The notes under the pieces were generated by a model. It searched no databases. It worked only from the letters and a program-made list of their open reading frames with translations, and was not told the origin of the DNA. Shown here one piece after another: positions 1-54,857 of a DNA stretch of 54,857 nt. The first letter of the stretch is position 1. Each line of letters starts with the position of its first letter. Location of the stretch: positions 1-54,857 of IMG/VR virus record IMGVR_UViG_3300048686_000254. The stretch is one strand, 5' to 3'. The DNA is from a virus. A program made the translations under genes and the position numbers.

Positions 1-396
1 CTATTATCCCCCCACCCTCCAAAAGAAAATGGGGCTGAAAATTTTTTGGATTCGTCAGGGAAAACTTCACCCGACAGACCAGACTGGGAAGATGACCCTG
101 AAGCTCCACTCGTCGAAGGCAAGCGAGGTGTCGAACGGGATTTTGCGACGTGGAAGGAATTTCAGTGGGGCATCGAACAGATCCGTGAAGAGACGCAGAG
201 CGATTCCCTCCTGAATGCTTTCTTCGATTGGGTCGAGTACAAACGCGAAAGAAACGTCAACGAATTTTACACACGGAAGGGTCTAGTTGCTGAGGTGCAA
301 CGATTCATCCGACGACATTTTGAGGAGTTTCCCGTAGCCGAAGCGGTAACTAGGGCTATCGCTAACAACTGGCAAGGATGGGACCACAAACTTTAA
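1..396 (+). CDS. 5'-truncated protein, possible replication-initiation helper
   Basis: The reading frame is open from the first base, so the start lies outside the window and only the last 131 residues are visible. The tail is charged and helical, ending in a motif of the type AIANNWQGW. Short C-terminal helices of this kind occur in phage replisome organisers and DnaT/DnaD-like proteins, where the conserved 'A...n.W.G' segment closes the C-terminal domain. It ends 12 bases before the primase-helicase, which supports a replication role. Function is inferred from this motif and the neighbour; the DNA-binding half is not visible. A TTG at 46 could act as an internal start but is unnecessary if the gene enters from the left. 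Confidence 0.6.
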   Translation, partial: LLSPHPPKENGAENFLDSSGKTSPDRPDWEDDPEAPLVEGKRGVERDFATWKEFQWGIEQIREETQSDSLLNAFFDWVEYKRERNVNEFYTRKGLVAEVQRFIRRHFEEFPVAEAVTRAIANNWQGWDHKL

Positions 397-408
397 CTGG
401 GGGATTTG

Positions 409-2496
409 ATGAATCAGTATCGCTTCGACACGAAAAGAACAGCGTGTCCATACTGCGGTTCTTCTGACGGCTTTGCTCACCTGCTTCACCCTGACAACGG
501 GAAAATTGTAGCAGACGGAATAGGCAAGTGCCACTCATGCAGCGTCTTTAAGACTACGACCGAGGCAGGCTATGTCTCTGACGCCGGAGATCTAGTTGCA
601 TCGCGCGGAGTTGTGGAAGCTAAGTACTTCGACGCAGCCATCATTAAAAATTTTGGCCTAAGCTATGGTGCAGGCACTCTTGTTGACTACCTGTGCTCAC
701 TCTTTGGCGATGCAGCAGCAGTCGAAGCCAAGCGCATGCTAGTGTCCGGTGATAAGTACGGTAATACATCTTTTATTTACGCCGACATATTAGGTCGGGG
801 GATGTCTATAAAGACTATCGCCTACAATCACGTAGGAAAACGTAGTAAAGATGGTATCGTGCTGCCGTCAAGGAACCTAGATACTGCGCAAATAGCTGGA
901 TACATAACGCCAGAAGGTAACATACGCACCGTGCGCGTAAGTGATGGCAGCTATCAGCTTCTGTATGGTCAGCACGCGCTACGTTTACCAGATAAGTCTG
1001 ACGTAGTTGTAGTTGTCGAATCAGAGAAGACTGCGCTAATCGGGTCTATCATCGAGCCAAAGATAACTTGGTTGGCATCAGGAGGCAGCAAAGGTCTGAG
1101 TATTAGCAAGATACGTGCGCTGCGCTCAGCTAATGCTGTTCCTGATGAGTTATCGGCTGTGTTGTCTAAGAAGGATGTGGTCATTTGCTTTGATTATGAT
1201 GATAGTGGAGAAGAAGGTAGTAAGCTGGCAAAGGATACCTTGCTTGAACTTGGAGCAAGAACTGTGAATGTTCTAGGGATGAAGGATTTATTAGAGAAAT
1301 CTGAGTCCAGACTCCCTATAGATCTGCGCGAGAAAAGTGATATAGCGGATCTTGCGTTTTGGGCGCAGACAGAGGGCGCTATGCACGATGATATACAGCC
1401 AATACTTTCGACTATCTACGAAAGTGCTACTGGCAAGGTAGTTCTCCGGTCTAAACTAGCTGATAAGAGCCTTCAAAAGCTTGTTAAAGACGATTACAGT
1501 AAAGTCCCACCAGAGCCCAGTCTGACTTTCAGCGAGAATAATAGTTCCAAGGTTAGTCAGTTGGCGATACCAGGCAATATCGTCATGTTGTTGGCTAGTC
1601 CTGGAATCGGCAAATCTAGTATTGTCAGTGCAGTTGTGGCGAGGCATCTTTCACCAATGGCAAATGCTTTCGGTCTCGATGTCAAAGCTCCAAAGGGCAT
1701 ACTGGTGCTTGATACCGAGCAGTCGAAAGATCAGGTAGTACAATTACATAAAAGGCTCGCTAGGCGAATCAATTCCTATGCCGAAGATTTGCCTGACATA
1801 CTGGAGACTTGCAACGTAAACTGGTACATTACCAACAAAAACCAAACCGTCGAACAGCAGGTAGAGAACCTATTTACAGCTGTACAGGTAAATGACCCAA
1901 GCTTTGTGATAGTTGACCAAATCGGTAGCCTTGTCAAGAATGTAAACAGCACTGACGAGACACATAATCTGATTAAGAGAATTGCCGTAGATGCAGAATC
2001 AAATTTGCGTACATGGGTAGTAGTGCTGCATACTAATCCAACATCTGATAAGGGGCGCGGCGTTCTTGGCTCAGACATACATAGGTGGGCATCATCAGTA
2101 CTGTTTATTAAACGGGCGGCCAACCCAGGAGAGCCATCACTCCTGACAACACACAATGCTGACGGAACTATGGCAAAGGTTCGAGCAGGCGCTCCGGTTA
2201 GGTGCTTCTTTGCATGGGATGATGAGCATGGAGACTTTTACCCGACGGACAGGCAGGTTGAAGAAACTGTTGATATGAATTTTGTAATCAATGCTATTGA
2301 AGAGATATACAACAGCAAAGCAGTAAGTCAGCCATTAGAGATGTCAGTTTTGCGTAAGCAAATGCAAGAACTCTATGGTCAATCACAAGGAAATAAACTC
2401 TTTAACTATATCATTAGTAAGGGTTTGGTTAAGAGAGTTACCAAGGGCAAGCTTTGGCCTGATTATGAAAAATTGCAATCTGCAATGCCTAGTTAA
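409..2496 (+). CDS. Bifunctional DNA primase-helicase
   Basis: Predicted replicative primase-helicase of 695 residues. The order of domains is readable: a zinc finger (CPYC at about residues 12-15, CHSC at about 40-43), a TOPRIM catalytic fold with the glutamate motif VVVVESEKTA near 199 and the acidic motif CFDYDDSG near 258, then a RecA/DnaB-type ATPase with Walker A ASPGIGKSS near 395 and Walker B FVIVDQ near 498. This is the layout of T7 gp4-like enzymes; the zinc-finger region resembles DUF6371-type primase modules common in Bacteroidota. The ATG at 409 follows a GGGGG stretch at 399-403; a TTG at 406 is less likely. The helicase is expected to unwind at the fork while the primase lays primers for a polymerase not seen here. 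Confidence 0.9.
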   Translation: MNQYRFDTKRTACPYCGSSDGFAHLLHPDNGKIVADGIGKCHSCSVFKTTTEAGYVSDAGDLVASRGVVEAKYFDAAIIKNFGLSYGAGTLVDYLCSLFGDAAAVEAKRMLVSGDKYGNTSFIYADILGRGMSIKTIAYNHVGKRSKDGIVLPSRNLDTAQIAGYITPEGNIRTVRVSDGSYQLLYGQHALRLPDKSDVVVVVESEKTALIGSIIEPKITWLASGGSKGLSISKIRALRSANAVPDELSAVLSKKDVVICFDYDDSGEEGSKLAKDTLLELGARTVNVLGMKDLLEKSESRLPIDLREKSDIADLAFWAQTEGAMHDDIQPILSTIYESATGKVVLRSKLADKSLQKLVKDDYSKVPPEPSLTFSENNSSKVSQLAIPGNIVMLLASPGIGKSSIVSAVVARHLSPMANAFGLDVKAPKGILVLDTEQSKDQVVQLHKRLARRINSYAEDLPDILETCNVNWYITNKNQTVEQQVENLFTAVQVNDPSFVIVDQIGSLVKNVNSTDETHNLIKRIAVDAESNLRTWVVVLHTNPTSDKGRGVLGSDIHRWASSVLFIKRAANPGEPSLLTTHNADGTMAKVRAGAPVRCFFAWDDEHGDFYPTDRQVEETVDMNFVINAIEEIYNSKAVSQPLEMSVLRKQMQELYGQSQGNKLFNYIISKGLVKRVTKGKLWPDYEKLQSAMPS

Positions 2497-2513
2497 ACTT
2501 TGTGCCTAACATG

Positions 2514-2521
2514 TATCTTTG
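2514..2521 (+). promoter_or_regulatory. Candidate Bacteroidota-type promoter, -7 box
   Basis: TATCTTTG fits the Bacteroidota consensus TAnnTTTG. It lies in the gap after the primase-helicase and 27 bases before the first lysis-cassette ATG. No convincing -33 TTTG stands at the usual 19-21 base spacing; a TTTG occurs only 11 bases upstream. The flanking ATGTATCTT is also found in the two minus-strand promoters near 50291 and 54144. Confidence 0.55.
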
Positions 2522-2548
2522 CGTAGTTTATTACATAAATCAACGCAC

Positions 2549-2749
2549 ATGATACAGCTTGACAATCAATATGGCGAGCCAAAAACCGCCATAGCAACAT
2601 TCGCATTCTTCGGCATAGGTCAACTTCTGGGTTCAACAGAGACATTGAGAGATATAAACATCGTGCTTTCTACGATAAGTTTTGTAGTTTCGATTTCAGT
2701 AGGTACTGTCACACTTATTAAAGCTTACAAACGCTGGAAGAAATTATGA
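2549..2749 (+). CDS. Small two-span membrane protein, holin candidate
   Basis: Sixty-six residues with two hydrophobic stretches (about residues 13-28 and 36-56) and a strongly basic tail, KAYKRWKK. Small proteins with two spans and a charged C-terminus next to an endolysin are typical holins, which permeabilise the inner membrane to time lysis. There is no specific family motif, so holin is an inference from size, topology and position. The ATG at 2549 was chosen because an upstream TTG at 2519 lies inside the candidate promoter. The stop overlaps the next ATG by four bases, suggesting coupled translation. Confidence 0.6.
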   Translation: MIQLDNQYGEPKTAIATFAFFGIGQLLGSTETLRDINIVLSTISFVVSISVGTVTLIKAYKRWKKL

Positions 2750-3072
2750 GTATCCTGAAAAAGATTTGGGCTTGGATTAGCAAGCCAACAATGAACAAGC
2801 TTGCAGTGCTTCTTTGCCTTGCATTTGCAGTTCTCTTTCTGCTTTCTTTCTTTGAGACAACTGGAGAGCTATCATATTTCCCAGCAGCATGGCTGGCATC
2901 ATCTGGAATTATCAGCTTGCTGTATCTTGTTGATCGAGTAGGTTTTTCAAAGATTGACACTATCTATGTTCTTCGCAATGATCCAAAGCTGTACTATACT
3001 AGGGTTCTTCCTATGTATGGTATCGGCATCCTCGTCGGTCACATCATCGCCCTCTTGCTCGCTACAACCTAA
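2746..3072 (+). CDS. Membrane protein of the lysis cassette
   Basis: A 108-residue protein with probably three membrane spans (about residues 17-36, 45-62 and 88-106) and a basic N-terminus. It sits between the two-span holin candidate and the endolysin. It could be a second holin, an antiholin or a lysis regulator; the sequence does not decide. Its ATG overlaps the preceding stop (ATGA), and its 3' end overlaps the start region of the endolysin in another frame. No family was recognised. Confidence 0.6.
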   Translation: MSILKKIWAWISKPTMNKLAVLLCLAFAVLFLLSFFETTGELSYFPAAWLASSGIISLLYLVDRVGFSKIDTIYVLRNDPKLYYTRVLPMYGIGILVGHIIALLLATT

Positions 3073-3724
3073 AACGTACCGCGAAGCAGTAAAGCCATAC
3101 GCAGGTATGGTAGAGAAGGGTTACAACCGAGGTCCGTTTATAGATAGTGCTAATAAGCGCTACGCCTATCTAGGCGCTCCATACTGTGCTTCGAGCGTAT
3201 CTCTGATACTGGATAGGGTTGGCGTCAGAAGTCCAACCATTCGGTCCGGCAGGGCAAAAGCTTTTATTACTAAGACGAGCGTTAATGCTCGATTAGTATG
3301 GGAAGGCAAGGCGAAGATACCATCTGACGCATTAGTTGTGTTTACACGTAAAGGTGGTGGTCACATTGAGTTCTATATCAGTGACACGCTTGGAATGATG
3401 CGTTGCTTTGGCTTCAATACTAGCCCCGACGGAAAGGCTGGTTCGCAGTGGAACGGAAACTGGTCTGGATATAAGAAACGAAACATGAAAAAATCCTTGA
3501 GTCCCTACAATGTCTTCAAAGTCACGCATTTCACCCCCATCAAAAATATGGGCACTATCAGCAGATATACTGATTATGCTCGGAATCGGACTCACGATTC
3601 TATGCCTATTACAGCAATGCGAAGCAGTAATACGCGACCGTACAACCGATTCCGACACGACGGTAATCGAGCGAACAGTCATTCTCCCTCCAGATACAGT
3701 GTATTTGGACGTAGTAAAAGCTAA
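3017..3724 (+). CDS. CHAP-like peptidoglycan hydrolase (endolysin)
   Basis: A cysteine-histidine amidohydrolase/peptidase fold is suggested by the order GAPYCASSV (candidate catalytic Cys, near residue 56), then GGGHIEFYI (candidate His, near 115), then FNTSPDG and a GYKKR segment. This matches the CHAP order Cys-His-Asn. The enzyme would cut cell-wall peptide or amide bonds at the end of infection. The start is uncertain: ATG 3017 is conservative, while ATG 2966 or 2978 would add a hydrophobic segment resembling a signal peptide. After about residue 175 the protein becomes a Ser/Arg-rich low-complexity tail lying entirely over the next gene in another frame, so the tail may be a by-product of the overlap. 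Confidence 0.75.
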   Translation: MVSASSSVTSSPSCSLQPKTYREAVKPYAGMVEKGYNRGPFIDSANKRYAYLGAPYCASSVSLILDRVGVRSPTIRSGRAKAFITKTSVNARLVWEGKAKIPSDALVVFTRKGGGHIEFYISDTLGMMRCFGFNTSPDGKAGSQWNGNWSGYKKRNMKKSLSPYNVFKVTHFTPIKNMGTISRYTDYARNRTHDSMPITAMRSSNTRPYNRFRHDGNRANSHSPSRYSVFGRSKS

Positions 3725-4016
3725 GATTCGATACAAGCAAATCTTTGTTCACGACACTTTGCTGGATACCATCTTGGAAACCAGACCATTTATTGCCAGC
3801 ATGGACACAACCGTCAACTGTACTACTCTTAAGCTAGAGTACCATTTCCCTGAAAATAACTTTCAGAATGTCCATGTCGTGTCCTGCCCTGATACATTGA
3901 TTGTTCAGGACACCGTAATAACGAATACAACGGTCACGCCATCATTCTGGGAAGATGCTAAGAAGTATGGCATTGGCTTCCTTGGCGGGTTCGTCGTAGG
4001 TTCAATCATACGGTAA
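3510..4016 (+). CDS. Envelope-spanning protein, spanin candidate
   Basis: A 168-residue protein with a basic N-terminus, a hydrophobic segment (about residues 17-35) ending LCLLQQC, a long polar beta-rich middle, and a second hydrophobic segment at the end (about 153-167, FLGGFVVGSII). A cysteine just after the first segment plus a C-terminal span recalls u-spanins, lipoproteins with a C-terminal membrane anchor that fuse inner and outer membranes. The lipobox is not canonical, so this is inference. Related proteins with a PDTVY-type start to the middle domain are, to my recollection, common near lysis genes in Bacteroidota phages. Its first 215 bases overlap the endolysin out of frame; a later start at ATG 3576 is possible. 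Confidence 0.6.
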   Translation: MSSKSRISPPSKIWALSADILIMLGIGLTILCLLQQCEAVIRDRTTDSDTTVIERTVILPPDTVYLDVVKAKIRYKQIFVHDTLLDTILETRPFIASMDTTVNCTTLKLEYHFPENNFQNVHVVSCPDTLIVQDTVITNTTVTPSFWEDAKKYGIGFLGGFVVGSIIR

Positions 4017-4020
4017 AAAA

Positions 4021-4028
4021 TATATTTG
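4021..4028 (+). promoter_or_regulatory. Candidate promoter of the early operon, -7 box
   Basis: TATATTTG matches TAnnTTTG and begins four bases after the stop of the lysis cassette, 30 bases before ATG 4059. A TTC at 4001 is the best -33 candidate (17-base gap), so recognition would depend mainly on the -7 box. The location fits a promoter driving 4059-9884. Confidence 0.55.
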
Positions 4029-4058
4029 CAGTGTTAGATATAATTCTTACATTGCGGT

Positions 4059-4520
4059 ATGGGAACGCCAGAACTGGATATAGTTATAGGTTTGATAGTA
4101 CACGCAGGTGGACTGTCGAATGCTGATCCAGCTGCAAAAAACCGGATTATAGAATCCGTATCTCCAGTCAAGCGTTCAGCTGGAATTTGGCAAGCGCGAG
4201 ATAATTATGTTGGTGCATCATGGCTTATAGCTTTAGGTCATGAATATGTCTACCGATTAGTATCACCGCGTTTAGATGGTAGCAACTGGAAAGAATACCA
4301 CCCGACGAACAAGACAGAGATAGTTGAAGTGCAAGATGGATCTGTCTTACGTGTGAAGGCATTGGTATCTTCGTTTCATGACAGCAAGCACGATATAGCT
4401 CCTCCTGCATTATTGCAAATAGGCAAGCATTATATTTATCGAAATGTAAGCGGTCACTTCGTCCCAGTAGATGCCGACCTTATAGATGAAATACTGGAAA
4501 TGAACGGTGTGCGCGGATGA
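4059..4520 (+). CDS. Hypothetical protein, first gene of the early operon
   Basis: A soluble-looking 153-residue protein with no recognised motif. It begins with an acidic-hydrophobic helix and has a middle part rich in Tyr, Val and Lys. There is no Shine-Dalgarno site before ATG 4059, which is usual in Bacteroidota. It follows the TATATTTG box by 30 bases and its end overlaps the next start by four bases (ATGA), so it is co-translated with the gene before bet. Its position suggests an early takeover or replication accessory role, but nothing in the sequence shows this. Confidence 0.75.
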   Translation: MGTPELDIVIGLIVHAGGLSNADPAAKNRIIESVSPVKRSAGIWQARDNYVGASWLIALGHEYVYRLVSPRLDGSNWKEYHPTNKTEIVEVQDGSVLRVKALVSSFHDSKHDIAPPALLQIGKHYIYRNVSGHFVPVDADLIDEILEMNGVRG

Positions 4521-4993
4521 ATGCAATTTATCCAGACGGATCAGGCAAGTTTAATGTCGGAACAAGATCTTTGCAAATACCGTTGCGTATTATAGCAGAG
4601 CTGATTAAATCTGGTGTAGAGTTTTTCTACTTCGAGGGAGGTCCATTTCATGTGGAGCATGGCGTTGATATTGTACAGGCGATATCAAAGCATCTTGATT
4701 TAGGCAAACCAAAACGACAGCGCGTAGTGACTAATAAAGAAAGAGCTCCTACAAGGGTATCTAGAGTTCTGGTAACTACACCCGAAGGTGATGAGTTTGA
4801 AGTAAACAACCTGTTATCCTGGATGAAGCAGAAGTTTCCGGATAGATATAAATCGCTATACTTCGCAGCTGTTCGCGGTCAGTCATGCGCAGGATATAAG
4901 GTAAAACACTTAGGATGGGTAACAATGACGGTGGTTGGGAATGAGGAATTTATTAAAAACACAAAGGACAGAAATGCCAAACGAAATCGCTGA
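4517..4993 (+). CDS. Hypothetical protein preceding bet
   Basis: A 158-residue basic protein (many Lys and Arg in the second half, ending in a KRNR-type tail). The N-terminal part is mixed alpha/beta; the C-terminal part, with SWMKQKFPDRYKSLYFAA, looks helical and could bind nucleic acid. It overlaps the preceding gene by four bases and the Bet start at 4974 by 20 bases. No family recognised. The tight packing beside recombination genes suggests a DNA-related role, as an inference only. Confidence 0.7.
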   Translation: MNAIYPDGSGKFNVGTRSLQIPLRIIAELIKSGVEFFYFEGGPFHVEHGVDIVQAISKHLDLGKPKRQRVVTNKERAPTRVSRVLVTTPEGDEFEVNNLLSWMKQKFPDRYKSLYFAAVRGQSCAGYKVKHLGWVTMTVVGNEEFIKNTKDRNAKRNR

Positions 4994-5684
4994 ATTGCAG
5001 CATGATCAAGTACCTGAAAAGCGGGTAAGTTTTGATGCTGATTATTACAAGTCACGTATCCGTGAACTTGGCTGGTCTCCTGAAGAGCTTAAGATGATCT
5101 GGTCGAAAATGCCACAAGGCGTTCCGATCGACGAAGCTTTTGCTTTCCTTAGCCGTGCAAAGAATTTAGGACTAGACCCCATGAGCGGTCAGATTATCTT
5201 ACAGTCGCATACAATGTCTAAGACGGGCGAAGTACGCTACACAATTATTGTGGGCATTGATGGATACCGCTCGATGGCTATACGCACTGGATTGTATGCC
5301 CCTGGCGATGATACAGTGTTCAAGTACAAAGATGATGGAAGCCTGCATTCAGCTACAGTATATGTCAAGCGTTACCACCCTGAGAGTAATCAGTGGAATC
5401 AGTTTAGTGCCACAGCTATGTTTGAGGAATACTGTGTGTATTTCTATGATTCAATAGCGCGTGAACGTAAGCCTACGCAGATGTGGGCAAAGATGGGTCA
5501 CACAATGCTGGAGAAGTGCGCAGAAGCTAAGGCTCTTCGTCGCGGTTTTCCCGAAACACTTGCTGGACTATATACAGCAGAAGAACTAGCACAATCAAAT
5601 TCAGCTACGCCTGATGCAGAAGATGCTGCTAAGCGTGGCGCTCGTTTGAATAATCGTGCGGTAAAAGCACTGGGAGAGGGATAA
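4974..5684 (+). CDS. bet: Phage recombination protein Bet (RecT/Red-beta family)
   Basis: Single-strand annealing protein of 236 residues. The family signature is clear: AKNLGLDPMSGQI near residue 60, the IDGYRSMAIRTGLY segment near 90, and the hallmark KCAEAKALRRGFPETL followed by GLYTAEEL near 185-205. Such proteins coat single strands left by the partner exonuclease and anneal them to complementary DNA, including at replication forks. The exonuclease is the next gene and an SSB is 4 kb downstream. ATG 4974 has the Shine-Dalgarno AAAGGA at a good distance; an in-frame ATG at 4935 lacks one and would lengthen the overlap with the preceding gene. Confidence 0.92.
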   Translation: MPNEIAELQHDQVPEKRVSFDADYYKSRIRELGWSPEELKMIWSKMPQGVPIDEAFAFLSRAKNLGLDPMSGQIILQSHTMSKTGEVRYTIIVGIDGYRSMAIRTGLYAPGDDTVFKYKDDGSLHSATVYVKRYHPESNQWNQFSATAMFEEYCVYFYDSIARERKPTQMWAKMGHTMLEKCAEAKALRRGFPETLAGLYTAEELAQSNSATPDAEDAAKRGARLNNRAVKALGEG

Positions 5685-6703
5685 TGAAACCGTGGGGTGG
5701 ATTGAAATTTCATGCGTTCACTAACCGCGAGGATTGGCTTGAACAGCGTTTGGAAATGGGTGTTGGAGGTAGTGAGAGTGCTTCTATTCTTGGGCTTTCT
5801 CCTTACTCTTGCTCTGCTCAAGTATTCTATGAAAAGCTCGGATTGGCGTCAAAACGAAAAAGCTCGTTAGCTATGATCATCGGAAATGAGGATGAAGATA
5901 AGATTGCTCGCCTATGGTCATACTACGATTCTAACATTGGCATTGAGTCAATTGCGCCAAACTATGAGGCTAATAATGTAATACGTAAGCCACTAAAGCT
6001 TAGTCGTATTATTACTAATCCAAAGTACCCATTCATCTTTGCTAATCCTGACAGGCTATTCAAGCAGGGCAAGGACCGCGCAGTATTAGAGATTAAGACG
6101 ATTAATCACTGGGAAGCGCAGAAGTGGGAGTCTGGTGTACCTATTCACTATATCGTACAGATCCAGCACTATATGCTGGTTTGTGAAGTAAAGTATGCAG
6201 AACTTGCAATCTTGGAATCGAATAGTAAAATCGATGTGATTCCATTCGAGGCAAGCAAAGAAATACAGGATCGGATTATTGAAAAAGTTGGGGCTTTCTG
6301 GAATGATGTACTCGAAGCGCGTAAGATTATACAGGCTGGCGGTATGGAGCTTGACATTCAGCATCTCGTTCCTGCTCCTGATGGTTCTGACGCATACACC
6401 GATTTTCTAAAAGAGAAATATCGCGATGGTGCGCAGGAACAGGATTTAGTAGTGCATGCCAACGAGGAAGATCTTGATACATTAGTCGAATATCTACGAA
6501 TCAAAGAGCAACAGGATAAGTTGCACAGAGAGCTTTCGCTGCGTGAGCAGCTTCTGCGTGAGCGTTTAGCAGAAGCTCCCGTACTTGACTTCGGAGATAA
6601 GTTTGGCAAGATAACATGGAAGGCAGATAAGAATGGCAAACGTACATTCAAAACTGCATCCATTAGAAAGGAAGAAGTATTATCCGCGGTCGGAGAGTCT
6701 TAA
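5684..6703 (+). CDS. YqaJ / lambda-type alkaline exonuclease
   Basis: Predicted 5'-3' double-strand exonuclease of 339 residues, partner of Bet. Family marks are GGSESASILGLSPYS near residue 28, the metal-binding aspartate in FANPDRL near 120, the E-x-K of LEIKT near 136 and the following QIQHYM. These are the core residues of the PD-(D/E)XK fold in YqaJ and lambda Exo. A helical C-terminal extension (about 230-320, rich in Glu, Leu and Arg) is longer than in lambda Exo. The start overlaps the Bet stop by one base and has the site GGGAGAGGG. The 3' end overlaps the nuclease that follows. Confidence 0.9.
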   Translation: MKPWGGLKFHAFTNREDWLEQRLEMGVGGSESASILGLSPYSCSAQVFYEKLGLASKRKSSLAMIIGNEDEDKIARLWSYYDSNIGIESIAPNYEANNVIRKPLKLSRIITNPKYPFIFANPDRLFKQGKDRAVLEIKTINHWEAQKWESGVPIHYIVQIQHYMLVCEVKYAELAILESNSKIDVIPFEASKEIQDRIIEKVGAFWNDVLEARKIIQAGGMELDIQHLVPAPDGSDAYTDFLKEKYRDGAQEQDLVVHANEEDLDTLVEYLRIKEQQDKLHRELSLREQLLRERLAEAPVLDFGDKFGKITWKADKNGKRTFKTASIRKEEVLSAVGES

Positions 6704-7143
6704 AGATAGACAAAGAAGGCAAGCCTATAATACCTGAATCTCAGGTACAGGCTAGTATCTGTGACTACTTTGTTAAACTTGGCTATGAAGTTATACGGTT
6801 TAATAGTGGTGGTGGCAAGGCAGGTAGTGGTAACTGGGTTTGGTATTATACTTGGTTTGGCAAGGTAGGAGCTAAATCTCACAGCGGAGTTCCTGACTTG
6901 TTTGTCTTTGGTAAAAACATACAATTTTGGATTGAAGTCAAAAGGAAAAATGGTGCAAAACGAGAAAAGCAAAAAGAGTTTATCGAAACAGTCAAAAAAC
7001 ATGGAGGTCAAGGAGCCTTCGTTGATTCACTTGACCAAGCGATTGCCTACGAAATGCAGTTACAAGGGGTTCGACGTGAGACTTCTGTACATCAATCCAT
7101 TGTCGGGGATGAGAGGATGGATAAGCCTAGCCAAGAAGGATAA
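6679..7143 (+). CDS. VRR-NUC domain nuclease with non-canonical start
   Basis: About 154 residues in the PD-(D/E)XK superfamily. An N-terminal block with ICDYFVKLGYEVIRFNSGG, the catalytic SGVPDLFVF (G-x-P-D), FWIEVKRKNG (E-x-K) and a closing SLDQAIAYE are characteristic of VRR-NUC proteins, which in phages are stand-alone nucleases thought to cut structured or recombining DNA. The domain begins upstream of any ATG, GTG or TTG in its frame. The open frame starts after a stop at 6664; the best initiator is ATT at 6679, six bases after the site AAGGA. A TTG at 6898 would remove the first catalytic block. The last 30 residues overlap the next gene and are probably not part of the fold. Confidence 0.75.
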   Translation: MIRGRRVLKIDKEGKPIIPESQVQASICDYFVKLGYEVIRFNSGGGKAGSGNWVWYYTWFGKVGAKSHSGVPDLFVFGKNIQFWIEVKRKNGAKREKQKEFIETVKKHGGQGAFVDSLDQAIAYEMQLQGVRRETSVHQSIVGDERMDKPSQEG

Positions 7144-7300
7144 TCTAATAGTAGCAGGAGTAGAGCCAAACGGAAGTCTAGTATCAAGTCCGAGTGAGAA
7201 GCAGGCGCTGACGCATATCTGCTCGCTGATAGATCTAAGTGAAAGCACTACGGCTACAGGATTGAACTACCCTACAATCGAAAGCCTATTTAATGACTGA
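7001..7300 (+). CDS. Small hypothetical protein overlapping the VRR-NUC gene
   Basis: About 99 residues, read in a different frame from the nuclease for its first 143 bases. From roughly residue 25 onward the composition is protein-like (LLYINPLSGMRGWISLAKK, then an acidic Ser/Thr-rich end). The start is uncertain: ATG 7001 is preceded by an A-rich run CAAAAAAC, which suits Bacteroidota initiation; ATG 7109 would give 63 residues with almost no overlap. The 3' end overlaps the next ATG by eight bases. No family recognised. Confidence 0.5.
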   Translation: MEVKEPSLIHLTKRLPTKCSYKGFDVRLLYINPLSGMRGWISLAKKDNLIVAGVEPNGSLVSSPSEKQALTHICSLIDLSESTTATGLNYPTIESLFND

Positions 7301-7556
7301 TAAAGAACAGCTTATTAATATGATGATGGCATTTTCAATAGACAAGATGTACAATACGGCTATGTTGATTGAGAATGTTACCAAGCGTCATGGAAAAAAA
7401 CATGCAGAAAGAATCGCTGAAGAGTTCTGCCACTTCCACCATTTCCCCTCGATGCCAATCGAAGAGTTTATGGGTACGTTATCATCAGCAATGCAGCGTA
7501 AAGCCCTGCTTATTGACCCAGATCTCGATATTACAGATCAATCCATTATTCATTAA
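7293..7556 (+). CDS. Hypothetical small alpha-helical protein
   Basis: Eighty-seven residues, mostly helical, with a Met-rich N-terminus and a middle segment KRHGKKHAERIAEEFCHFHHF rich in His and charged residues (reported here as a composition feature; a metal site is possible but unproven). The start overlaps the preceding gene by eight bases and the next gene follows after nine bases. No family recognised. Confidence 0.7.
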   Translation: MTDKEQLINMMMAFSIDKMYNTAMLIENVTKRHGKKHAERIAEEFCHFHHFPSMPIEEFMGTLSSAMQRKALLIDPDLDITDQSIIH

Positions 7557-7565
7557 GGAGACGCT

Positions 7566-7832
7566 ATGGAAGCGTTAATAGTTGTCACATTTATTATAGC
7601 CCTGATAAACTCAGTAGTTCTGGGCTACATGTGGGACAAGGTTCGTGTTTTCTGCGAGCTGTATGATACAGTGCAGCATAACACTATTACAAACATGCGA
7701 ACACTAGAGAAAAAGGTGGAATCCTTGGAGTTTCTAGTAAAGACATCGCAGGTTAAAAAACCTTCCCTTCTTTCAGACACAGTAGCACCAATTAAAAAGA
7801 ATGTTAAAACAACAAGAAAGACGAAACAATGA
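7566..7832 (+). CDS. Membrane-anchored coiled-coil protein
   Basis: Eighty-eight residues: one N-terminal transmembrane helix (about 3-23, VVTFIIALINSVVLGYM), then a predicted coiled coil with leucines in heptad positions around MRTLEKKVESLEFLV, then a Lys-rich tail (KTTRKTKQ) suited to the cytoplasm or to nucleic acid. ATG 7566 has the site AAGGAG. It overlaps the next gene by four bases. Role unknown; one-span anchors in early operons sometimes tether replication or exclusion factors. Confidence 0.7.
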   Translation: MEALIVVTFIIALINSVVLGYMWDKVRVFCELYDTVQHNTITNMRTLEKKVESLEFLVKTSQVKKPSLLSDTVAPIKKNVKTTRKTKQ

Positions 7833-8050
7833 GCGAAATCCTGAATGCTGAAGTAACGGAACTTCCTAATGAGCAGGAAGCTACAGAAGCTCCAAAGCTA
7901 GAGCGCAAGTTCGTACTCGATATGACATTCGACGAACAAGGAATCCATATCGACACACGCACAAATCTGTCCCCTTTGGAGCAGCTTGGAGCGATTGAAA
8001 TCTTTAAGATGAACATCCTTAATCAAAGCATGTCGTCTAAAGAAAGCTGA
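7829..8050 (+). CDS. Hypothetical acidic protein
   Basis: Seventy-three residues with an acidic, probably disordered N-terminus (about 1-25, many Glu) followed by a beta-like segment (KFVLDMTFDEQGIHIDTR) and a closing helix. The ATG overlaps the preceding stop by four bases. No recognised family. It lies one base before the HTH/zinc-ribbon gene and is likely co-expressed with it. Confidence 0.68.
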   Translation: MSEILNAEVTELPNEQEATEAPKLERKFVLDMTFDEQGIHIDTRTNLSPLEQLGAIEIFKMNILNQSMSSKES

Positions 8051-8051
8051 G

Positions 8052-8729
8052 ATGATTTTTAATGTAGTCAACACCGACAATCCTGGATCTGCTACCAGTG
8101 AAGCACTGCGTAGGTATAGGGTTGGACGAGAGGCTAAATCAGCTATCGAACTTGGGCTGACTGAGAGGCAGATATGTGTAATGACCGGATACTCTATATC
8201 CGCTATCAGAGAATGCGTAAAAGTTGCCGATCGGTATCCTGACGACGATAGTTTCTTGAAGGCGTTTCATATGCATGAAGTGCCAGTAGGAACCCATTAC
8301 AGAACATGGGGCTCTTTCCTTGCCAGCCTTGGTGTTAACACATTGACTAAAGATGAAGCAGCAGCCATGCTTGCGGTCATTAAAGAGAATGCGCAGCGCA
8401 TAGTCATGTCTGCGTATGGATCAGCTGATCCAGCTTTAGCACAAGAGATACTCGGTATGATCCGAGCATGGCTGATGATTCGTGTACCATCGACAATATG
8501 GTCAACTATTGATAGAAATTTTTTCAAATATCAGTTGTGCTCATACTGCGGTGGCGATAATGGAGAGCCTGAACTGTTGGAGGTAGATAATCTACTGGTA
8601 GCTAAATGTCCTAATTGTCAGGCCGAAGGAGTAGACAATACGGCTGTAGATTGGAAACAAGTAGCATTATCATATTCAGCATACGCACATGAATGTAACC
8701 ATACGGCGGAAATCTACAGAACGGTATAA
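8052..8729 (+). CDS. HTH and zinc-ribbon protein, possible regulator
   Basis: A 225-residue protein with two visible modules. Near residues 34-58 an HTH-like segment reads LTERQICVMTGYSISAIREC, resembling the helices of resolvase- or sigma-like DNA-binding domains. Near residues 163-195 two CxxC knuckles (CSYC and CPNC, about 29 residues apart) form a zinc ribbon. The middle is a long helical region. The combination suggests a DNA-binding regulator or recombination accessory, and its place late in the early operon would fit a middle/late switch; this is inference. The 3' end overlaps the next gene by 41 bases. Confidence 0.7.
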   Translation: MIFNVVNTDNPGSATSEALRRYRVGREAKSAIELGLTERQICVMTGYSISAIRECVKVADRYPDDDSFLKAFHMHEVPVGTHYRTWGSFLASLGVNTLTKDEAAAMLAVIKENAQRIVMSAYGSADPALAQEILGMIRAWLMIRVPSTIWSTIDRNFFKYQLCSYCGGDNGEPELLEVDNLLVAKCPNCQAEGVDNTAVDWKQVALSYSAYAHECNHTAEIYRTV

Positions 8730-9525
8730 GATATCCGTACCTGCTAGTACATATCAAATGCTGTCGTTGGTTGCTTCAATATTAGAGCAGAGGCGCATGG
8801 TAGAGCACACGCTTTGCGATGCATTAGTAGTGGCAATAAACACTTCTACGTCTGCAATGTCTACACAGATTAAGCTGCTGTCGAAATTCTATTGCCAATC
8901 TGACGAGGATAGATACTACGTCAAGGTACGCAAAGATGTCAAGCAGATGATTTATGACTATGCAAAGTCGTATAAGGTTCCTGCCCAAGCTTTTCTAAAT
9001 GCTGTTATTTCAGTGTATATGAAAGCGTTGATGGTGACAATTTGGAGGGACAAGAGCATCGACAAATCCAGTATATCGAGCTCTTACCCTGATTTGATCA
9101 TTGAGCACAAACATGCTTTTAAGTTGCCCCATAAGCACAAAGTTCCAAACCATAAGGTGCGAAAACTAAAGCGCTTATCGGACCAGAATCTTATGAGACA
9201 CCACAATTACATGGAAGAGTTCCATGCATACATGGAACAATTTGGCGGTCTAGAAAAATATATTAATCAGAACATCAAGCTGATGATACACGCTAGACCC
9301 TTAGAAGGAGCAATCGGAAAGAAGACTGAGTTAGATACGCCGAAGGAACAGAATCCTGGTACGATTCATACCGCTAGGATCTGGAAGCGCGGACGTGGCT
9401 ACAATATAACTGTTCTCGGTCATGGTAGTAGCTATGGTGAAGATGCGCCAGTCTTAGAAATAGGTACTGTTTTCCGACTGTATGACATTTACCGAAACAT
9501 TGACTGGTTCACAATTACCATTTAG
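8689..9525 (+). CDS. Hypothetical basic protein
   Basis: A 278-residue Lys-, His- and Arg-rich protein of unknown family. The N-terminal half is helical with repeated RYYVKVRKDVKQMIYDYAK-type segments; two stretches (IRRKSTERYKISVPASTYQM near the start and the one near 80) look like related ribbon-helix-helix-like units, each a charged beta strand followed by a helix, which would suit DNA binding. The C-terminal third is beta-rich (GRGYNITVLGHGSSYG). It begins inside the zinc-ribbon gene. The internal similarity is by eye only. Confidence 0.6.
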   Translation: MNVTIRRKSTERYKISVPASTYQMLSLVASILEQRRMVEHTLCDALVVAINTSTSAMSTQIKLLSKFYCQSDEDRYYVKVRKDVKQMIYDYAKSYKVPAQAFLNAVISVYMKALMVTIWRDKSIDKSSISSSYPDLIIEHKHAFKLPHKHKVPNHKVRKLKRLSDQNLMRHHNYMEEFHAYMEQFGGLEKYINQNIKLMIHARPLEGAIGKKTELDTPKEQNPGTIHTARIWKRGRGYNITVLGHGSSYGEDAPVLEIGTVFRLYDIYRNIDWFTITI

Positions 9526-9533
9526 GAGACACT

Positions 9534-9884
9534 ATGTCTAGTTTTAAGATTGCGGGTGTAGTAACATATATATCACCCGTAGAGAAATTTGGCGCTGGGA
9601 AAGAATCAAAGCGCATTATCGTAGAGACGCAGGATAAGTATCCGAACTACTTTCCGGTTACGTTCTATGGCGACAAAATGAATGCTATCGACGGCTTGAA
9701 ACAGGGGGACTATGTAGAAGTCGATACATTCCCAGGCGGTCGTCTTAAAAAAGGTGACGACAGCCAAGCATTTTGCTATTTGAATGGTTGGACATGCAGT
9801 GTCATGAACACAGGCCAGCAGCCAGTAGCTTCTGCTAAGGAACATCCGGCATTAGCTAAGTTCGATGACGGCATCCCATTTTAA
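9534..9884 (+). CDS. ssb: Single-stranded DNA-binding protein (DUF3127-like)
   Basis: A 116-residue OB-fold protein. The core with KRIIVETQDKYPNYFPVTFY, GDKMNAI and LKQGDYVEV matches the DUF3127-type SSB-like domain typical of Bacteroidota and their phages, and the C-terminus ends DDGIPF, the acidic-aromatic SSB tail that recruits partner proteins. It would protect single strands made by the helicase and the exonuclease and hand them to Bet. The start has the site AGGAG. It is the last gene of the early operon, just before the palindrome at 9911. Confidence 0.85.
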   Translation: MSSFKIAGVVTYISPVEKFGAGKESKRIIVETQDKYPNYFPVTFYGDKMNAIDGLKQGDYVEVDTFPGGRLKKGDDSQAFCYLNGWTCSVMNTGQQPVASAKEHPALAKFDDGIPF

Positions 9885-9910
9885 GCAATTTCTGAACGTA
9901 TAGGTTAAAT

Positions 9911-9942
9911 CACGGGGTAACTTTGCAGCAAGTTATCCCGTG
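9911..9942 (+). promoter_or_regulatory. Palindrome overlapping a promoter, operator candidate
   Basis: Two 13-base arms, CACGGGGTAACTT (9911-9923) and AAGTTATCCCGTG (9930-9942), pair with one G-T wobble around the loop TGCAGC. No T tract follows, so it is not an ordinary intrinsic terminator. The left arm contains most of the TAACTTTG box, so a protein bound here would block the promoter. It stands at the early/structural boundary. Confidence 0.6.
9918..9925 (+). promoter_or_regulatory. Candidate promoter for fibre genes, -7 box
   Basis: TAACTTTG matches TAnnTTTG. Expected transcription start is near 9930, ahead of ATG 9949. No clear TTTG stands at -33; the region 20 bases upstream is AT-rich (TTTCTGAACG). 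The box is embedded in the palindrome 9911-9942. Confidence 0.55.
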
Positions 9943-9948
9943 AAACCT

Positions 9949-10200
9949 ATGAAATCTAAACTACTGCATCGCCCACGGGCGACTGTTAAAATACATTCTG
10001 GTGCTTCCAATCTTATTGGAAAAACTAAATTCGGTCGGGTAGGTCTAATTTCAAAACGCTACCAGGGTCAGCCTGTAAAAGAAGATGAGGTATGGCTTGT
10101 AGATGTAGTGCATGAAGGACCTAACTATTTCATTATGATCCCAACTGAAAAGCTTAAAGATGCCACCGAAACGACCCAGAATAACTCCATCTCAGACTGA
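9949..10200 (+). CDS. Hypothetical basic protein ahead of the fibre genes
   Basis: Eighty-three residues, basic at the N-terminus (KSKLLHRPRATVKIH) and beta-rich in the middle (DEVWLVDVVHEGPNYFIMI), perhaps a small SH3/KOW-like barrel. ATG 9949 is preferred over GTG 9940 because GTG lies in the arm of the palindrome. The end overlaps the first fibre gene by 41 bases in another frame. It is the first gene after the 9918 promoter box; no family recognised. Confidence 0.65.
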   Translation: MKSKLLHRPRATVKIHSGASNLIGKTKFGRVGLISKRYQGQPVKEDEVWLVDVVHEGPNYFIMIPTEKLKDATETTQNNSISD

Positions 10201-11944
10201 CTTATCAGTCCAAGATGTACGTGATTACTCGACGCCAGAAGGATCGTCTATGGCGAACGAGGAGATGCGTCGCCTCAAGTTTACGATCCAGCAACTGAAG
10301 GAAAAACAAGAAGAACAAGCAGCCGCTATAGTATCCGTAGGTGGAACACTACAAGCTGGTGGACAGGGTGATGTTATAGTTCCACCTGAAGTATCTTATA
10401 GTTTCTTTGTCAAGGCTGAAAATTATAGAGCGGCAGAAGTAAAAGATAAAGAGACGGTTATTTTCCGTGGTGTCCGTGGAATTACTGTTTCAAATGTCGG
10501 CAAGACAATTACAATCGGGATGCCCTATGTATTCTGGACGGCACGAGCTGATAATGGTTCGCAGACTGTTAGGAATACAGAAACTTTAAGATTTACTGGT
10601 ATAAATGGCGTCAGAACAAAAATTGATGCTACGACTAGTACACTTATTATAGATCGACCACTGACAATCTATCAGCGTGGAATCGCTATTGGTGATGCAG
10701 GAACTATCGGTGTAGACTTTTTCAATGCGACCAACTATAAACCAGATACGTATGTCCAGCAGGTATACTTTCAAGTATCAGACATGGGTAGTGGTGTTAG
10801 ACGTGTTCAAGGATGGACGGTCACAGGTGGTGGAAGTTCTTACCATTGGCATGCTTCTGACGGACAGCAAACACACCAAGTCAACAGCGGTGGAACGGTT
10901 ATCTGGCAGGGAACCAATGGCGTTGTAGTTAGTCTGGTTCCTGGTCAACATACCTTTACAATCGACCGCCCGCTGCAGATACAGCAGGACGATACTAACA
11001 TTGGCGGTCAGGATACTGTCACGCTCAATATAGACAACGCTACCGTACAGAAACCGCTAGGTCATAATAGTCGTATATGGACACAGGTTCTTGACGATGG
11101 CAACGGTAAGCGTACGCTGCGTATGTACTACGATCCTGCTGGTACTACAACAACTTCACTCCAAATCCAGCAGCGTAGTATTGACATCGGTGGTAATGAT
11201 ACTGGAATACTAAACTTTGACAATGAAGTTACAGTAAAGCCTCAGAACTATACTGGTCGTGTATACGCACAAGTTATAGATGATCTAAATGGTAAGCGTT
11301 CAATAAGGCTATGGCATACATCTGGTGAGCTCAACTTTACTAAATGGAGAATTGCTGCCAGCCATACGATAAATCCAATAACATCAAATCCAGCTCAGTC
11401 AGATGTTTTAAATAATGACCTAGTTACATTTATTGGTATAAATGGCGTACGTATTACTAGGACTACATCAGGATTAAACAATGAAGAAGAGAATGTATTT
11501 ATTGGTATAGATCCTAATGAACCACCTTGGGGAGATCCAAACAGCGGTGCTGATTGGAAAATAAAAGGGATACTTGAATTTGATAATACTAATGATAACT
11601 ATTTTTGGGATATAAATAACCAATTATCAAATCCAACTTTGCAGACAAAACCTCAGTATAGATATGGTTATAGGAAATATCAGGATGTAGTACATAATTG
11701 GGGTTTGACTGATCCTAAAAATATAGAAGTTCACCTGCTTGACTGGTCTGTAAATGAAGTGCCAACTTTAGAATGCTATCGTTCTGGGGCTAATACTATG
11801 TCTGGGGAGTCGTTCTCAAACCAACTTTTTAGGAACATTTGTCATTGGTCTCCTATTAATGAAAATACTGTAAGGTTCTACGCTACTATGTCAAGGGGGA
11901 AACCTACAGTTATGAAATTCAGATATAGTATAAGGAAAGTTTAA
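10160..11944 (+). CDS. Tail fibre-like structural protein with repeats
   Basis: A 594-residue beta-rich protein. Residues about 30-55 form a coiled coil (EEMRRLKFTIQQLKEKQEE), typical of a trimeric fibre base. Then follow modules of about 95 residues with recurring blocks: an 'F.G.NGV' strand pair (TLRFTGINGVRTKI, VIWQGTNGVVVSL, VTFIGINGVRI), a 'DRPL.I.Q' strand, and 'DDGNGKRTLRMYY' / 'DDLNGKRSIRLWH' hairpins. This repeat plan suits a shaft of a fibre or spike. It overlaps the next gene by one base. Receptor binding is inferred; no adsorption domain is recognised. ATG 10160 may be replaced by ATG 10250. Confidence 0.7.
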   Translation: MPPKRPRITPSQTDLSVQDVRDYSTPEGSSMANEEMRRLKFTIQQLKEKQEEQAAAIVSVGGTLQAGGQGDVIVPPEVSYSFFVKAENYRAAEVKDKETVIFRGVRGITVSNVGKTITIGMPYVFWTARADNGSQTVRNTETLRFTGINGVRTKIDATTSTLIIDRPLTIYQRGIAIGDAGTIGVDFFNATNYKPDTYVQQVYFQVSDMGSGVRRVQGWTVTGGGSSYHWHASDGQQTHQVNSGGTVIWQGTNGVVVSLVPGQHTFTIDRPLQIQQDDTNIGGQDTVTLNIDNATVQKPLGHNSRIWTQVLDDGNGKRTLRMYYDPAGTTTTSLQIQQRSIDIGGNDTGILNFDNEVTVKPQNYTGRVYAQVIDDLNGKRSIRLWHTSGELNFTKWRIAASHTINPITSNPAQSDVLNNDLVTFIGINGVRITRTTSGLNNEEENVFIGIDPNEPPWGDPNSGADWKIKGILEFDNTNDNYFWDINNQLSNPTLQTKPQYRYGYRKYQDVVHNWGLTDPKNIEVHLLDWSVNEVPTLECYRSGANTMSGESFSNQLFRNICHWSPINENTVRFYATMSRGKPTVMKFRYSIRKV

Positions 11945-14712
11945 TGCCAGCAGGTTCGTTTAGTCCAGAAGCTTTTGGCATTATGCCATATATGAACTTT
12001 CGGAATACTTACCTTCCGACAAGTTCAATAGCATCTTATCCCGTAGGAAGTGACATAATATTTCGTTGGGTTGAAGATGGCAGTCGTATCTATGTACCTA
12101 ACGGTGGAGACATAGAAGGTACTAAATCATACTGTTTCAATGTATATGCAAATGGTAAGTATGGTTCAGATGCAGTAATTGCTAATCACTTCCCTTGGGT
12201 TCATGTAACTCCAGTTCTTCCAAACATTGCCAATCTAAATTCTATACGACAACTATGGTTGTTGCAAGATTTTGGTAATATCTATACAGTGACCAATAGG
12301 TCGGAACTAGACCAACTAGCAAAAGGGACTCATCCAACTTTAGGTGGATTGGCTTTTGATACCAAGTCTACATTCAATTATCTCAATGGCATTCAGTCTG
12401 GAAAAGATTATACATGGCGGGAATACAATAGATTCCTTTTCCATTCTTATGCTTTTGTAACAAGTGATAATACTTGGTGGGTATACACTAGAAGTTCAGC
12501 AGGTGTAAACGAACAATGGATACGTGCAATACCTAAAACATCAGTAGGTAATACAACCTATTCAGATGTCGTAAAGAATCCGCAAAATCCAGTTACAACT
12601 ACATGTACTATCTATGAGATAACCATACCAACTTCAGACCTACCTAAATACGGTGGTCGAGAAGTACGTGAAAATGATTACTATGATGTTTGTTTTGATC
12701 TTAATAGCAAACATGCATTTGCAGGTGACCCACCAAATGTCACATATCTATATGATGCTGTACTTAAGATATTACCTCAAGGCAATACGTCTTATAGGCA
12801 ATTCCCAGAGCGAACCGAGCTTAATACTCGTGTAGCTGGTGAAAAAGCTTGGTATGAAGACGAGTTCCTAACTGCTTCCCAAATTGAGGCAGGCACAGGC
12901 GTAACTCTTAGATGGAGGAAACTTGATGGATCTTTAACTGGATATACAACAGATCCAGTAAAAGGAATGAATCTAGTTGTTGAAGCTGATCCTGGCGGCG
13001 GAGCTACACGTCATCAAGGTGCATACTACCCATTTAGCAATGCTAACATCTATTACGATGAAACTACAAGTATCATTCGCTTTCAAGATGAGCCACAGGA
13101 TTACCCTGACTCAGCTATAGCACTTGGTATAGCCCGTACAACATTACCAATATACTTTGATCTTTTCCATGACATAGCAAACGATGTAGGTATTGTAAGA
13201 GCTCGTGCAGCAAACAACAATCTACACTTCAGCATTACGCAGTTAAATACTATTAATACATATCCAATGGATACGGCTGGTCAGTTCAATGACTATACCG
13301 TTAACCATATACGTTTGGTGGATACGCCAAATCTGACTTGGAATGTATTCGGCGATACTATGCCTACGCTAATGCCGGACAATACAACTGCTGTTAGACA
13401 GGGAGTAATAATAACGCCGCAGCTAAATGGTTTGTATGTAAACTGGAACATACGTTCAGGTAACCACACGTACTTCAACTCTTCTAGCAACATACGCCAA
13501 GTAATTACAGCGGATCCAAACTTCCCTTTGCCAGGTACTCAGATGTCTACATTCTCAGTAGACTCTACTGATGGTGTAGATTTCTGGGGTAAGAATGGTG
13601 TAGTATGTACACTGATTGGTGCTGGAGCTGATAGGTTGCAAGTGGTAGTAGATAGAAAACTACTTGTTACCGATGGCAGACAACTGCCTAAAGATACAAC
13701 GTACATACACTTTGATTCCGGATTAGGTACTAAGCAGGGATCTTTGCAGTTTGGAAAGACATTAACAGATCCTGATGTTAAAATATACTATGCCGGAGTT
13801 TCAGACTTTGGAACTGCATTTCAAAGTGTACCAGCACTGCCAATAACATTTGAAGTACAGAATGGTTTGCGTTCAACTGGACTTGAGTCGGGTGATGGTA
13901 TCAGGACTGTTCGCGGATTATATCCTAGACAGGACGGAAGATTTGCTTCTCATTGGTTAAAAGACTATAACGTAGCGGATGACTATAGGACGTTAGCAAA
14001 CTATGGACCTCTGAATATCAGACCTACTATTGAGTTTGGTTTTTGGGGCTGGGATGATCCGAACTCAGAGCTAAACATCATTGCTTCTGATTACAGTCCA
14101 TACAGCGGAGTTGATTGGTACACAGATCTTTTTAATCCAATCCAAGGTGGCGGTATACAGGGTAAGGCTTTATCGTTAAAATGGACTGAAGGTCTATATT
14201 ATATAAGCGCCACCGTTCAGGGTATTATGGGTATGTTCCCAGGTACTCTGCCTAACGATCAATTTAATCCCGTAATTAGCCAAGCAGTTCACTTGCATTT
14301 ATTTGCAAGGCCACAGTTTAATGGTGGTGGAGATCCTTTAGTTTTAGATACTAAAATTTTGCAGTCTTTTGACATCATGAAGAATTACGATATAGTCCCT
14401 TTCATAGCAGGAGGAGTTGGACCAAACACTCATACGCTATATAGACAAGCAAATAATTCAAGACCGTGGTCTGTACAGGGTGGCGGATTATTTTGGTTGC
14501 GTGGATTAGAATCAATAACCGGACTGTTAACCTTGAATGATGGTGGATACAACAATCTATTCTTTTACCAGGTGTGCTACATCAAGATGAATTGTGTGAA
14601 GGTATCAAACGTCGCAGATTTACACATGCCACCACAAATTGTGACACAAGACACAGATCCAACGAGTTACAACTACGCGCCACAAAGATGGCATGACATG
14701 AACTTCTATTAA
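11944..14712 (+). CDS. Large fibre-associated structural protein
   Basis: A 922-residue beta-rich protein rich in Asn, Thr, Tyr and Gly, coupled to the preceding fibre gene by TAATG. It shares the block 'VDFWGKNGVVCTLIG...VDRKLLV' (about residues 545-580) with the repeats of that gene, and a later hairpin 'SGDGIRTVRGLYP', so both are built of the same module. The N-terminal 400 residues are of another type, with many aromatic residues. Likely the distal or receptor-contacting part of a fibre; inferred from composition and position. Confidence 0.65.
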   Translation: MPAGSFSPEAFGIMPYMNFRNTYLPTSSIASYPVGSDIIFRWVEDGSRIYVPNGGDIEGTKSYCFNVYANGKYGSDAVIANHFPWVHVTPVLPNIANLNSIRQLWLLQDFGNIYTVTNRSELDQLAKGTHPTLGGLAFDTKSTFNYLNGIQSGKDYTWREYNRFLFHSYAFVTSDNTWWVYTRSSAGVNEQWIRAIPKTSVGNTTYSDVVKNPQNPVTTTCTIYEITIPTSDLPKYGGREVRENDYYDVCFDLNSKHAFAGDPPNVTYLYDAVLKILPQGNTSYRQFPERTELNTRVAGEKAWYEDEFLTASQIEAGTGVTLRWRKLDGSLTGYTTDPVKGMNLVVEADPGGGATRHQGAYYPFSNANIYYDETTSIIRFQDEPQDYPDSAIALGIARTTLPIYFDLFHDIANDVGIVRARAANNNLHFSITQLNTINTYPMDTAGQFNDYTVNHIRLVDTPNLTWNVFGDTMPTLMPDNTTAVRQGVIITPQLNGLYVNWNIRSGNHTYFNSSSNIRQVITADPNFPLPGTQMSTFSVDSTDGVDFWGKNGVVCTLIGAGADRLQVVVDRKLLVTDGRQLPKDTTYIHFDSGLGTKQGSLQFGKTLTDPDVKIYYAGVSDFGTAFQSVPALPITFEVQNGLRSTGLESGDGIRTVRGLYPRQDGRFASHWLKDYNVADDYRTLANYGPLNIRPTIEFGFWGWDDPNSELNIIASDYSPYSGVDWYTDLFNPIQGGGIQGKALSLKWTEGLYYISATVQGIMGMFPGTLPNDQFNPVISQAVHLHLFARPQFNGGGDPLVLDTKILQSFDIMKNYDIVPFIAGGVGPNTHTLYRQANNSRPWSVQGGGLFWLRGLESITGLLTLNDGGYNNLFFYQVCYIKMNCVKVSNVADLHMPPQIVTQDTDPTSYNYAPQRWHDMNFY

Positions 14713-14721
14713 GGAAAAACA

Positions 14722-15078
14722 ATGGCTTCAAGAACTGTAACAGCTACCGTCAGCGTAGCAAATCCAAACCGAGATGGCACAGGGACATTGGTAGACTTAG
14801 CAACTGGTCTGCTAAATGGTACAACAGTATCATCTATAATCATTAAAGCCCAGGGTACTACTACTGCTGGTATGATTCGTCTGTTTTATTACGATGGTAC
14901 TACAAATCATTTATACTCAGAAGTGCCTGTCTCGGCGGTAACAGCATCTGCATCTGCATCGACATTTACTACATCTGCTTATGCAAGCGGACTGATTATT
15001 GGCTACAACCAAAAGCTTCGTGTTGCTACGGAAAAAGCAGAGACGTTCAACATTATCGCTACTATCGAAGATCTTTAA
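14722..15078 (+). CDS. Small beta-rich virion protein, paralogue A
   Basis: A 118-residue protein, almost all Ser/Thr/Ala/Gly and hydrophobic beta strands, with no cysteine. It shares length and pattern with its neighbour at 15088: a TTTAG turn near residue 46, R-F-DGT strand pairs, PVSA near 69 and NQK near 96. Such compact sandwich proteins decorate capsids or cap fibres. The start has the site AAGG. Function is inferred from context only. Confidence 0.68.
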   Translation: MASRTVTATVSVANPNRDGTGTLVDLATGLLNGTTVSSIIIKAQGTTTAGMIRLFYYDGTTNHLYSEVPVSAVTASASASTFTTSAYASGLIIGYNQKLRVATEKAETFNIIATIEDL

Positions 15079-15087
15079 GGAAACACA

Positions 15088-15444
15088 ATGGCAATACATG
15101 CATATACAGCAATACTAACAACGGCAGACACTACATACGACGCATCTGTCGCAGGTGTAAATCTAGTCACGGGAACTACAAATGGAACTATCATTGACGA
15201 GATTACCATCAATGCTATCCAAACAACGACAGCTGGGTTTGTACGTATGTTTATTGATGATGGCACAAACAAAAGACTGCATACACAGATACCAGTATCA
15301 GCAATAACGCCAACCACTACTGTTGCCTCATGGAGTACAGTCATCAGGCCGCTAAACCTAAAGCTACACAATAATCAAAAAATAGTATTTACTACTACTA
15401 TTGGTGATGACTTCCATCTAACGGCAAGCGTCACAGAACTTTAA
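15088..15444 (+). CDS. Small beta-rich virion protein, paralogue B
   Basis: Also 118 residues and clearly a diverged copy of the preceding gene, matching it at TTTAG, DGT, IPVSA and NQK and in the final 'T.T.EL/EDL' residues. The two lie nine bases apart, each with an AAGGAAA-type site before its ATG, so a tandem duplication followed by divergence is the simple explanation. Probably a decoration or fibre-tip protein; the sequence does not say which. Confidence 0.68.
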   Translation: MAIHAYTAILTTADTTYDASVAGVNLVTGTTNGTIIDEITINAIQTTTAGFVRMFIDDGTNKRLHTQIPVSAITPTTTVASWSTVIRPLNLKLHNNQKIVFTTTIGDDFHLTASVTEL

Positions 15445-15461
15445 TCATTTACGAGGACATT

Positions 15462-15659
15462 ATGCCTGACGAACTTTTGGTGGAACAACCACAAACACAG
15501 CTTTCGGTAGAACAGGAATGCGCGGAAGCAGCCAAGTCACTCTTTGAGTTTATCAATTTCCAAACTGCCAAGTATGGCAATCGGATAGCTTTTACGGTAA
15601 ACATCGCCTTTGTTCCTGCTGCAACTAAACCAGAACAGCAAGAACAAACAGGTGAGTAA
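15462..15659 (+). CDS. Hypothetical small acidic protein
   Basis: Sixty-five residues with a Gln/Glu-rich N-terminus, a helical segment ECAEAAKSLFEFINFQ, and a Gln/Glu-rich tail. The site GAGG precedes ATG 15462. Its stop overlaps the next ATG (TAATG), so it is translated together with the phosphoesterase. No family recognised. Confidence 0.65.
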   Translation: MPDELLVEQPQTQLSVEQECAEAAKSLFEFINFQTAKYGNRIAFTVNIAFVPAATKPEQQEQTGE

Positions 15660-16771
15660 TGCCGAGAGTACGTATTAGCGAAGAGGAATTTGAGGTAATA
15701 CGAGAGCAACGCGAAGCACGGCTACTGGATCTTAAGAAGGCTGGTGGTCGTGCGCGTGGCGCTCAAATAAAAAACGCATTCAATAGTGTAGCTGACGCAC
15801 GGGAAGAAAAGCTCAAACGTATAGCTAGAAAGGTTCGTACTACTGTGCCTCCACAGAATCGTGAGTACAAAGTCAAAGGCGGAAAAGCTACTAGCGATCA
15901 GCTTAAAAAAGTCTCTGACGAGTACAACGCAGCTATACTACCAGACCAACCTCGCGGATACGTATTCGGTATGGATGATGCCGTAGAGCCAATGATGGGC
16001 GAACTACGCCCTGACGTGCTGTGCGACATTGCTCCAGGCAAGATAGGCATTATATCGGATGCGCACTGGCCCTTCCACGACATGTACAAAGATGGCGATG
16101 GTAAGATAAAGGGTGCATACTACACGGCAATAAGCAACCTCAAGGACTGGGGTGTCGATACACTCGTACTTAATGGCGATATGATGGACGTATACAACCT
16201 ATCGCGCCATGAAAAGATAGAAGCAAAACGCAACTGGGCATGGGAGCTAGACGTTAGCCGTAAGATGTTAGAACATCTTAGGCAGTTCTTTGGAGACAAT
16301 GTTCGCATAGTCTACCGTGAAGGAAACCACGAAGAGCGCTTTGCTGCATATATAGCACGTAAGGCTGCCGAGTTTCAGGGTACGATACATCTTAATGAGA
16401 TGCTTCACTTGCATAAGTACGGCATTGAGTGGGTGAATGAGCGAGCCAAGATGAAGGCTGGTGACATGTATATTGACCACGGTCATGAATACTTTGGCAG
16501 CGGTGGCAGTGTAAACCCAGCACGGGGATATTTCCTAAAAGCATACGACAACCTAATTGTTGGTCACGTACACAAAACAAGCAATTCCGTAGTCCGTAAG
16601 CCTATAGATGGTCAGTTCCTACAGGTTTATACGACGGGCTGTCTGTGTGATCTAAATCCTCATTATGCCAGCCGTCCAGCCTGGAATCATGGATATGGAG
16701 AATTGACTGTCGAAGACGATGGTAGTTTCGTATTTTACAACCGCATTATCATGGACGGTAAGACGATATGA
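15659..16771 (+). CDS. Calcineurin-like metallophosphoesterase
   Basis: A 370-residue protein with all five metallophosphoesterase motifs in order: ISDAHWP (D-x-H, near residue 133), NGDMMD (GDxxD, near 172), GNHEE (near 222), DHGHEY (near 273) and GHVHK (near 302). The family binds two metal ions and cleaves phosphomonoesters or phosphodiesters of nucleotides or nucleic acids. An unusual N-terminal extension of about 125 residues begins with a charged helix (EEEFEVIREQREARLLDLKK) and may bind DNA or a partner. It sits among structural genes, so DNA ejection, packaging or host-nucleic-acid processing are possible roles; the substrate cannot be read from sequence. Confidence 0.88.
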   Translation: MPRVRISEEEFEVIREQREARLLDLKKAGGRARGAQIKNAFNSVADAREEKLKRIARKVRTTVPPQNREYKVKGGKATSDQLKKVSDEYNAAILPDQPRGYVFGMDDAVEPMMGELRPDVLCDIAPGKIGIISDAHWPFHDMYKDGDGKIKGAYYTAISNLKDWGVDTLVLNGDMMDVYNLSRHEKIEAKRNWAWELDVSRKMLEHLRQFFGDNVRIVYREGNHEERFAAYIARKAAEFQGTIHLNEMLHLHKYGIEWVNERAKMKAGDMYIDHGHEYFGSGGSVNPARGYFLKAYDNLIVGHVHKTSNSVVRKPIDGQFLQVYTTGCLCDLNPHYASRPAWNHGYGELTVEDDGSFVFYNRIIMDGKTI

Positions 16772-17097
16772 AGATACCTACATCGTTTAAGCTTGGTGCT
16801 CACACCTGGAAAGTAAAGCTAGTCAAAAGTATTGGCGAGCCAGGTGAGTACGTGCATGGTATATGCTATACAACAGATCATATAATCCAGATTGCTAAGA
16901 CTGTCAATGGCAAGAAAGTCTCTGACGACTCTATGTTTCAGACATTCTTGCATGAGTTCGTGCATGCAGCACTGCATATCCTCGGTAAAGAGGATGATGA
17001 AGAATTAGCTGCTGGATTAGAACAGATGTACTATCAGCTGTATAAGACAGCTAAGTATCCTAAGACTAGCGACCCTGCCCGCGGTAAGCCTTCGTAG
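16768..17097 (+). CDS. HExxH zinc metallopeptidase-like protein
   Basis: A 109-residue protein with the zinc-binding signature FLHEFVHAALHIL near residues 59-71, followed by the acidic helix EDDEELAAGLEQ that could supply the third ligand. It resembles short SprT/ImmA-like phage zincins. Candidate tasks are maturation of a virion protein or cleavage of a host factor; no substrate can be named. The ATG overlaps the preceding stop by four bases. Its last 32 bases lie over the convergent 50-residue gene. Confidence 0.75.
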   Translation: MKIPTSFKLGAHTWKVKLVKSIGEPGEYVHGICYTTDHIIQIAKTVNGKKVSDDSMFQTFLHEFVHAALHILGKEDDEELAAGLEQMYYQLYKTAKYPKTSDPARGKPS

Positions 17098-17218
17098 CTT
17101 TATTACTGGCTGTCGCAGAGTGCTTCGTGTTCTTTGAAGCACCCTGCCGTGTTTTCTTATCGCCATGCTCCATACGCTTAGTATTGCTAGAGCCGAGTTT
17201 ACCTTTAGCTTTTGACAT
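17066..17218 (-). CDS. Small basic protein, last gene of minus island
   Basis: A 50-residue protein made almost only of Lys, Arg, Ser, Thr, Gly, Asn and Ala, starting MSKAKGKLGSSNTKRMEHG and ending TKAYRGQGR. The ATG stands two bases after the stop of the preceding minus-strand gene, which is the main support for it being real. Its strong positive charge suggests binding to packaged DNA or a scaffold-type role, by inference. Its 3' end overlaps the convergent HExxH gene by 32 bases. Confidence 0.6.
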   Translation of the reverse strand: MSKAKGKLGSSNTKRMEHGDKKTRQGASKNTKHSATASNKATKAYRGQGR

Positions 17219-17220
17219 GT

Positions 17221-17727
17221 TTAGTCGCGTGTTTTTTGCTGATTGCTAGGTGTATATACTCCGGCTCTCATTCTAGGTAATGTGCTCTCAGTATAAAACT
17301 GATTTGATGGAGCGAGTACTTTAGATGTATAAGCTGAAGGGACTGGTGGAGCAATAAAGAATGATGGTATGCGGGAAGGTGCTCCTGGCTCTACTTGCAC
17401 AGGCGCTACACCTGCTGATCCTCCTGGTTGGTATCCAGCTCGTGTTAAATACCAATCGTAGATATTCTTAACTATATCTTCACCGAATGTATCAGCCGTT
17501 TTAATTAGGAAAGGATTATACTCTAGAGTTTTAGGATTCAAACCCTGCCTCATGTAATCTCTCGCCATCATGATATCTTGAAGCGCTTTGTTGTTAGCAG
17601 CAGTCTGTTCAGCAGCTGCTTGATACTCCATAGCCTGCGCACGAGATTCGGCATCCATAGCCCTAGAAAGCATTTGCTCACCAGCATTTGCGCCCATTAA
17701 AAATGGATGTGTTATATACTGTGGCAT
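17221..17727 (-). CDS. Hypothetical virion-like protein
   Basis: A 168-residue protein. The N-terminal half is an Ala/Gln/Met-rich helix (EQMLSRAMDAESRAQAMEYQ and following), the C-terminal half is Pro/Ser-rich and probably extended. The helix type matches the preceding gene, and both look like internal or neck proteins of podoviruses. It follows that gene after five bases and precedes the 50-residue gene by two. Function not recognised. Confidence 0.68.
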   Translation of the reverse strand: MPQYITHPFLMGANAGEQMLSRAMDAESRAQAMEYQAAAEQTAANNKALQDIMMARDYMRQGLNPKTLEYNPFLIKTADTFGEDIVKNIYDWYLTRAGYQPGGSAGVAPVQVEPGAPSRIPSFFIAPPVPSAYTSKVLAPSNQFYTESTLPRMRAGVYTPSNQQKTRD

Positions 17728-17732
17728 TATTT

Positions 17733-18620
17733 TTAGACTCCGTAGAGAAGTTTACGTTGTTGCTCTAATGTAGCACGCCTAGCTGGATCCATGTAATTAT
17801 ACATTCCGCCAGCTCCAGCCTGATACTTCAATGGTGCAAGCGGATCTTCAGTCATACTTAACTGTTGTTGCATTTGACCATATTGACCCATTTGAGCTAA
17901 TGCTCCAGGTCCCATGCCAGCTGTATTTAGATTCATTGCATATGGCTTAAACATTTCAAGCTGATTCTGCAAATCTGCAATTCTCGTAGCTTCCGACTGC
18001 CCAAATGCTGTTCCAGCCTGAGAAAGAGCTTGCTGTTGCGCCTGCGTTCCTTGTGCAAATAATCCCGCCAAAGACTCACGATTAGCCTGTCCTAAGTTGG
18101 ACATTCCAGCCGCAAGAGCAGCTGGACTAGCGCCAGCATTCTGCATAGCTTCACGCATCATTCGCTGGTTATTACCTAAATTCATTTGTGTTTGCGCTGT
18201 CACAGCCTTCATCATCTCATCACCTTGACCAAGAAGACGAGATCCGATATTTCGTTGAGCGGCTGTTGCCTGCAATCCTTCAGCCGAAGATTTTCCGATA
18301 TAGCGATTTGCTGCTTGAGCTGCCTCTCTCTGAGCAGCAGGACCCATAGCGCCAGTGGCTGTATATGCAGATTCACCCATTAATTGTTTTAATGTATTGA
18401 TATCTGCCTGAGTTTTTGCTGCATTTGCTGTAGCCTGGTCTGTAGCTCCAAATGCATCCATCAATCCCATACCTAAGCCTGGGGCAAGACCGCCAATGAC
18501 ACTACCCCACATGTCTTTTTTGCCTTGATCGCCAGTAAATAATCCGGCGATTGCATTTCCGACTCCAGGCATTCCAGCAGCTGCACTACCTACGCCTAAT
18601 AATAGATTTAGCCAATCCAT
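17733..18620 (-). CDS. Internal virion protein candidate
   Basis: A 295-residue Ala-, Gln-, Gly- and Met-rich protein. It begins with a hydrophobic Gly-rich segment (LLLGVGSAAAGMPGVGNAIAGLF, residues about 5-27) likely able to insert in a membrane, followed by long helices rich in Ala and Gln. This plan occurs in small phage pilot or ejection proteins that leave the capsid with the DNA and help form a channel, so that role is inferred. First gene of the three-gene minus island; an AGGAAA site precedes the ATG. The 34-base gap to the divergent 18655 gene contains TATAAT on the minus strand. Confidence 0.7.
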   Translation of the reverse strand: MDWLNLLLGVGSAAAGMPGVGNAIAGLFTGDQGKKDMWGSVIGGLAPGLGMGLMDAFGATDQATANAAKTQADINTLKQLMGESAYTATGAMGPAAQREAAQAANRYIGKSSAEGLQATAAQRNIGSRLLGQGDEMMKAVTAQTQMNLGNNQRMMREAMQNAGASPAALAAGMSNLGQANRESLAGLFAQGTQAQQQALSQAGTAFGQSEATRIADLQNQLEMFKPYAMNLNTAGMGPGALAQMGQYGQMQQQLSMTEDPLAPLKYQAGAGGMYNYMDPARRATLEQQRKLLYGV

Positions 18621-18654
18621 GTAGATTTCCTAAGAATTATACGTAAATTAGCAC

Positions 18655-19044
18655 ATGAAAAAGAAAAAAGCCACAGGAATTGATGCAGAAGATTTTGGCA
18701 TGATGCGAGTAACATCGCAGGGTCAAAAGTCAAACAACGATGCAATCGTACTGGCTGTCAACCGTATCATTGACGGATTAGATGTAGACCTAGATGCCCT
18801 GCAAAAAGGCGCTTCTGCTGGTATGCTTCTGTCAATAGATAGGCTTACGACTATTATCAGCGATACTGTAGACGATGACCTACGCATTAAAGCAGTAAAT
18901 TCCCTGACATCTATAGCCAACCATGTTATACGTAGGCGTGAGCTTGCACTTGAAGAAGGCGGAAGTATCACTGTAAATGTTTCGGCTAGTCATGTGCCAC
19001 CTAAACTCCCAAAATCAGAGGTGCAAAAGCAGTTAGATGAGTAA
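18655..19044 (+). CDS. Small terminase subunit candidate
   Basis: A 129-residue protein immediately before the large terminase and overlapping it by eight bases. A basic N-terminus (KKKKATG) is followed by helices (NNDAIVLAVNRIIDGLDVDLDALQ; LRIKAVNSLTSIANHVIRRREL) suited to an oligomeric ring. Small terminases recognise the packaging site and regulate the large subunit. No classical HTH is obvious, so the assignment relies on size, helical content and position. Confidence 0.6.
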   Translation: MKKKKATGIDAEDFGMMRVTSQGQKSNNDAIVLAVNRIIDGLDVDLDALQKGASAGMLLSIDRLTTIISDTVDDDLRIKAVNSLTSIANHVIRRRELALEEGGSITVNVSASHVPPKLPKSEVQKQLDE

Positions 19045-20482
19045 GAAGGGACTAGAGATAAATATATCTGACCTGATTACATTTTCTGCCAAACAACAGG
19101 AAGTGTTTGATCACATCGGTCGTAAGTCCTATATCGTTGCAGGTGGAGCCCGTGGTGGCGGTAAAACTTATATGGCAGTTGCCATAGCGGTGCTTTGTGC
19201 TATCCTATTTCCAGGGTTGCGCATTATGATCATTCGTAAATCTTTGGACGAATTGCGCCAGCAAATCATTGAAAATGAACTACTTAAGAAATACTACCCA
19301 GGAAAGTTATTTAACTGGAGAGAAACTAAAAAGACAGCTTATTTCCCGAATGGAAGCAAGATCTACTTCCGGTCAATCGAGGAAGATGCGGACGTCAGTA
19401 AGCTCCAAGGGGTTGAAATTGGTTTACTTATTTTGGACGAAGGTAACCAGCTTTCTGAACTTGCTATTCGCAAGCTACTAGGTTCCTTGCGGGACTTTGG
19501 AAATACTGGCTTTAAGCCTACGATGATTATGACATGTAACCCAGGTGGCATGTCTGACGGATACCTTAAGAAATACTGGGTGATGCCAGACCATAATAAG
19601 TGGGAGCCAAAAGAACTTATTAAGAAGAACGAGTACGCCTACGTACCATTTGGCGTATATGACAATCCGCATGCAACCCAAGAGTACATAGACTATCTAG
19701 AAACACTCCCTGAAGATCTACGCGCCCAGTGGCTTCTCGGCTCATGGGATATCATGAGTGGCGCGTTCTTTGGGGAGTGGGACCCACGGGTACACATCGT
19801 AACGGAGCTATTTGAAATACCTGATGACTGGGTGCGGTTTCGCGCAATTGACTTGGGGTACGGACTTCACCCTTCCGTATGTCTATTTGCTGCCCAAGAT
19901 CCAGTCAAAGGTACGGTGTACGTCTATGATGAGGTTAGCACTAAGGAAACTACAGATATTTTTATCGAAGAGATAATCAATGCCAGCGGCGATGCAGACT
20001 TTGCAGCTACATACTTTGACCCTAACTCTATGAAATCTAGGCGTGGTGAGACGGCTGATGCCCTATCCCCTGCCCAGATGTTTGAGCGGGAAGGAATATA
20101 CGTACAGCCAGCTATCAATGAGCGGGTAAACGGCTGGTTGAATGTAAAAACATATTTAACAAATAAGCCAGAGCGCCCTACTAAACTTAAGATATTTATG
20201 AATTGCATTGGCTTAATTGAGACAATCCCGCTCCAGCGGTATGTTCCAGGTAAGGCAGATTTGAATACTCGTGGACAGGATGACTATGTAGATGCCCTGC
20301 GCTATCTGCTTAGCCACATACCATATGGTGCTACTATATCCCATGATGGAAGTATAAGTGACGATGAAAAAGGTTTAGGGATTGAGAACGATAGATATGC
20401 ATATTTGCGGAGTAAAGAACCTTTAAGCCCTAACTATGTTGAGTTTGAAGATCTTATTGTTTCACGATACGCAATTTACTGA
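19037..20482 (+). CDS. terL: Terminase large subunit
   Basis: The packaging motor, 481 residues. Walker A AGGARGGGKTY lies at about residues 34-44, Walker B LLILDE at about 129-134, and the C-terminal RNase H-like nuclease has acidic positions in RAIDLGYG near 271, TYFDPN near 330 and DYVDALRYLL near 415. It translocates DNA into the prohead through the portal and cuts genome units. Length is normal for the family. It overlaps the candidate small subunit by eight bases and is followed after one base by an acidic gene and then the portal. Confidence 0.95.
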   Translation: MSKKGLEINISDLITFSAKQQEVFDHIGRKSYIVAGGARGGGKTYMAVAIAVLCAILFPGLRIMIIRKSLDELRQQIIENELLKKYYPGKLFNWRETKKTAYFPNGSKIYFRSIEEDADVSKLQGVEIGLLILDEGNQLSELAIRKLLGSLRDFGNTGFKPTMIMTCNPGGMSDGYLKKYWVMPDHNKWEPKELIKKNEYAYVPFGVYDNPHATQEYIDYLETLPEDLRAQWLLGSWDIMSGAFFGEWDPRVHIVTELFEIPDDWVRFRAIDLGYGLHPSVCLFAAQDPVKGTVYVYDEVSTKETTDIFIEEIINASGDADFAATYFDPNSMKSRRGETADALSPAQMFEREGIYVQPAINERVNGWLNVKTYLTNKPERPTKLKIFMNCIGLIETIPLQRYVPGKADLNTRGQDDYVDALRYLLSHIPYGATISHDGSISDDEKGLGIENDRYAYLRSKEPLSPNYVEFEDLIVSRYAIY

Positions 20483-20483
20483 T

Positions 20484-20741
20484 ATGGCAAAGAACGGAAT
20501 TGGTAAGGATCTTTTGAAGATTACATATCGCATTAAGCCGAAATCTGTGTCTACTCCTAAAGAAGAGGAGATGGACGAGATGGAAGAAACCGAAGAAACT
20601 GAAGGTGGAGATCCAGGCTCTATGCTACGTGAAGCTGCTGATATGATTGATCAAGGCGACGTAGAAGAAGCATATAAGATCATTGACGAAGCAGTCGCGA
20701 TGTGTAAAGAAATGCACGGCGGCGAAGAAGAGTATGACTGA
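20484..20741 (+). CDS. Small acidic protein between terminase and portal
   Basis: Eighty-five residues with a basic N-terminus (MAKNGIGKDLLKITYRIKPK) and a very acidic remainder (EEEMDEMEETEETEGG, later DQGDVEEAYKIIDEA). ATG 20484 begins one base after the terminase stop. The end overlaps the portal start by eight bases. Possibly a chaperone or scaffold for portal or terminase assembly; that is conjecture from charge and place. Confidence 0.7.
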   Translation: MAKNGIGKDLLKITYRIKPKSVSTPKEEEMDEMEETEETEGGDPGSMLREAADMIDQGDVEEAYKIIDEAVAMCKEMHGGEEEYD

Positions 20742-22713
20742 GTTTACTCCGTTTAGATTATCTGAAGTTCCTGATGGACTTATTGTTAAGGATAGTTACC
20801 TTGACGAAAGTCTATCGGATGTTTACACTCGAATCATTGACGATATTGAGACGGCTCGCCCACTCTTTGCTGACATGTGGGCTGAGGCAAGGCGCAACAG
20901 CCAGTTCGTGCAAGGTAATCAGTGGGATGAGCAAGATCGTGATGCGCATGAGCGTCAGAATCGTATACCATATGTATTTGATCAGATCTCTCCTAAAGTT
21001 AATGCAGTTCTTGGTGTTCATTCAGCACGGCGTGTAGAAGCTAGTGTTGTTCCAACAGAACCAGGAGATGAGCCTACAGCATATGTAGCTAATCGCCTTA
21101 TTAAATGGTGTGAGCAAATCAATCGTATGGATGAAGTAGAAGCAGAAGTCTTCTATGATATGATTGTAAAGAAAGTTGGATGCACAGTAACTCGTTGGGC
21201 TTTAACAGATACACTCTCCGGTCGTCCTGTAGTAGAGCGTATTCCAATCTATCAAATGATGTGGGACCCTAACGCAGTTGACGTTAGTCTCGCTGATGCT
21301 AAGTGGATGTGCCGCGTTATTCCTATTACTCGACAGGACGCAATCGAGCGTTGGCCTGAGTTTGAGGAAGCTGTACGCAATGCAGGTGGATACGGTGATG
21401 AGTCATCACTTGTGCGCACGGACGTAATGACGGCACGCCAGCGTTTTATGGCGCAATCAGGTCGAGCTATATCCGAAGTTGATCTACGTGGAGACATCAT
21501 TGCTATCGAGCATTTTGAAAAAGCAAAGCAGTATATCTACATAGTAGTAGACCAGGTTGCAAATCAGATGAATGAGTTTGATAATCCTGAGTCCGCAAAG
21601 AGCTACGTGGATGGATTGCTTTCACAGTATGCTGAAGGCGATGTTCCGCTTATAGACTCCGAAGGTAATGACATGGTAACTACGGTTACACTGTCTAAAG
21701 ACATTGTTATTCAATCTCTTGTCTTCGGGTCAGAATGTGTATCACGCGAGGTAACAGAACTGCCGGACTTCCCATATCAGATTGCATTTTGCTATCATGA
21801 TGATGGTGAGTATTGGTCATTTGTAGATCAGCTTATAGATCCACAGATGTTCCAGAATCGCATGATTTCTGAGCTTGACAACCAGATTGGTCGTGGTAAT
21901 AAGAATATTATGACGGTTGTAGAGCAAAAGCTAAAGCGCGGCTATACTATTGTAGATCTCTCCCGTGAAGCATCTAAGGTATCCCCGAAGATCCCTGTTC
22001 TCTCGCATGATGCAATCAACGTCGTACCAAACCAACCAGCACAGTCTGACCTGGTTCCAGCAATTACAATGGCTATTAGCCACATGACAGATATCGTCGG
22101 TGGTCGTAATGCACTTGGCTTACAGGAAAATGCAGCTGAGTCTGGAGCTGCCGTACGAGCCCGTCAGGAAGCAGCTGGTATGGCACGTATGCCAGTATTC
22201 GCACATATCAACTCATGGCGTCGCAAGGTAACGGAGATGTGCCTATGGTACATGCGTCGATATTTAGCACCTGAGCAACAGATGCGAATTATGGGTGAAG
22301 AAGGAAAACCTGAGTGGATTCTTGTAACTCAGGAAGTACTTGACTCTTTAGTTTCGGCACGCATGGATGTGCTTGTTACAGAGGCGGTCGATACACTGAC
22401 AGCCCGCGAGCGTCAATTTGTACAGGTTAAGGAGCTATTCCAAACTATTGGCCCTATGCTTCCACCTGACGTTATTATTACTACAATGCTTGAGTACTCA
22501 TCGATTGAACAAGAAACAAAATCGAAGATTCTCGGCATGCTACCAGCAATTCAGCAGTATCAGCAACAGCAAGCTCAGCAAGCAAACATGGCTAAAATGG
22601 AGCAATCTGTACAGAACTCTGTATTGCGTAAACAGATGAAAGATCAATTAGAACAGCAGCAGGCCGCGCCCGCCTCGCAGCAAGCTGCAAATCCTACTTT
22701 GGGCGGTATATAA
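20734..22713 (+). CDS. Portal protein (P22-like)
   Basis: A 659-residue portal. The N-terminal block with ARRNSQFVQGNQWDEQDR near residue 50 and the following 'R...P..FDQISPKVNAVLG' correspond to the wing/clip region of P22-type podovirus portals. A C-terminal Gln-rich segment (about 605-659) is probably the barrel or a disordered tail. Twelve copies form the ring at one vertex through which DNA enters and leaves; terminase and adaptors dock here. The real start is ATG 20734 (ATGACTGA), overlapping the acidic gene; an upstream in-frame ATG would put a spurious Lys-rich leader on the protein. Confidence 0.9.
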   Translation: MTEFTPFRLSEVPDGLIVKDSYLDESLSDVYTRIIDDIETARPLFADMWAEARRNSQFVQGNQWDEQDRDAHERQNRIPYVFDQISPKVNAVLGVHSARRVEASVVPTEPGDEPTAYVANRLIKWCEQINRMDEVEAEVFYDMIVKKVGCTVTRWALTDTLSGRPVVERIPIYQMMWDPNAVDVSLADAKWMCRVIPITRQDAIERWPEFEEAVRNAGGYGDESSLVRTDVMTARQRFMAQSGRAISEVDLRGDIIAIEHFEKAKQYIYIVVDQVANQMNEFDNPESAKSYVDGLLSQYAEGDVPLIDSEGNDMVTTVTLSKDIVIQSLVFGSECVSREVTELPDFPYQIAFCYHDDGEYWSFVDQLIDPQMFQNRMISELDNQIGRGNKNIMTVVEQKLKRGYTIVDLSREASKVSPKIPVLSHDAINVVPNQPAQSDLVPAITMAISHMTDIVGGRNALGLQENAAESGAAVRARQEAAGMARMPVFAHINSWRRKVTEMCLWYMRRYLAPEQQMRIMGEEGKPEWILVTQEVLDSLVSARMDVLVTEAVDTLTARERQFVQVKELFQTIGPMLPPDVIITTMLEYSSIEQETKSKILGMLPAIQQYQQQQAQQANMAKMEQSVQNSVLRKQMKDQLEQQQAAPASQQAANPTLGGI

Positions 22714-22745
22714 TCTACGCAGTAGATTTCTTGCGGAGTTTTATT

Positions 22746-23720
22746 ATGGACAACAATATTCAAGAACAAGAGGAATACTATGAAGAAGGCAGCGAAAATG
22801 TCGCCGATGATGAAGAAGGCTTCGACGAAGATGGCTACATCGAAGATGAAGGCGTATCCGAAGAAGGGTATGAAGAAGTAGATCAGGATGAGTCTGATGA
22901 AGAAATCATCGACGCACCTGAAGATTTCCGTGTACAAATTCCGGTAACACAGCCAGATGGCACAATACGTGAATCGGTACTTGATCAAGAAACTCTTACT
23001 CAGGTTGTTAGTAAGGGTTATGCCTACGATGAGCTATATCACCAGGCTACCCTGATTCAACAGCAAGCGCAACAATCAAAAGCATTAGTCGATTTTGTAG
23101 CTCAAGATCCTATTCTAGCTAGGATGACATGGATGCGAGCAAATAACTTCTCACAAGAAGACATTTTGAATGATATAAAGACTGTGATGGAAACAATGGG
23201 AAATAACCAAAACGAAACAGATCCATACCTTGACGAACTTGATGATAGTCAGCGTCAGGTATATATGCAGATGAAGCGCCAGCAGGATGAAGTAGCGCAG
23301 AAGAGCCAACAGCTTGAGCAGCAACTTCAGAACTTGCAAAGCCAGAAGTATATGGAAGATACGGCTAATCACAATAGCCGAGTATTCGACAAAGCACTCG
23401 CAGATCTTGGATTTGATTATGATCCCAAAAATGATATATCTAAGATTCAGCAAGCAGTAGTATCACTTTACCCTGACATTGATCCTCGTGTAACGAAGTT
23501 CAATAAGCAGCAGGCTGAAGCAATCTTGCAGTATGCAGGCTTGCGTCGCAGGTCTGCAAAGACAACATCGAAGATTCAACAAGTCACAAAAGCTAAATCT
23601 GCGCCTCGTGTTCTAGGTGGCTCAAAGTCATCCGGAACAAACAAGCGTCAGGTTCCGCCTGCGACGATTGGAAACACAATCGAAGATCGGCGTAAGGCTT
23701 TGCTAAACTTAGGATTTTAA
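22746..23720 (+). CDS. Scaffold protein candidate
   Basis: A 324-residue protein between portal and major capsid protein, the usual scaffold position. The first 65 residues are extremely acidic (many Glu, Asp, Gly, Tyr); the middle has a predicted coiled coil (QRQVYMQMKRQQDEVAQKS and following, about 160-210); the C-terminus is basic (AKTTSKIQQVTKAKSAPRVL and following). Acidic N-terminus, coiled coil and basic capsid-binding tail is a common scaffold plan. ATG 22746 has GCGGAG upstream; the TTG at 22731 is rejected. Confidence 0.75.
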   Translation: MDNNIQEQEEYYEEGSENVADDEEGFDEDGYIEDEGVSEEGYEEVDQDESDEEIIDAPEDFRVQIPVTQPDGTIRESVLDQETLTQVVSKGYAYDELYHQATLIQQQAQQSKALVDFVAQDPILARMTWMRANNFSQEDILNDIKTVMETMGNNQNETDPYLDELDDSQRQVYMQMKRQQDEVAQKSQQLEQQLQNLQSQKYMEDTANHNSRVFDKALADLGFDYDPKNDISKIQQAVVSLYPDIDPRVTKFNKQQAEAILQYAGLRRRSAKTTSKIQQVTKAKSAPRVLGGSKSSGTNKRQVPPATIGNTIEDRRKALLNLGF

Positions 23721-23749
23721 TTTGTAGTTAATTAAATAATTTAATTTAA
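23721..23749 (+). promoter_or_regulatory. Possible promoter ahead of the capsid gene
   Basis: TTTG at 23721-23724 and TAATTTAA at 23742-23749, 17 bases apart, in a run that is nearly all A and T. The -7 box deviates from TAnnTTTG in its last bases. Support is the position before the most abundantly expressed gene; such AT-rich leaders may also serve only for efficient translation. Confidence 0.3.
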
Positions 23750-23763
23750 TGGAGTAACGCCTT

Positions 23764-25041
23764 ATGGCATGGCTTAATAGTACCCGTCGCGGAATCCGCA
23801 CGACGCAAACTGTGAACCCACAGAACGTCAAGCCGGATATTAGCGAACAAATCCGTACCCTCTACCCAGAGGCTACACCAATCATCACCCTCATGGAGAA
23901 GATCTCCAGCGCGGGCCGTCCAAAGAGCAAGAAGGTTCAAGTACGTAAGTACTATGCAACTGACTTCCTCGATCAAATCACAGCTGTCACAGTTGGTACA
24001 GCCACAGAAACACGTTTTGCTCGCCTGACGGTAGCACAGACATCACGCCCGAATATCTCTGGTTTGATGTACTACCCACAGGATAAGCTTTACATTGTTG
24101 CTACTGGTCAGACTGTAGAAGTTGTCATGACACCTGAAGCAGCTTACCAGATCAATGGTAGCGACCTTACGCTTACAGCAGGTCTGACTGGCAACACAAC
24201 AACACGTTCAGCAGCAGGCACAATCGTTGTCCGCGTAGTTGAGCCAGTTGCTATTGTAAACCCAGGCAACTCTGACTTCTGGCACTTGGGTCGTACAATC
24301 TGGGAATCACAGCCAATCCAGGCTCAGTCATATCAGCGTGACGTTGTGTTCGACTACAACTTTGTAGAGCACAAGGAAGCTGTTCTTGACGTAACAGAGG
24401 ACGAACTTGAGTACGTACAAACATACGGCTCGATGAAGGACTTTGACTTCCAGAAGCGCGAGACAATCGAAGAGTTCAAGAAGCAGATCAATAACACATG
24501 TTGGTATTCAGAGCGTGCTGTTAACTATGATCAGAACGGTCGTCCAACGTATCACATGCGTGGTTTGCTCAATGCTATCAAGACAAACGTAACGGTATAT
24601 AACCCTACGCAGTCAGGCTTGGACTTTGAAGAACTCATCTCGAACTTCATGTACAAGCAAGCATTCCGCTACCAGGGCGCAAAGCGCAAGTTCGCTTTCG
24701 TTGGTGCTGACTTCCTCCACAACTTTAACCGTGCCTTCCGCGAGTATCGCCGCTCAGACATCAATGTTGCTAAGCAAACACCAGGTCTGAACATCACGAC
24801 TTACGACTGGATGGGTTATCAGCTTGACCTCGTACGTAACGAGACATTCCGCCTTGGTACGCCACAGTCACACTGGTGCTGTGTCATTGACCCAGAGCAG
24901 ATTGACTATCATGTGACAAAGAATTACGATGTGCGTGAGTACTCGAACAACAATGAGCGCGACAAGAAGCTCATGATCGAGTGGTCTGGTACGCTCTCGT
25001 TCCACCTTGAAGAGCATCACGCTCTCCTCCGTACAGCTTAA
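23764..25041 (+). CDS. Major capsid protein
   Basis: A 425-residue protein forming the HK97-fold shell. Opening residues with SEQIRTLYPEATPIITLME, then KSKKVQVRKYYATDF, resemble major capsid proteins of SU10/DUF5309-type podoviruses. Position after a scaffold, length, and a codon choice that differs from neighbours (many C-ending codons, as in highly expressed genes) agree. A site GGAG precedes the ATG. The most C-terminal part (WSGTLSFHLEEHHALLRTA) is a typical closing strand and helix. No separate protease gene or delta domain was seen. Confidence 0.88.
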   Translation: MAWLNSTRRGIRTTQTVNPQNVKPDISEQIRTLYPEATPIITLMEKISSAGRPKSKKVQVRKYYATDFLDQITAVTVGTATETRFARLTVAQTSRPNISGLMYYPQDKLYIVATGQTVEVVMTPEAAYQINGSDLTLTAGLTGNTTTRSAAGTIVVRVVEPVAIVNPGNSDFWHLGRTIWESQPIQAQSYQRDVVFDYNFVEHKEAVLDVTEDELEYVQTYGSMKDFDFQKRETIEEFKKQINNTCWYSERAVNYDQNGRPTYHMRGLLNAIKTNVTVYNPTQSGLDFEELISNFMYKQAFRYQGAKRKFAFVGADFLHNFNRAFREYRRSDINVAKQTPGLNITTYDWMGYQLDLVRNETFRLGTPQSHWCCVIDPEQIDYHVTKNYDVREYSNNNERDKKLMIEWSGTLSFHLEEHHALLRTA

Positions 25042-25065
25042 TTAACTTAATCAAAGGACATAACA

Positions 25066-25677
25066 ATGCGTTATATCGGTATTGATGATAATTTGGTCCT
25101 ACTCGCTGCAAGCGGAAAGCCAAAGTATCAATTCACAAACGGTGTGCTGATTGTAGGAACAGCAACCGGAACAGGCTCAGGAAACGAAGTTGTTCCTGAC
25201 CTATCAGGCACAGACCTTGATTCAAAGATGGCTACGCTCTATGCAACTGGAGCTACAGATTTGGCAAAGGTTGGTCTAGACAAGATCTTTTTTGAAGCAC
25301 CACCAATCGTAGCTGCTGGTACACTTGCTTCGGGTACATACTATGAACTAATCGCAGGTACAGCTGACCTTACGGATGCGGCTTATTCTGGTAAGTATAC
25401 GCTGGTTTCTCCAGGTACTATCCCAACAGCAAACCTCAAGTTCATTGCTCCTTCGGTTGTGATTAAGGCAACAGCCAGCATCACAGTTCCAGCTGGATCA
25501 GCAACTTGGGCTAAGTCACTTTCAATGGCAAACTACGATCCGCGTGAACTCGACGAGCGTATTGAGCACTTCCAGCTCAACAACTTGTCAGCCTTCAAGG
25601 ATGAGTCAGTTTACTCACCAGCTGCTTATGGTCCAAAGCCAGTAGCTGCTGCGACTGATCCTTACTACGTGCGTTAA
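25066..25677 (+). CDS. Capsid-associated protein, decoration candidate
   Basis: A 203-residue beta-rich protein, Ala/Gly/Thr/Ser-rich, 24 bases after the capsid gene with its own AAAGGA site and the same high-expression codon style. It would suit a capsid decoration or head-fibre protein present in many copies. The C-terminal 45 residues (DPRELDERIEHFQLNNLSAF and beyond) are helical. An intrinsic terminator follows nine bases later, so this ends the capsid unit. Function inferred. Confidence 0.7.
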   Translation: MRYIGIDDNLVLLAASGKPKYQFTNGVLIVGTATGTGSGNEVVPDLSGTDLDSKMATLYATGATDLAKVGLDKIFFEAPPIVAAGTLASGTYYELIAGTADLTDAAYSGKYTLVSPGTIPTANLKFIAPSVVIKATASITVPAGSATWAKSLSMANYDPRELDERIEHFQLNNLSAFKDESVYSPAAYGPKPVAAATDPYYVR

Positions 25678-25685
25678 GCAATATC

Positions 25686-25717
25686 GGGGGCTTAGAAAGT
25701 CTAGGCCCCCGTTTTTT
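25686..25717 (+). terminator. Rho-independent terminator after the capsid unit
   Basis: GGGGGCTTAGA (25686-25696) pairs with TCTAGGCCCCC (25700-25710) with one G-T wobble around a three-base loop, followed by GTTTTTT. A strong stem of 11 base pairs on the plus strand. Confidence 0.9.
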
Positions 25718-25729
25718 GTTCACCTTAAC

Positions 25730-25737
25730 TACCTTTG
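25730..25737 (+). promoter_or_regulatory. Candidate promoter just after the terminator, -7 box
   Basis: TACCTTTG matches TAnnTTTG and lies 12 bases after the terminator T tract and only four bases before ATG 25742. The expected start of transcription falls on or beside the ATG, so the message may be leaderless. The -33 position falls in the T tract of the terminator. Confidence 0.55.
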
Positions 25738-25741
25738 AAAT

Positions 25742-26206
25742 ATGGACTTAACGACAGACAAAAAATCAAAAAAATCAATTCTTCAGAAAACACCTGAAGC
25801 ACAATTTGAACCACAACCAGTAGCACAGATTTATGATAAAGTGGAAGCTCCCCAGGCTTCACTGGAAGAAGAAGCGGAGCTTTTTGTGTCTCGCCACCGT
25901 GGGCTTACCTTGCAGATTATGACCGAGGTTGCGCATCAACCAGGTTACTATGTGCAAACGAATGTAGTGTTCCGTGATGGCAAGTATCGCACCGGAGATG
26001 CAGCAATCATAGGAGCTTTGAAAATGCAGCCAAACTTCGGAGGTACATATACCAAGAAGTTTTCCGACCGTCCAGCTAATGCACGCGAAAGCCTATATTA
26101 TGCTGGAAACCTACCAGATGAAATTCAAGTTATCGAGCGCCAGGAAGCAGAGCAACTGACACGCGATAAAACACAATACGAAGACCCATATCAAGTAAGA
26201 TCATGA
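25742..26206 (+). CDS. Hypothetical protein opening the neck/tail unit
   Basis: A 154-residue protein: disordered Lys/Gln/Glu-rich first 45 residues, then a compact part with LFVSRHRGLTLQIM and a beta segment around GYYVQTNVVFRDGKYRTGD. There is no Shine-Dalgarno sequence before the ATG, in keeping with a leaderless or A-rich initiation. Overlaps the next gene by four bases. No family recognised; position suggests a head-completion protein. Confidence 0.68.
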   Translation: MDLTTDKKSKKSILQKTPEAQFEPQPVAQIYDKVEAPQASLEEEAELFVSRHRGLTLQIMTEVAHQPGYYVQTNVVFRDGKYRTGDAAIIGALKMQPNFGGTYTKKFSDRPANARESLYYAGNLPDEIQVIERQEAEQLTRDKTQYEDPYQVRS

Positions 26207-26631
26207 ACTCTATCTTCAGCTTCGAGGAAACCTTCACAGGTGGATTCCCTGTTAAATCATCTGACGCTACAGCTAACACGCTTGATGGTAAAGCATTCCG
26301 CGTGGGTTATCAAGCAGCTAAGCTTGAGAATGACCGTAGCAAGCTCATGCAGGATCAGTTAATGTTTGAACAGCAGAAAGCAGCTGTGATTCAGCAGCTT
26401 TTAGCAGCTCAGGCACAGGTAGCTGCTGCCGCTGGTGCACAGCTTGGAGCTCAGCAAGGTTTAGCTCAGGGTATTGGAATGGGTGCTAGTGCAGCCATGA
26501 TGCCAGGAATGAGTGGCGGAATGCCTCCAGGACCTGAAGCAATGATGGGTGGAGCGCCTCCTATGGGTGGTGGATCTCCAGGACCTATGGAAATTGGAAT
26601 GTCGCAAGCGCCTCAGATTCCAATGATGTAG
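26203..26631 (+). CDS. Hypothetical Gly/Met/Pro-rich virion protein
   Basis: A 142-residue protein: a helical Gln/Ala-rich middle (about 50-95) and a C-terminal third almost only of Gly, Met, Pro and Ala (MMPGMSGGMPPGPEAMMGG and similar). Such tails are flexible and are found in small head-interior or neck proteins. It is followed by a terminator 21 bases later, so 25742-26631 forms a two-gene unit. Function unknown. Confidence 0.65.
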   Translation: MNSIFSFEETFTGGFPVKSSDATANTLDGKAFRVGYQAAKLENDRSKLMQDQLMFEQQKAAVIQQLLAAQAQVAAAAGAQLGAQQGLAQGIGMGASAAMMPGMSGGMPPGPEAMMGGAPPMGGGSPGPMEIGMSQAPQIPMM

Positions 26632-26652
26632 TCTTAGTACAAAATTTATTAT

Positions 26653-26703
26653 AGCCGTCGGGCCTCTGCGCAAGCATGCTATCTTACGACGGCTTTTCTT
26701 TTT
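26653..26703 (+). terminator. Intrinsic terminator before the adaptor-like genes
   Basis: AGCCGTCG (26653-26660) pairs with CGACGGCT (26687-26694), and a T-rich run TTTCTTTTT follows. The loop is long (26 bases), so efficiency may be moderate. It separates the two-gene unit from the adaptor series. Confidence 0.7.
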
Positions 26704-26736
26704 AGGGGTTGCCAAAGCAGTTGAGTATTTTACAGC

Positions 26737-27387
26737 ATGCCTACTGCAACACAAATGAGAGATAAGGTCCGAGCCTTCCTTGACGATGAAGTCACAATGT
26801 GGAAGCAAGGGACGATGTGGTCTGATTCTCAGATAGATGCTGCTTTAGATGCAGCACAACTAGCATTTTCACGCTACTGCTACCTCAAGGAACAGTGGCA
26901 TCTTATTGCCAGACTTCATACAAGCGTTGGCGGAATATCTCCACTGACGCTTCCAGCCGACTATATGTTCTATGCATCTGCTACGGTAGACGCATTCAAC
27001 CCATTATCTACTACGCCACCGTTTCTCGATCCATATCCAGCAGTTCTCTATATAGGCTGGTCTGGAAGTTTATTTGCCAGTGACGAATTGCGGTATGTGG
27101 CATATATAAAGACTAGTACAGTAGAGTTTATGAATGGTTTGAATTCAGGCTTTGGAGATTTGTATTACTACAAGCGACCAACAAAAGTCACTACTGGCTC
27201 GAATCATACGGACTTTACAGATCCTTGTTATGATGCTATCATATACCATGCAGTAGCAATATTGCAACAGAAGGACTGGGGTCAGTGTTCAAGGTTTGTC
27301 AAGAATATGAATGCTGTTTTACAGTCTGTAATGACCGAGCCAGCTGGAATGTATCCACAAAATCTAAATGAGAATACAGACGCATGA
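26737..27387 (+). CDS. Head-tail adaptor-like protein 1
   Basis: A 216-residue protein, the first of five adjacent proteins of one plan: an N-terminal helical part with regularly placed aromatic residues (MWSDSQIDAALDAAQLAFSR), a 'LP.DY' turn (LPADYMFYASATV near residue 68), a beta domain and C-terminal helices. This is how connector and adaptor proteins of podoviruses dock beneath the portal. It overlaps the next gene by four bases. The upstream stretch TATTTTAC is a poor promoter match. Adaptor role is by plan and place. Confidence 0.6.
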   Translation: MPTATQMRDKVRAFLDDEVTMWKQGTMWSDSQIDAALDAAQLAFSRYCYLKEQWHLIARLHTSVGGISPLTLPADYMFYASATVDAFNPLSTTPPFLDPYPAVLYIGWSGSLFASDELRYVAYIKTSTVEFMNGLNSGFGDLYYYKRPTKVTTGSNHTDFTDPCYDAIIYHAVAILQQKDWGQCSRFVKNMNAVLQSVMTEPAGMYPQNLNENTDA

Positions 27388-28055
27388 CAGTAGCAGAATC
27401 TATAGCCTATGTTAGGACGCTATTGGACGAGCCGAAGTATGAGTACTTTGGAACTAACGTAGATCTCAATACTATATTTATTGACGCATTGCGCCAAGCA
27501 GCAGCTCAAGTTACTAAAGAGTGCTGGTATAGAGGCGAGAAGGAAGCTGTTCGTCCATTGTGGCGTGAGGCTCAGATTACCTTAGGCGCTAATCAAAATG
27601 GCCCTATGCCTGAAGATTACATGTTCATTGAATCTGTTCGTTCAAACTATAGAGATCCGTTACAGAAGGTATGGCCCCATAAATATGTAAGTCCTGCTAT
27701 TTTTAATAGGCGTCGCAGTAGGACTCCGTTTGAAAATCAGTCAGGTGTATCATATGACGGAGGATCGAAGTATGTCACTAGGGCTGAGTTTACACTGATA
27801 GGATCTGATCTTTATGCGTCAGCTACGGGCACGAATAAGATTGTTACGGTTACATATATAGCCATACCGGTTGTTCCTTCTACTCCTTTGACTAGCCCAT
27901 TACCATTAGCTGAGTATATTCATCCTAAGATTTGCGAGAAGGCAGCTGAGATTATGTATCGCAAGGAACACCCTGGAGACGACAGGCCAGCTCTGGGATC
28001 TATCTATGATATTGAAGCTGCTATTTACAATGTTATGCGTGGGGTTAAGCAATGA
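27384..28055 (+). CDS. Head-tail adaptor-like protein 2
   Basis: A 223-residue protein with N-terminal helices (TVAESIAYVRTLLDEPKYEY), the turn MPEDYMFIESVRS near residue 74, a beta-rich middle, and a closing helical part with ICEKAAEIMYRKEHPGDD. The plan matches the proteins on both sides. ATGA overlaps join it to both neighbours. Expected in the neck, forming a ring below the portal; which of the five is the true adaptor cannot be decided from sequence. Confidence 0.6.
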   Translation: MTVAESIAYVRTLLDEPKYEYFGTNVDLNTIFIDALRQAAAQVTKECWYRGEKEAVRPLWREAQITLGANQNGPMPEDYMFIESVRSNYRDPLQKVWPHKYVSPAIFNRRRSRTPFENQSGVSYDGGSKYVTRAEFTLIGSDLYASATGTNKIVTVTYIAIPVVPSTPLTSPLPLAEYIHPKICEKAAEIMYRKEHPGDDRPALGSIYDIEAAIYNVMRGVKQ

Positions 28056-28840
28056 TAGCAGTATCTAGCATGACCCTGACGGATATCATCGCAGCTATGG
28101 AAATGCGTGCTGGCGAGTTTATGACGCCGTATAACTCAGACTGGCAAACACTGGCTCAGTATGTACGCGATGCGCGACGAGATTTATTTAACCGTACAAA
28201 TGCGTTCAAAGAGTGGTCGTTTGTTAAGAGCATCAACCTGACAGGACCTTTTCCAGCATTACTACCAGCTGATTATATACGCACTGTTCGTGTAACAACA
28301 AAGCTTCCGGCTGATGCAGATAATACTGGTATTAGATATGAAGCACGGCGCATAGATCCTCGTGAGTGGATGAATCTTAATAAGCCATCGCCAGCATCTT
28401 CGTTGAATAATAGTCGTCACAGCATGGTACGTGGCTGGCAGAAAACTGGCGTATACATGGTATGGGCTAACACTACGGATGCGAATAATTGGGCTGTTAC
28501 GAATGTAGCTCTTTGGCTGTATCCATCGAACTTACACTGTACGTTGGAATACGTAGCTAGTTATGCTATGGCAACGATACAGGACTTGAACGATGAAGTT
28601 TTAGTACCAATCGAACTTGAAGGTTTGCTGATAGATATGGCTGTTTCGCGCTTCTTAGACGATGTAGCTGATCCGCAATCATTTGTGACAAAAGCTCAAG
28701 ATGTGCAGCAGCGCATCCTACAATATCAGACTGACAATACGAACGCAGCTCAGTATGCATCTGTGAGCGCAGAAGCGATAAATAATCCTGAACCTATGGC
28801 TACACGCAGGCAGCCACAAACACCAGGAGGCGCAATCTAA
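28052..28840 (+). CDS. Head-tail adaptor-like protein 3
   Basis: A 262-residue protein. It has an N-terminal helical region ending in FNRTNAFKEWSFVKSI, the turn LPADYIRTVRVTT near residue 70, a beta part with VTNVALWLYPSNLHCTLEYV, and a C-terminal helical part followed by a Gln/Pro tail. The plan is that of the neighbours but the length and tail differ. It overlaps the preceding gene by four bases and the next by one. No catalytic motif is present. Confidence 0.6.
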   Translation: MIAVSSMTLTDIIAAMEMRAGEFMTPYNSDWQTLAQYVRDARRDLFNRTNAFKEWSFVKSINLTGPFPALLPADYIRTVRVTTKLPADADNTGIRYEARRIDPREWMNLNKPSPASSLNNSRHSMVRGWQKTGVYMVWANTTDANNWAVTNVALWLYPSNLHCTLEYVASYAMATIQDLNDEVLVPIELEGLLIDMAVSRFLDDVADPQSFVTKAQDVQQRILQYQTDNTNAAQYASVSAEAINNPEPMATRRQPQTPGGAI

Positions 28841-29652
28841 TGCCATACAATATGCGCACATACGCATCTGAAGTTATGCAGCGTCTAAAGCGCTATGATG
28901 TAGCAAAGTCAATAGACTCAGGTATGCTTGAGACATCAATCAATCTAGCGCGATACCAAGTACAGCTTGCTACATTGCAGACTGTGCCAGAGCGCTATGC
29001 AAGGATTCATAGACCAGTAAATGCAGTAGTAGTTTCATGGGAAAACTCTGCTAGGATGCTAGAGTTCGACCAATCTACTGGTGGCGCAAAAACAATTATC
29101 AATCAGGTAGGAACAGTTGATTTGCCATCAGACTTCATCGCTGACGTTACAGTAGGCGTATCTGAAGGTGACGTAATGTGGCAGGCACGCAAGGTGTCAA
29201 AGCGCGACTTGTATTCTGTGCTAACAAAATCAATGACAAAGCCGACTCCGCATAATCCTATATACTGCATAGAGCGTTCTACAGAAACAGCAAATCCCAA
29301 GCTGTTTATATCTACGGGTACAGCATTGCCAGCACAGGGAATTGTAGAGATCTGGTATTTAGCACGACTTCCCTGGCTTCAGATAGCTAACAGCACTGGA
29401 CAGCCTGACGTAGAAATTCGTATTGGATACGACCTACAGGAACTCGTAGTTACAATCGCATGCTATAAAATCATGGAAAGCTTGCAGATTATAGATGGTC
29501 GTCAGCTGTTAAAGAATGACATAGAACTTATGGTAAGCGCTCTTAATCAGCAATACCAAGCTGGCATAGATCGTAGCCGTTTATTTGTAGAAGCTAATGA
29601 ATCGTTGGTTCCTAAAGTTCCTAATATCAATGCTAATTCGTTAAAGGTTTAA
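28840..29652 (+). CDS. Head-tail adaptor-like protein 4
   Basis: A 270-residue protein. After N-terminal helices (LETSINLARYQVQLATLQTV) comes the turn LPSDFIADVTVGV near residue 91, the beta segment IVEIWYLARLPWL, and C-terminal helices with QELVVTIACYKIMESLQ and a hydrophilic tail. It begins at the last base of the preceding stop (TAATG) and ends one base before the next ATG. Same structural plan as its neighbours; individual function unknown. Confidence 0.6.
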   Translation: MPYNMRTYASEVMQRLKRYDVAKSIDSGMLETSINLARYQVQLATLQTVPERYARIHRPVNAVVVSWENSARMLEFDQSTGGAKTIINQVGTVDLPSDFIADVTVGVSEGDVMWQARKVSKRDLYSVLTKSMTKPTPHNPIYCIERSTETANPKLFISTGTALPAQGIVEIWYLARLPWLQIANSTGQPDVEIRIGYDLQELVVTIACYKIMESLQIIDGRQLLKNDIELMVSALNQQYQAGIDRSRLFVEANESLVPKVPNINANSLKV

Positions 29653-29653
29653 G

Positions 29654-30454
29654 ATGAGTACGTGGAAAGAACTCTACGATGATCTGCTTCAGGAGCTATC
29701 GCTATATCAAGAAGAAATCAAGCTAACGCCATACCAGGGTATGCGTTACATGACCAAGGGTATGGCTGAATTTCAGCGTTTGACAAACATTGCAGAAGCA
29801 AGCAAGACACTAACGACACCTGATCCAGTAACATCCGTTACAGCTGCTTATGCAACTGGTAGCGACATACTAGAGATTGTTGAGGTCATTGACCCTGACG
29901 GATACACACTGCTTCCAGTATCATATCAGCAATACAATGAAATCATTGACCGTAGTAAAGCTGGCATGATTGGTTTCAATGAAACGCCAGCACAATTTAG
30001 CCGTGTACGCAAACGCCCAGCTATTTCTGATGAACGCTGGCAGCTTGATGAAGATCGCGGCATGGCTCGCATCTACACGATATGGGATGAGAAGCTATAT
30101 CGTTACCCAGCTGTATCTACGGATACTAGCCTGACAATGCGGTACAAGCCACACTACGACCAGTTTTCATCTGCTTCAACACAGTGGACATCATGGTGGA
30201 TTGATGAACCTACGTTTGAAACAAACTTTGCTACACTCAAGCCGCCTTCACAAATTCTCAAGTTTGCAGCAGCACTTGTTTCTTATGCAGCCGGACAGTA
30301 TCTACGCTCACAGAACGTACTTGCTGGACAGCAACCGCTCTGGCAGCAATATGATCAGGAATTTCGAGCATACATTGATCAGGCTATCCTGACGCATCCT
30401 ACGCTTGTACATGAACTGTCATCACCTTACAACATAAGCCCATATAGCAACTAA
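29654..30454 (+). CDS. Head-tail adaptor-like protein 5
   Basis: A 266-residue protein and the most diverged of the five: N-terminal helices (WKELYDDLLQELSLYQEE), a turn with SDILEIVEVIDPDG near residue 75, a strand pair around SLTMRYKPHYDQF, and C-terminal helices (ILKFAAALVSYAAGQYL) that resemble the closing helices of the others. It overlaps the large tail protein by one base, so it may be the one that contacts the tail tube or nozzle. Confidence 0.6.
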   Translation: MSTWKELYDDLLQELSLYQEEIKLTPYQGMRYMTKGMAEFQRLTNIAEASKTLTTPDPVTSVTAAYATGSDILEIVEVIDPDGYTLLPVSYQQYNEIIDRSKAGMIGFNETPAQFSRVRKRPAISDERWQLDEDRGMARIYTIWDEKLYRYPAVSTDTSLTMRYKPHYDQFSSASTQWTSWWIDEPTFETNFATLKPPSQILKFAAALVSYAAGQYLRSQNVLAGQQPLWQQYDQEFRAYIDQAILTHPTLVHELSSPYNISPYSN

Positions 30455-33400
30455 TGGAATACACAAAGACGAACATTAATGCTTTTGGTGGTTTAGATGC
30501 CAATAAGCGTCCTGAGCTTTTGCAGAATGAGCAGGCTTCAGATATAGAAAATCTCCGCTTTGATAAGCTAGGTTATCTCATTAACCGTAATGGTGTTGTT
30601 GCTAAGCCTCTCAAGATGACTAAGACGGTTGCCGTAGACGTACAGAGAGTTCTCTGGCCTATTGGAACGCTTGGTATGACAGAGTACGTACTCAAAGCTC
30701 CTTGGGGTGTAGGATCTGGGACAACAAGCTGGGCTCCATACGACGATACAACTATAGGTGGTTTATATAGTGCCTCGCCAAATACGAAGCGTTATAGTGA
30801 TAAGTTTATGGTATATCATGTGCGTATACCAGCTGCAAGCATTACGCCGCAAGGAGCATCGTCCATTGCTGAATTTGATATGTATGATCTTACGCAGGTT
30901 GATATCAACGGCAACGCACAAGCTCCAAGCAATCACTACACATGGAGGTACAAAGGTGCTTATGTCTTAATACCACTTATGGGACCCAGCGATTTCAGGG
31001 ATACATTTGCAATAGCTCCTAATGGACTCCCATATGTAGGTACTCCAGCAACTCCGGATCTTGATTACCCGTCTATGCTCGTAACTGTGGGTGCAAGATC
31101 TATCCTTCGTGCTGACGATAAACCATCGCGCACACAGATATATGCTCCACAGCGCTGGCTAGGCGTGCACAATGTATTTGAACATGAGAATATAGCTAAA
31201 GATCAAAACTGGATAGGTCACTATGTAAGTATGCACCAGTATCGTGATACTGTTGTAATCTCTGATATGACTAACCAGGATCTTCAGCTTGTCGATGAGT
31301 ATTCTGAAGCTGAATATAATGAAGAGCGGAAGCATAGATTTAGCCTTCGTGAGAATGCTCTTGCAAAGTTTGATGTAGATGATGTTGTCATTGACTTTGG
31401 TATAGGAACTAATAATTTCAATGATGGTGTCGAAGCACCAATGGCTCTATATAAATTTTATCTACCTCGTAAATCATTAGAAGTAACAGTAGATAATTTT
31501 ACATCATCATTTGACAACTTACTTAGAAGTCCAACTTCATTAGATGTTGTTGCTCCATTTCGTGACAACTGGAAACCACTCCCATATAATAGAATTGGTG
31601 CATTTTTATCGACTGAGTATTGGTATGATGTCGATGTTAATGAGCTTGGTGTATCTCTTGGACTTCAAAGTCCGTCTAAATATGCTGGATCTGGAATTGC
31701 TGTAAATACTAAAGACAAGTTTATATTTACAAATGCAGATCCAAACGAGCAATATGATTATCTATTTGGGAAGCTCACATTAAAAAATCCGGATGTAAAT
31801 CAAGATGACACTATAGCAAGTGATGTATATAGATGGAAAGAAATGACCATCAAATATTATCCATGCTCCGGAATTAGTAATGCATATGGAACATTTCTTA
31901 CTGATGAAGATAGACTTTGGGATAAAACAAGCTCGAATAGTGCTAAGGTAGTTAAGCTTAAAACAAAATCGGGAATGGAACAAAATGTTCCTCTTGGCGT
32001 ATGGCGTTATAGATTTATATGGTATTTAGGCAATGGTGAATATTCTGCTCCATCCGCAGAATTAGTGGTTCCAGATATACTTTTTAGTGGATTATCTGAA
32101 TCAGAAATGAATGAAAGCGGGATACCTTACGCACGCCCAGCTGGATTAAATACATTAGATGATGCATATAAAACCAATATAGATGTAGATGGTGTAACAT
32201 TTCTAAATGAACTTAATGGAACCGAACATTTCCAGATATTTAAGGTTAATCCAAATAATGCCAATGAACTGATTCTTACCAACTACGGTAAGAACTTTAT
32301 TAAAATTAAAGAGAAGCTGTTCTACCCTGATCATATATATGCTGCTAAGGAATCGAGCACATCTGGAGCATCTTGGCCCAATATTGATCAAGGCCAATGG
32401 ACAAGTCAAAGCTTATTAGCAAAAGGCAATGTTTCTGCTATCTGTACATTGTTTGCCAACAGCATTGATCTGACATTGAACGGCACTATATGCGAAACAG
32501 CATTTAGTACATATCAGCATACTGACGCAGATACGATAAATGAGGTCGAAGTAACATCCTACAAGTCAGGAGCAGTCTCATTAACAGTACCATTATTTCC
32601 TGCTAGTTATCAAGATTTCAATACAGAAAAAACATACTCATTTAATTCTGTATTTACCAAGCGTGGAGTTATTAGGACTGCATACCAAAATAGGCAACGC
32701 TGGAGTAGTCATCCTATGTTTAGAACGGATGTTCCAGCATACCAGATAGTTCTTGGCGGAAGATGTCTTTATGGTGTAACAAAAGTACAGTCTGACCCTG
32801 CAAACGATATTGCTGAAAAGGGTGAAAGAGTATACTTTAATGTAGTACCATTTCAGACATATCATTTCCAAAATACAGATCAACACTATGAACGTAATAA
32901 TTGGGACGACGATGGTCTGTATCCAGAATCAGGACCGAGTGCAAAGGCACGTTACAACTATCGAAATATGACACAGGTGCGTGGTGTAGATGAAGAGTCA
33001 AAGCGTATTCTCTACACTATGCCAGACGTTCCTAACGAAGTACAATCACGAATAGTTCTATCAGGATTTGGAGATATTAATCTCTGCGGATTTGATGATT
33101 ATGGAACTGTTTATCCAGAGAGAAAAAATAATACGCTTGGTGATAGTACGCTGCATAAATCAGTTGTAAGGCACTTTTGGCATGTACAAAAAGATTATTA
33201 TGGAGTTATTTATACTGACCCAGTAACTCAAAGACAGTATGATACAGAACTAACATCTCCATATTATTGGGAAGGTTTTAATGCTAATCCTGTACATTCA
33301 TATATAAGTTTTCAAACAAATGCAAATCTCCCACAGGATGATTCTTATGTCAATGGTGTTTACACACCATCAATGCATACGATACGTTTCAACAACTTGA

Positions 33401-36012
33401 AAGTTAATGTTGTTCTTCCAGGCGAAAGACTCGCAATTCCAGAACAACTTTCAATGTATGTGCCATCATCGCTTTTATTTGATGCACCGCATATTAAGAT
33501 TATCATACCTGCTAACCGCATACCGAGACGTGCGCGTCAGCTCATGATATTCCGAACTCGTGCATCGCATGATAATGCATGGCAGCCACACGACTATGGA
33601 TTCGTTAAAGCTGTAGATATTATCCGAGACAAGGATACTGGATTTCCATCAGGTAGTCATTTAGAAAAAATAGAATTTCTTGATGATGTCAAGTCTGAAG
33701 ATATGGATTTCTCTTACAATCTTAATGACTATGAAGGATTCACCGAACCTATATCATCTCGCTTCTGCCTGCCACTAAATGAGCGTGTATTCTACGCTAA
33801 CATCAAAGAGCGTTACAGACCAAAAGCTCCACGTAACTCTGTAAAGATACTTGCTAATCCAGCTGACGCAAGCCAGTTAGATCATAAGAATTTGAATGTA
33901 GGAACTAATTCAGAACTACAGAAACTTTGGTCAAACAGGCTTATATATGGAACATCGGCAACTATTAATATTGACAAGCGTTACTTGTATTACTTTATAG
34001 CATACAATGATGCTGCTAGATCATATTCGTTAGCAGCATTTTCGGGAATGATTGATCGTGGGGATTTACAGGGAAGTACTGGAAATCCTCCAGTATCGAA
34101 TGCCAATAGCAAGGTTATTCATTATTGCCTCCCATCTGCTTACGATGAATCGGTAGAGCATCTGAACATATACAGATTCCAGACAAATACACAGCTAAGT
34201 ATAGTTCCTTTTGTGGGTCGGCAGTCTCAATTTGCATACCCTTCAGCAGTAGGACAGGTTGGGTATTTCTATGTAGCACAGGGTCTAGTTGAATATAACG
34301 GCACTGTATACTATCCAAACTCAGTCATTAAGATTGAGCATGGAGGAGACACTGGTGTTCCTAGACCACCGTTTAATCCAGTTGGCATGCCCAACTATAT
34401 GAACCATTTTGTCAATTACTTTAGCCAAACAACTGCTCCATACCAACCGTTAGGCATAACTAACCGTGGAGCTATGGCAACATATTGCGCCCCAGTCATT
34501 TATGATATTACTAGCTTCTTTGATACAACGACAAATCTATCTGGATATCTAGAAAAGATTGGAGATATCGTACCTGAGAACGAAGGCATATTCTATGACG
34601 ACGACCTTCCATCTTTAGGGCGTGTTCCTCTATTGCAGTTTTTCCAGAATGAAGATATAATGCCAGCTGGATTACGTTGGAGCGAACCATATCAGCCGAA
34701 TAAGATTAAACTTGGTAGTCTGATGGAGGTACGCTCAGGTGACGGTGATCAGATTACAGCTATGGCACAGCTTTACGGAAACCTTGTGATTCTCAAAGAA
34801 CGCAGTATGCATAGGCTGGCTGTACAGGGTGCAAATGTACCTATCTCCCGTGTAGACGAAATCTCGAATAATGTAGGATGTATTGCGCCAAATACAGCCA
34901 TTACAGTTGACAACACACTTTACTTCTTATCATGGGCTGGATTCTATAAGTACGATAACAACGTACTTTCAAAGATAGATGGTGCGTTTGCTGAGGAACT
35001 TCAGGTCAGGTTGCGTTCTAATATTAACGGCGTAATGAATCCAGCAATCAGAGATGCGTCGTGCGGCTGGAATCCTACTTACCGTGAGATATACCTGAAT
35101 ATTCCAGTAATGTCTACTACGAACTCGGAAGATGCTTATGAGGTGACAGGGGTAACTGGCGCTCAAGGTGTAACCCTAATGGATAACGCAGGTGAACGTA
35201 CAGTCCGTGGTATGGTTTACGCTATCAATATCGATACAGGATTCGTGACTAAGCATAGGTACATGGATGATGCCTTGTACTTTACTGATCCATCAGGCAT
35301 AATTCCGACTGTTAAGTTTCCTGAACTCGCACTGTTACTTGGTAATGCACCAACACAGCGTGCTCCTAGGGTAGCTTCGCGTCTGTACTATACTAACACG
35401 CTAGGTCAGATGCGCTCAGCTGAGTGCCTTCCACCTAGGACATACAACTACAATATTGGATTTAGACCGTATCCGGCACAAGCCAGTATCTCGTACTTGC
35501 AAACCAGCTTCTATATTGAATCTCCTACAAAGGAACTCAATATCAGCTTTGATAAGTATAAGGATGATCTATTCCTATATAATCAGAACCAAGCAGGTGT
35601 ATGGTTTAACGATATTCAATATAGGAATGTCCGTGTGTTCTGGCAGTCAAAGAGCTTTACTGGCGATGATAAAACAATCCTTAAGCGTGTGCGCAAGGTG
35701 TTCAGTTATATATCTGCTAATATCCAACCAGCTGTCGTGCGTGGCATTGTACACACTAGTCCTGGCGGTGGTAAGAATGTATCGGATATTACATGGGAAT
35801 ACCAGTACTTCATTTCCGACCCTCTAAATCCAGGGTACGGTCAGTCAGCTACGGGCGAGCTTAGTGCTATACCGACAGAAGCAGCGGGATCGTCGAGCTC
35901 AGCCAGCCAGAATCGTGGTGAGCGTCATCTATTCCAAGTAGAAGGTGGCGGATCATTCCAGATGGAGTACTTCGGATTCTACTGGAAGCCTGTAAATACA
36001 TATCAGAGGTAA
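30454..36012 (+). CDS. Very large tail protein, nozzle/propeller type
   Basis: An 1,852-residue protein. The N-terminus (FGGLDANKRPELLQNEQASD, then a 'LRFDKLGYLINRNG' strand) is the classic opening of phage tail-stabilisation or nozzle proteins. Near residues 1,424-1,510 a propeller blade follows the same family: DGDQITAMAQLYGNLVILKE, then CIAPNTAITVDNTLYFLSWAGFY. Between them lie about 1,000 residues of beta-rich sequence without recognised motifs; the usual family member is 500-800 residues, so the insertion is large. The C-terminus is Ser/Gly-rich. It probably forms the short tail tube under the adaptors. Beta-rich Tyr/Asn composition is even throughout, with no sign of a frameshift. Confidence 0.75.
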   Translation: MEYTKTNINAFGGLDANKRPELLQNEQASDIENLRFDKLGYLINRNGVVAKPLKMTKTVAVDVQRVLWPIGTLGMTEYVLKAPWGVGSGTTSWAPYDDTTIGGLYSASPNTKRYSDKFMVYHVRIPAASITPQGASSIAEFDMYDLTQVDINGNAQAPSNHYTWRYKGAYVLIPLMGPSDFRDTFAIAPNGLPYVGTPATPDLDYPSMLVTVGARSILRADDKPSRTQIYAPQRWLGVHNVFEHENIAKDQNWIGHYVSMHQYRDTVVISDMTNQDLQLVDEYSEAEYNEERKHRFSLRENALAKFDVDDVVIDFGIGTNNFNDGVEAPMALYKFYLPRKSLEVTVDNFTSSFDNLLRSPTSLDVVAPFRDNWKPLPYNRIGAFLSTEYWYDVDVNELGVSLGLQSPSKYAGSGIAVNTKDKFIFTNADPNEQYDYLFGKLTLKNPDVNQDDTIASDVYRWKEMTIKYYPCSGISNAYGTFLTDEDRLWDKTSSNSAKVVKLKTKSGMEQNVPLGVWRYRFIWYLGNGEYSAPSAELVVPDILFSGLSESEMNESGIPYARPAGLNTLDDAYKTNIDVDGVTFLNELNGTEHFQIFKVNPNNANELILTNYGKNFIKIKEKLFYPDHIYAAKESSTSGASWPNIDQGQWTSQSLLAKGNVSAICTLFANSIDLTLNGTICETAFSTYQHTDADTINEVEVTSYKSGAVSLTVPLFPASYQDFNTEKTYSFNSVFTKRGVIRTAYQNRQRWSSHPMFRTDVPAYQIVLGGRCLYGVTKVQSDPANDIAEKGERVYFNVVPFQTYHFQNTDQHYERNNWDDDGLYPESGPSAKARYNYRNMTQVRGVDEESKRILYTMPDVPNEVQSRIVLSGFGDINLCGFDDYGTVYPERKNNTLGDSTLHKSVVRHFWHVQKDYYGVIYTDPVTQRQYDTELTSPYYWEGFNANPVHSYISFQTNANLPQDDSYVNGVYTPSMHTIRFNNLKVNVVLPGERLAIPEQLSMYVPSSLLFDAPHIKIIIPANRIPRRARQLMIFRTRASHDNAWQPHDYGFVKAVDIIRDKDTGFPSGSHLEKIEFLDDVKSEDMDFSYNLNDYEGFTEPISSRFCLPLNERVFYANIKERYRPKAPRNSVKILANPADASQLDHKNLNVGTNSELQKLWSNRLIYGTSATINIDKRYLYYFIAYNDAARSYSLAAFSGMIDRGDLQGSTGNPPVSNANSKVIHYCLPSAYDESVEHLNIYRFQTNTQLSIVPFVGRQSQFAYPSAVGQVGYFYVAQGLVEYNGTVYYPNSVIKIEHGGDTGVPRPPFNPVGMPNYMNHFVNYFSQTTAPYQPLGITNRGAMATYCAPVIYDITSFFDTTTNLSGYLEKIGDIVPENEGIFYDDDLPSLGRVPLLQFFQNEDIMPAGLRWSEPYQPNKIKLGSLMEVRSGDGDQITAMAQLYGNLVILKERSMHRLAVQGANVPISRVDEISNNVGCIAPNTAITVDNTLYFLSWAGFYKYDNNVLSKIDGAFAEELQVRLRSNINGVMNPAIRDASCGWNPTYREIYLNIPVMSTTNSEDAYEVTGVTGAQGVTLMDNAGERTVRGMVYAINIDTGFVTKHRYMDDALYFTDPSGIIPTVKFPELALLLGNAPTQRAPRVASRLYYTNTLGQMRSAECLPPRTYNYNIGFRPYPAQASISYLQTSFYIESPTKELNISFDKYKDDLFLYNQNQAGVWFNDIQYRNVRVFWQSKSFTGDDKTILKRVRKVFSYISANIQPAVVRGIVHTSPGGGKNVSDITWEYQYFISDPLNPGYGQSATGELSAIPTEAAGSSSSASQNRGERHLFQVEGGGSFQMEYFGFYWKPVNTYQR

Positions 36013-36014
36013 GC

Positions 36015-36395
36015 ATGCCGTTAGATTGGAAGTCTATAATCAACAACATACTAGCGCAAGAAGCTATAAGTAGGTATGGTGCGCGGAATGATGGCACTCC
36101 GAAGGGCTTAGGATTCTACGGTGAGCTTCAAGGTATTGGTCCAAACTCAGGCTATACCATGACCGAGAACTCAATAGGCGTAAACATGGACGGTAGGGAG
36201 ACAGAAATCCCTACCATCATTCCTGGTCTAACAGAAGACGAACTTAGGCTAATCCTTTCTGGCGGCATGGATGAAGATATTGTTCGCAAATCCTATGAGC
36301 ATGCAGCAAAAAGAATGTCAAAAGGATTATCTCCTTTTGCCGGGCCTAAAGAGGTTATCATACCTAGCCCTAAATTAAAATCAAGTAAGAAGTAG
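36015..36395 (+). CDS. Conserved small virion-associated protein
   Basis: A 126-residue protein with a pattern I recognise from many podoviruses: G.GF.GEL near residue 32, then 'T E.SI GV..DG.E.EIPT.IPGLT..E' at about 50-80, then an A..HA.KR...G.SPF helix at about 95-108. It is often found as a stand-alone gene or fused to internal virion proteins, and its role is unknown. Here it lies two bases after the large tail gene and before the internal proteins. The tail is Lys/Pro-rich. Confidence 0.7.
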   Translation: MPLDWKSIINNILAQEAISRYGARNDGTPKGLGFYGELQGIGPNSGYTMTENSIGVNMDGRETEIPTIIPGLTEDELRLILSGGMDEDIVRKSYEHAAKRMSKGLSPFAGPKEVIIPSPKLKSSKK

Positions 36396-36432
36396 CCCAT
36401 ACATATATGAGGTTTTGAGCGGTATAAATCAG

Positions 36433-36440
36433 TATTTTGC
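36433..36440 (+). promoter_or_regulatory. Possible promoter before internal virion genes
   Basis: TATTTTGC fits the TAnnTTGC variant seen in the two minus-strand promoters. A TTTG lies 15 bases upstream, shorter than the usual 19-21. It is in the 68-base gap before ATG 36464. Confidence 0.3.
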
Positions 36441-36463
36441 CGCCTAAAGATTGGAGCATTAAA

Positions 36464-39400
36464 ATGGCTTATGGTCAAGATATTGTGATGGGCTTAATGC
36501 CTAGAAGCAATAATCGGTTCGGCAACCAATACGGCGGAATGATAGACTGGAACAGCATCATTCCAGGATACGAACAGTCTACAGAAGATATGGGGCAGTA
36601 CACAAATCAACCTGCCTCATACCAGTCGTTCGGGTCTATGCCTCCACCTCCTATCCCTGGTATGCCTCGTCAGCAGATGGCGTTCTCGCCACAGACAGCT
36701 ACGCCAGTGGTATCTCCTAAGACGGCACAGGCTCAACCTCAAACTCAAGAGGCTGCACCTGTCGAGCAAGAGGGTGAAGACATCGGCGACTGGAAGCCTG
36801 GCAGTCCATTCAACATACCAGATAAGAAGTGGCGTGTACTATCCTTCCAGCCTGGAGCTTCGGCAGTTGTCGAAAGGCCGGGATTAGGCCAAGTGACATA
36901 CACTCCAGGGCAGAATGCATACAACGCCGTTGAGCAGCGTTACTCGCAGCTCAGATCGCAATACGATTCCCAGATGCAGCAGCGTGCACAAGAAGGACAG
37001 GGGCAGCCAGCTATTCCGGAACAGTATACGATGGCGTTCAATACTCCTGCCAATGAGACAATGTTTGGTAGGTATGACCCTGAGCGCAAGGCTATGATGG
37101 TGCTTACCCCTGACGGCGATGAGGTACAGTACAATGGCTGGTCTGACATCCCAGAGGATAAGATCACGTTCAGGCAGGACCCTACTACGGGAATGCCTAT
37201 GCGCTCTCAGTATGACGAGCTTAAGCAGACTGTTGGCAATGTCATTGCAGAGCCAGTATCCAACCTTACGAATTACATGACGGGTGGATACAAGTCAGCT
37301 CCAACCAAGTCGGCGATGTATGATAACCTCAAGGTTCAAATCAGCGGCGGCGAAGGCAATAATGCTCCAGAGTTCAAGTTCTTCTGGGGTGGCGAAGGTC
37401 CAGCTCCAGCAGGACTGGTAGAGAACGCGCAAAAGAATCTCGATGAGATGATGGAGCAGGTTGACAGCTATGCTACTGAGTACGACAGAGTAGTAAACAG
37501 CAAGGCCCCAGGAATTATTGACCAAGCAGTAGCCGGATACGACTCTGAGATTGCAGATTTGAATGCTAAGGCAAGCGCCGCTAGGCAGAAGGTTGGCACT
37601 GCAACTGGAAAAGATAAAACGGCAGCACAGAAGGAACTCGACAAAGCGGAGAGACGTCTTAAGACAGTCAGCAACATACGCAACAATATCAAGAACAATC
37701 GTGTTCTTGGTGTCGAAGGTGGTGTTATTGTTGAAGGAACTCCTGATGCATACCTAAGCTCCGTCAATCCTAAGACGTGGCAGGGCAAGTTGGCTTTGGC
37801 TTCTGGACTCGGATACACGGTCCCGACTCAGGCAGGGGCGGAGCCACGCGGCGTTTTGAGTAGCCAGGACTTTGCAGAGATTGCCATGGCTCAGGCAGTA
37901 AATGACACAGAAGTTACCCCTATGGGTATAGACAAGGGTAGACTGACGTCTATACTTTCTCCTACGGTAGAACGCCTCAAAATGATTAATGATGCTGGCA
38001 AGGAGGAATATGGTTCCAACTGGAACAATATCGCATCTCAGCAGCCAGCTACGTTTACATACACCGACGTCTATGGAAACCAGCGTACGGTTCAGAAGCC
38101 TATTGGTACTGCTATAAACGACCTTAATGCAAGCATGAAAGACGTCTGGGATGCCGTAGCATCTGGAGACAGGGCTAAGTATGCAGAAGCTGCTGAACGT
38201 CTTCGTAGATCCGGTGAGCTATTCTCTGGATCAATCACGCCTCCTGGTGGACTAGAGACAATTCTGCCGACAAAGAAAGAAGTCGGCATGAATAACCTAG
38301 GCTCGGTCATCTCTAACGTAAGCGAATACAACGCACTTATTCCAGGTAGACTACAATTCGGATCTATTGCAAGGACGGATCAGCCACCTCGCTGGATCTA
38401 TCAGCCTGACCCAGCCGTCCGTGGTAGAGGTAGTGATAAGGAAAAGCGCAGTACTTCCGCCCTACCGTGGATTAACTTCGGAGCAAAGGGAGGCGTTCAC
38501 CAGACGCAGCCTTTGATGTCATTGCTTGGAACTCCTGATTATTATCCGCAGACTGCTGCCAAGTATTCACCGGGAACGGCTCTTAACTCATCTAAAGAAA
38601 CTATTGGCTCAACACTCTTGATGGCTTCTGGAGATGTAGGAAGTCCAGAGAATGTAGAGGCTTTGTCTGGAATCATCAATGATGTAAATACTGAGTTCAC
38701 AAAACCAGAGGCGGGCGACCTGCGTAAGGGCATGGCTAGGACAGTCCAGAAAGAGTTTGCAGACCTTGGATTTAGATTCACTTCACCAGATGAATTTTCA
38801 AACGACCTAGAGAACGTATACAAAACTGGCGACGCCAATAGCTTTATTAGAAAGTACTGGGGTGACAAGGCCGTAGGTGGAAACCCTACATCGACAATCG
38901 GTAAAGCAGCAGTACAAAACCATAACGCAACAGGACTAGGTGTAGCGCTTAGAGGAAGACCGGATGAGACAGGACTAAAAGTTACACAAGATGCTAAATT
39001 CAAATCAAGTCAAGCAAACAGTGCGCTGATAGAAGCGGCAGGTAACAAGCTGCAGGATATAGCATACTTGTATGCGAACCTAGGCGGAAGGGGCGGAGCT
39101 GGTGAAAGATGGTCAGGCCACACAGTTCAGGATAATGCCGGAGGACGTCCACGCGCTACGATTGTGCCGTTTGTAAATCCTTGGGCTAGTGATGCAGGCC
39201 AGCAGATGAGCCCACTGACTGCAATGTCTGCGACCAACATGACGGAAGCCGCACCACTAACCACTAGCAACGACCAAATCCAAGCTCTTCTCAAGGGAGA
39301 CACGGCTAATGTAGGCACTGACTACGATCCTGCGGGATCGCTTGCAATGTTTAACATTGGTGGATACAATGCTGACTGGGTGTACAAGTATCTTTCATCA

Positions 39401-39634
39401 AGCCCGACAGGAAGAAGAATTATCGACCGGATGACTCAACTTGCTAGAACGTCACATGCGTCTGTTAATGGTGATCTACGTAGCAAGGTTCCATCTAGAC
39501 CGCAAGATGATGAGAGGACAAGCTTTGACAGCACAACACTACAAAGCATTCAGTCTGGATTCTTCGATGCTCTGACGCTAGGAAGCGTCTTCCCGCAACT
39601 TCGTGTATTTGCTAGACCATATAACAAAAGGTAA
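36464..39634 (+). CDS. Large internal virion protein candidate
   Basis: A 1,056-residue protein, unrecognised as a family. The N-terminal 120 residues are Pro/Gln-rich and probably disordered (SMPPPPIPGMPRQQMAFSP and following). Around residues 325-415 is a predicted coiled coil (IDQAVAGYDSEIADLNAKAS, then ELDKAERRLKTVSN). The rest is mixed and rich in Gly, Asn and Ser. Its size, place between tail protein and the 2,924-residue gene, and lack of enzyme motifs suggest a protein ejected with the DNA. ATG 36464 has the site TTGGAG; the upstream TTG 36437 is rejected. Confidence 0.6.
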   Translation: MAYGQDIVMGLMPRSNNRFGNQYGGMIDWNSIIPGYEQSTEDMGQYTNQPASYQSFGSMPPPPIPGMPRQQMAFSPQTATPVVSPKTAQAQPQTQEAAPVEQEGEDIGDWKPGSPFNIPDKKWRVLSFQPGASAVVERPGLGQVTYTPGQNAYNAVEQRYSQLRSQYDSQMQQRAQEGQGQPAIPEQYTMAFNTPANETMFGRYDPERKAMMVLTPDGDEVQYNGWSDIPEDKITFRQDPTTGMPMRSQYDELKQTVGNVIAEPVSNLTNYMTGGYKSAPTKSAMYDNLKVQISGGEGNNAPEFKFFWGGEGPAPAGLVENAQKNLDEMMEQVDSYATEYDRVVNSKAPGIIDQAVAGYDSEIADLNAKASAARQKVGTATGKDKTAAQKELDKAERRLKTVSNIRNNIKNNRVLGVEGGVIVEGTPDAYLSSVNPKTWQGKLALASGLGYTVPTQAGAEPRGVLSSQDFAEIAMAQAVNDTEVTPMGIDKGRLTSILSPTVERLKMINDAGKEEYGSNWNNIASQQPATFTYTDVYGNQRTVQKPIGTAINDLNASMKDVWDAVASGDRAKYAEAAERLRRSGELFSGSITPPGGLETILPTKKEVGMNNLGSVISNVSEYNALIPGRLQFGSIARTDQPPRWIYQPDPAVRGRGSDKEKRSTSALPWINFGAKGGVHQTQPLMSLLGTPDYYPQTAAKYSPGTALNSSKETIGSTLLMASGDVGSPENVEALSGIINDVNTEFTKPEAGDLRKGMARTVQKEFADLGFRFTSPDEFSNDLENVYKTGDANSFIRKYWGDKAVGGNPTSTIGKAAVQNHNATGLGVALRGRPDETGLKVTQDAKFKSSQANSALIEAAGNKLQDIAYLYANLGGRGGAGERWSGHTVQDNAGGRPRATIVPFVNPWASDAGQQMSPLTAMSATNMTEAAPLTTSNDQIQALLKGDTANVGTDYDPAGSLAMFNIGGYNADWVYKYLSSSPTGRRIIDRMTQLARTSHASVNGDLRSKVPSRPQDDERTSFDSTTLQSIQSGFFDALTLGSVFPQLRVFARPYNKR

Positions 39635-39638
39635 TTAA

Positions 39639-42600
39639 ATGGCTGCGGACAACAACAGCATTTTTAATCAGCCATTGGCCATGCCTATGTTTGGTCAATC
39701 CGATGCAAATCGAATACCAGCTGATAGTGACTTCTGGTATCTATGGGCGGGGCAGGATCAAGCACGAGCTAAATATCTTAAGCTCAAGCAAATGCCTACA
39801 ATGATTACTCCCGAAGAGTACGATAAGATTGTAGGTCCGCAGCAACCTGTGACTACTGTTGAAGATCAGCTGAACGCTATTCCTCAGCAGCGCAGTTCAG
39901 ATGAAACACTTGGCGAAAGATTTGCAGGAGGTGTCAGTGGTTTGTTTGACACGTTCGAGCGTTCTGCTGCTGCCTTCGCTGCCAATCCACAGGGCAATGC
40001 ACTCTCTCCATTCTTTGAATCTCCGGAGCAACAGCAGCGTAAGCGTGCGGATGCACAGCGAATACTAGAGCAGATGCGAGCACCTGCTTCGCAGAGGACT
40101 GGAACTCCTTCATGGATACAGACTGCTGAAGATTTTGGTAGGGGACTTGTAACAAGCGTTCCACAAACTGTAGCAAGCCTGGGTGGAGCTGGACTAGATT
40201 TAGTTACTGGCAACCTTGGTGAGAACCAAGATTACACTATCCGTGCAAACCAAGCACAACAATACTATACTCCAGATGGCGCAGCTAAGACAGTAGGATC
40301 GCTCGTTCCAGATATAGGCGCAGCACTCCTGTCGTTTGGTGGAACCACAGCTCTATCCGCAGCAGCGGCAGCAAGCAAAGCCCCAGTAATCGGTACTATT
40401 GGAAAATTGCTTGTAGGAACTGGAGAATCAGTAGCACCTAAGATACTAGGAAAGACACTATCATTCCTGCCATCAGCAACCCGTGCTCAGCGCGTAGGAG
40501 CTGCAGCAGGATCACTGTTAGTGCAGAACAAGTACGATCTTCCTGAGCTTGTATCAGGCCGTATGAATGTAGGTGAGTATGCCCTTCGTCAGGCAGCTGG
40601 TGCTGCTGGTGGAGCTCTCGCAGCAGGATCATACCAGAACAACTTCCTTAAGAATGTCTTTGCCGACGCAGCTGTTAATGCAGCTACAGGCGCTGTGGCT
40701 GAAGCCGCACCTCTTATCCCAGGCGGTGCTGAGTTTGACGCAAGCCAAGCATGGAAGTCACTGGTAGGCCAAGTGGTTATAGGCACAGGTATCGGAACTT
40801 ACGCAGCCTATGCCGACGCACGTCAAGCAGCGGCAGCCAGAACAGCGCAAGCAGACGTAGCGGCTCGCCAGCAGGCAGCTATTCAAGAGCAGGCTGCTCG
40901 TGCCGAAGGAGGATCAACAGCTAACGAACCATATACGGCAGCAACAACATACCGTCAGGCCGAGGAGATACTGTTCGGTCGCACGGCTATTGACCGTGAC
41001 GATGATGTAAACACGGCGTATGAAAAGTACGCAAGCGCGACTGACGAGGTAGACGTGAACCGTCTTCAATCTATCCGACGCACGCCAGATGGAACGGTAA
41101 TGTCTATCAATGACGCCTATACAGGCAACAACACCGACATGCTGCCGAAGGGATTCGGTCCTGCCGCACTAGCACAGGCAGCCGAGACCGAGCGTACTGC
41201 GTATGCTAAGGCATTGGTAGCGCAGTTCAAGGGTAACGAGCAGGAGCTCGCGCAGCTGCTAGACCTCGGACCTATAGATGATGTCACTCAACTTGAAAAC
41301 ACAATCGTCAACAAGTGGCTTGTTCAGGCTGCCAATGGACGAGGCATCAATGGAGTAGAACAGAAGCTCGCAGAAGCTGGACTTCCTTCTCCATTGATTG
41401 CTTCAGCTGGAGCGGAAGCACCTCAGACATTCATGCAGGGTGCTGACTTTGAGTCTGGACTCAGGCCAGAGCAGGCAGGAGACGTAGAGCAACCTGACTT
41501 ATCTTCTGTAATTCGTGGAGCTGAACGGCAATTTGGTTACCTAGGACGGCCTATACGCATTTCAGAAGAGGGACCTGTTCGTGTAGAAGGAGAAGATGAA
41601 GGACGCCCTCTTACAGAAAAACAGACTGACCGCGAGTATGGAAGATACAAGCGTGCAAAGTCGAGAGAGATGCTGGCAGCTGAACGGAAGTATGGAATTA
41701 CTCCAGAAGAGTTCAGCGATCCAGAAGTTAGGAAGGCTCTGGTTCAAATCGAAGAAGCCGAGGCTCTTGCTAATAGCTTGTACGGAATAGAGAATGGTCT
41801 AACTGTAAGCAGCATACTTCCTCCTAATTCAGTAGCGGCTAGGATATATCAGTCTGCCAATCCGCAGGCTCGACCTGAGTCAACACCAGGGCAACGTGCT
41901 ATACCTGTAGCAGAAACACCAACTGTACTTGAAGTTCCGACGGCAGCTCTCGAAGAAGGTCTAACTACCACGGCACAGCCGGAAGTATACCGACTTGAAG
42001 ATTACCAGAATGTAGTCCCGGCAGATCAAGCTATCGCCGGAGAGACGGCCCCGACTGTAGAGACTCCAGAAGCACCAAAGCAAGTGGAGTCGCTTAACGA
42101 GATAAACCAGATACAATCCGACGAACAGGCGCAAGCAGAGCAGCAGCAGGCAGCTATTGCAGACCGAGACATTCAGTCTGCCGACGAAGCAGAAGATCGA
42201 GTGCTGGCGGCATTAGAGACTCGCGGAATAAACACAGATAAGGTAATTACAGTAGTTCCTTCTGAGCCTGTGCTTGGTCCTATACTTAAGATTGGCTCTG
42301 GTGTAGCTAGGTCTCTAGACGACATGCGTTCTATTTCTGAGAAGGCAGGCGCTAAAGTTTCTACAGACAACAAGGTTCGACAGGCTAAAGAGAATGTGGT
42401 ACGACTAGCTAACCTTCTAGAAGGTAACATAGATCGTGGAGTAAAAGGTCAAGGAGTATTATTCCCTGATCCTAAAGCTGGCGGTCAGCGTGACTTCATG
42501 GTTAGGTTTATTGCTGACGTAGAAGATGCAAGCCAGTATGAAATCCTCAAGCGTGTTGAAGCTGGTGAGAGATCTTTTGGTAACGGCGCTATCAAGCTGT

Positions 42601-45600
42601 TCGGCGGAGAGTCTGGTGATAGAATGTTTACTATCAGATTCGACGTTAGCAGCGATAACATGGCGCACGTACGCGATGTCATGAATCGTGTGAGCCCTAG
42701 CGCTGTTGAGGTTAAGGTCAAGTCGGATGCGGCAGAGCTAATGAATAATGACCGTAGGGCTGACATACTCGATAAAGCATACGCTGACTTCGAGGAGGCT
42801 ATGGCTGCTTCATCAGAAGCTCCGAGAGTATATGGAGGCAGGCTCGTATATACTTCGACGCAAGCTAGGATGGAAGGCATTCCTGCCGAGCATCCATCAG
42901 AAGCATATAAGGCAGATAGCGCAACAGGTCAGCAAGCCATTAATGGATTCGGCGTCCAAGATCTTGTTGGGCGTGACGAATGGGGAAGATACTATCCTGA
43001 AAAACTAAACAAGGCTCAGGATACGATAGCAAAAGATTTGCAGAATGACTTAAAGAATAACCTTGTTTCAAAGAACCCACAGCTACTTGCGCAAATTCGG
43101 TATCAGGATATTCCCTGGCTACTGAATAAGTACTATGGTCCTGGATACTGGAAAGATTTCGCAGCTAACTACGTTAAGAACCAAGGTATAGCTAAAGAAG
43201 TAGATGATGCTTTTTTAGCTCACATTCACAGGAAGTACGGCCTTGGGTATGCTGGAGAAAAGTTTGATTTTAAAGGTAGGAAAATTCCATACAATCCAGT
43301 CAAAGATTTCGCAGATCATAACACCAACGTCCCTGACTACGTAACCGATTACGGATACAAGCAATACCTTCCGGTGTTTACGGAGACGCTTGATCTAGCA
43401 GGATTGATTGCGCGTAAGTCAGGCATCGACGCGGCTCAAAAGATTACGGCACTAGCTGAATGGGATGCAACTGGTTACGATAAGTTTGATGAGAAGACGG
43501 GCGCAGTCACTAAGACATCTAAGGAACGTCGCACAGAGCTACAGGAAAAGTGGAGACGTGCCGACCCAACCCTCGCAGGTATCACCGAGGCCGACATCGA
43601 GGCAACACGTAAGCAGCTACAGAAGGCACTCAAAAAGAATGCAGAAGTAAATGCCGCATATCAGAAGGTGCAAGAGTGGGCTAACAAGGAGCAGGGTGCT
43701 GAGGCATACCGGACTCTTATGCAGGCAGCAGTTATGGGTACGAGCAAGGACGTTAAGTTTAACTTGCGCGACTTCCCTATCACTCGCGTATTTGGAAGTG
43801 TCGGAGCTGCTATTCTGCTTGACCAAGGCGTAGATACAATCGAGGATGATGAAACATACTTCGGCATTCCTGGTAGTGTTATCAAAGAAATGTTCGGCGG
43901 CGGTAAGGCAGTCGGCTACGCGACATTGGCTGGATTCCATGTAACTTCAAAGGCAAATACGCCAGCAGGAACAAAGGCAGGTTTCCGCAGTCGTTCGCTT
44001 GATGCTATCCGCAAGTCTAAGCTTGGACGGGTTGTAAGTGAGAAGACTGGTGCTGACTACGTAGACTTTAGTAAGCTTACACCTGACCAGCAACTCAATC
44101 AGTTTGAGTCCTGGTTCTTTGATCCGGCTAGACCATTCAGCGCAGCAGAGCGTGGCTCAGCTGTATATGAAAAAGAGAAGACAGCATACTACCAGTTCCA
44201 CAAAGATGCTTCGGCAAGTGGTGTTAAGCTTGCCAACATTCTTGGCATTACCAAGCTTGTATCAGGTAAGGGATCTCAGGGTGTTGTTACGTATACCGAA
44301 GCTGGTATCAACGATACAAAGCTGATGTCTGCCAAGATACCGCTTGTTGATGACTTCATTCGCAAGCCAGACACAGAAGTGCAGCGTGCTACCCGTGAGC
44401 GCATCAATGAAGTTCAGGGTCCACTCGATGAGCTCTGGCCTCAGATACGTGAGCGCTACAAAAAAACAGCAATGTATCAATTCGTACATTCAGCTGTTGA
44501 ACTAGACAAGCGTATGTCGGACCTAAATCTTGTACGATCAAAGAAGAGCGAGGAAGTATATCTTGTAGAGCGTGAACAGATCATACAAAGTATTAAGGAT
44601 GAGTTCTTCAATCCACAGTCAGATAAGAACCTATCAGGTTTTGGCGATGAGCAGTGGAATGATTTCCTCGCATTCCAGCGTGCACTTGATCCTCTTCGTG
44701 GATTGCATTACGAAAGCATCGTAGCTCGTTCGATTGGTCAAGAGTTCTGGAAGATGAACGAATACTACACTGACCTGCTCAGCACAAGAGATCCAATTCT
44801 TAAGGGTCTCGGCGCAGCTGCTGCTAAAATGGATGACCTTGACTTCCAGATCAAAGCTCTCGATGATGCAAAGAATGCTGGAACTGACATGCCTAACTAT
44901 GTTGATAAGCGTAAGTCGCTGATAGATAGTAAGGCAGAGTTGCAGCAGTTTGTAGATATGCAGGCTAAGGAACTGGAGATGCTCAATAACAAGATCAAAG
45001 TTATTGAACAGCTTCCAGAGAATGTAGAGCGTTCACGTTCTAGCTTCTACCTTTTCCGCCACCGTGACCAGAACGCTCCGTTCGTATTGCGTCTACAGTT
45101 TGATGAGACGACGAAGCTTCCAGCTGGAACGCGCATGGAGTACAACACAGAAGCTGATGCACGAGAAGGAATGTTCAAGGAGCTACGTGAAAGAATACCG
45201 GAAGGTGCGTACGCTCGCCGCCAATACTTGAACGATGAAATAGAGAGACTCTCTACAAAAGAAAAGCTTACACAGCGTGAAGCTGCTACTCTTGAGAAGT
45301 TGGAGAAAGAAATAGAATACATTGATGGCGTTCAGGACCTATCGAATCTTTCCGACGCAGAGCTGATGCAGTTTATCAGCAACGTGAAGATTCTCAAGAG
45401 ACCTGGAGACAAGCGCATCTTGCGTTCTAACCGACTGGTTGCAACGCAGTCTACAACCAGGAAGGTTCTTGAGGCTGCTTTGTATGGAGCACATACAATC
45501 AAAGCGAACCTTGCATCTCGTGCTAATGCAGAAGGGGCTATGACTCCACGCTACATTGACGGCAAGGGTAACGCTACACTGCAACGAGACTTAAGTGGCA

Positions 45601-48413
45601 ATGTTGTAGCATACAAGGATTCCGATTACTTCGATATAGATCAGCTCGTCGATAGCATTGACGATATGGTAGATGAGCCGATAGACCGTGCGCAGCTCAA
45701 GGATTATGTCGAGAAGTATCTGACATTCCGCGACACAGAGCAGGTTGACGGGAAGACTATCAAGAAGATCTACGTTGACATGTCAGGTCTCAAGATGCTT
45801 GCCGAGCAGTACCTTATGCCAACTCACCCGAACCTTATCAATAGGTACAACTGGGATGGATACTGGGACCCGCAAGGAAAGTGGACTGGCGACGATGCAG
45901 CTAAGTGGATGGAAGACTCTATTAACTCCATGCGCCGCGACATCGTTGCAGGCACACAGTTGACTGTAGCCCGTAAGAATGTACAGCGTCTGCGTAGCGA
46001 GGTTAATAAGTACGAAGTCAACAATGGACTGCGTGAATATCTAGACAAACTGCAAGAACAATTTGATCCAGCCTTCGCACAGATGGCTGAGACAATGAAG
46101 ATTGCGCGAGCTATAAGCAGGACATACTCAATAGGTACATTGCTCTGGAGTATACCTAACTGGGCAATGAACCGTGTATACGGTATGACTATGCCTGGAT
46201 ACCATTACGCCATGAACATTATGACTGACTACGGTGTAGCCAAGATAAATGACGAAGGCAACTACGGTCCGATGCAGCGCATGTCTAGTAAGGCAGAAGC
46301 AGACGCATTCGTATACGAAAAGCAGATGGCGGGCGAGTCTGGCTGGCGTGTACGCAAGGACGTTCGCATGAGAAACTTTGGTCCGCGTGCTTTCGGCATA
46401 ACGCTTGGTGCTGTAATAGCACCTGAAACTACACTGAGGACACTAGCTAAATTCGACGAGAGATATGCAGATGTCCTGCGCATAGCAGATGAGCTTAAGC
46501 TTACACAGGGTAGCGTTATGGGTAGCTATGCCATGCGAGAAGGTATTGCGACAGGCAAAGTATCTGAGGAACTTGTTAAGATTGCAACTGCAATGGGCAA
46601 CCACGTTGAGAAAGTCAACAACTACTCATCTATCCTGACTTCGGCATCATCATCATTCCATCGCCTAGGCATCAGCCGGAACGACTGGTCTATGATGAAG
46701 CGTGGTGATAAGACAGAGGCTGTCAAGATTGCAATGATTCCGCACGAGAAAAAGATTCGTGCTGGATACCGTGCCGCATTTGAAATGGACACGAAGATTC
46801 AATCGTTGAAAGATCAGATAGAAGAACTCGAAGCATCTAATGAGCCGAACGCAAACCTAAAAGTACAAAAGCTCAAGCGCCAATTAGACTCTCTAGTATA
46901 CAGGCGTCTGAAGGTTGCAACGCCAGAACGCGCACTATTCGACCAGCTTGCAGAGTACATGGCTTACGACCGTGATCTTGAGCAGGGTTCCTGGGACCGT
47001 GTTTCTAAGTCTGTATTCGAGCGCTACATAGAAAATCAACCGCTCGGTATTATAGGTATGACCATGATGGCTCCGGCTGTGCGAAATATGAATGCGCACA
47101 GGGTGCTATTCTTGGAAGCAGCCGAGATGTCCAAGGGTGCTACAGGAAAGATGCAGATGCGTAAGCTCATGCAGGCTTATGCTCCAGTCATAGTGGGTTC
47201 GGCTGTCGTTACTGCGCTTGCAGGTATGTATGCAGTTCCTGCATTCCTAGGTGCTGTGCCCGTCATGGATGTTGTCAATGCACTTGAGTTTGTGTACGAA
47301 GCATTCATGGAAGAGGATGAGGACAAGCTTACAAAGATGTCGCAGCGTCAGCGCTGGGAAGAACTCGGTGGAGAAATCGCAGCGAAGAACGGATACAATC
47401 GTGAGTCAGGCAAGGAATTTGTACGCACGTATTTTACCGAAGGTATGATTCGTACATTTGGTGACATCAATGCAAGTGAAGGTGGTTCTCTAGCATCATT
47501 GATTGAAGGACAGGGATTGTCCATGTTGCTCAAGCAATCAAGTAGAATAACAAAGGGAACTGTTCAGGTATTTTCAGATATAGCTACTGGAAACTTTGCA
47601 AATGTTCCATACCAGATGACAGAGTTACTGCCTTCCGGTTACAGGCGTATCAGTCAGGCATCGGGCCAGCTTATGCTAGGTCAGAAGCTCGACAAGGATG
47701 GCAACATCATCATTGACCCTAATACTGGACGCGCTCAATCGTATTCAATGACCGATGCAGCGCTTCAAGCATTGACAGGAAAGCCATGGAAGGAAACACG
47801 TAGCGTTATTACTAGCATCGAGCGCGGCGTCCCGCTCTACTCTGAACAGGATAAGCAGGCATGGGCAAACACACTGGTCAGTCTCAGCAATGTTAAGTTC
47901 GGTGAAACCATTAGAAGCAAGAAGCCAGGCGTACGCGAAGTAGTATCATCCGTTGCTATTGCAGAAGCAGCACCGCAGCTACAATACATCATACGCCAGC
48001 GTTACGAGAACCTATACAAGGCCGCAGTCGAATCTGGCAAGGATAGGTTCAATGAAGAGTGGAGTAAGAATCCAACTATCCAGTTGTCTGGTGGAAAGAC
48101 TATGACGCTGCAAGAAATCTACGCGACTGTAGCGCAGGATGGCGGTATCAAATCGCAGTACGAACTTAAAGGAAAGGGTGCTGAAAGCGTAAAGGAAATG
48201 TCGATGAAGCTCATGGATGAATGGGCTCGTACAAGATCTGTAGCTGAATCAGTTACTCTATACTTTGGTGGTGAAATCCCGGTTCAGTACACCAATGAAA
48301 TCTTTGCAACGACTACCAGCCCAGAGCAGTATGCTGCTGTGAAGATCTTGCAGAAGTTCTACAATTCATACGCAACAGGCGAAGCATACAGAGGATACAA
48401 GCAATCACGATAG
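39639..48413 (+). CDS. Giant internal virion (ejection) protein, 2,924 aa
   Basis: One uninterrupted 8.8-kb frame, 16% of the window. Order of parts: a short helical start; residues about 160-420 a long Ala/Gly-rich hydrophobic region that could form membrane channel helices; about 430-840 charged and Gln/Glu-rich; 840-1,750 mixed helical; near 1,800 a segment FYLFRHRDQNAPFVLRLQ that resembles a degenerate PLxRFG motif of phage polyvalent proteins; and near 2,515-2,550 a hydrophobic, Pro-containing pair (VVTALAGMYAVPAFLGAVP). PLxRFG and such hydrophobic segments mark proteins injected with DNA. No polymerase, lysozyme or nuclease motif was found, so it is not shown to be an N4-type virion RNA polymerase. 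Confidence 0.75.
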   Translation: MAADNNSIFNQPLAMPMFGQSDANRIPADSDFWYLWAGQDQARAKYLKLKQMPTMITPEEYDKIVGPQQPVTTVEDQLNAIPQQRSSDETLGERFAGGVSGLFDTFERSAAAFAANPQGNALSPFFESPEQQQRKRADAQRILEQMRAPASQRTGTPSWIQTAEDFGRGLVTSVPQTVASLGGAGLDLVTGNLGENQDYTIRANQAQQYYTPDGAAKTVGSLVPDIGAALLSFGGTTALSAAAAASKAPVIGTIGKLLVGTGESVAPKILGKTLSFLPSATRAQRVGAAAGSLLVQNKYDLPELVSGRMNVGEYALRQAAGAAGGALAAGSYQNNFLKNVFADAAVNAATGAVAEAAPLIPGGAEFDASQAWKSLVGQVVIGTGIGTYAAYADARQAAAARTAQADVAARQQAAIQEQAARAEGGSTANEPYTAATTYRQAEEILFGRTAIDRDDDVNTAYEKYASATDEVDVNRLQSIRRTPDGTVMSINDAYTGNNTDMLPKGFGPAALAQAAETERTAYAKALVAQFKGNEQELAQLLDLGPIDDVTQLENTIVNKWLVQAANGRGINGVEQKLAEAGLPSPLIASAGAEAPQTFMQGADFESGLRPEQAGDVEQPDLSSVIRGAERQFGYLGRPIRISEEGPVRVEGEDEGRPLTEKQTDREYGRYKRAKSREMLAAERKYGITPEEFSDPEVRKALVQIEEAEALANSLYGIENGLTVSSILPPNSVAARIYQSANPQARPESTPGQRAIPVAETPTVLEVPTAALEEGLTTTAQPEVYRLEDYQNVVPADQAIAGETAPTVETPEAPKQVESLNEINQIQSDEQAQAEQQQAAIADRDIQSADEAEDRVLAALETRGINTDKVITVVPSEPVLGPILKIGSGVARSLDDMRSISEKAGAKVSTDNKVRQAKENVVRLANLLEGNIDRGVKGQGVLFPDPKAGGQRDFMVRFIADVEDASQYEILKRVEAGERSFGNGAIKLFGGESGDRMFTIRFDVSSDNMAHVRDVMNRVSPSAVEVKVKSDAAELMNNDRRADILDKAYADFEEAMAASSEAPRVYGGRLVYTSTQARMEGIPAEHPSEAYKADSATGQQAINGFGVQDLVGRDEWGRYYPEKLNKAQDTIAKDLQNDLKNNLVSKNPQLLAQIRYQDIPWLLNKYYGPGYWKDFAANYVKNQGIAKEVDDAFLAHIHRKYGLGYAGEKFDFKGRKIPYNPVKDFADHNTNVPDYVTDYGYKQYLPVFTETLDLAGLIARKSGIDAAQKITALAEWDATGYDKFDEKTGAVTKTSKERRTELQEKWRRADPTLAGITEADIEATRKQLQKALKKNAEVNAAYQKVQEWANKEQGAEAYRTLMQAAVMGTSKDVKFNLRDFPITRVFGSVGAAILLDQGVDTIEDDETYFGIPGSVIKEMFGGGKAVGYATLAGFHVTSKANTPAGTKAGFRSRSLDAIRKSKLGRVVSEKTGADYVDFSKLTPDQQLNQFESWFFDPARPFSAAERGSAVYEKEKTAYYQFHKDASASGVKLANILGITKLVSGKGSQGVVTYTEAGINDTKLMSAKIPLVDDFIRKPDTEVQRATRERINEVQGPLDELWPQIRERYKKTAMYQFVHSAVELDKRMSDLNLVRSKKSEEVYLVEREQIIQSIKDEFFNPQSDKNLSGFGDEQWNDFLAFQRALDPLRGLHYESIVARSIGQEFWKMNEYYTDLLSTRDPILKGLGAAAAKMDDLDFQIKALDDAKNAGTDMPNYVDKRKSLIDSKAELQQFVDMQAKELEMLNNKIKVIEQLPENVERSRSSFYLFRHRDQNAPFVLRLQFDETTKLPAGTRMEYNTEADAREGMFKELRERIPEGAYARRQYLNDEIERLSTKEKLTQREAATLEKLEKEIEYIDGVQDLSNLSDAELMQFISNVKILKRPGDKRILRSNRLVATQSTTRKVLEAALYGAHTIKANLASRANAEGAMTPRYIDGKGNATLQRDLSGNVVAYKDSDYFDIDQLVDSIDDMVDEPIDRAQLKDYVEKYLTFRDTEQVDGKTIKKIYVDMSGLKMLAEQYLMPTHPNLINRYNWDGYWDPQGKWTGDDAAKWMEDSINSMRRDIVAGTQLTVARKNVQRLRSEVNKYEVNNGLREYLDKLQEQFDPAFAQMAETMKIARAISRTYSIGTLLWSIPNWAMNRVYGMTMPGYHYAMNIMTDYGVAKINDEGNYGPMQRMSSKAEADAFVYEKQMAGESGWRVRKDVRMRNFGPRAFGITLGAVIAPETTLRTLAKFDERYADVLRIADELKLTQGSVMGSYAMREGIATGKVSEELVKIATAMGNHVEKVNNYSSILTSASSSFHRLGISRNDWSMMKRGDKTEAVKIAMIPHEKKIRAGYRAAFEMDTKIQSLKDQIEELEASNEPNANLKVQKLKRQLDSLVYRRLKVATPERALFDQLAEYMAYDRDLEQGSWDRVSKSVFERYIENQPLGIIGMTMMAPAVRNMNAHRVLFLEAAEMSKGATGKMQMRKLMQAYAPVIVGSAVVTALAGMYAVPAFLGAVPVMDVVNALEFVYEAFMEEDEDKLTKMSQRQRWEELGGEIAAKNGYNRESGKEFVRTYFTEGMIRTFGDINASEGGSLASLIEGQGLSMLLKQSSRITKGTVQVFSDIATGNFANVPYQMTELLPSGYRRISQASGQLMLGQKLDKDGNIIIDPNTGRAQSYSMTDAALQALTGKPWKETRSVITSIERGVPLYSEQDKQAWANTLVSLSNVKFGETIRSKKPGVREVVSSVAIAEAAPQLQYIIRQRYENLYKAAVESGKDRFNEEWSKNPTIQLSGGKTMTLQEIYATVAQDGGIKSQYELKGKGAESVKEMSMKLMDEWARTRSVAESVTLYFGGEIPVQYTNEIFATTTSPEQYAAVKILQKFYNSYATGEAYRGYKQSR

Positions 48414-49316
48414 ACTGGCTACCTTAGCCAGCATCATATCAGGCGATGATGAATGGGATAGTGCGAAGTCAATTACGGCAAGCCTATCCCTTTCGTTTTC
48501 CAGGAAGTCATAGCCCCAGCCTCCCACTATTTTATAGTCTCCAATAGTTTTATGCTTGACAAAGTTGTCAAGTGCAATCTTTGGTTCTATGTTTAGTGAT
48601 AAGGCTAATGAAGTAAGGCACTTAGCTACACCTATCTTGGTAGTGTTTTGATTGTATGCTATGATCGGTGCTCCGTATGCAGCAATGAGCGCTGAAGGGT
48701 ATACTGCTCCGACCTCAGCAATAAACTCAGCTGATGGTTTATCTCCCATAAGCAGCGAGACTGCATCTGCCAGGCTCAGGTTTACGCTACGACTGTTAGA
48801 CATAGGAGCCTTGTCGGATTCAACCCACACCATAGGTTGCTCGACGGTATTTATGATGTCGTAGTCCAGGGTAGTAGGGACAAACTGCATCTTACCAACT
48901 ACCTCATCGCTAGGTAGGATAGGGTAGACTCTTTCATCTGGGAACAAGTGCACCACCATGACGGCTATCTCGAAGGCAGTGCGTATGTCCTTGGCTAAGT
49001 ACATTTCCATTGTAAAGTTATCGCGCACAACATAGCAGGAATCGTACTTGTAAATGTAGACTCTGCCATACTGTGCGCTGATAGTTTCATCCAGTGTAGG
49101 TGGAGGGAACACCCAGAAGGGCATCTTCTGCATGCTCGACTGTACTTCTGCAAAGCTGTAGTAAGATAGCTTGCTATGGTCTCCCCAGAACAATACGCCT
49201 GACTTAGCATAGGACGCCAAGGTATTGTAAGGAACATGCACCAGGGCATCTATCACAGAGAAGGGACCGTTGACATTCTCTGCTGTAAAGTCTAGGCGAA
49301 ATACAGTCAGCTTCAT
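48405..49316 (-). CDS. Hypothetical protein coupled to the integrase
   Basis: A 303-residue protein, mixed alpha/beta, with an acidic aromatic N-terminal half and a C-terminal half with ALIAAYGAPIIAYNQNTTKIG and helical end. No family was recognised. The ATG overlaps the integrase stop (ATGA), so the two are translated together and share the promoter at 50291. Gene pairs of this kind often carry an integrase accessory, exclusion or immunity function, but nothing in the sequence shows which. It overlaps the giant virion gene tail-to-tail by nine bases. Confidence 0.7.
   Translation of the reverse strand: MKLTVFRLDFTAENVNGPFSVIDALVHVPYNTLASYAKSGVLFWGDHSKLSYYSFAEVQSSMQKMPFWVFPPPTLDETISAQYGRVYIYKYDSCYVVRDNFTMEMYLAKDIRTAFEIAVMVVHLFPDERVYPILPSDEVVGKMQFVPTTLDYDIINTVEQPMVWVESDKAPMSNSRSVNLSLADAVSLLMGDKPSAEFIAEVGAVYPSALIAAYGAPIIAYNQNTTKIGVAKCLTSLALSLNIEPKIALDNFVKHKTIGDYKIVGGWGYDFLENERDRLAVIDFALSHSSSPDMMLAKVASLS
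48415..48431. terminator. Hairpin at the tail-to-tail junction
   Basis: CTGGCTA (48415-48421) and TAGCCAG (48425-48431) form a perfect 7-bp stem with a three-base loop, exactly where plus and minus genes meet. No T tract follows on either strand, so it would be a weak bidirectional terminator or rely on Rho. Confidence 0.35.
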
Positions 49317-50263
49317 GCGTATGAGTTAGCCAGTGCGTTGAATCCGTTTGCTATAGATACCTTCGAGGTGTTGTCGTAGAATACATTGGCGTAGCGCAGC
49401 GTTGTCTTAAGGTCTGCATGACCGAGAAGCTGCTGTGCCTGACGCACACCTACGTGGTCGCTGATGATGCTGGCACAGGTAAACCGGAACATGTGCGGTG
49501 TAAGCCTATCCATACCTAGGTTCCTGCCATGCCTATTCATACGGTGATTCATAGACATAGTAATGCCGGACTTGTGCGCACCTTCTTCATCGCATAGTAA
49601 GTACTCGGAGCTAGGGCGGACAGACAGATACCTATACAATGCTTCGCCGAACTTCTGACCGTTAGGCAGTGGCACATCGAGCGGTATATGTATGACCTGA
49701 TACTGATGGTTGCCGGACTTAAGACGCTTGATCTTGAGTGTCATCTCCGTCTCAGTCAGTGTGAAGTCTGTCATCTTCACGGGTATGATAGCGCCGGAGC
49801 GAGCACCTGTTATGAGTAGCATTGCGCTATAGAGGTAGAGTCTATTGGCGAAGAAGTCTTCATAAGGATAGGTAAGGAACACATCGAAGTATGCCTTGAG
49901 CTGGTCCTTGCTCATGATCTTCTCGGACAGAGGACGGCGTGGCTTGTATCTGTTCGTACCCTCGCGCATCCATCGCTTGTATTCTTCTTCGTTGATATAG
50001 TCGTAGTAGTATAGCACCTGTGCTATAACTACCAGGCCGACGCTTGAGTAGGTGCGCTTGCGCTTGGTGAGCTCTACGTCTATGGCTCGCATGAGATCTC
50101 CGCCACGGAGATTGCCTAGTACTAGGTCCTTGATCTCGTCGTTGAAGCTAAGGCGCACCCGCTTCTTATATGAAGGCGATAGATGCTCGCCAGTGATACG
50201 GCTAGGCCGCATGAGATAGTGTTCGATTGCGCTCTCTACCTCAGCCCTTGTGGTAAATTGCAT
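49313..50263 (-). CDS. int: Tyrosine recombinase / integrase
   Basis: A 316-residue phage integrase. Catalytic residues are visible: the first Arg in ITGARSGAI near residue 165, the H-x-x-R box HMFRFT near 260, the LLGHAD box near 283 and the nucleophilic Tyr in LRYANVF near 295. An N-terminal helical core-binding region (about 15-110) precedes them. Such enzymes recombine attP and attB or resolve genome multimers. ATG 50263 has a perfect AGGAGG site; an ATG at 50290 is rejected because it touches the -7 promoter box. Its presence suggests lysogeny. No excisionase or repressor was recognised. Confidence 0.92.
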   Translation of the reverse strand: MQFTTRAEVESAIEHYLMRPSRITGEHLSPSYKKRVRLSFNDEIKDLVLGNLRGGDLMRAIDVELTKRKRTYSSVGLVVIAQVLYYYDYINEEEYKRWMREGTNRYKPRRPLSEKIMSKDQLKAYFDVFLTYPYEDFFANRLYLYSAMLLITGARSGAIIPVKMTDFTLTETEMTLKIKRLKSGNHQYQVIHIPLDVPLPNGQKFGEALYRYLSVRPSSEYLLCDEEGAHKSGITMSMNHRMNRHGRNLGMDRLTPHMFRFTCASIISDHVGVRQAQQLLGHADLKTTLRYANVFYDNTSKVSIANGFNALANSYA

Positions 50264-50290
50264 AGTTCCTCCTGTGTGAAAAGATACCAT

Positions 50291-50322
50291 GCAAGATACA
50301 TAGCTTACACGTTATATACAAA
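50291..50322 (-). promoter_or_regulatory. Promoter of the integrase unit
   Basis: On the minus strand TTTG (50322-50319), a 20-base spacer and TATCTTGC (50298-50291) reproduce the -33/-7 layout of Bacteroidota promoters. Expected start is near 50286, leaving a 20-base leader with AGGAGG before the integrase ATG. It directly follows the terminator of the upstream unit. Confidence 0.7.
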
Positions 50323-50325
50323 TAC

Positions 50326-50355
50326 AAAATAAAAAAGCCCACCCGAAGGTAGGCT
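50326..50355 (-). terminator. Minus-strand intrinsic terminator
   Basis: Minus-strand AGCCTACC, loop TTCG, GGTGGGCT (50355-50336; one T-G wobble), then TTTTTATTTT. A stem with a stable UUCG tetraloop and a good T tract. It ends the 52752-50380 unit. Confidence 0.9.
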
Positions 50356-50379
50356 TTAATTGGAAAGCGTAGAGCGAAC

Positions 50380-50637
50380 TTACGCTATTGTCTGCAAGCC
50401 TAGCTTGGACTTGACCAGTTCGAGAACGAACGTATCGTCCGATCCCCAGCCAGCAAGTTCAGCTTCCGTCAGTGGCAACGTCTTGCCTTCTACGGTCACG
50501 CCATCCTCATCGAGCAGTGATGCCGATGCAAACGCATAGCCTTCGCCTTCTTGAAAGCGAAAGATAACCGTGTCTACACGGAGCTTGACAGCTGGCTTAA
50601 CCACTGGTTGCGAGCTGATTGTTTCTTCTAGTGCCAT
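50380..50637 (-). CDS. Hypothetical small acidic protein
   Basis: Eighty-five residues, beta-like in the middle (VDTVIFRFQEGEGYAFASAS) and acidic, with a C-terminal helix (DDTFVLELVKSKLGL). It follows the fibre gene by 25 bases and is the last gene before the terminator at 50336. Small acidic genes beside fibres sometimes encode chaperones for fibre trimerisation; this is conjecture. Confidence 0.65.
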   Translation of the reverse strand: MALEETISSQPVVKPAVKLRVDTVIFRFQEGEGYAFASASLLDEDGVTVEGKTLPLTEAELAGWGSDDTFVLELVKSKLGLQTIA

Positions 50638-50662
50638 GATGTTTTCTTTAAATAGTTTAATT

Positions 50663-52270
50663 TTAACCTGTTACTTTCATTAAACGAGCGAATGCACCCC
50701 AACGTATTGTTTTACCAGCTTCGCCCGTTACCAATATTGCAAGTGTGTCAGCAGTATTATCAGCGTTGACGGCTACTGCCCATACACCAGGATTATCGTT
50801 TCCTAAAGTACCAACGACAGGGGTTCCTACAAATGCAGTAACACCAGCATTGTTATCAATACAACCTGTAATTCTCCAAGCTGCTGATTCATTATCTGCA
50901 TCTGTTCGACGAGCAGTGACAAGTATTTCAAAACCGTATGTTGAATCAGTGCTTATTCGCATTGATGCTGCTGGTACAGTGCCTGCAGGATTAGCGTCTT
51001 GCGTCAATTCTTTTTGCGCGCCATCTACTGTTGTTATACGTTGTACATATTGCTCAATTTGGCATTGGCCTCGCGCACCAAAACCTCCACTGCTGTGTAC
51101 AAATGCTCCATAATTATTAGCTGAACCTGCAAGACCAGATACCGTGCAATAATCTGCTGTAATTGCATTGTCATAACCACCTATAACAGCGCTATACCAA
51201 CCAGTCACACTATGAGCATTCCCACCACTAATAGTTGATGCAGCGCCAGAACAAGTATTATTAGCCCCACCAACTATACTAGAGCGTTCACCACTAGCGT
51301 TGTTAGTAGAACCTCCGCATACAATAGCCCATTGCCCTTGTGCTATATTATCACTACCGCCAATAATAGCTGCACGAGCGGATGTTGCACGATTATTAAA
51401 GCCACCACCAACTACTGTGTATAAATTTGTTGCTTGACAAGTATCGCCACCTGCTATTACACTATAATTGCCCGACGCATTATTAGTATAACCACCTGCT
51501 ACTGTTGAGCGTAGACCGCTTGCGGTATTGAAATATCCTCCACCAACGGTGCTGTAGACATTACTTGCAGTGTTTTGGAGTCCCCCTCCTATTGTACTCA
51601 TGTCAAGCGACGCACTATTTTGTTGGCCTCCACCAATAGTTACTCTAATACCATTCGTTGTATTTTGTTGGCCTCCACCAATATAAGAGCCAACACCAGT
51701 CGCACTATTTGAAAGACCGCCAGCGACAGTCGCATAATCTGATGATACCGTGTTGCCAAATCCTCCAAGTATAGAGCTATTTGAACCAGATGCAACTTGT
51801 GTTGCGGCTGTACGCGACGTTTGTAAATCAACAGCATTTGTTCCACGTTTGTTGCCACCAGCAGTTGTACCGTCTGGTAACTGTGCAAGGAATGCGCCTG
51901 TTCCTTTAGGCTGGAGCACTGCATCGCCGCTCGATGTTGCTACATCTACAAGCAAGCGTGAGGCATTGATGGTTGCATTAGGCGCAGCCACATTCTGCGT
52001 TGGCGTGAACCCCGTAGTTCCACCACCACCACCAGCTGCGCTGATTGTCAGTGTCTCATTACCACCGTCATTATTCTCGGTCAAAGTAATGTTCGTACCT
52101 GCTACCAGCTTGCCGTTGAGATAGCCAGCGGTCGTATCATTAGATGACACCTTGGACTTCTCATCGGTAGCTGCGCTTGGAACAAAAGCTGTTCCTTGAT
52201 AAGTAAGGCTCTCCGTAACATCTAGGTTTCGGACCTTACCTGATTGTATGACTTCGGTTCTTGGGTGCAT
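50663..52270 (-). CDS. Tail fibre/adhesin with YadA-like head repeats
   Basis: A 535-residue protein. The N-terminal 90 residues are beta-rich with a flexible Gly-rich stretch (ISAAGGGGGTTGF), followed by a segment with LQPKGTGAFLAQLPDG typical of phage fibres, then fifteen tandem repeats of 15 residues (165-389), then a C-terminal beta domain (about 390-535) suited to receptor binding or trimerisation. Repeats read like STIGGGLQNTASNVY and STVGGGYFNTASGLR, the pattern of the left-handed beta-roll of trimeric autotransporter heads. An AAAGGA site precedes the ATG. The unit is far from the other fibre genes and on the other strand. Confidence 0.8.
   Translation of the reverse strand: MHPRTEVIQSGKVRNLDVTESLTYQGTAFVPSAATDEKSKVSSNDTTAGYLNGKLVAGTNITLTENNDGGNETLTISAAGGGGGTTGFTPTQNVAAPNATINASRLLVDVATSSGDAVLQPKGTGAFLAQLPDGTTAGGNKRGTNAVDLQTSRTAATQVASGSNSSILGGFGNTVSSDYATVAGGLSNSATGVGSYIGGGQQNTTNGIRVTIGGGQQNSASLDMSTIGGGLQNTASNVYSTVGGGYFNTASGLRSTVAGGYTNNASGNYSVIAGGDTCQATNLYTVVGGGFNNRATSARAAIIGGSDNIAQGQWAIVCGGSTNNASGERSSIVGGANNTCSGAASTISGGNAHSVTGWYSAVIGGYDNAITADYCTVSGLAGSANNYGAFVHSSGGFGARGQCQIEQYVQRITTVDGAQKELTQDANPAGTVPAASMRISTDSTYGFEILVTARRTDADNESAAWRITGCIDNNAGVTAFVGTPVVGTLGNDNPGVWAVAVNADNTADTLAILVTGEAGKTIRWGAFARLMKVTG
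51104..51778 (-). repeat. Fifteen 45-bp tandem repeats in the fibre gene
   Basis: The minus-strand reading of this stretch gives fifteen successive 15-residue units, each of the form [ST]-x-[IV]-x-G-G-x-x-N-x-A-[ST]-x-x-x; the last is degenerate. The DNA repeats are diverged, so an old protein-level repeat rather than a recent satellite. Confidence 0.8.
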
Positions 52271-52280
52271 GGGTTATCCT

Positions 52281-52538
52281 TTAGAAGCGTACCTGTACGT
52301 GTTCATTATTGACTCGGCAATTTAAAATTCCCCAGTACGAACCAGAGTCTTCGCTTACATCCATAGAGATATACTCATACCGATCATCTTCTTGCAGTGC
52401 AGGCTTATTAGCATCGTATAGTTGGTTTAATGCAACCGAGGCGGATTCTTCAGCTGAGATATACTTCGGCTCATCTGCTCCAGTATTGGGGTTGGGTGTT
52501 AGCCAAACACCTTCTTGATTAGAATGATAGATGTTCAT
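52281..52538 (-). CDS. Hypothetical small acidic protein
   Basis: Eighty-five residues, acidic, with GVWLTPNPNTGADEPKYIS in the first third and a beta-rich end (GSYWGILNCRVNNEHVQV). It lies ten bases upstream of the fibre ATG on the same strand. Probably a small virion or fibre-associated protein. No family recognised. Confidence 0.65.
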   Translation of the reverse strand: MNIYHSNQEGVWLTPNPNTGADEPKYISAEESASVALNQLYDANKPALQEDDRYEYISMDVSEDSGSYWGILNCRVNNEHVQVRF

Positions 52539-52549
52539 ATTGTTTTACC

Positions 52550-52752
52550 TTATTGATTGTTTACATTTCCATTGCCGTCTACTGAATAGTAAACGCGACC
52601 ACCAACTGCAACCGTAGCAAATGCGCCAACCAGTTTTTTGCAGTAATACAATTTGCCTGTAAAGTTAGATGGCATATCGGGATTCCAAGAACCTTCGTCT
52701 CCTGAATATCTAGTCGGTCTACCTTTAGGTAGTCTATTCGTTGTTTAGCCAT
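52550..52752 (-). CDS. Small gene interrupted by a one-base frameshift
   Basis: ATG at 52752 has a good GGAGA site, but the frame it opens (MAKQRIDYLK) soon becomes unlike a protein. In the next frame the DNA encodes a convincing beta-rich sequence ending before the stop at 52550, with parts such as TNRLPKGRPTRYSGDEG, NFTGKLYYCKKLVG and GGRVYYSVDGNGNVNNQ. One extra A in the run AAA just after the third codon would join both into a 67-residue protein beginning MAKTTNRLPKG. Either a sequencing error at the homopolymer, a real single-base deletion, or a programmed -1 shift. The encoded protein may be a small fibre accessory. Confidence 0.6.
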
Positions 52753-52762
52753 TGTATTCTCC

Positions 52763-52801
52763 GAAATAAATAAGGGGCGACCGCGATATGCAGTCACCCC
52801 T
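52763..52801 (-). terminator. Minus-strand intrinsic terminator
   Basis: Minus-strand AGGGGTGACTGC, loop ATATC, GCGGTCGCCCCT (52801-52773; two G-T wobbles), then TATTTATTT. It ends the small-gene unit 54140-52829 and precedes the frameshifted gene. Confidence 0.8.
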
Positions 52802-52828
52802 AAATTACTGGAAAGACTATGGCAAACT

Positions 52829-53317
52829 CTAATCTTTGACAGCCTGCTCGACAGCATTTCTATTGACGACCATAAGCATGCCAGAATCCTTAGAGTTCTT
52901 AGCGTTTATTTCGTATAGCGTCCCTTCAATAGTTACCTTAAACTTGTGTATTTCCGGTGATGGCTCGCCCATAAGCATGCAGTATTCCTGATGCTTGGCG
53001 ATAATTTTATGGCGAATAGCTAGGTCAGATATAATAACCCACGTATGACCTACATACTGCCCGCTGAAGAACGTGAACATCCGTTGGATATGTACGCCTT
53101 TAACATTGTTATCGTCGTACGTTATGTGCAATATGCCATTGGATTCTATGTTGTTTATCTCATTAAACGTGAGTCCTGCATGCTTTGCCATAGCCATCAC
53201 CACGCTTTTGCTTGAACCCCAGGGAGCTACAATATCCCTGCCGAACGTAAAGTACAGTGAATCCTGTGCTGATGCTGTGCCTGCCAGTACCAGCAAACCT
53301 ACAATAAACCCTCTCAT
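52829..53317 (-). CDS. Secreted or periplasmic protein with signal peptide
   Basis: A 162-residue protein with a clear signal peptide: MRGFIVGLLVLAGTASA, cut after the A-S-A motif before QDSLYFTF. The mature part is mixed alpha/beta without a recognised family, with one region SSKSVVMAMAKHAGLTFNEI and a closing helix. Secretion of a phage protein suggests a role at the envelope, such as superinfection exclusion or alteration of the host surface; inferred only. An AGGGAGA site precedes this ATG, which overlaps the upstream stop (ATGA). An earlier GTG (53380) is rejected because it would bury the signal. Confidence 0.75.
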   Translation of the reverse strand: MRGFIVGLLVLAGTASAQDSLYFTFGRDIVAPWGSSKSVVMAMAKHAGLTFNEINNIESNGILHITYDDNNVKGVHIQRMFTFFSGQYVGHTWVIISDLAIRHKIIAKHQEYCMLMGEPSPEIHKFKVTIEGTLYEINAKNSKDSGMLMVVNRNAVEQAVKD

Positions 53318-53496
53318 TGCTTCTCTCCCTGTGAATATAATGGAATGTAATGCTCGCACTTCTTCTTCTTGGAATCCCACGGTGGTGTGATGAACCGTGA
53401 GATATATTTGTCACCGATAGGTTGATCCATGTACCTCCGGCACTCTGCCTTCTTCGGGCAGTTCTTGCCAGCGCAGTATGCTATGTCCCTGTTCAT
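53314..53496 (-). CDS. Small Cys-rich protein
   Basis: Sixty residues with four cysteines, CAGKNC, then C near 18, and one C near 47, interspersed with Lys and Arg, a likely zinc-binding or disulphide-stabilised mini-protein. The end is basic and polar. It overlaps both neighbours by four bases, so belongs to a chain of coupled small genes. Function unknown. Confidence 0.65.
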   Translation of the reverse strand: MNRDIAYCAGKNCPKKAECRRYMDQPIGDKYISRFITPPWDSKKKKCEHYIPLYSQGEKQ

Positions 53497-53705
53497 GGCA
53501 TCCTATCCTTGTGGCTCTGAATCAATCGGATTGAGTTAGCATCCCAGCTCTCTGACTGCTCTGCTAAATCCAGCAAGGTGGAAGCTACATGATGCCACGT
53601 TGCCACTGCGTACTTGTTCTGTTCCATCGTTGCAATGTCCGCCCTATCCATAGCGTAGTGTGCTACGGCTTTGATAGTCTTCAGTAGTTCTTCGTTGTCG
53701 TTCAC
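53493..53705 (-). CDS. Small helical hypothetical protein
   Basis: Seventy residues, mostly helical and acidic at the N-terminus, with MNDNEELLKTIKAVAHYAMD and a middle with His-Trp-His residues (TWHHVAST). Start overlaps the preceding stop by four bases and its end overlaps the next gene in the chain. No family recognised. Confidence 0.62.
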   Translation of the reverse strand: MNDNEELLKTIKAVAHYAMDRADIATMEQNKYAVATWHHVASTLLDLAEQSESWDANSIRLIQSHKDRMP

Positions 53706-53911
53706 GCATGCCCCAGTTGATTGTCTTCTTGTTCGTTCTCCACTCTATGAACCAATGTTAAACACTTGTCAATACAGGTGTTTAGCTCTGCCAGCTCCTG
53801 CTTATGGCGTGGGCTTGCGTCTTCCTTCCACTCCCAGTTATTGCGTAGCGTCTTCATGTAAACGATTGCAAGGCGTACGTCCTTCGTCCACCCTGCATCT
53901 GACTCACTCAT
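53702..53911 (-). CDS. Small helical hypothetical protein
   Basis: Sixty-nine residues, charged and probably helical (DVRLAIVYMKTLRNNWEWKE, then QELAELNTCIDKCL). Its ATG overlaps the preceding gene by eight bases and its stop overlaps the next by four. No family recognised; a toxin or antitoxin role cannot be excluded or supported. Confidence 0.62.
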   Translation of the reverse strand: MSESDAGWTKDVRLAIVYMKTLRNNWEWKEDASPRHKQELAELNTCIDKCLTLVHRVENEQEDNQLGHA

Positions 53912-54140
53912 CTTGGTCGTCCTCCAGTAAATCTCTAATGATTGATTCGTAGTGACGCTGACAGACCTGCATAGCCTGCCGCCTGCCTTTTACCATTGTA
54001 TCGGGATACCACCTGAACGTATGGCTTCCGCATCCATACATATCTTCATCCCTGTACTCAACATAGTAGGTGCACACCTGATTGCTTGCCATGTTACCAC
54101 CCCACTTCAGCTTTTTAATTCTCACGTTCTTTTTTCCCAT
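53904..54140 (-). CDS. Small hypothetical protein after the 54144 promoter
   Basis: Seventy-eight residues: a Lys-rich beginning (GKKNVRIKKLKWGG) then a Tyr/Cys-containing part (CTYYVEYRDEDMYGCGSH) and an acidic end. ATG 54140 is only three bases from the -7 box, so this start would be leaderless; the second ATG at 54092 would give 62 residues and a 45-base leader. I retain the longer form with doubt. No family recognised. Confidence 0.6.
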   Translation of the reverse strand: MGKKNVRIKKLKWGGNMASNQVCTYYVEYRDEDMYGCGSHTFRWYPDTMVKGRRQAMQVCQRHYESIIRDLLEDDQDE

Positions 54141-54143
54141 TAT

Positions 54144-54151
54144 GCAAGATA
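54144..54151 (-). promoter_or_regulatory. Minus-strand promoter, -7 box TATCTTGC
   Basis: TATCTTGC (minus strand) is identical to the integrase promoter box and lies in the same ATGTATCTTGCAT context. A TTTA stands 19 bases upstream as -33. It follows the terminator at 54174-54198 and would drive the 54140-52829 unit. Confidence 0.6.
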
Positions 54152-54173
54152 CATATTTTCCTACAAAAAGTAA

Positions 54174-54198
54174 AGGCTGACCCAGTAAGAGCCAGCCT
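54174..54198 (-). terminator. Minus-strand intrinsic terminator
   Basis: Minus-strand AGGCTGGC, nine-base loop, GTCAGCCT (one G-T wobble), followed by TTACTTTTT. It lies six bases beyond the stop at 54204 and closes the unit that enters from the right end. Confidence 0.75.
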
Positions 54199-54203
54199 GC
54201 CAG

Positions 54204-54524
54204 CTACAACCCTTCTGCTATACGTGATGCGTACTCAATCGCCTTCTCTAGACGTGTCGTATCGTATGCTTCCTGCCAGTCATAGGCAATCTCTATCTCG
54301 TCTTCCTCGCTGAGATACCAGCGTTTGTATTCCTGCACCAGAGCCAGCGCATCCTCCTCGGTGAGAACCTCGGCGATGTTCCTGATGCCCGGAGTACAAG
54401 CCCCGTGTCCTGAATCCTTATCCCAACATCCGCACTCCTGACCTGTGATAGTCCACGGCTGTTCGGGAAACACCAGCGTCTTCACGCCCAAGAAGTCACA
54501 TGGATAGACTATAATCTTACTCAC
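54204..54524 (-). CDS. Hypothetical protein, GTG start
   Basis: A 106-residue protein. GTG at 54524 overlaps the preceding stop (GTGA) and has the site GGAGG, so it is preferred over an upstream start that would run inside the preceding gene. A Cys/Gly-rich loop (ITGQECGCWDKDSGHGACTP) is followed by a helical, Glu-rich region (LTEEDALALVQEYKRWYLSE) resembling other small proteins in this unit. No family recognised. Confidence 0.62.
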   Translation of the reverse strand: MSKIIVYPCDFLGVKTLVFPEQPWTITGQECGCWDKDSGHGACTPGIRNIAEVLTEEDALALVQEYKRWYLSEEDEIEIAYDWQEAYDTTRLEKAIEYASRIAEGL

Positions 54525-54709
54525 TGCCCTCCTCCAGACAGAGTACCTATGAGTACCACGCCTGCCATGCACAGGACGGCAAAGATAACCGCAACAAACC
54601 GCTCGTGGTCTACGCCCCTACAATATGGTGCGACGCGCCAGTACCAGTAACTGCGATTCTCTTCTATATCGTAGACCTTCTTACGCTTAAACTCGATGCC
54701 TATTAGCAT
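54521..54709 (-). CDS. Small membrane protein
   Basis: Sixty-two residues with a hydrophilic basic N-terminal half (IEFKRKKVYDIEENR) and one C-terminal membrane span (about residues 40-56, FVAVIFAVLCMAGVVLIG). ATG 54709 follows the site GAAGGGG; an upstream start is rejected because it would lie in the preceding gene. Overlaps both neighbours. Function unknown. Confidence 0.6.
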   Translation of the reverse strand: MLIGIEFKRKKVYDIEENRSYWYWRVAPYCRGVDHERFVAVIFAVLCMAGVVLIGTLSGGGQ

Positions 54710-54857
54710 GACTGTGCCCCTTCTGTGTTGATTGTTAGTGCTTCGTCGCCCCATCTGTTTACATAATCGAAGAACACCTCGCCCCATTGCCCGTGCAAAT
54801 CATCCTCTGCATCCTCAAGCCAAGCCAAAGCCTGCTCTTCTGTAATACCTTCGACTA
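54703..54857 (-). CDS. 5'-truncated small acidic protein
   Basis: The frame is open at the right end of the window and about 51 residues are visible, ending at a stop overlapping the next ATG (ATGCTAA). It contains an acidic helix EEQALAWLEDAEDDLHGQWG and an aromatic FFDYVNRWGDEAL. The start is outside the window. The tight overlap and the acidic helical style place it in the same small-gene chain. No family recognised. Confidence 0.55.
   Translation of the reverse strand, partial: VEGITEEQALAWLEDAEDDLHGQWGEVFFDYVNRWGDEALTINTEGAQSC

Follow-up and report, generated by a model that had tools for sequence, protein, structure and literature searches.

A putative giant ejection protein of a temperate podovirus and its probable remote homology to DarB-like PLxRFG/tail-700 proteins

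In podoviruses, giant ejection proteins can account for as much as a fifth of the phage genome. For comparison we used the giant PLxRFG or DarB-like proteins of Lastavirus, Skulduggeryvirus, Pavtokvirus, Parlovirus, Bcep22-like and F116/H66-like podoviruses, referred to as tail-700 proteins after NF032893 ('tail-700'), a C-terminal NCBIfam model of 681 positions named for PLxRFG. Purified virions yielded 51 unique peptides of JC1 gp69 (PMC9144972), and the H66 protein record carries the remark 'verified by mass spectrometry'. In T7 gp16, two putative membrane regions are located in the N-terminal part and near the C-terminus, and charged residues at the C-terminus matter for infectivity (PMC8954989). 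A solved relative of the C-terminal domain of giant ejection proteins was searched for and none was found.

The DNA analysed here (the window) is an entire IMG/VR record of 54,857 nucleotides. It encodes, in this order, a terminase, a portal, a major capsid protein, a SU10-adaptor-like adaptor, a nozzle-like protein, a protein of 1,065 aa, a protein of 2,924 aa (P0001) and an integrase, and additionally a primase/helicase and a RecE-like exonuclease. The genes on which the argument rests are:

20683..22713, + strand: portal protein (phrog_156, E = 1.5e-65), which places the phage among P22-portal-type podoviruses
30454..36012, + strand: nozzle-like virion protein of 1,852 aa (phrog_3287, virion structural, E = 1e-11 over 81 residues)
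36437..39634, + strand: upstream ORF of 1,065 aa with a TTG start, found at the same place in all relatives
39639..48413, + strand: P0001, a probable giant ejection (internal virion) protein of 2,924 aa, encoded by an uninterrupted ATG ORF of 2,924 codons
49313..50290, - strand: integrase (phrog_1, E = 9.5e-21), just beyond the ejection gene

The ORF of 2,924 residues at 39639-48413 (+), as called in the initial annotation, was confirmed to be unbroken from its ATG and closes the virion operon. Among annotated phages, the portals most similar to that of the window belong to podoviruses, including Lastavirus, Skulduggeryvirus, Pavtokvirus and Parlovirus, in which the final virion gene encodes a protein of 3,695-4,914 aa named PLxRFG or DarB-like; NF032893 was found at the C-terminus of both such proteins scanned against NCBIfam. 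The 1,852-aa protein, separated from the 1,065-aa ORF by an ORF of 126 aa, has an N-terminal sequence that appears typical of nozzle proteins. It far exceeds the 440-490-aa nozzle/stabilisation proteins of the smaller podoviruses compared, and an MlaA hint at its residues 167-192 (E = 0.015) was below the cut-off. The 1,065-aa ORF, which gave no family match in Pfam, PHROGs or NCBIfam, is probably a second ejection protein.

Several other ORFs of the window were recorded in passing. The last 9 bases of the giant gene are shared with a 303-aa ORF of unrecognised family on the opposite strand (48405-49316, - strand). A 535-aa protein encoded on the same strand as the integrase and away from the tail genes (50663-52270, - strand) contains trimeric-adhesin-like GG..N.ASG repeats (Pfam LbR_Ice_bind, E 5e-7; UspA1_rep, E 0.009). 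Between the replication and packaging genes (10160-14712, + strand) lie two large unmatched ORFs of 594 and 922 aa, the former with a weak trimeric-autotransporter Trp_ring hint (E 0.0014).

Ordinary searches with P0001 gave no match in Pfam, PHROGs or NCBIfam, none by tblastn in 50,697 phage genomes and 72,556 plasmids, and none among PDB sequences. Residues 600-1430 were unmatched in the searches, and for the N-terminal half no homologue was found among known ejection proteins. No family members came from two scans of bacterial and archaeal genomes or from the plasmid search. IMG/VR was scanned with portal, terminase and giant-protein patterns, and three further members were obtained:

P0002: IMG/VR relative of P0001, 2,781 aa
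P0005: IMG/VR relative of P0001, 3,438 aa (L022:9923-20239)
P0006: IMG/VR relative of P0001, at least 1,999 aa, truncated where the contig ends (L021:9920-15916)

The tail part of the window's gene order recurs in the records of these relatives, whose terminase or portal is 78-84% identical to that of the window and whose giant protein is only about 30% identical. In the comparison with the P0002 record, identity was 84% for terminase and capsid, 78% for the portal, 50% for the nozzle-like protein (50-53% across the relatives) and 29-31% for the giant protein. The 1,065-aa ORF is about 20% identical to its counterpart in the P0006 record, which makes the two nearly unalignable, and had no match at E<=1e-5 in the P0002 record. 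Judged from the 84% identity of terminase and capsid against these low values for the giant protein and its neighbour, the ejection block diverges much faster than the head genes.

Remote homology was assessed by profile-profile comparison with hhalign, using 17 tail-700 proteins and the C-termini of P0001, P0002 and P0005. Two segments were matched:

45810..46283, + strand: first tail-700-like segment, residues ~2058-2215 (score 31.3-31.6, E ~0.002; shuffles at most 22.7)
46962..47777, + strand: second tail-700-like segment, residues ~2442-2713 (score 31.3-34.4, E ~0.002-0.003; shuffles at most 24.7)

The whole C-terminus scored 39.6 against tail-700 (E 0.0019), with 80 shuffles reaching at most 30.7 and reversed profiles 19.5. 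When both sides were divided, the first part of tail-700 gave 31.6 with residues ~1952-2302 (highest shuffle 22.7), and the second gave 34.4 with residues ~2272-2924 (highest shuffle 24.7); with the halves crossed, so that each faced the wrong half of tail-700, the scores were 18.7-20.7. In a depth-matched matrix of 18 windows along P0001 and three profiles built from similar sequence sets, residues 1921-2271 scored 31.3 against the first part and residues 2401-2751 scored 31.3 against the second, and only these two windows and their overlapping neighbours exceeded 21, each in the right half and in the right order.

Taken singly, each match is weak (hhalign probability ~15%, E ~0.002), as only three to four family sequences exist. 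A first profile comparison with thin alignments gave no match, and with a five-sequence Lastavirus-type template alone the tail-700 signal was lost in a background where unrelated slices of the template proteins scored up to 29.6. The NF032893 HMM found nothing at E<=1 in P0001 and P0002, missing its curated cut-off of 100 bits, and nothing at E<=10 in three virus records; HMMER with an alignment of the tail-700 proteins also found nothing. LPD38 (PF18857) was not found in the virus records, a weak answer given that the control matched nowhere either. The AlphaFold2 model of residues 1745-2924 had a pLDDT of 39, so it was not used for a fold search. On the strength of collinearity and specificity, and not of any one E-value, we consider C-terminal homology of P0001 to tail-700, in two segments spanning ~650 residues, to be probable; since the signal vanishes with a thin template, remote homology to the tail-700 domain body is graded as moderate, not certain.

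The register of these matches bears on the PLxRFG motif, for which the following features are relevant:

44754..45011, + strand: predicted long antiparallel helical hairpin, residues 1706-1791 (AlphaFold2, pLDDT mostly ~80-95)
45045..45101, + strand: conserved FYLFRHRDQNAPFVLRLQF block, residues 1803-1821, not PLxRFG (RHRD and PFVLRL invariant in four members)
45537..45626, + strand: PLxRFG-equivalent position, TPRYIDGKGNATLQRDLSGNVVAYKD, residues 1967-1996 (extrapolated by collinearity; motif not conserved)

The segment FYLFRHRDQNAPFVLRLQ (FYLFRHRD), which begins at residue 1803, had been taken for PLxRFG-like. This is not a chance string: it belongs to a block that ranks among the family's best conserved, with RHRD and PFVLRL invariant in 4/4 members and with 52% identity over residues 1801-1850 to a relative that is 31% identical overall. 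Against the PLxRFG region it scored 12.4, with shuffles reaching 18.0, and its identification as PLxRFG was rejected on these controls. A register drawn by eye, with FYLFRHRD placed on PLxRFG and 'IRRGTA' of the relatives on 'IHRKGTAG', looked attractive, but the profile scores were against it. The link to PLxRFG proteins thus held for the family, through the C-terminal ~900 residues, but not for the motif, FYLFRHRD being a separate block upstream.

From residue 2058 onward, P0001 aligns with the domain located downstream of PLxRFG in other phages; the first matched column near 2058, 'YLMPTHPNLINR', faces 'YLxxxPdxSxRK' of tail-700, where PLxRFG is located ~95 residues further upstream. Extrapolated from this register, the PLxRFG equivalent falls near 'TPRYIDGKGNATL' at 1967-1981, reads TPRYIDGKGN and lies ~160 residues downstream of FYLFRHRD. 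The TPRYIDGKGNATLQRDLSGNVVAYKD stretch alone was not significant against the PLxRFG profile, to which FYLFRHRD had no match, and the PLxRFG motif is absent from P0001. This pattern suggests that the motif is dispensable while the domain body and the hydrophobic hairpin persist. In an AlphaFold2 model of a 236-aa segment (residues 1690-1925, four sequences), FYLFRHRD follows the helical hairpin, and the strands around it are of low confidence (pLDDT ~40-55). Foldseek with this model gave no match at E<=0.001 to viral or solved structures, the hits being mostly generic long helices.

Two regions of P0001 are hydrophobic to different degrees:

40119..40814, + strand: Ala/Gly-rich, mildly hydrophobic N-terminal region, residues 161-392 (from composition and conservation)
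47181..47309, + strand: C-terminal hydrophobic hairpin, residues 2515-2557, then acidic EEDED (strongest hydrophobic segment)

The initial annotation had described residues 160-420 as Ala/Gly-rich and hydrophobic. The composition is real, with 35% A+G in residues 161-420 versus 19% in the whole of P0001, but the region is only mildly hydrophobic (Kyte-Doolittle mean 0.17, with five 19-mers at 1.0-1.43). In conservation it ranks with the best stretches of the family. Profile comparison with N-terminal sequences from two sets of giant ejection proteins remained at background; similar A/G-rich regions can be seen by eye in H66-like proteins, with no profile match. The hydrophobic pair noted at 2,515-2,550 comprises one strong segment in a conserved position and a weaker second one. 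The former, residues 2522-2540, has the highest Kyte-Doolittle value of P0001 (1.87) and has counterparts in P0002 and P0005, both relatives that reach that far, and in six tail-700 phage proteins; the latter and the acidic EEDED stretch come next. The pair as a whole (2515-2557) falls at tail-700's own hydrophobic segment. A TolQ hint at residues 2510-2560 (E = 0.042) was below the cut-off. Hydrophobic, potentially membrane-inserting regions, a trait of ejection proteins, are present in P0001 (2522-2540 and the milder N-terminal region) and conserved in its relatives. The C-termini of the three full-length family members are basic, with net charges of +2, +6 and +5 in the last 15 residues.

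Like T7 gp16, P0001 would be the largest and last ejection protein, and it has one hydrophobic region in its N-terminal part and another near the C-terminus (layout of gp16 as in PMC8954989); the basic C-termini of the three full-length members enter into the same comparison. Unlike T7 gp16, to which no sequence match was found in the PDB search, P0001 is more than twice as long and has no recognised N-terminal peptidoglycan-hydrolase domain. The hydrophobic layout and the basic C-termini support, but do not show, a role of P0001 in an inner-membrane conduit, and a channel function is plausible by analogy.

P0001 also resembles the tail-700 and DarB-like proteins: it is likewise the last gene of the virion block and several thousand residues long, has two collinear C-terminal profile matches and carries a strong hydrophobic segment a few hundred residues before the C-terminus. 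Unlike them, it has no HMMER-level match, no conserved PLxRFG motif and no recognised methylase-helicase or transglycosylase domain, and its C-terminal domain comprises ~970 residues compared with 681 in tail-700. Tail-700 proteins are packaged in the virion in the members tested. The designation as an ejection protein in the initial annotation is supported by the gene position and by C-terminal homology to the tail-700 domain of virion-packaged podovirus proteins. Given its place at the end of the virion operon and its collinear C-terminal matches to tail-700, P0001 is likely to be the largest of the internal virion (ejection) proteins in a temperate podovirus of the P22-portal type and to be related, at great evolutionary distance, to the DarB-like PLxRFG/tail-700 proteins.

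A four-way alignment of the family revealed one site of strongly differing length:

42519..42857, + strand: variable slot, residues ~961-1073, nearly empty in P0001

The slot contains ~8 aa in P0002, ~50 in P0001, ~145 in P0006 and ~564 in P0005. The insert of P0005 (residues ~938-1502) consists of two mobile phage domains. The first, with the signature 'HDYFGH...QTRGQNSW' (phrog_3170, E 2e-13), is also present in a Planktothrix phage 'large polyvalent protein'; the second (phrog_2563, E 6e-15) is acetyltransferase-like and kin to phage acetyltransferases, and occurs also as standalone genes and in part of the Microbacterium phage minor capsid proteins. At the same site, P0006 has a different insert of ~145 aa (residues ~938-1083, 'TYFVIRGETAV...LGYDAVRLVDAQGNASAMYVVNPKKM'), which by eye appeared ART-like and for which Pfam, PHROGs and phage genomes gave no match. 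As in phage polyvalent proteins (Iyer et al. 2017, PMC5512222), the relatives of P0001 thus carry exchangeable domains, in a central slot, that also occur in other phage proteins; unlike polyvalent proteins, which combine several distinct effector domains in one polypeptide, P0001 has no recognised domain in its slot, and P0005 shows this trait in part.

Alternatively, P0001 might act mainly as a polyvalent effector that brings enzymes against host defences along in the particle, with the DNA conduit as a secondary role. Tail-700-class relatives do carry methylase-helicase and transglycosylase regions (PMC6606913; PMC5512222), and both slot domains of P0005 recur in unrelated phage proteins, but no enzymatic domain was recognised in P0001 in Pfam, PHROGs and NCBIfam searches. 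The small slots of P0001 and P0002, lacking a recognised enzyme, therefore point to a scaffold kept without cargo, and we regard a chiefly effector role as unlikely. Hidden effector activities, as the initial annotation had envisaged, find a counterpart in the variable slot and the mobile domains of P0005, but not in the ~50 slot residues of P0001, which hold no enzyme-like domain; since P0001 keeps the scaffold with almost no insert, the description fits its relatives rather than P0001 itself, unless residues 600-1430 hide something novel.

Virion mass spectrometry of the relatives does not separate proteins retained in the head from ejected ones, and would be compatible with a large protein of structure or assembly that remains in the particle. 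The conserved hydrophobic segments and the location at the end of a nozzle/ejection block, as for T7/P22-like ejection genes, argue against a retained protein, as does the lack of any capsid, fibre or tape-measure family match in Pfam and PHROGs, and this explanation appears quite improbable. N4-like virion RNA polymerases resemble P0001 in size and gene position. No tool result favours such an identity, and with no virion RNA polymerase family match in Pfam, PHROGs, NCBIfam or PDB it is highly improbable. The matches that the initial annotation had named as contradicting its proposal, to a fibre or a virion RNA polymerase, were looked for in these searches and not found.

For the giant ejection protein that we favour, we infer that it is packaged, ejected, inserted into the membrane and able to deliver cargo, and presence in the virion is proposed by analogy with the literature on relatives. 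P0001 would be packed in the head, threaded out via portal and nozzle at infection, ahead of the DNA, and would enter the host inner membrane by the Ala/Gly-rich region of its N-terminal part and the hydrophobic hairpin near its C-terminus; together with its 1,065-aa neighbour it may form the genome conduit. Through the slot near residue 1000, some family members may carry extra domains into the cell. Tentatively, the family might represent an ejection scaffold into which domains are plugged at a dedicated site around residue 1000, and in which one conduit with whole domains exchanged delivers different cytoplasmic effectors to different hosts. It is conceivable, with similar reserve, that the delivery protein stays collinear within a phage group while some members, such as P0001, run almost empty.

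With the homology graded as above, the P0001 family would link an otherwise unmatched metagenomic lineage to the giant podovirus ejection proteins, and its series of empty to full slots on one scaffold offers a natural way to separate DNA delivery from what is co-delivered.
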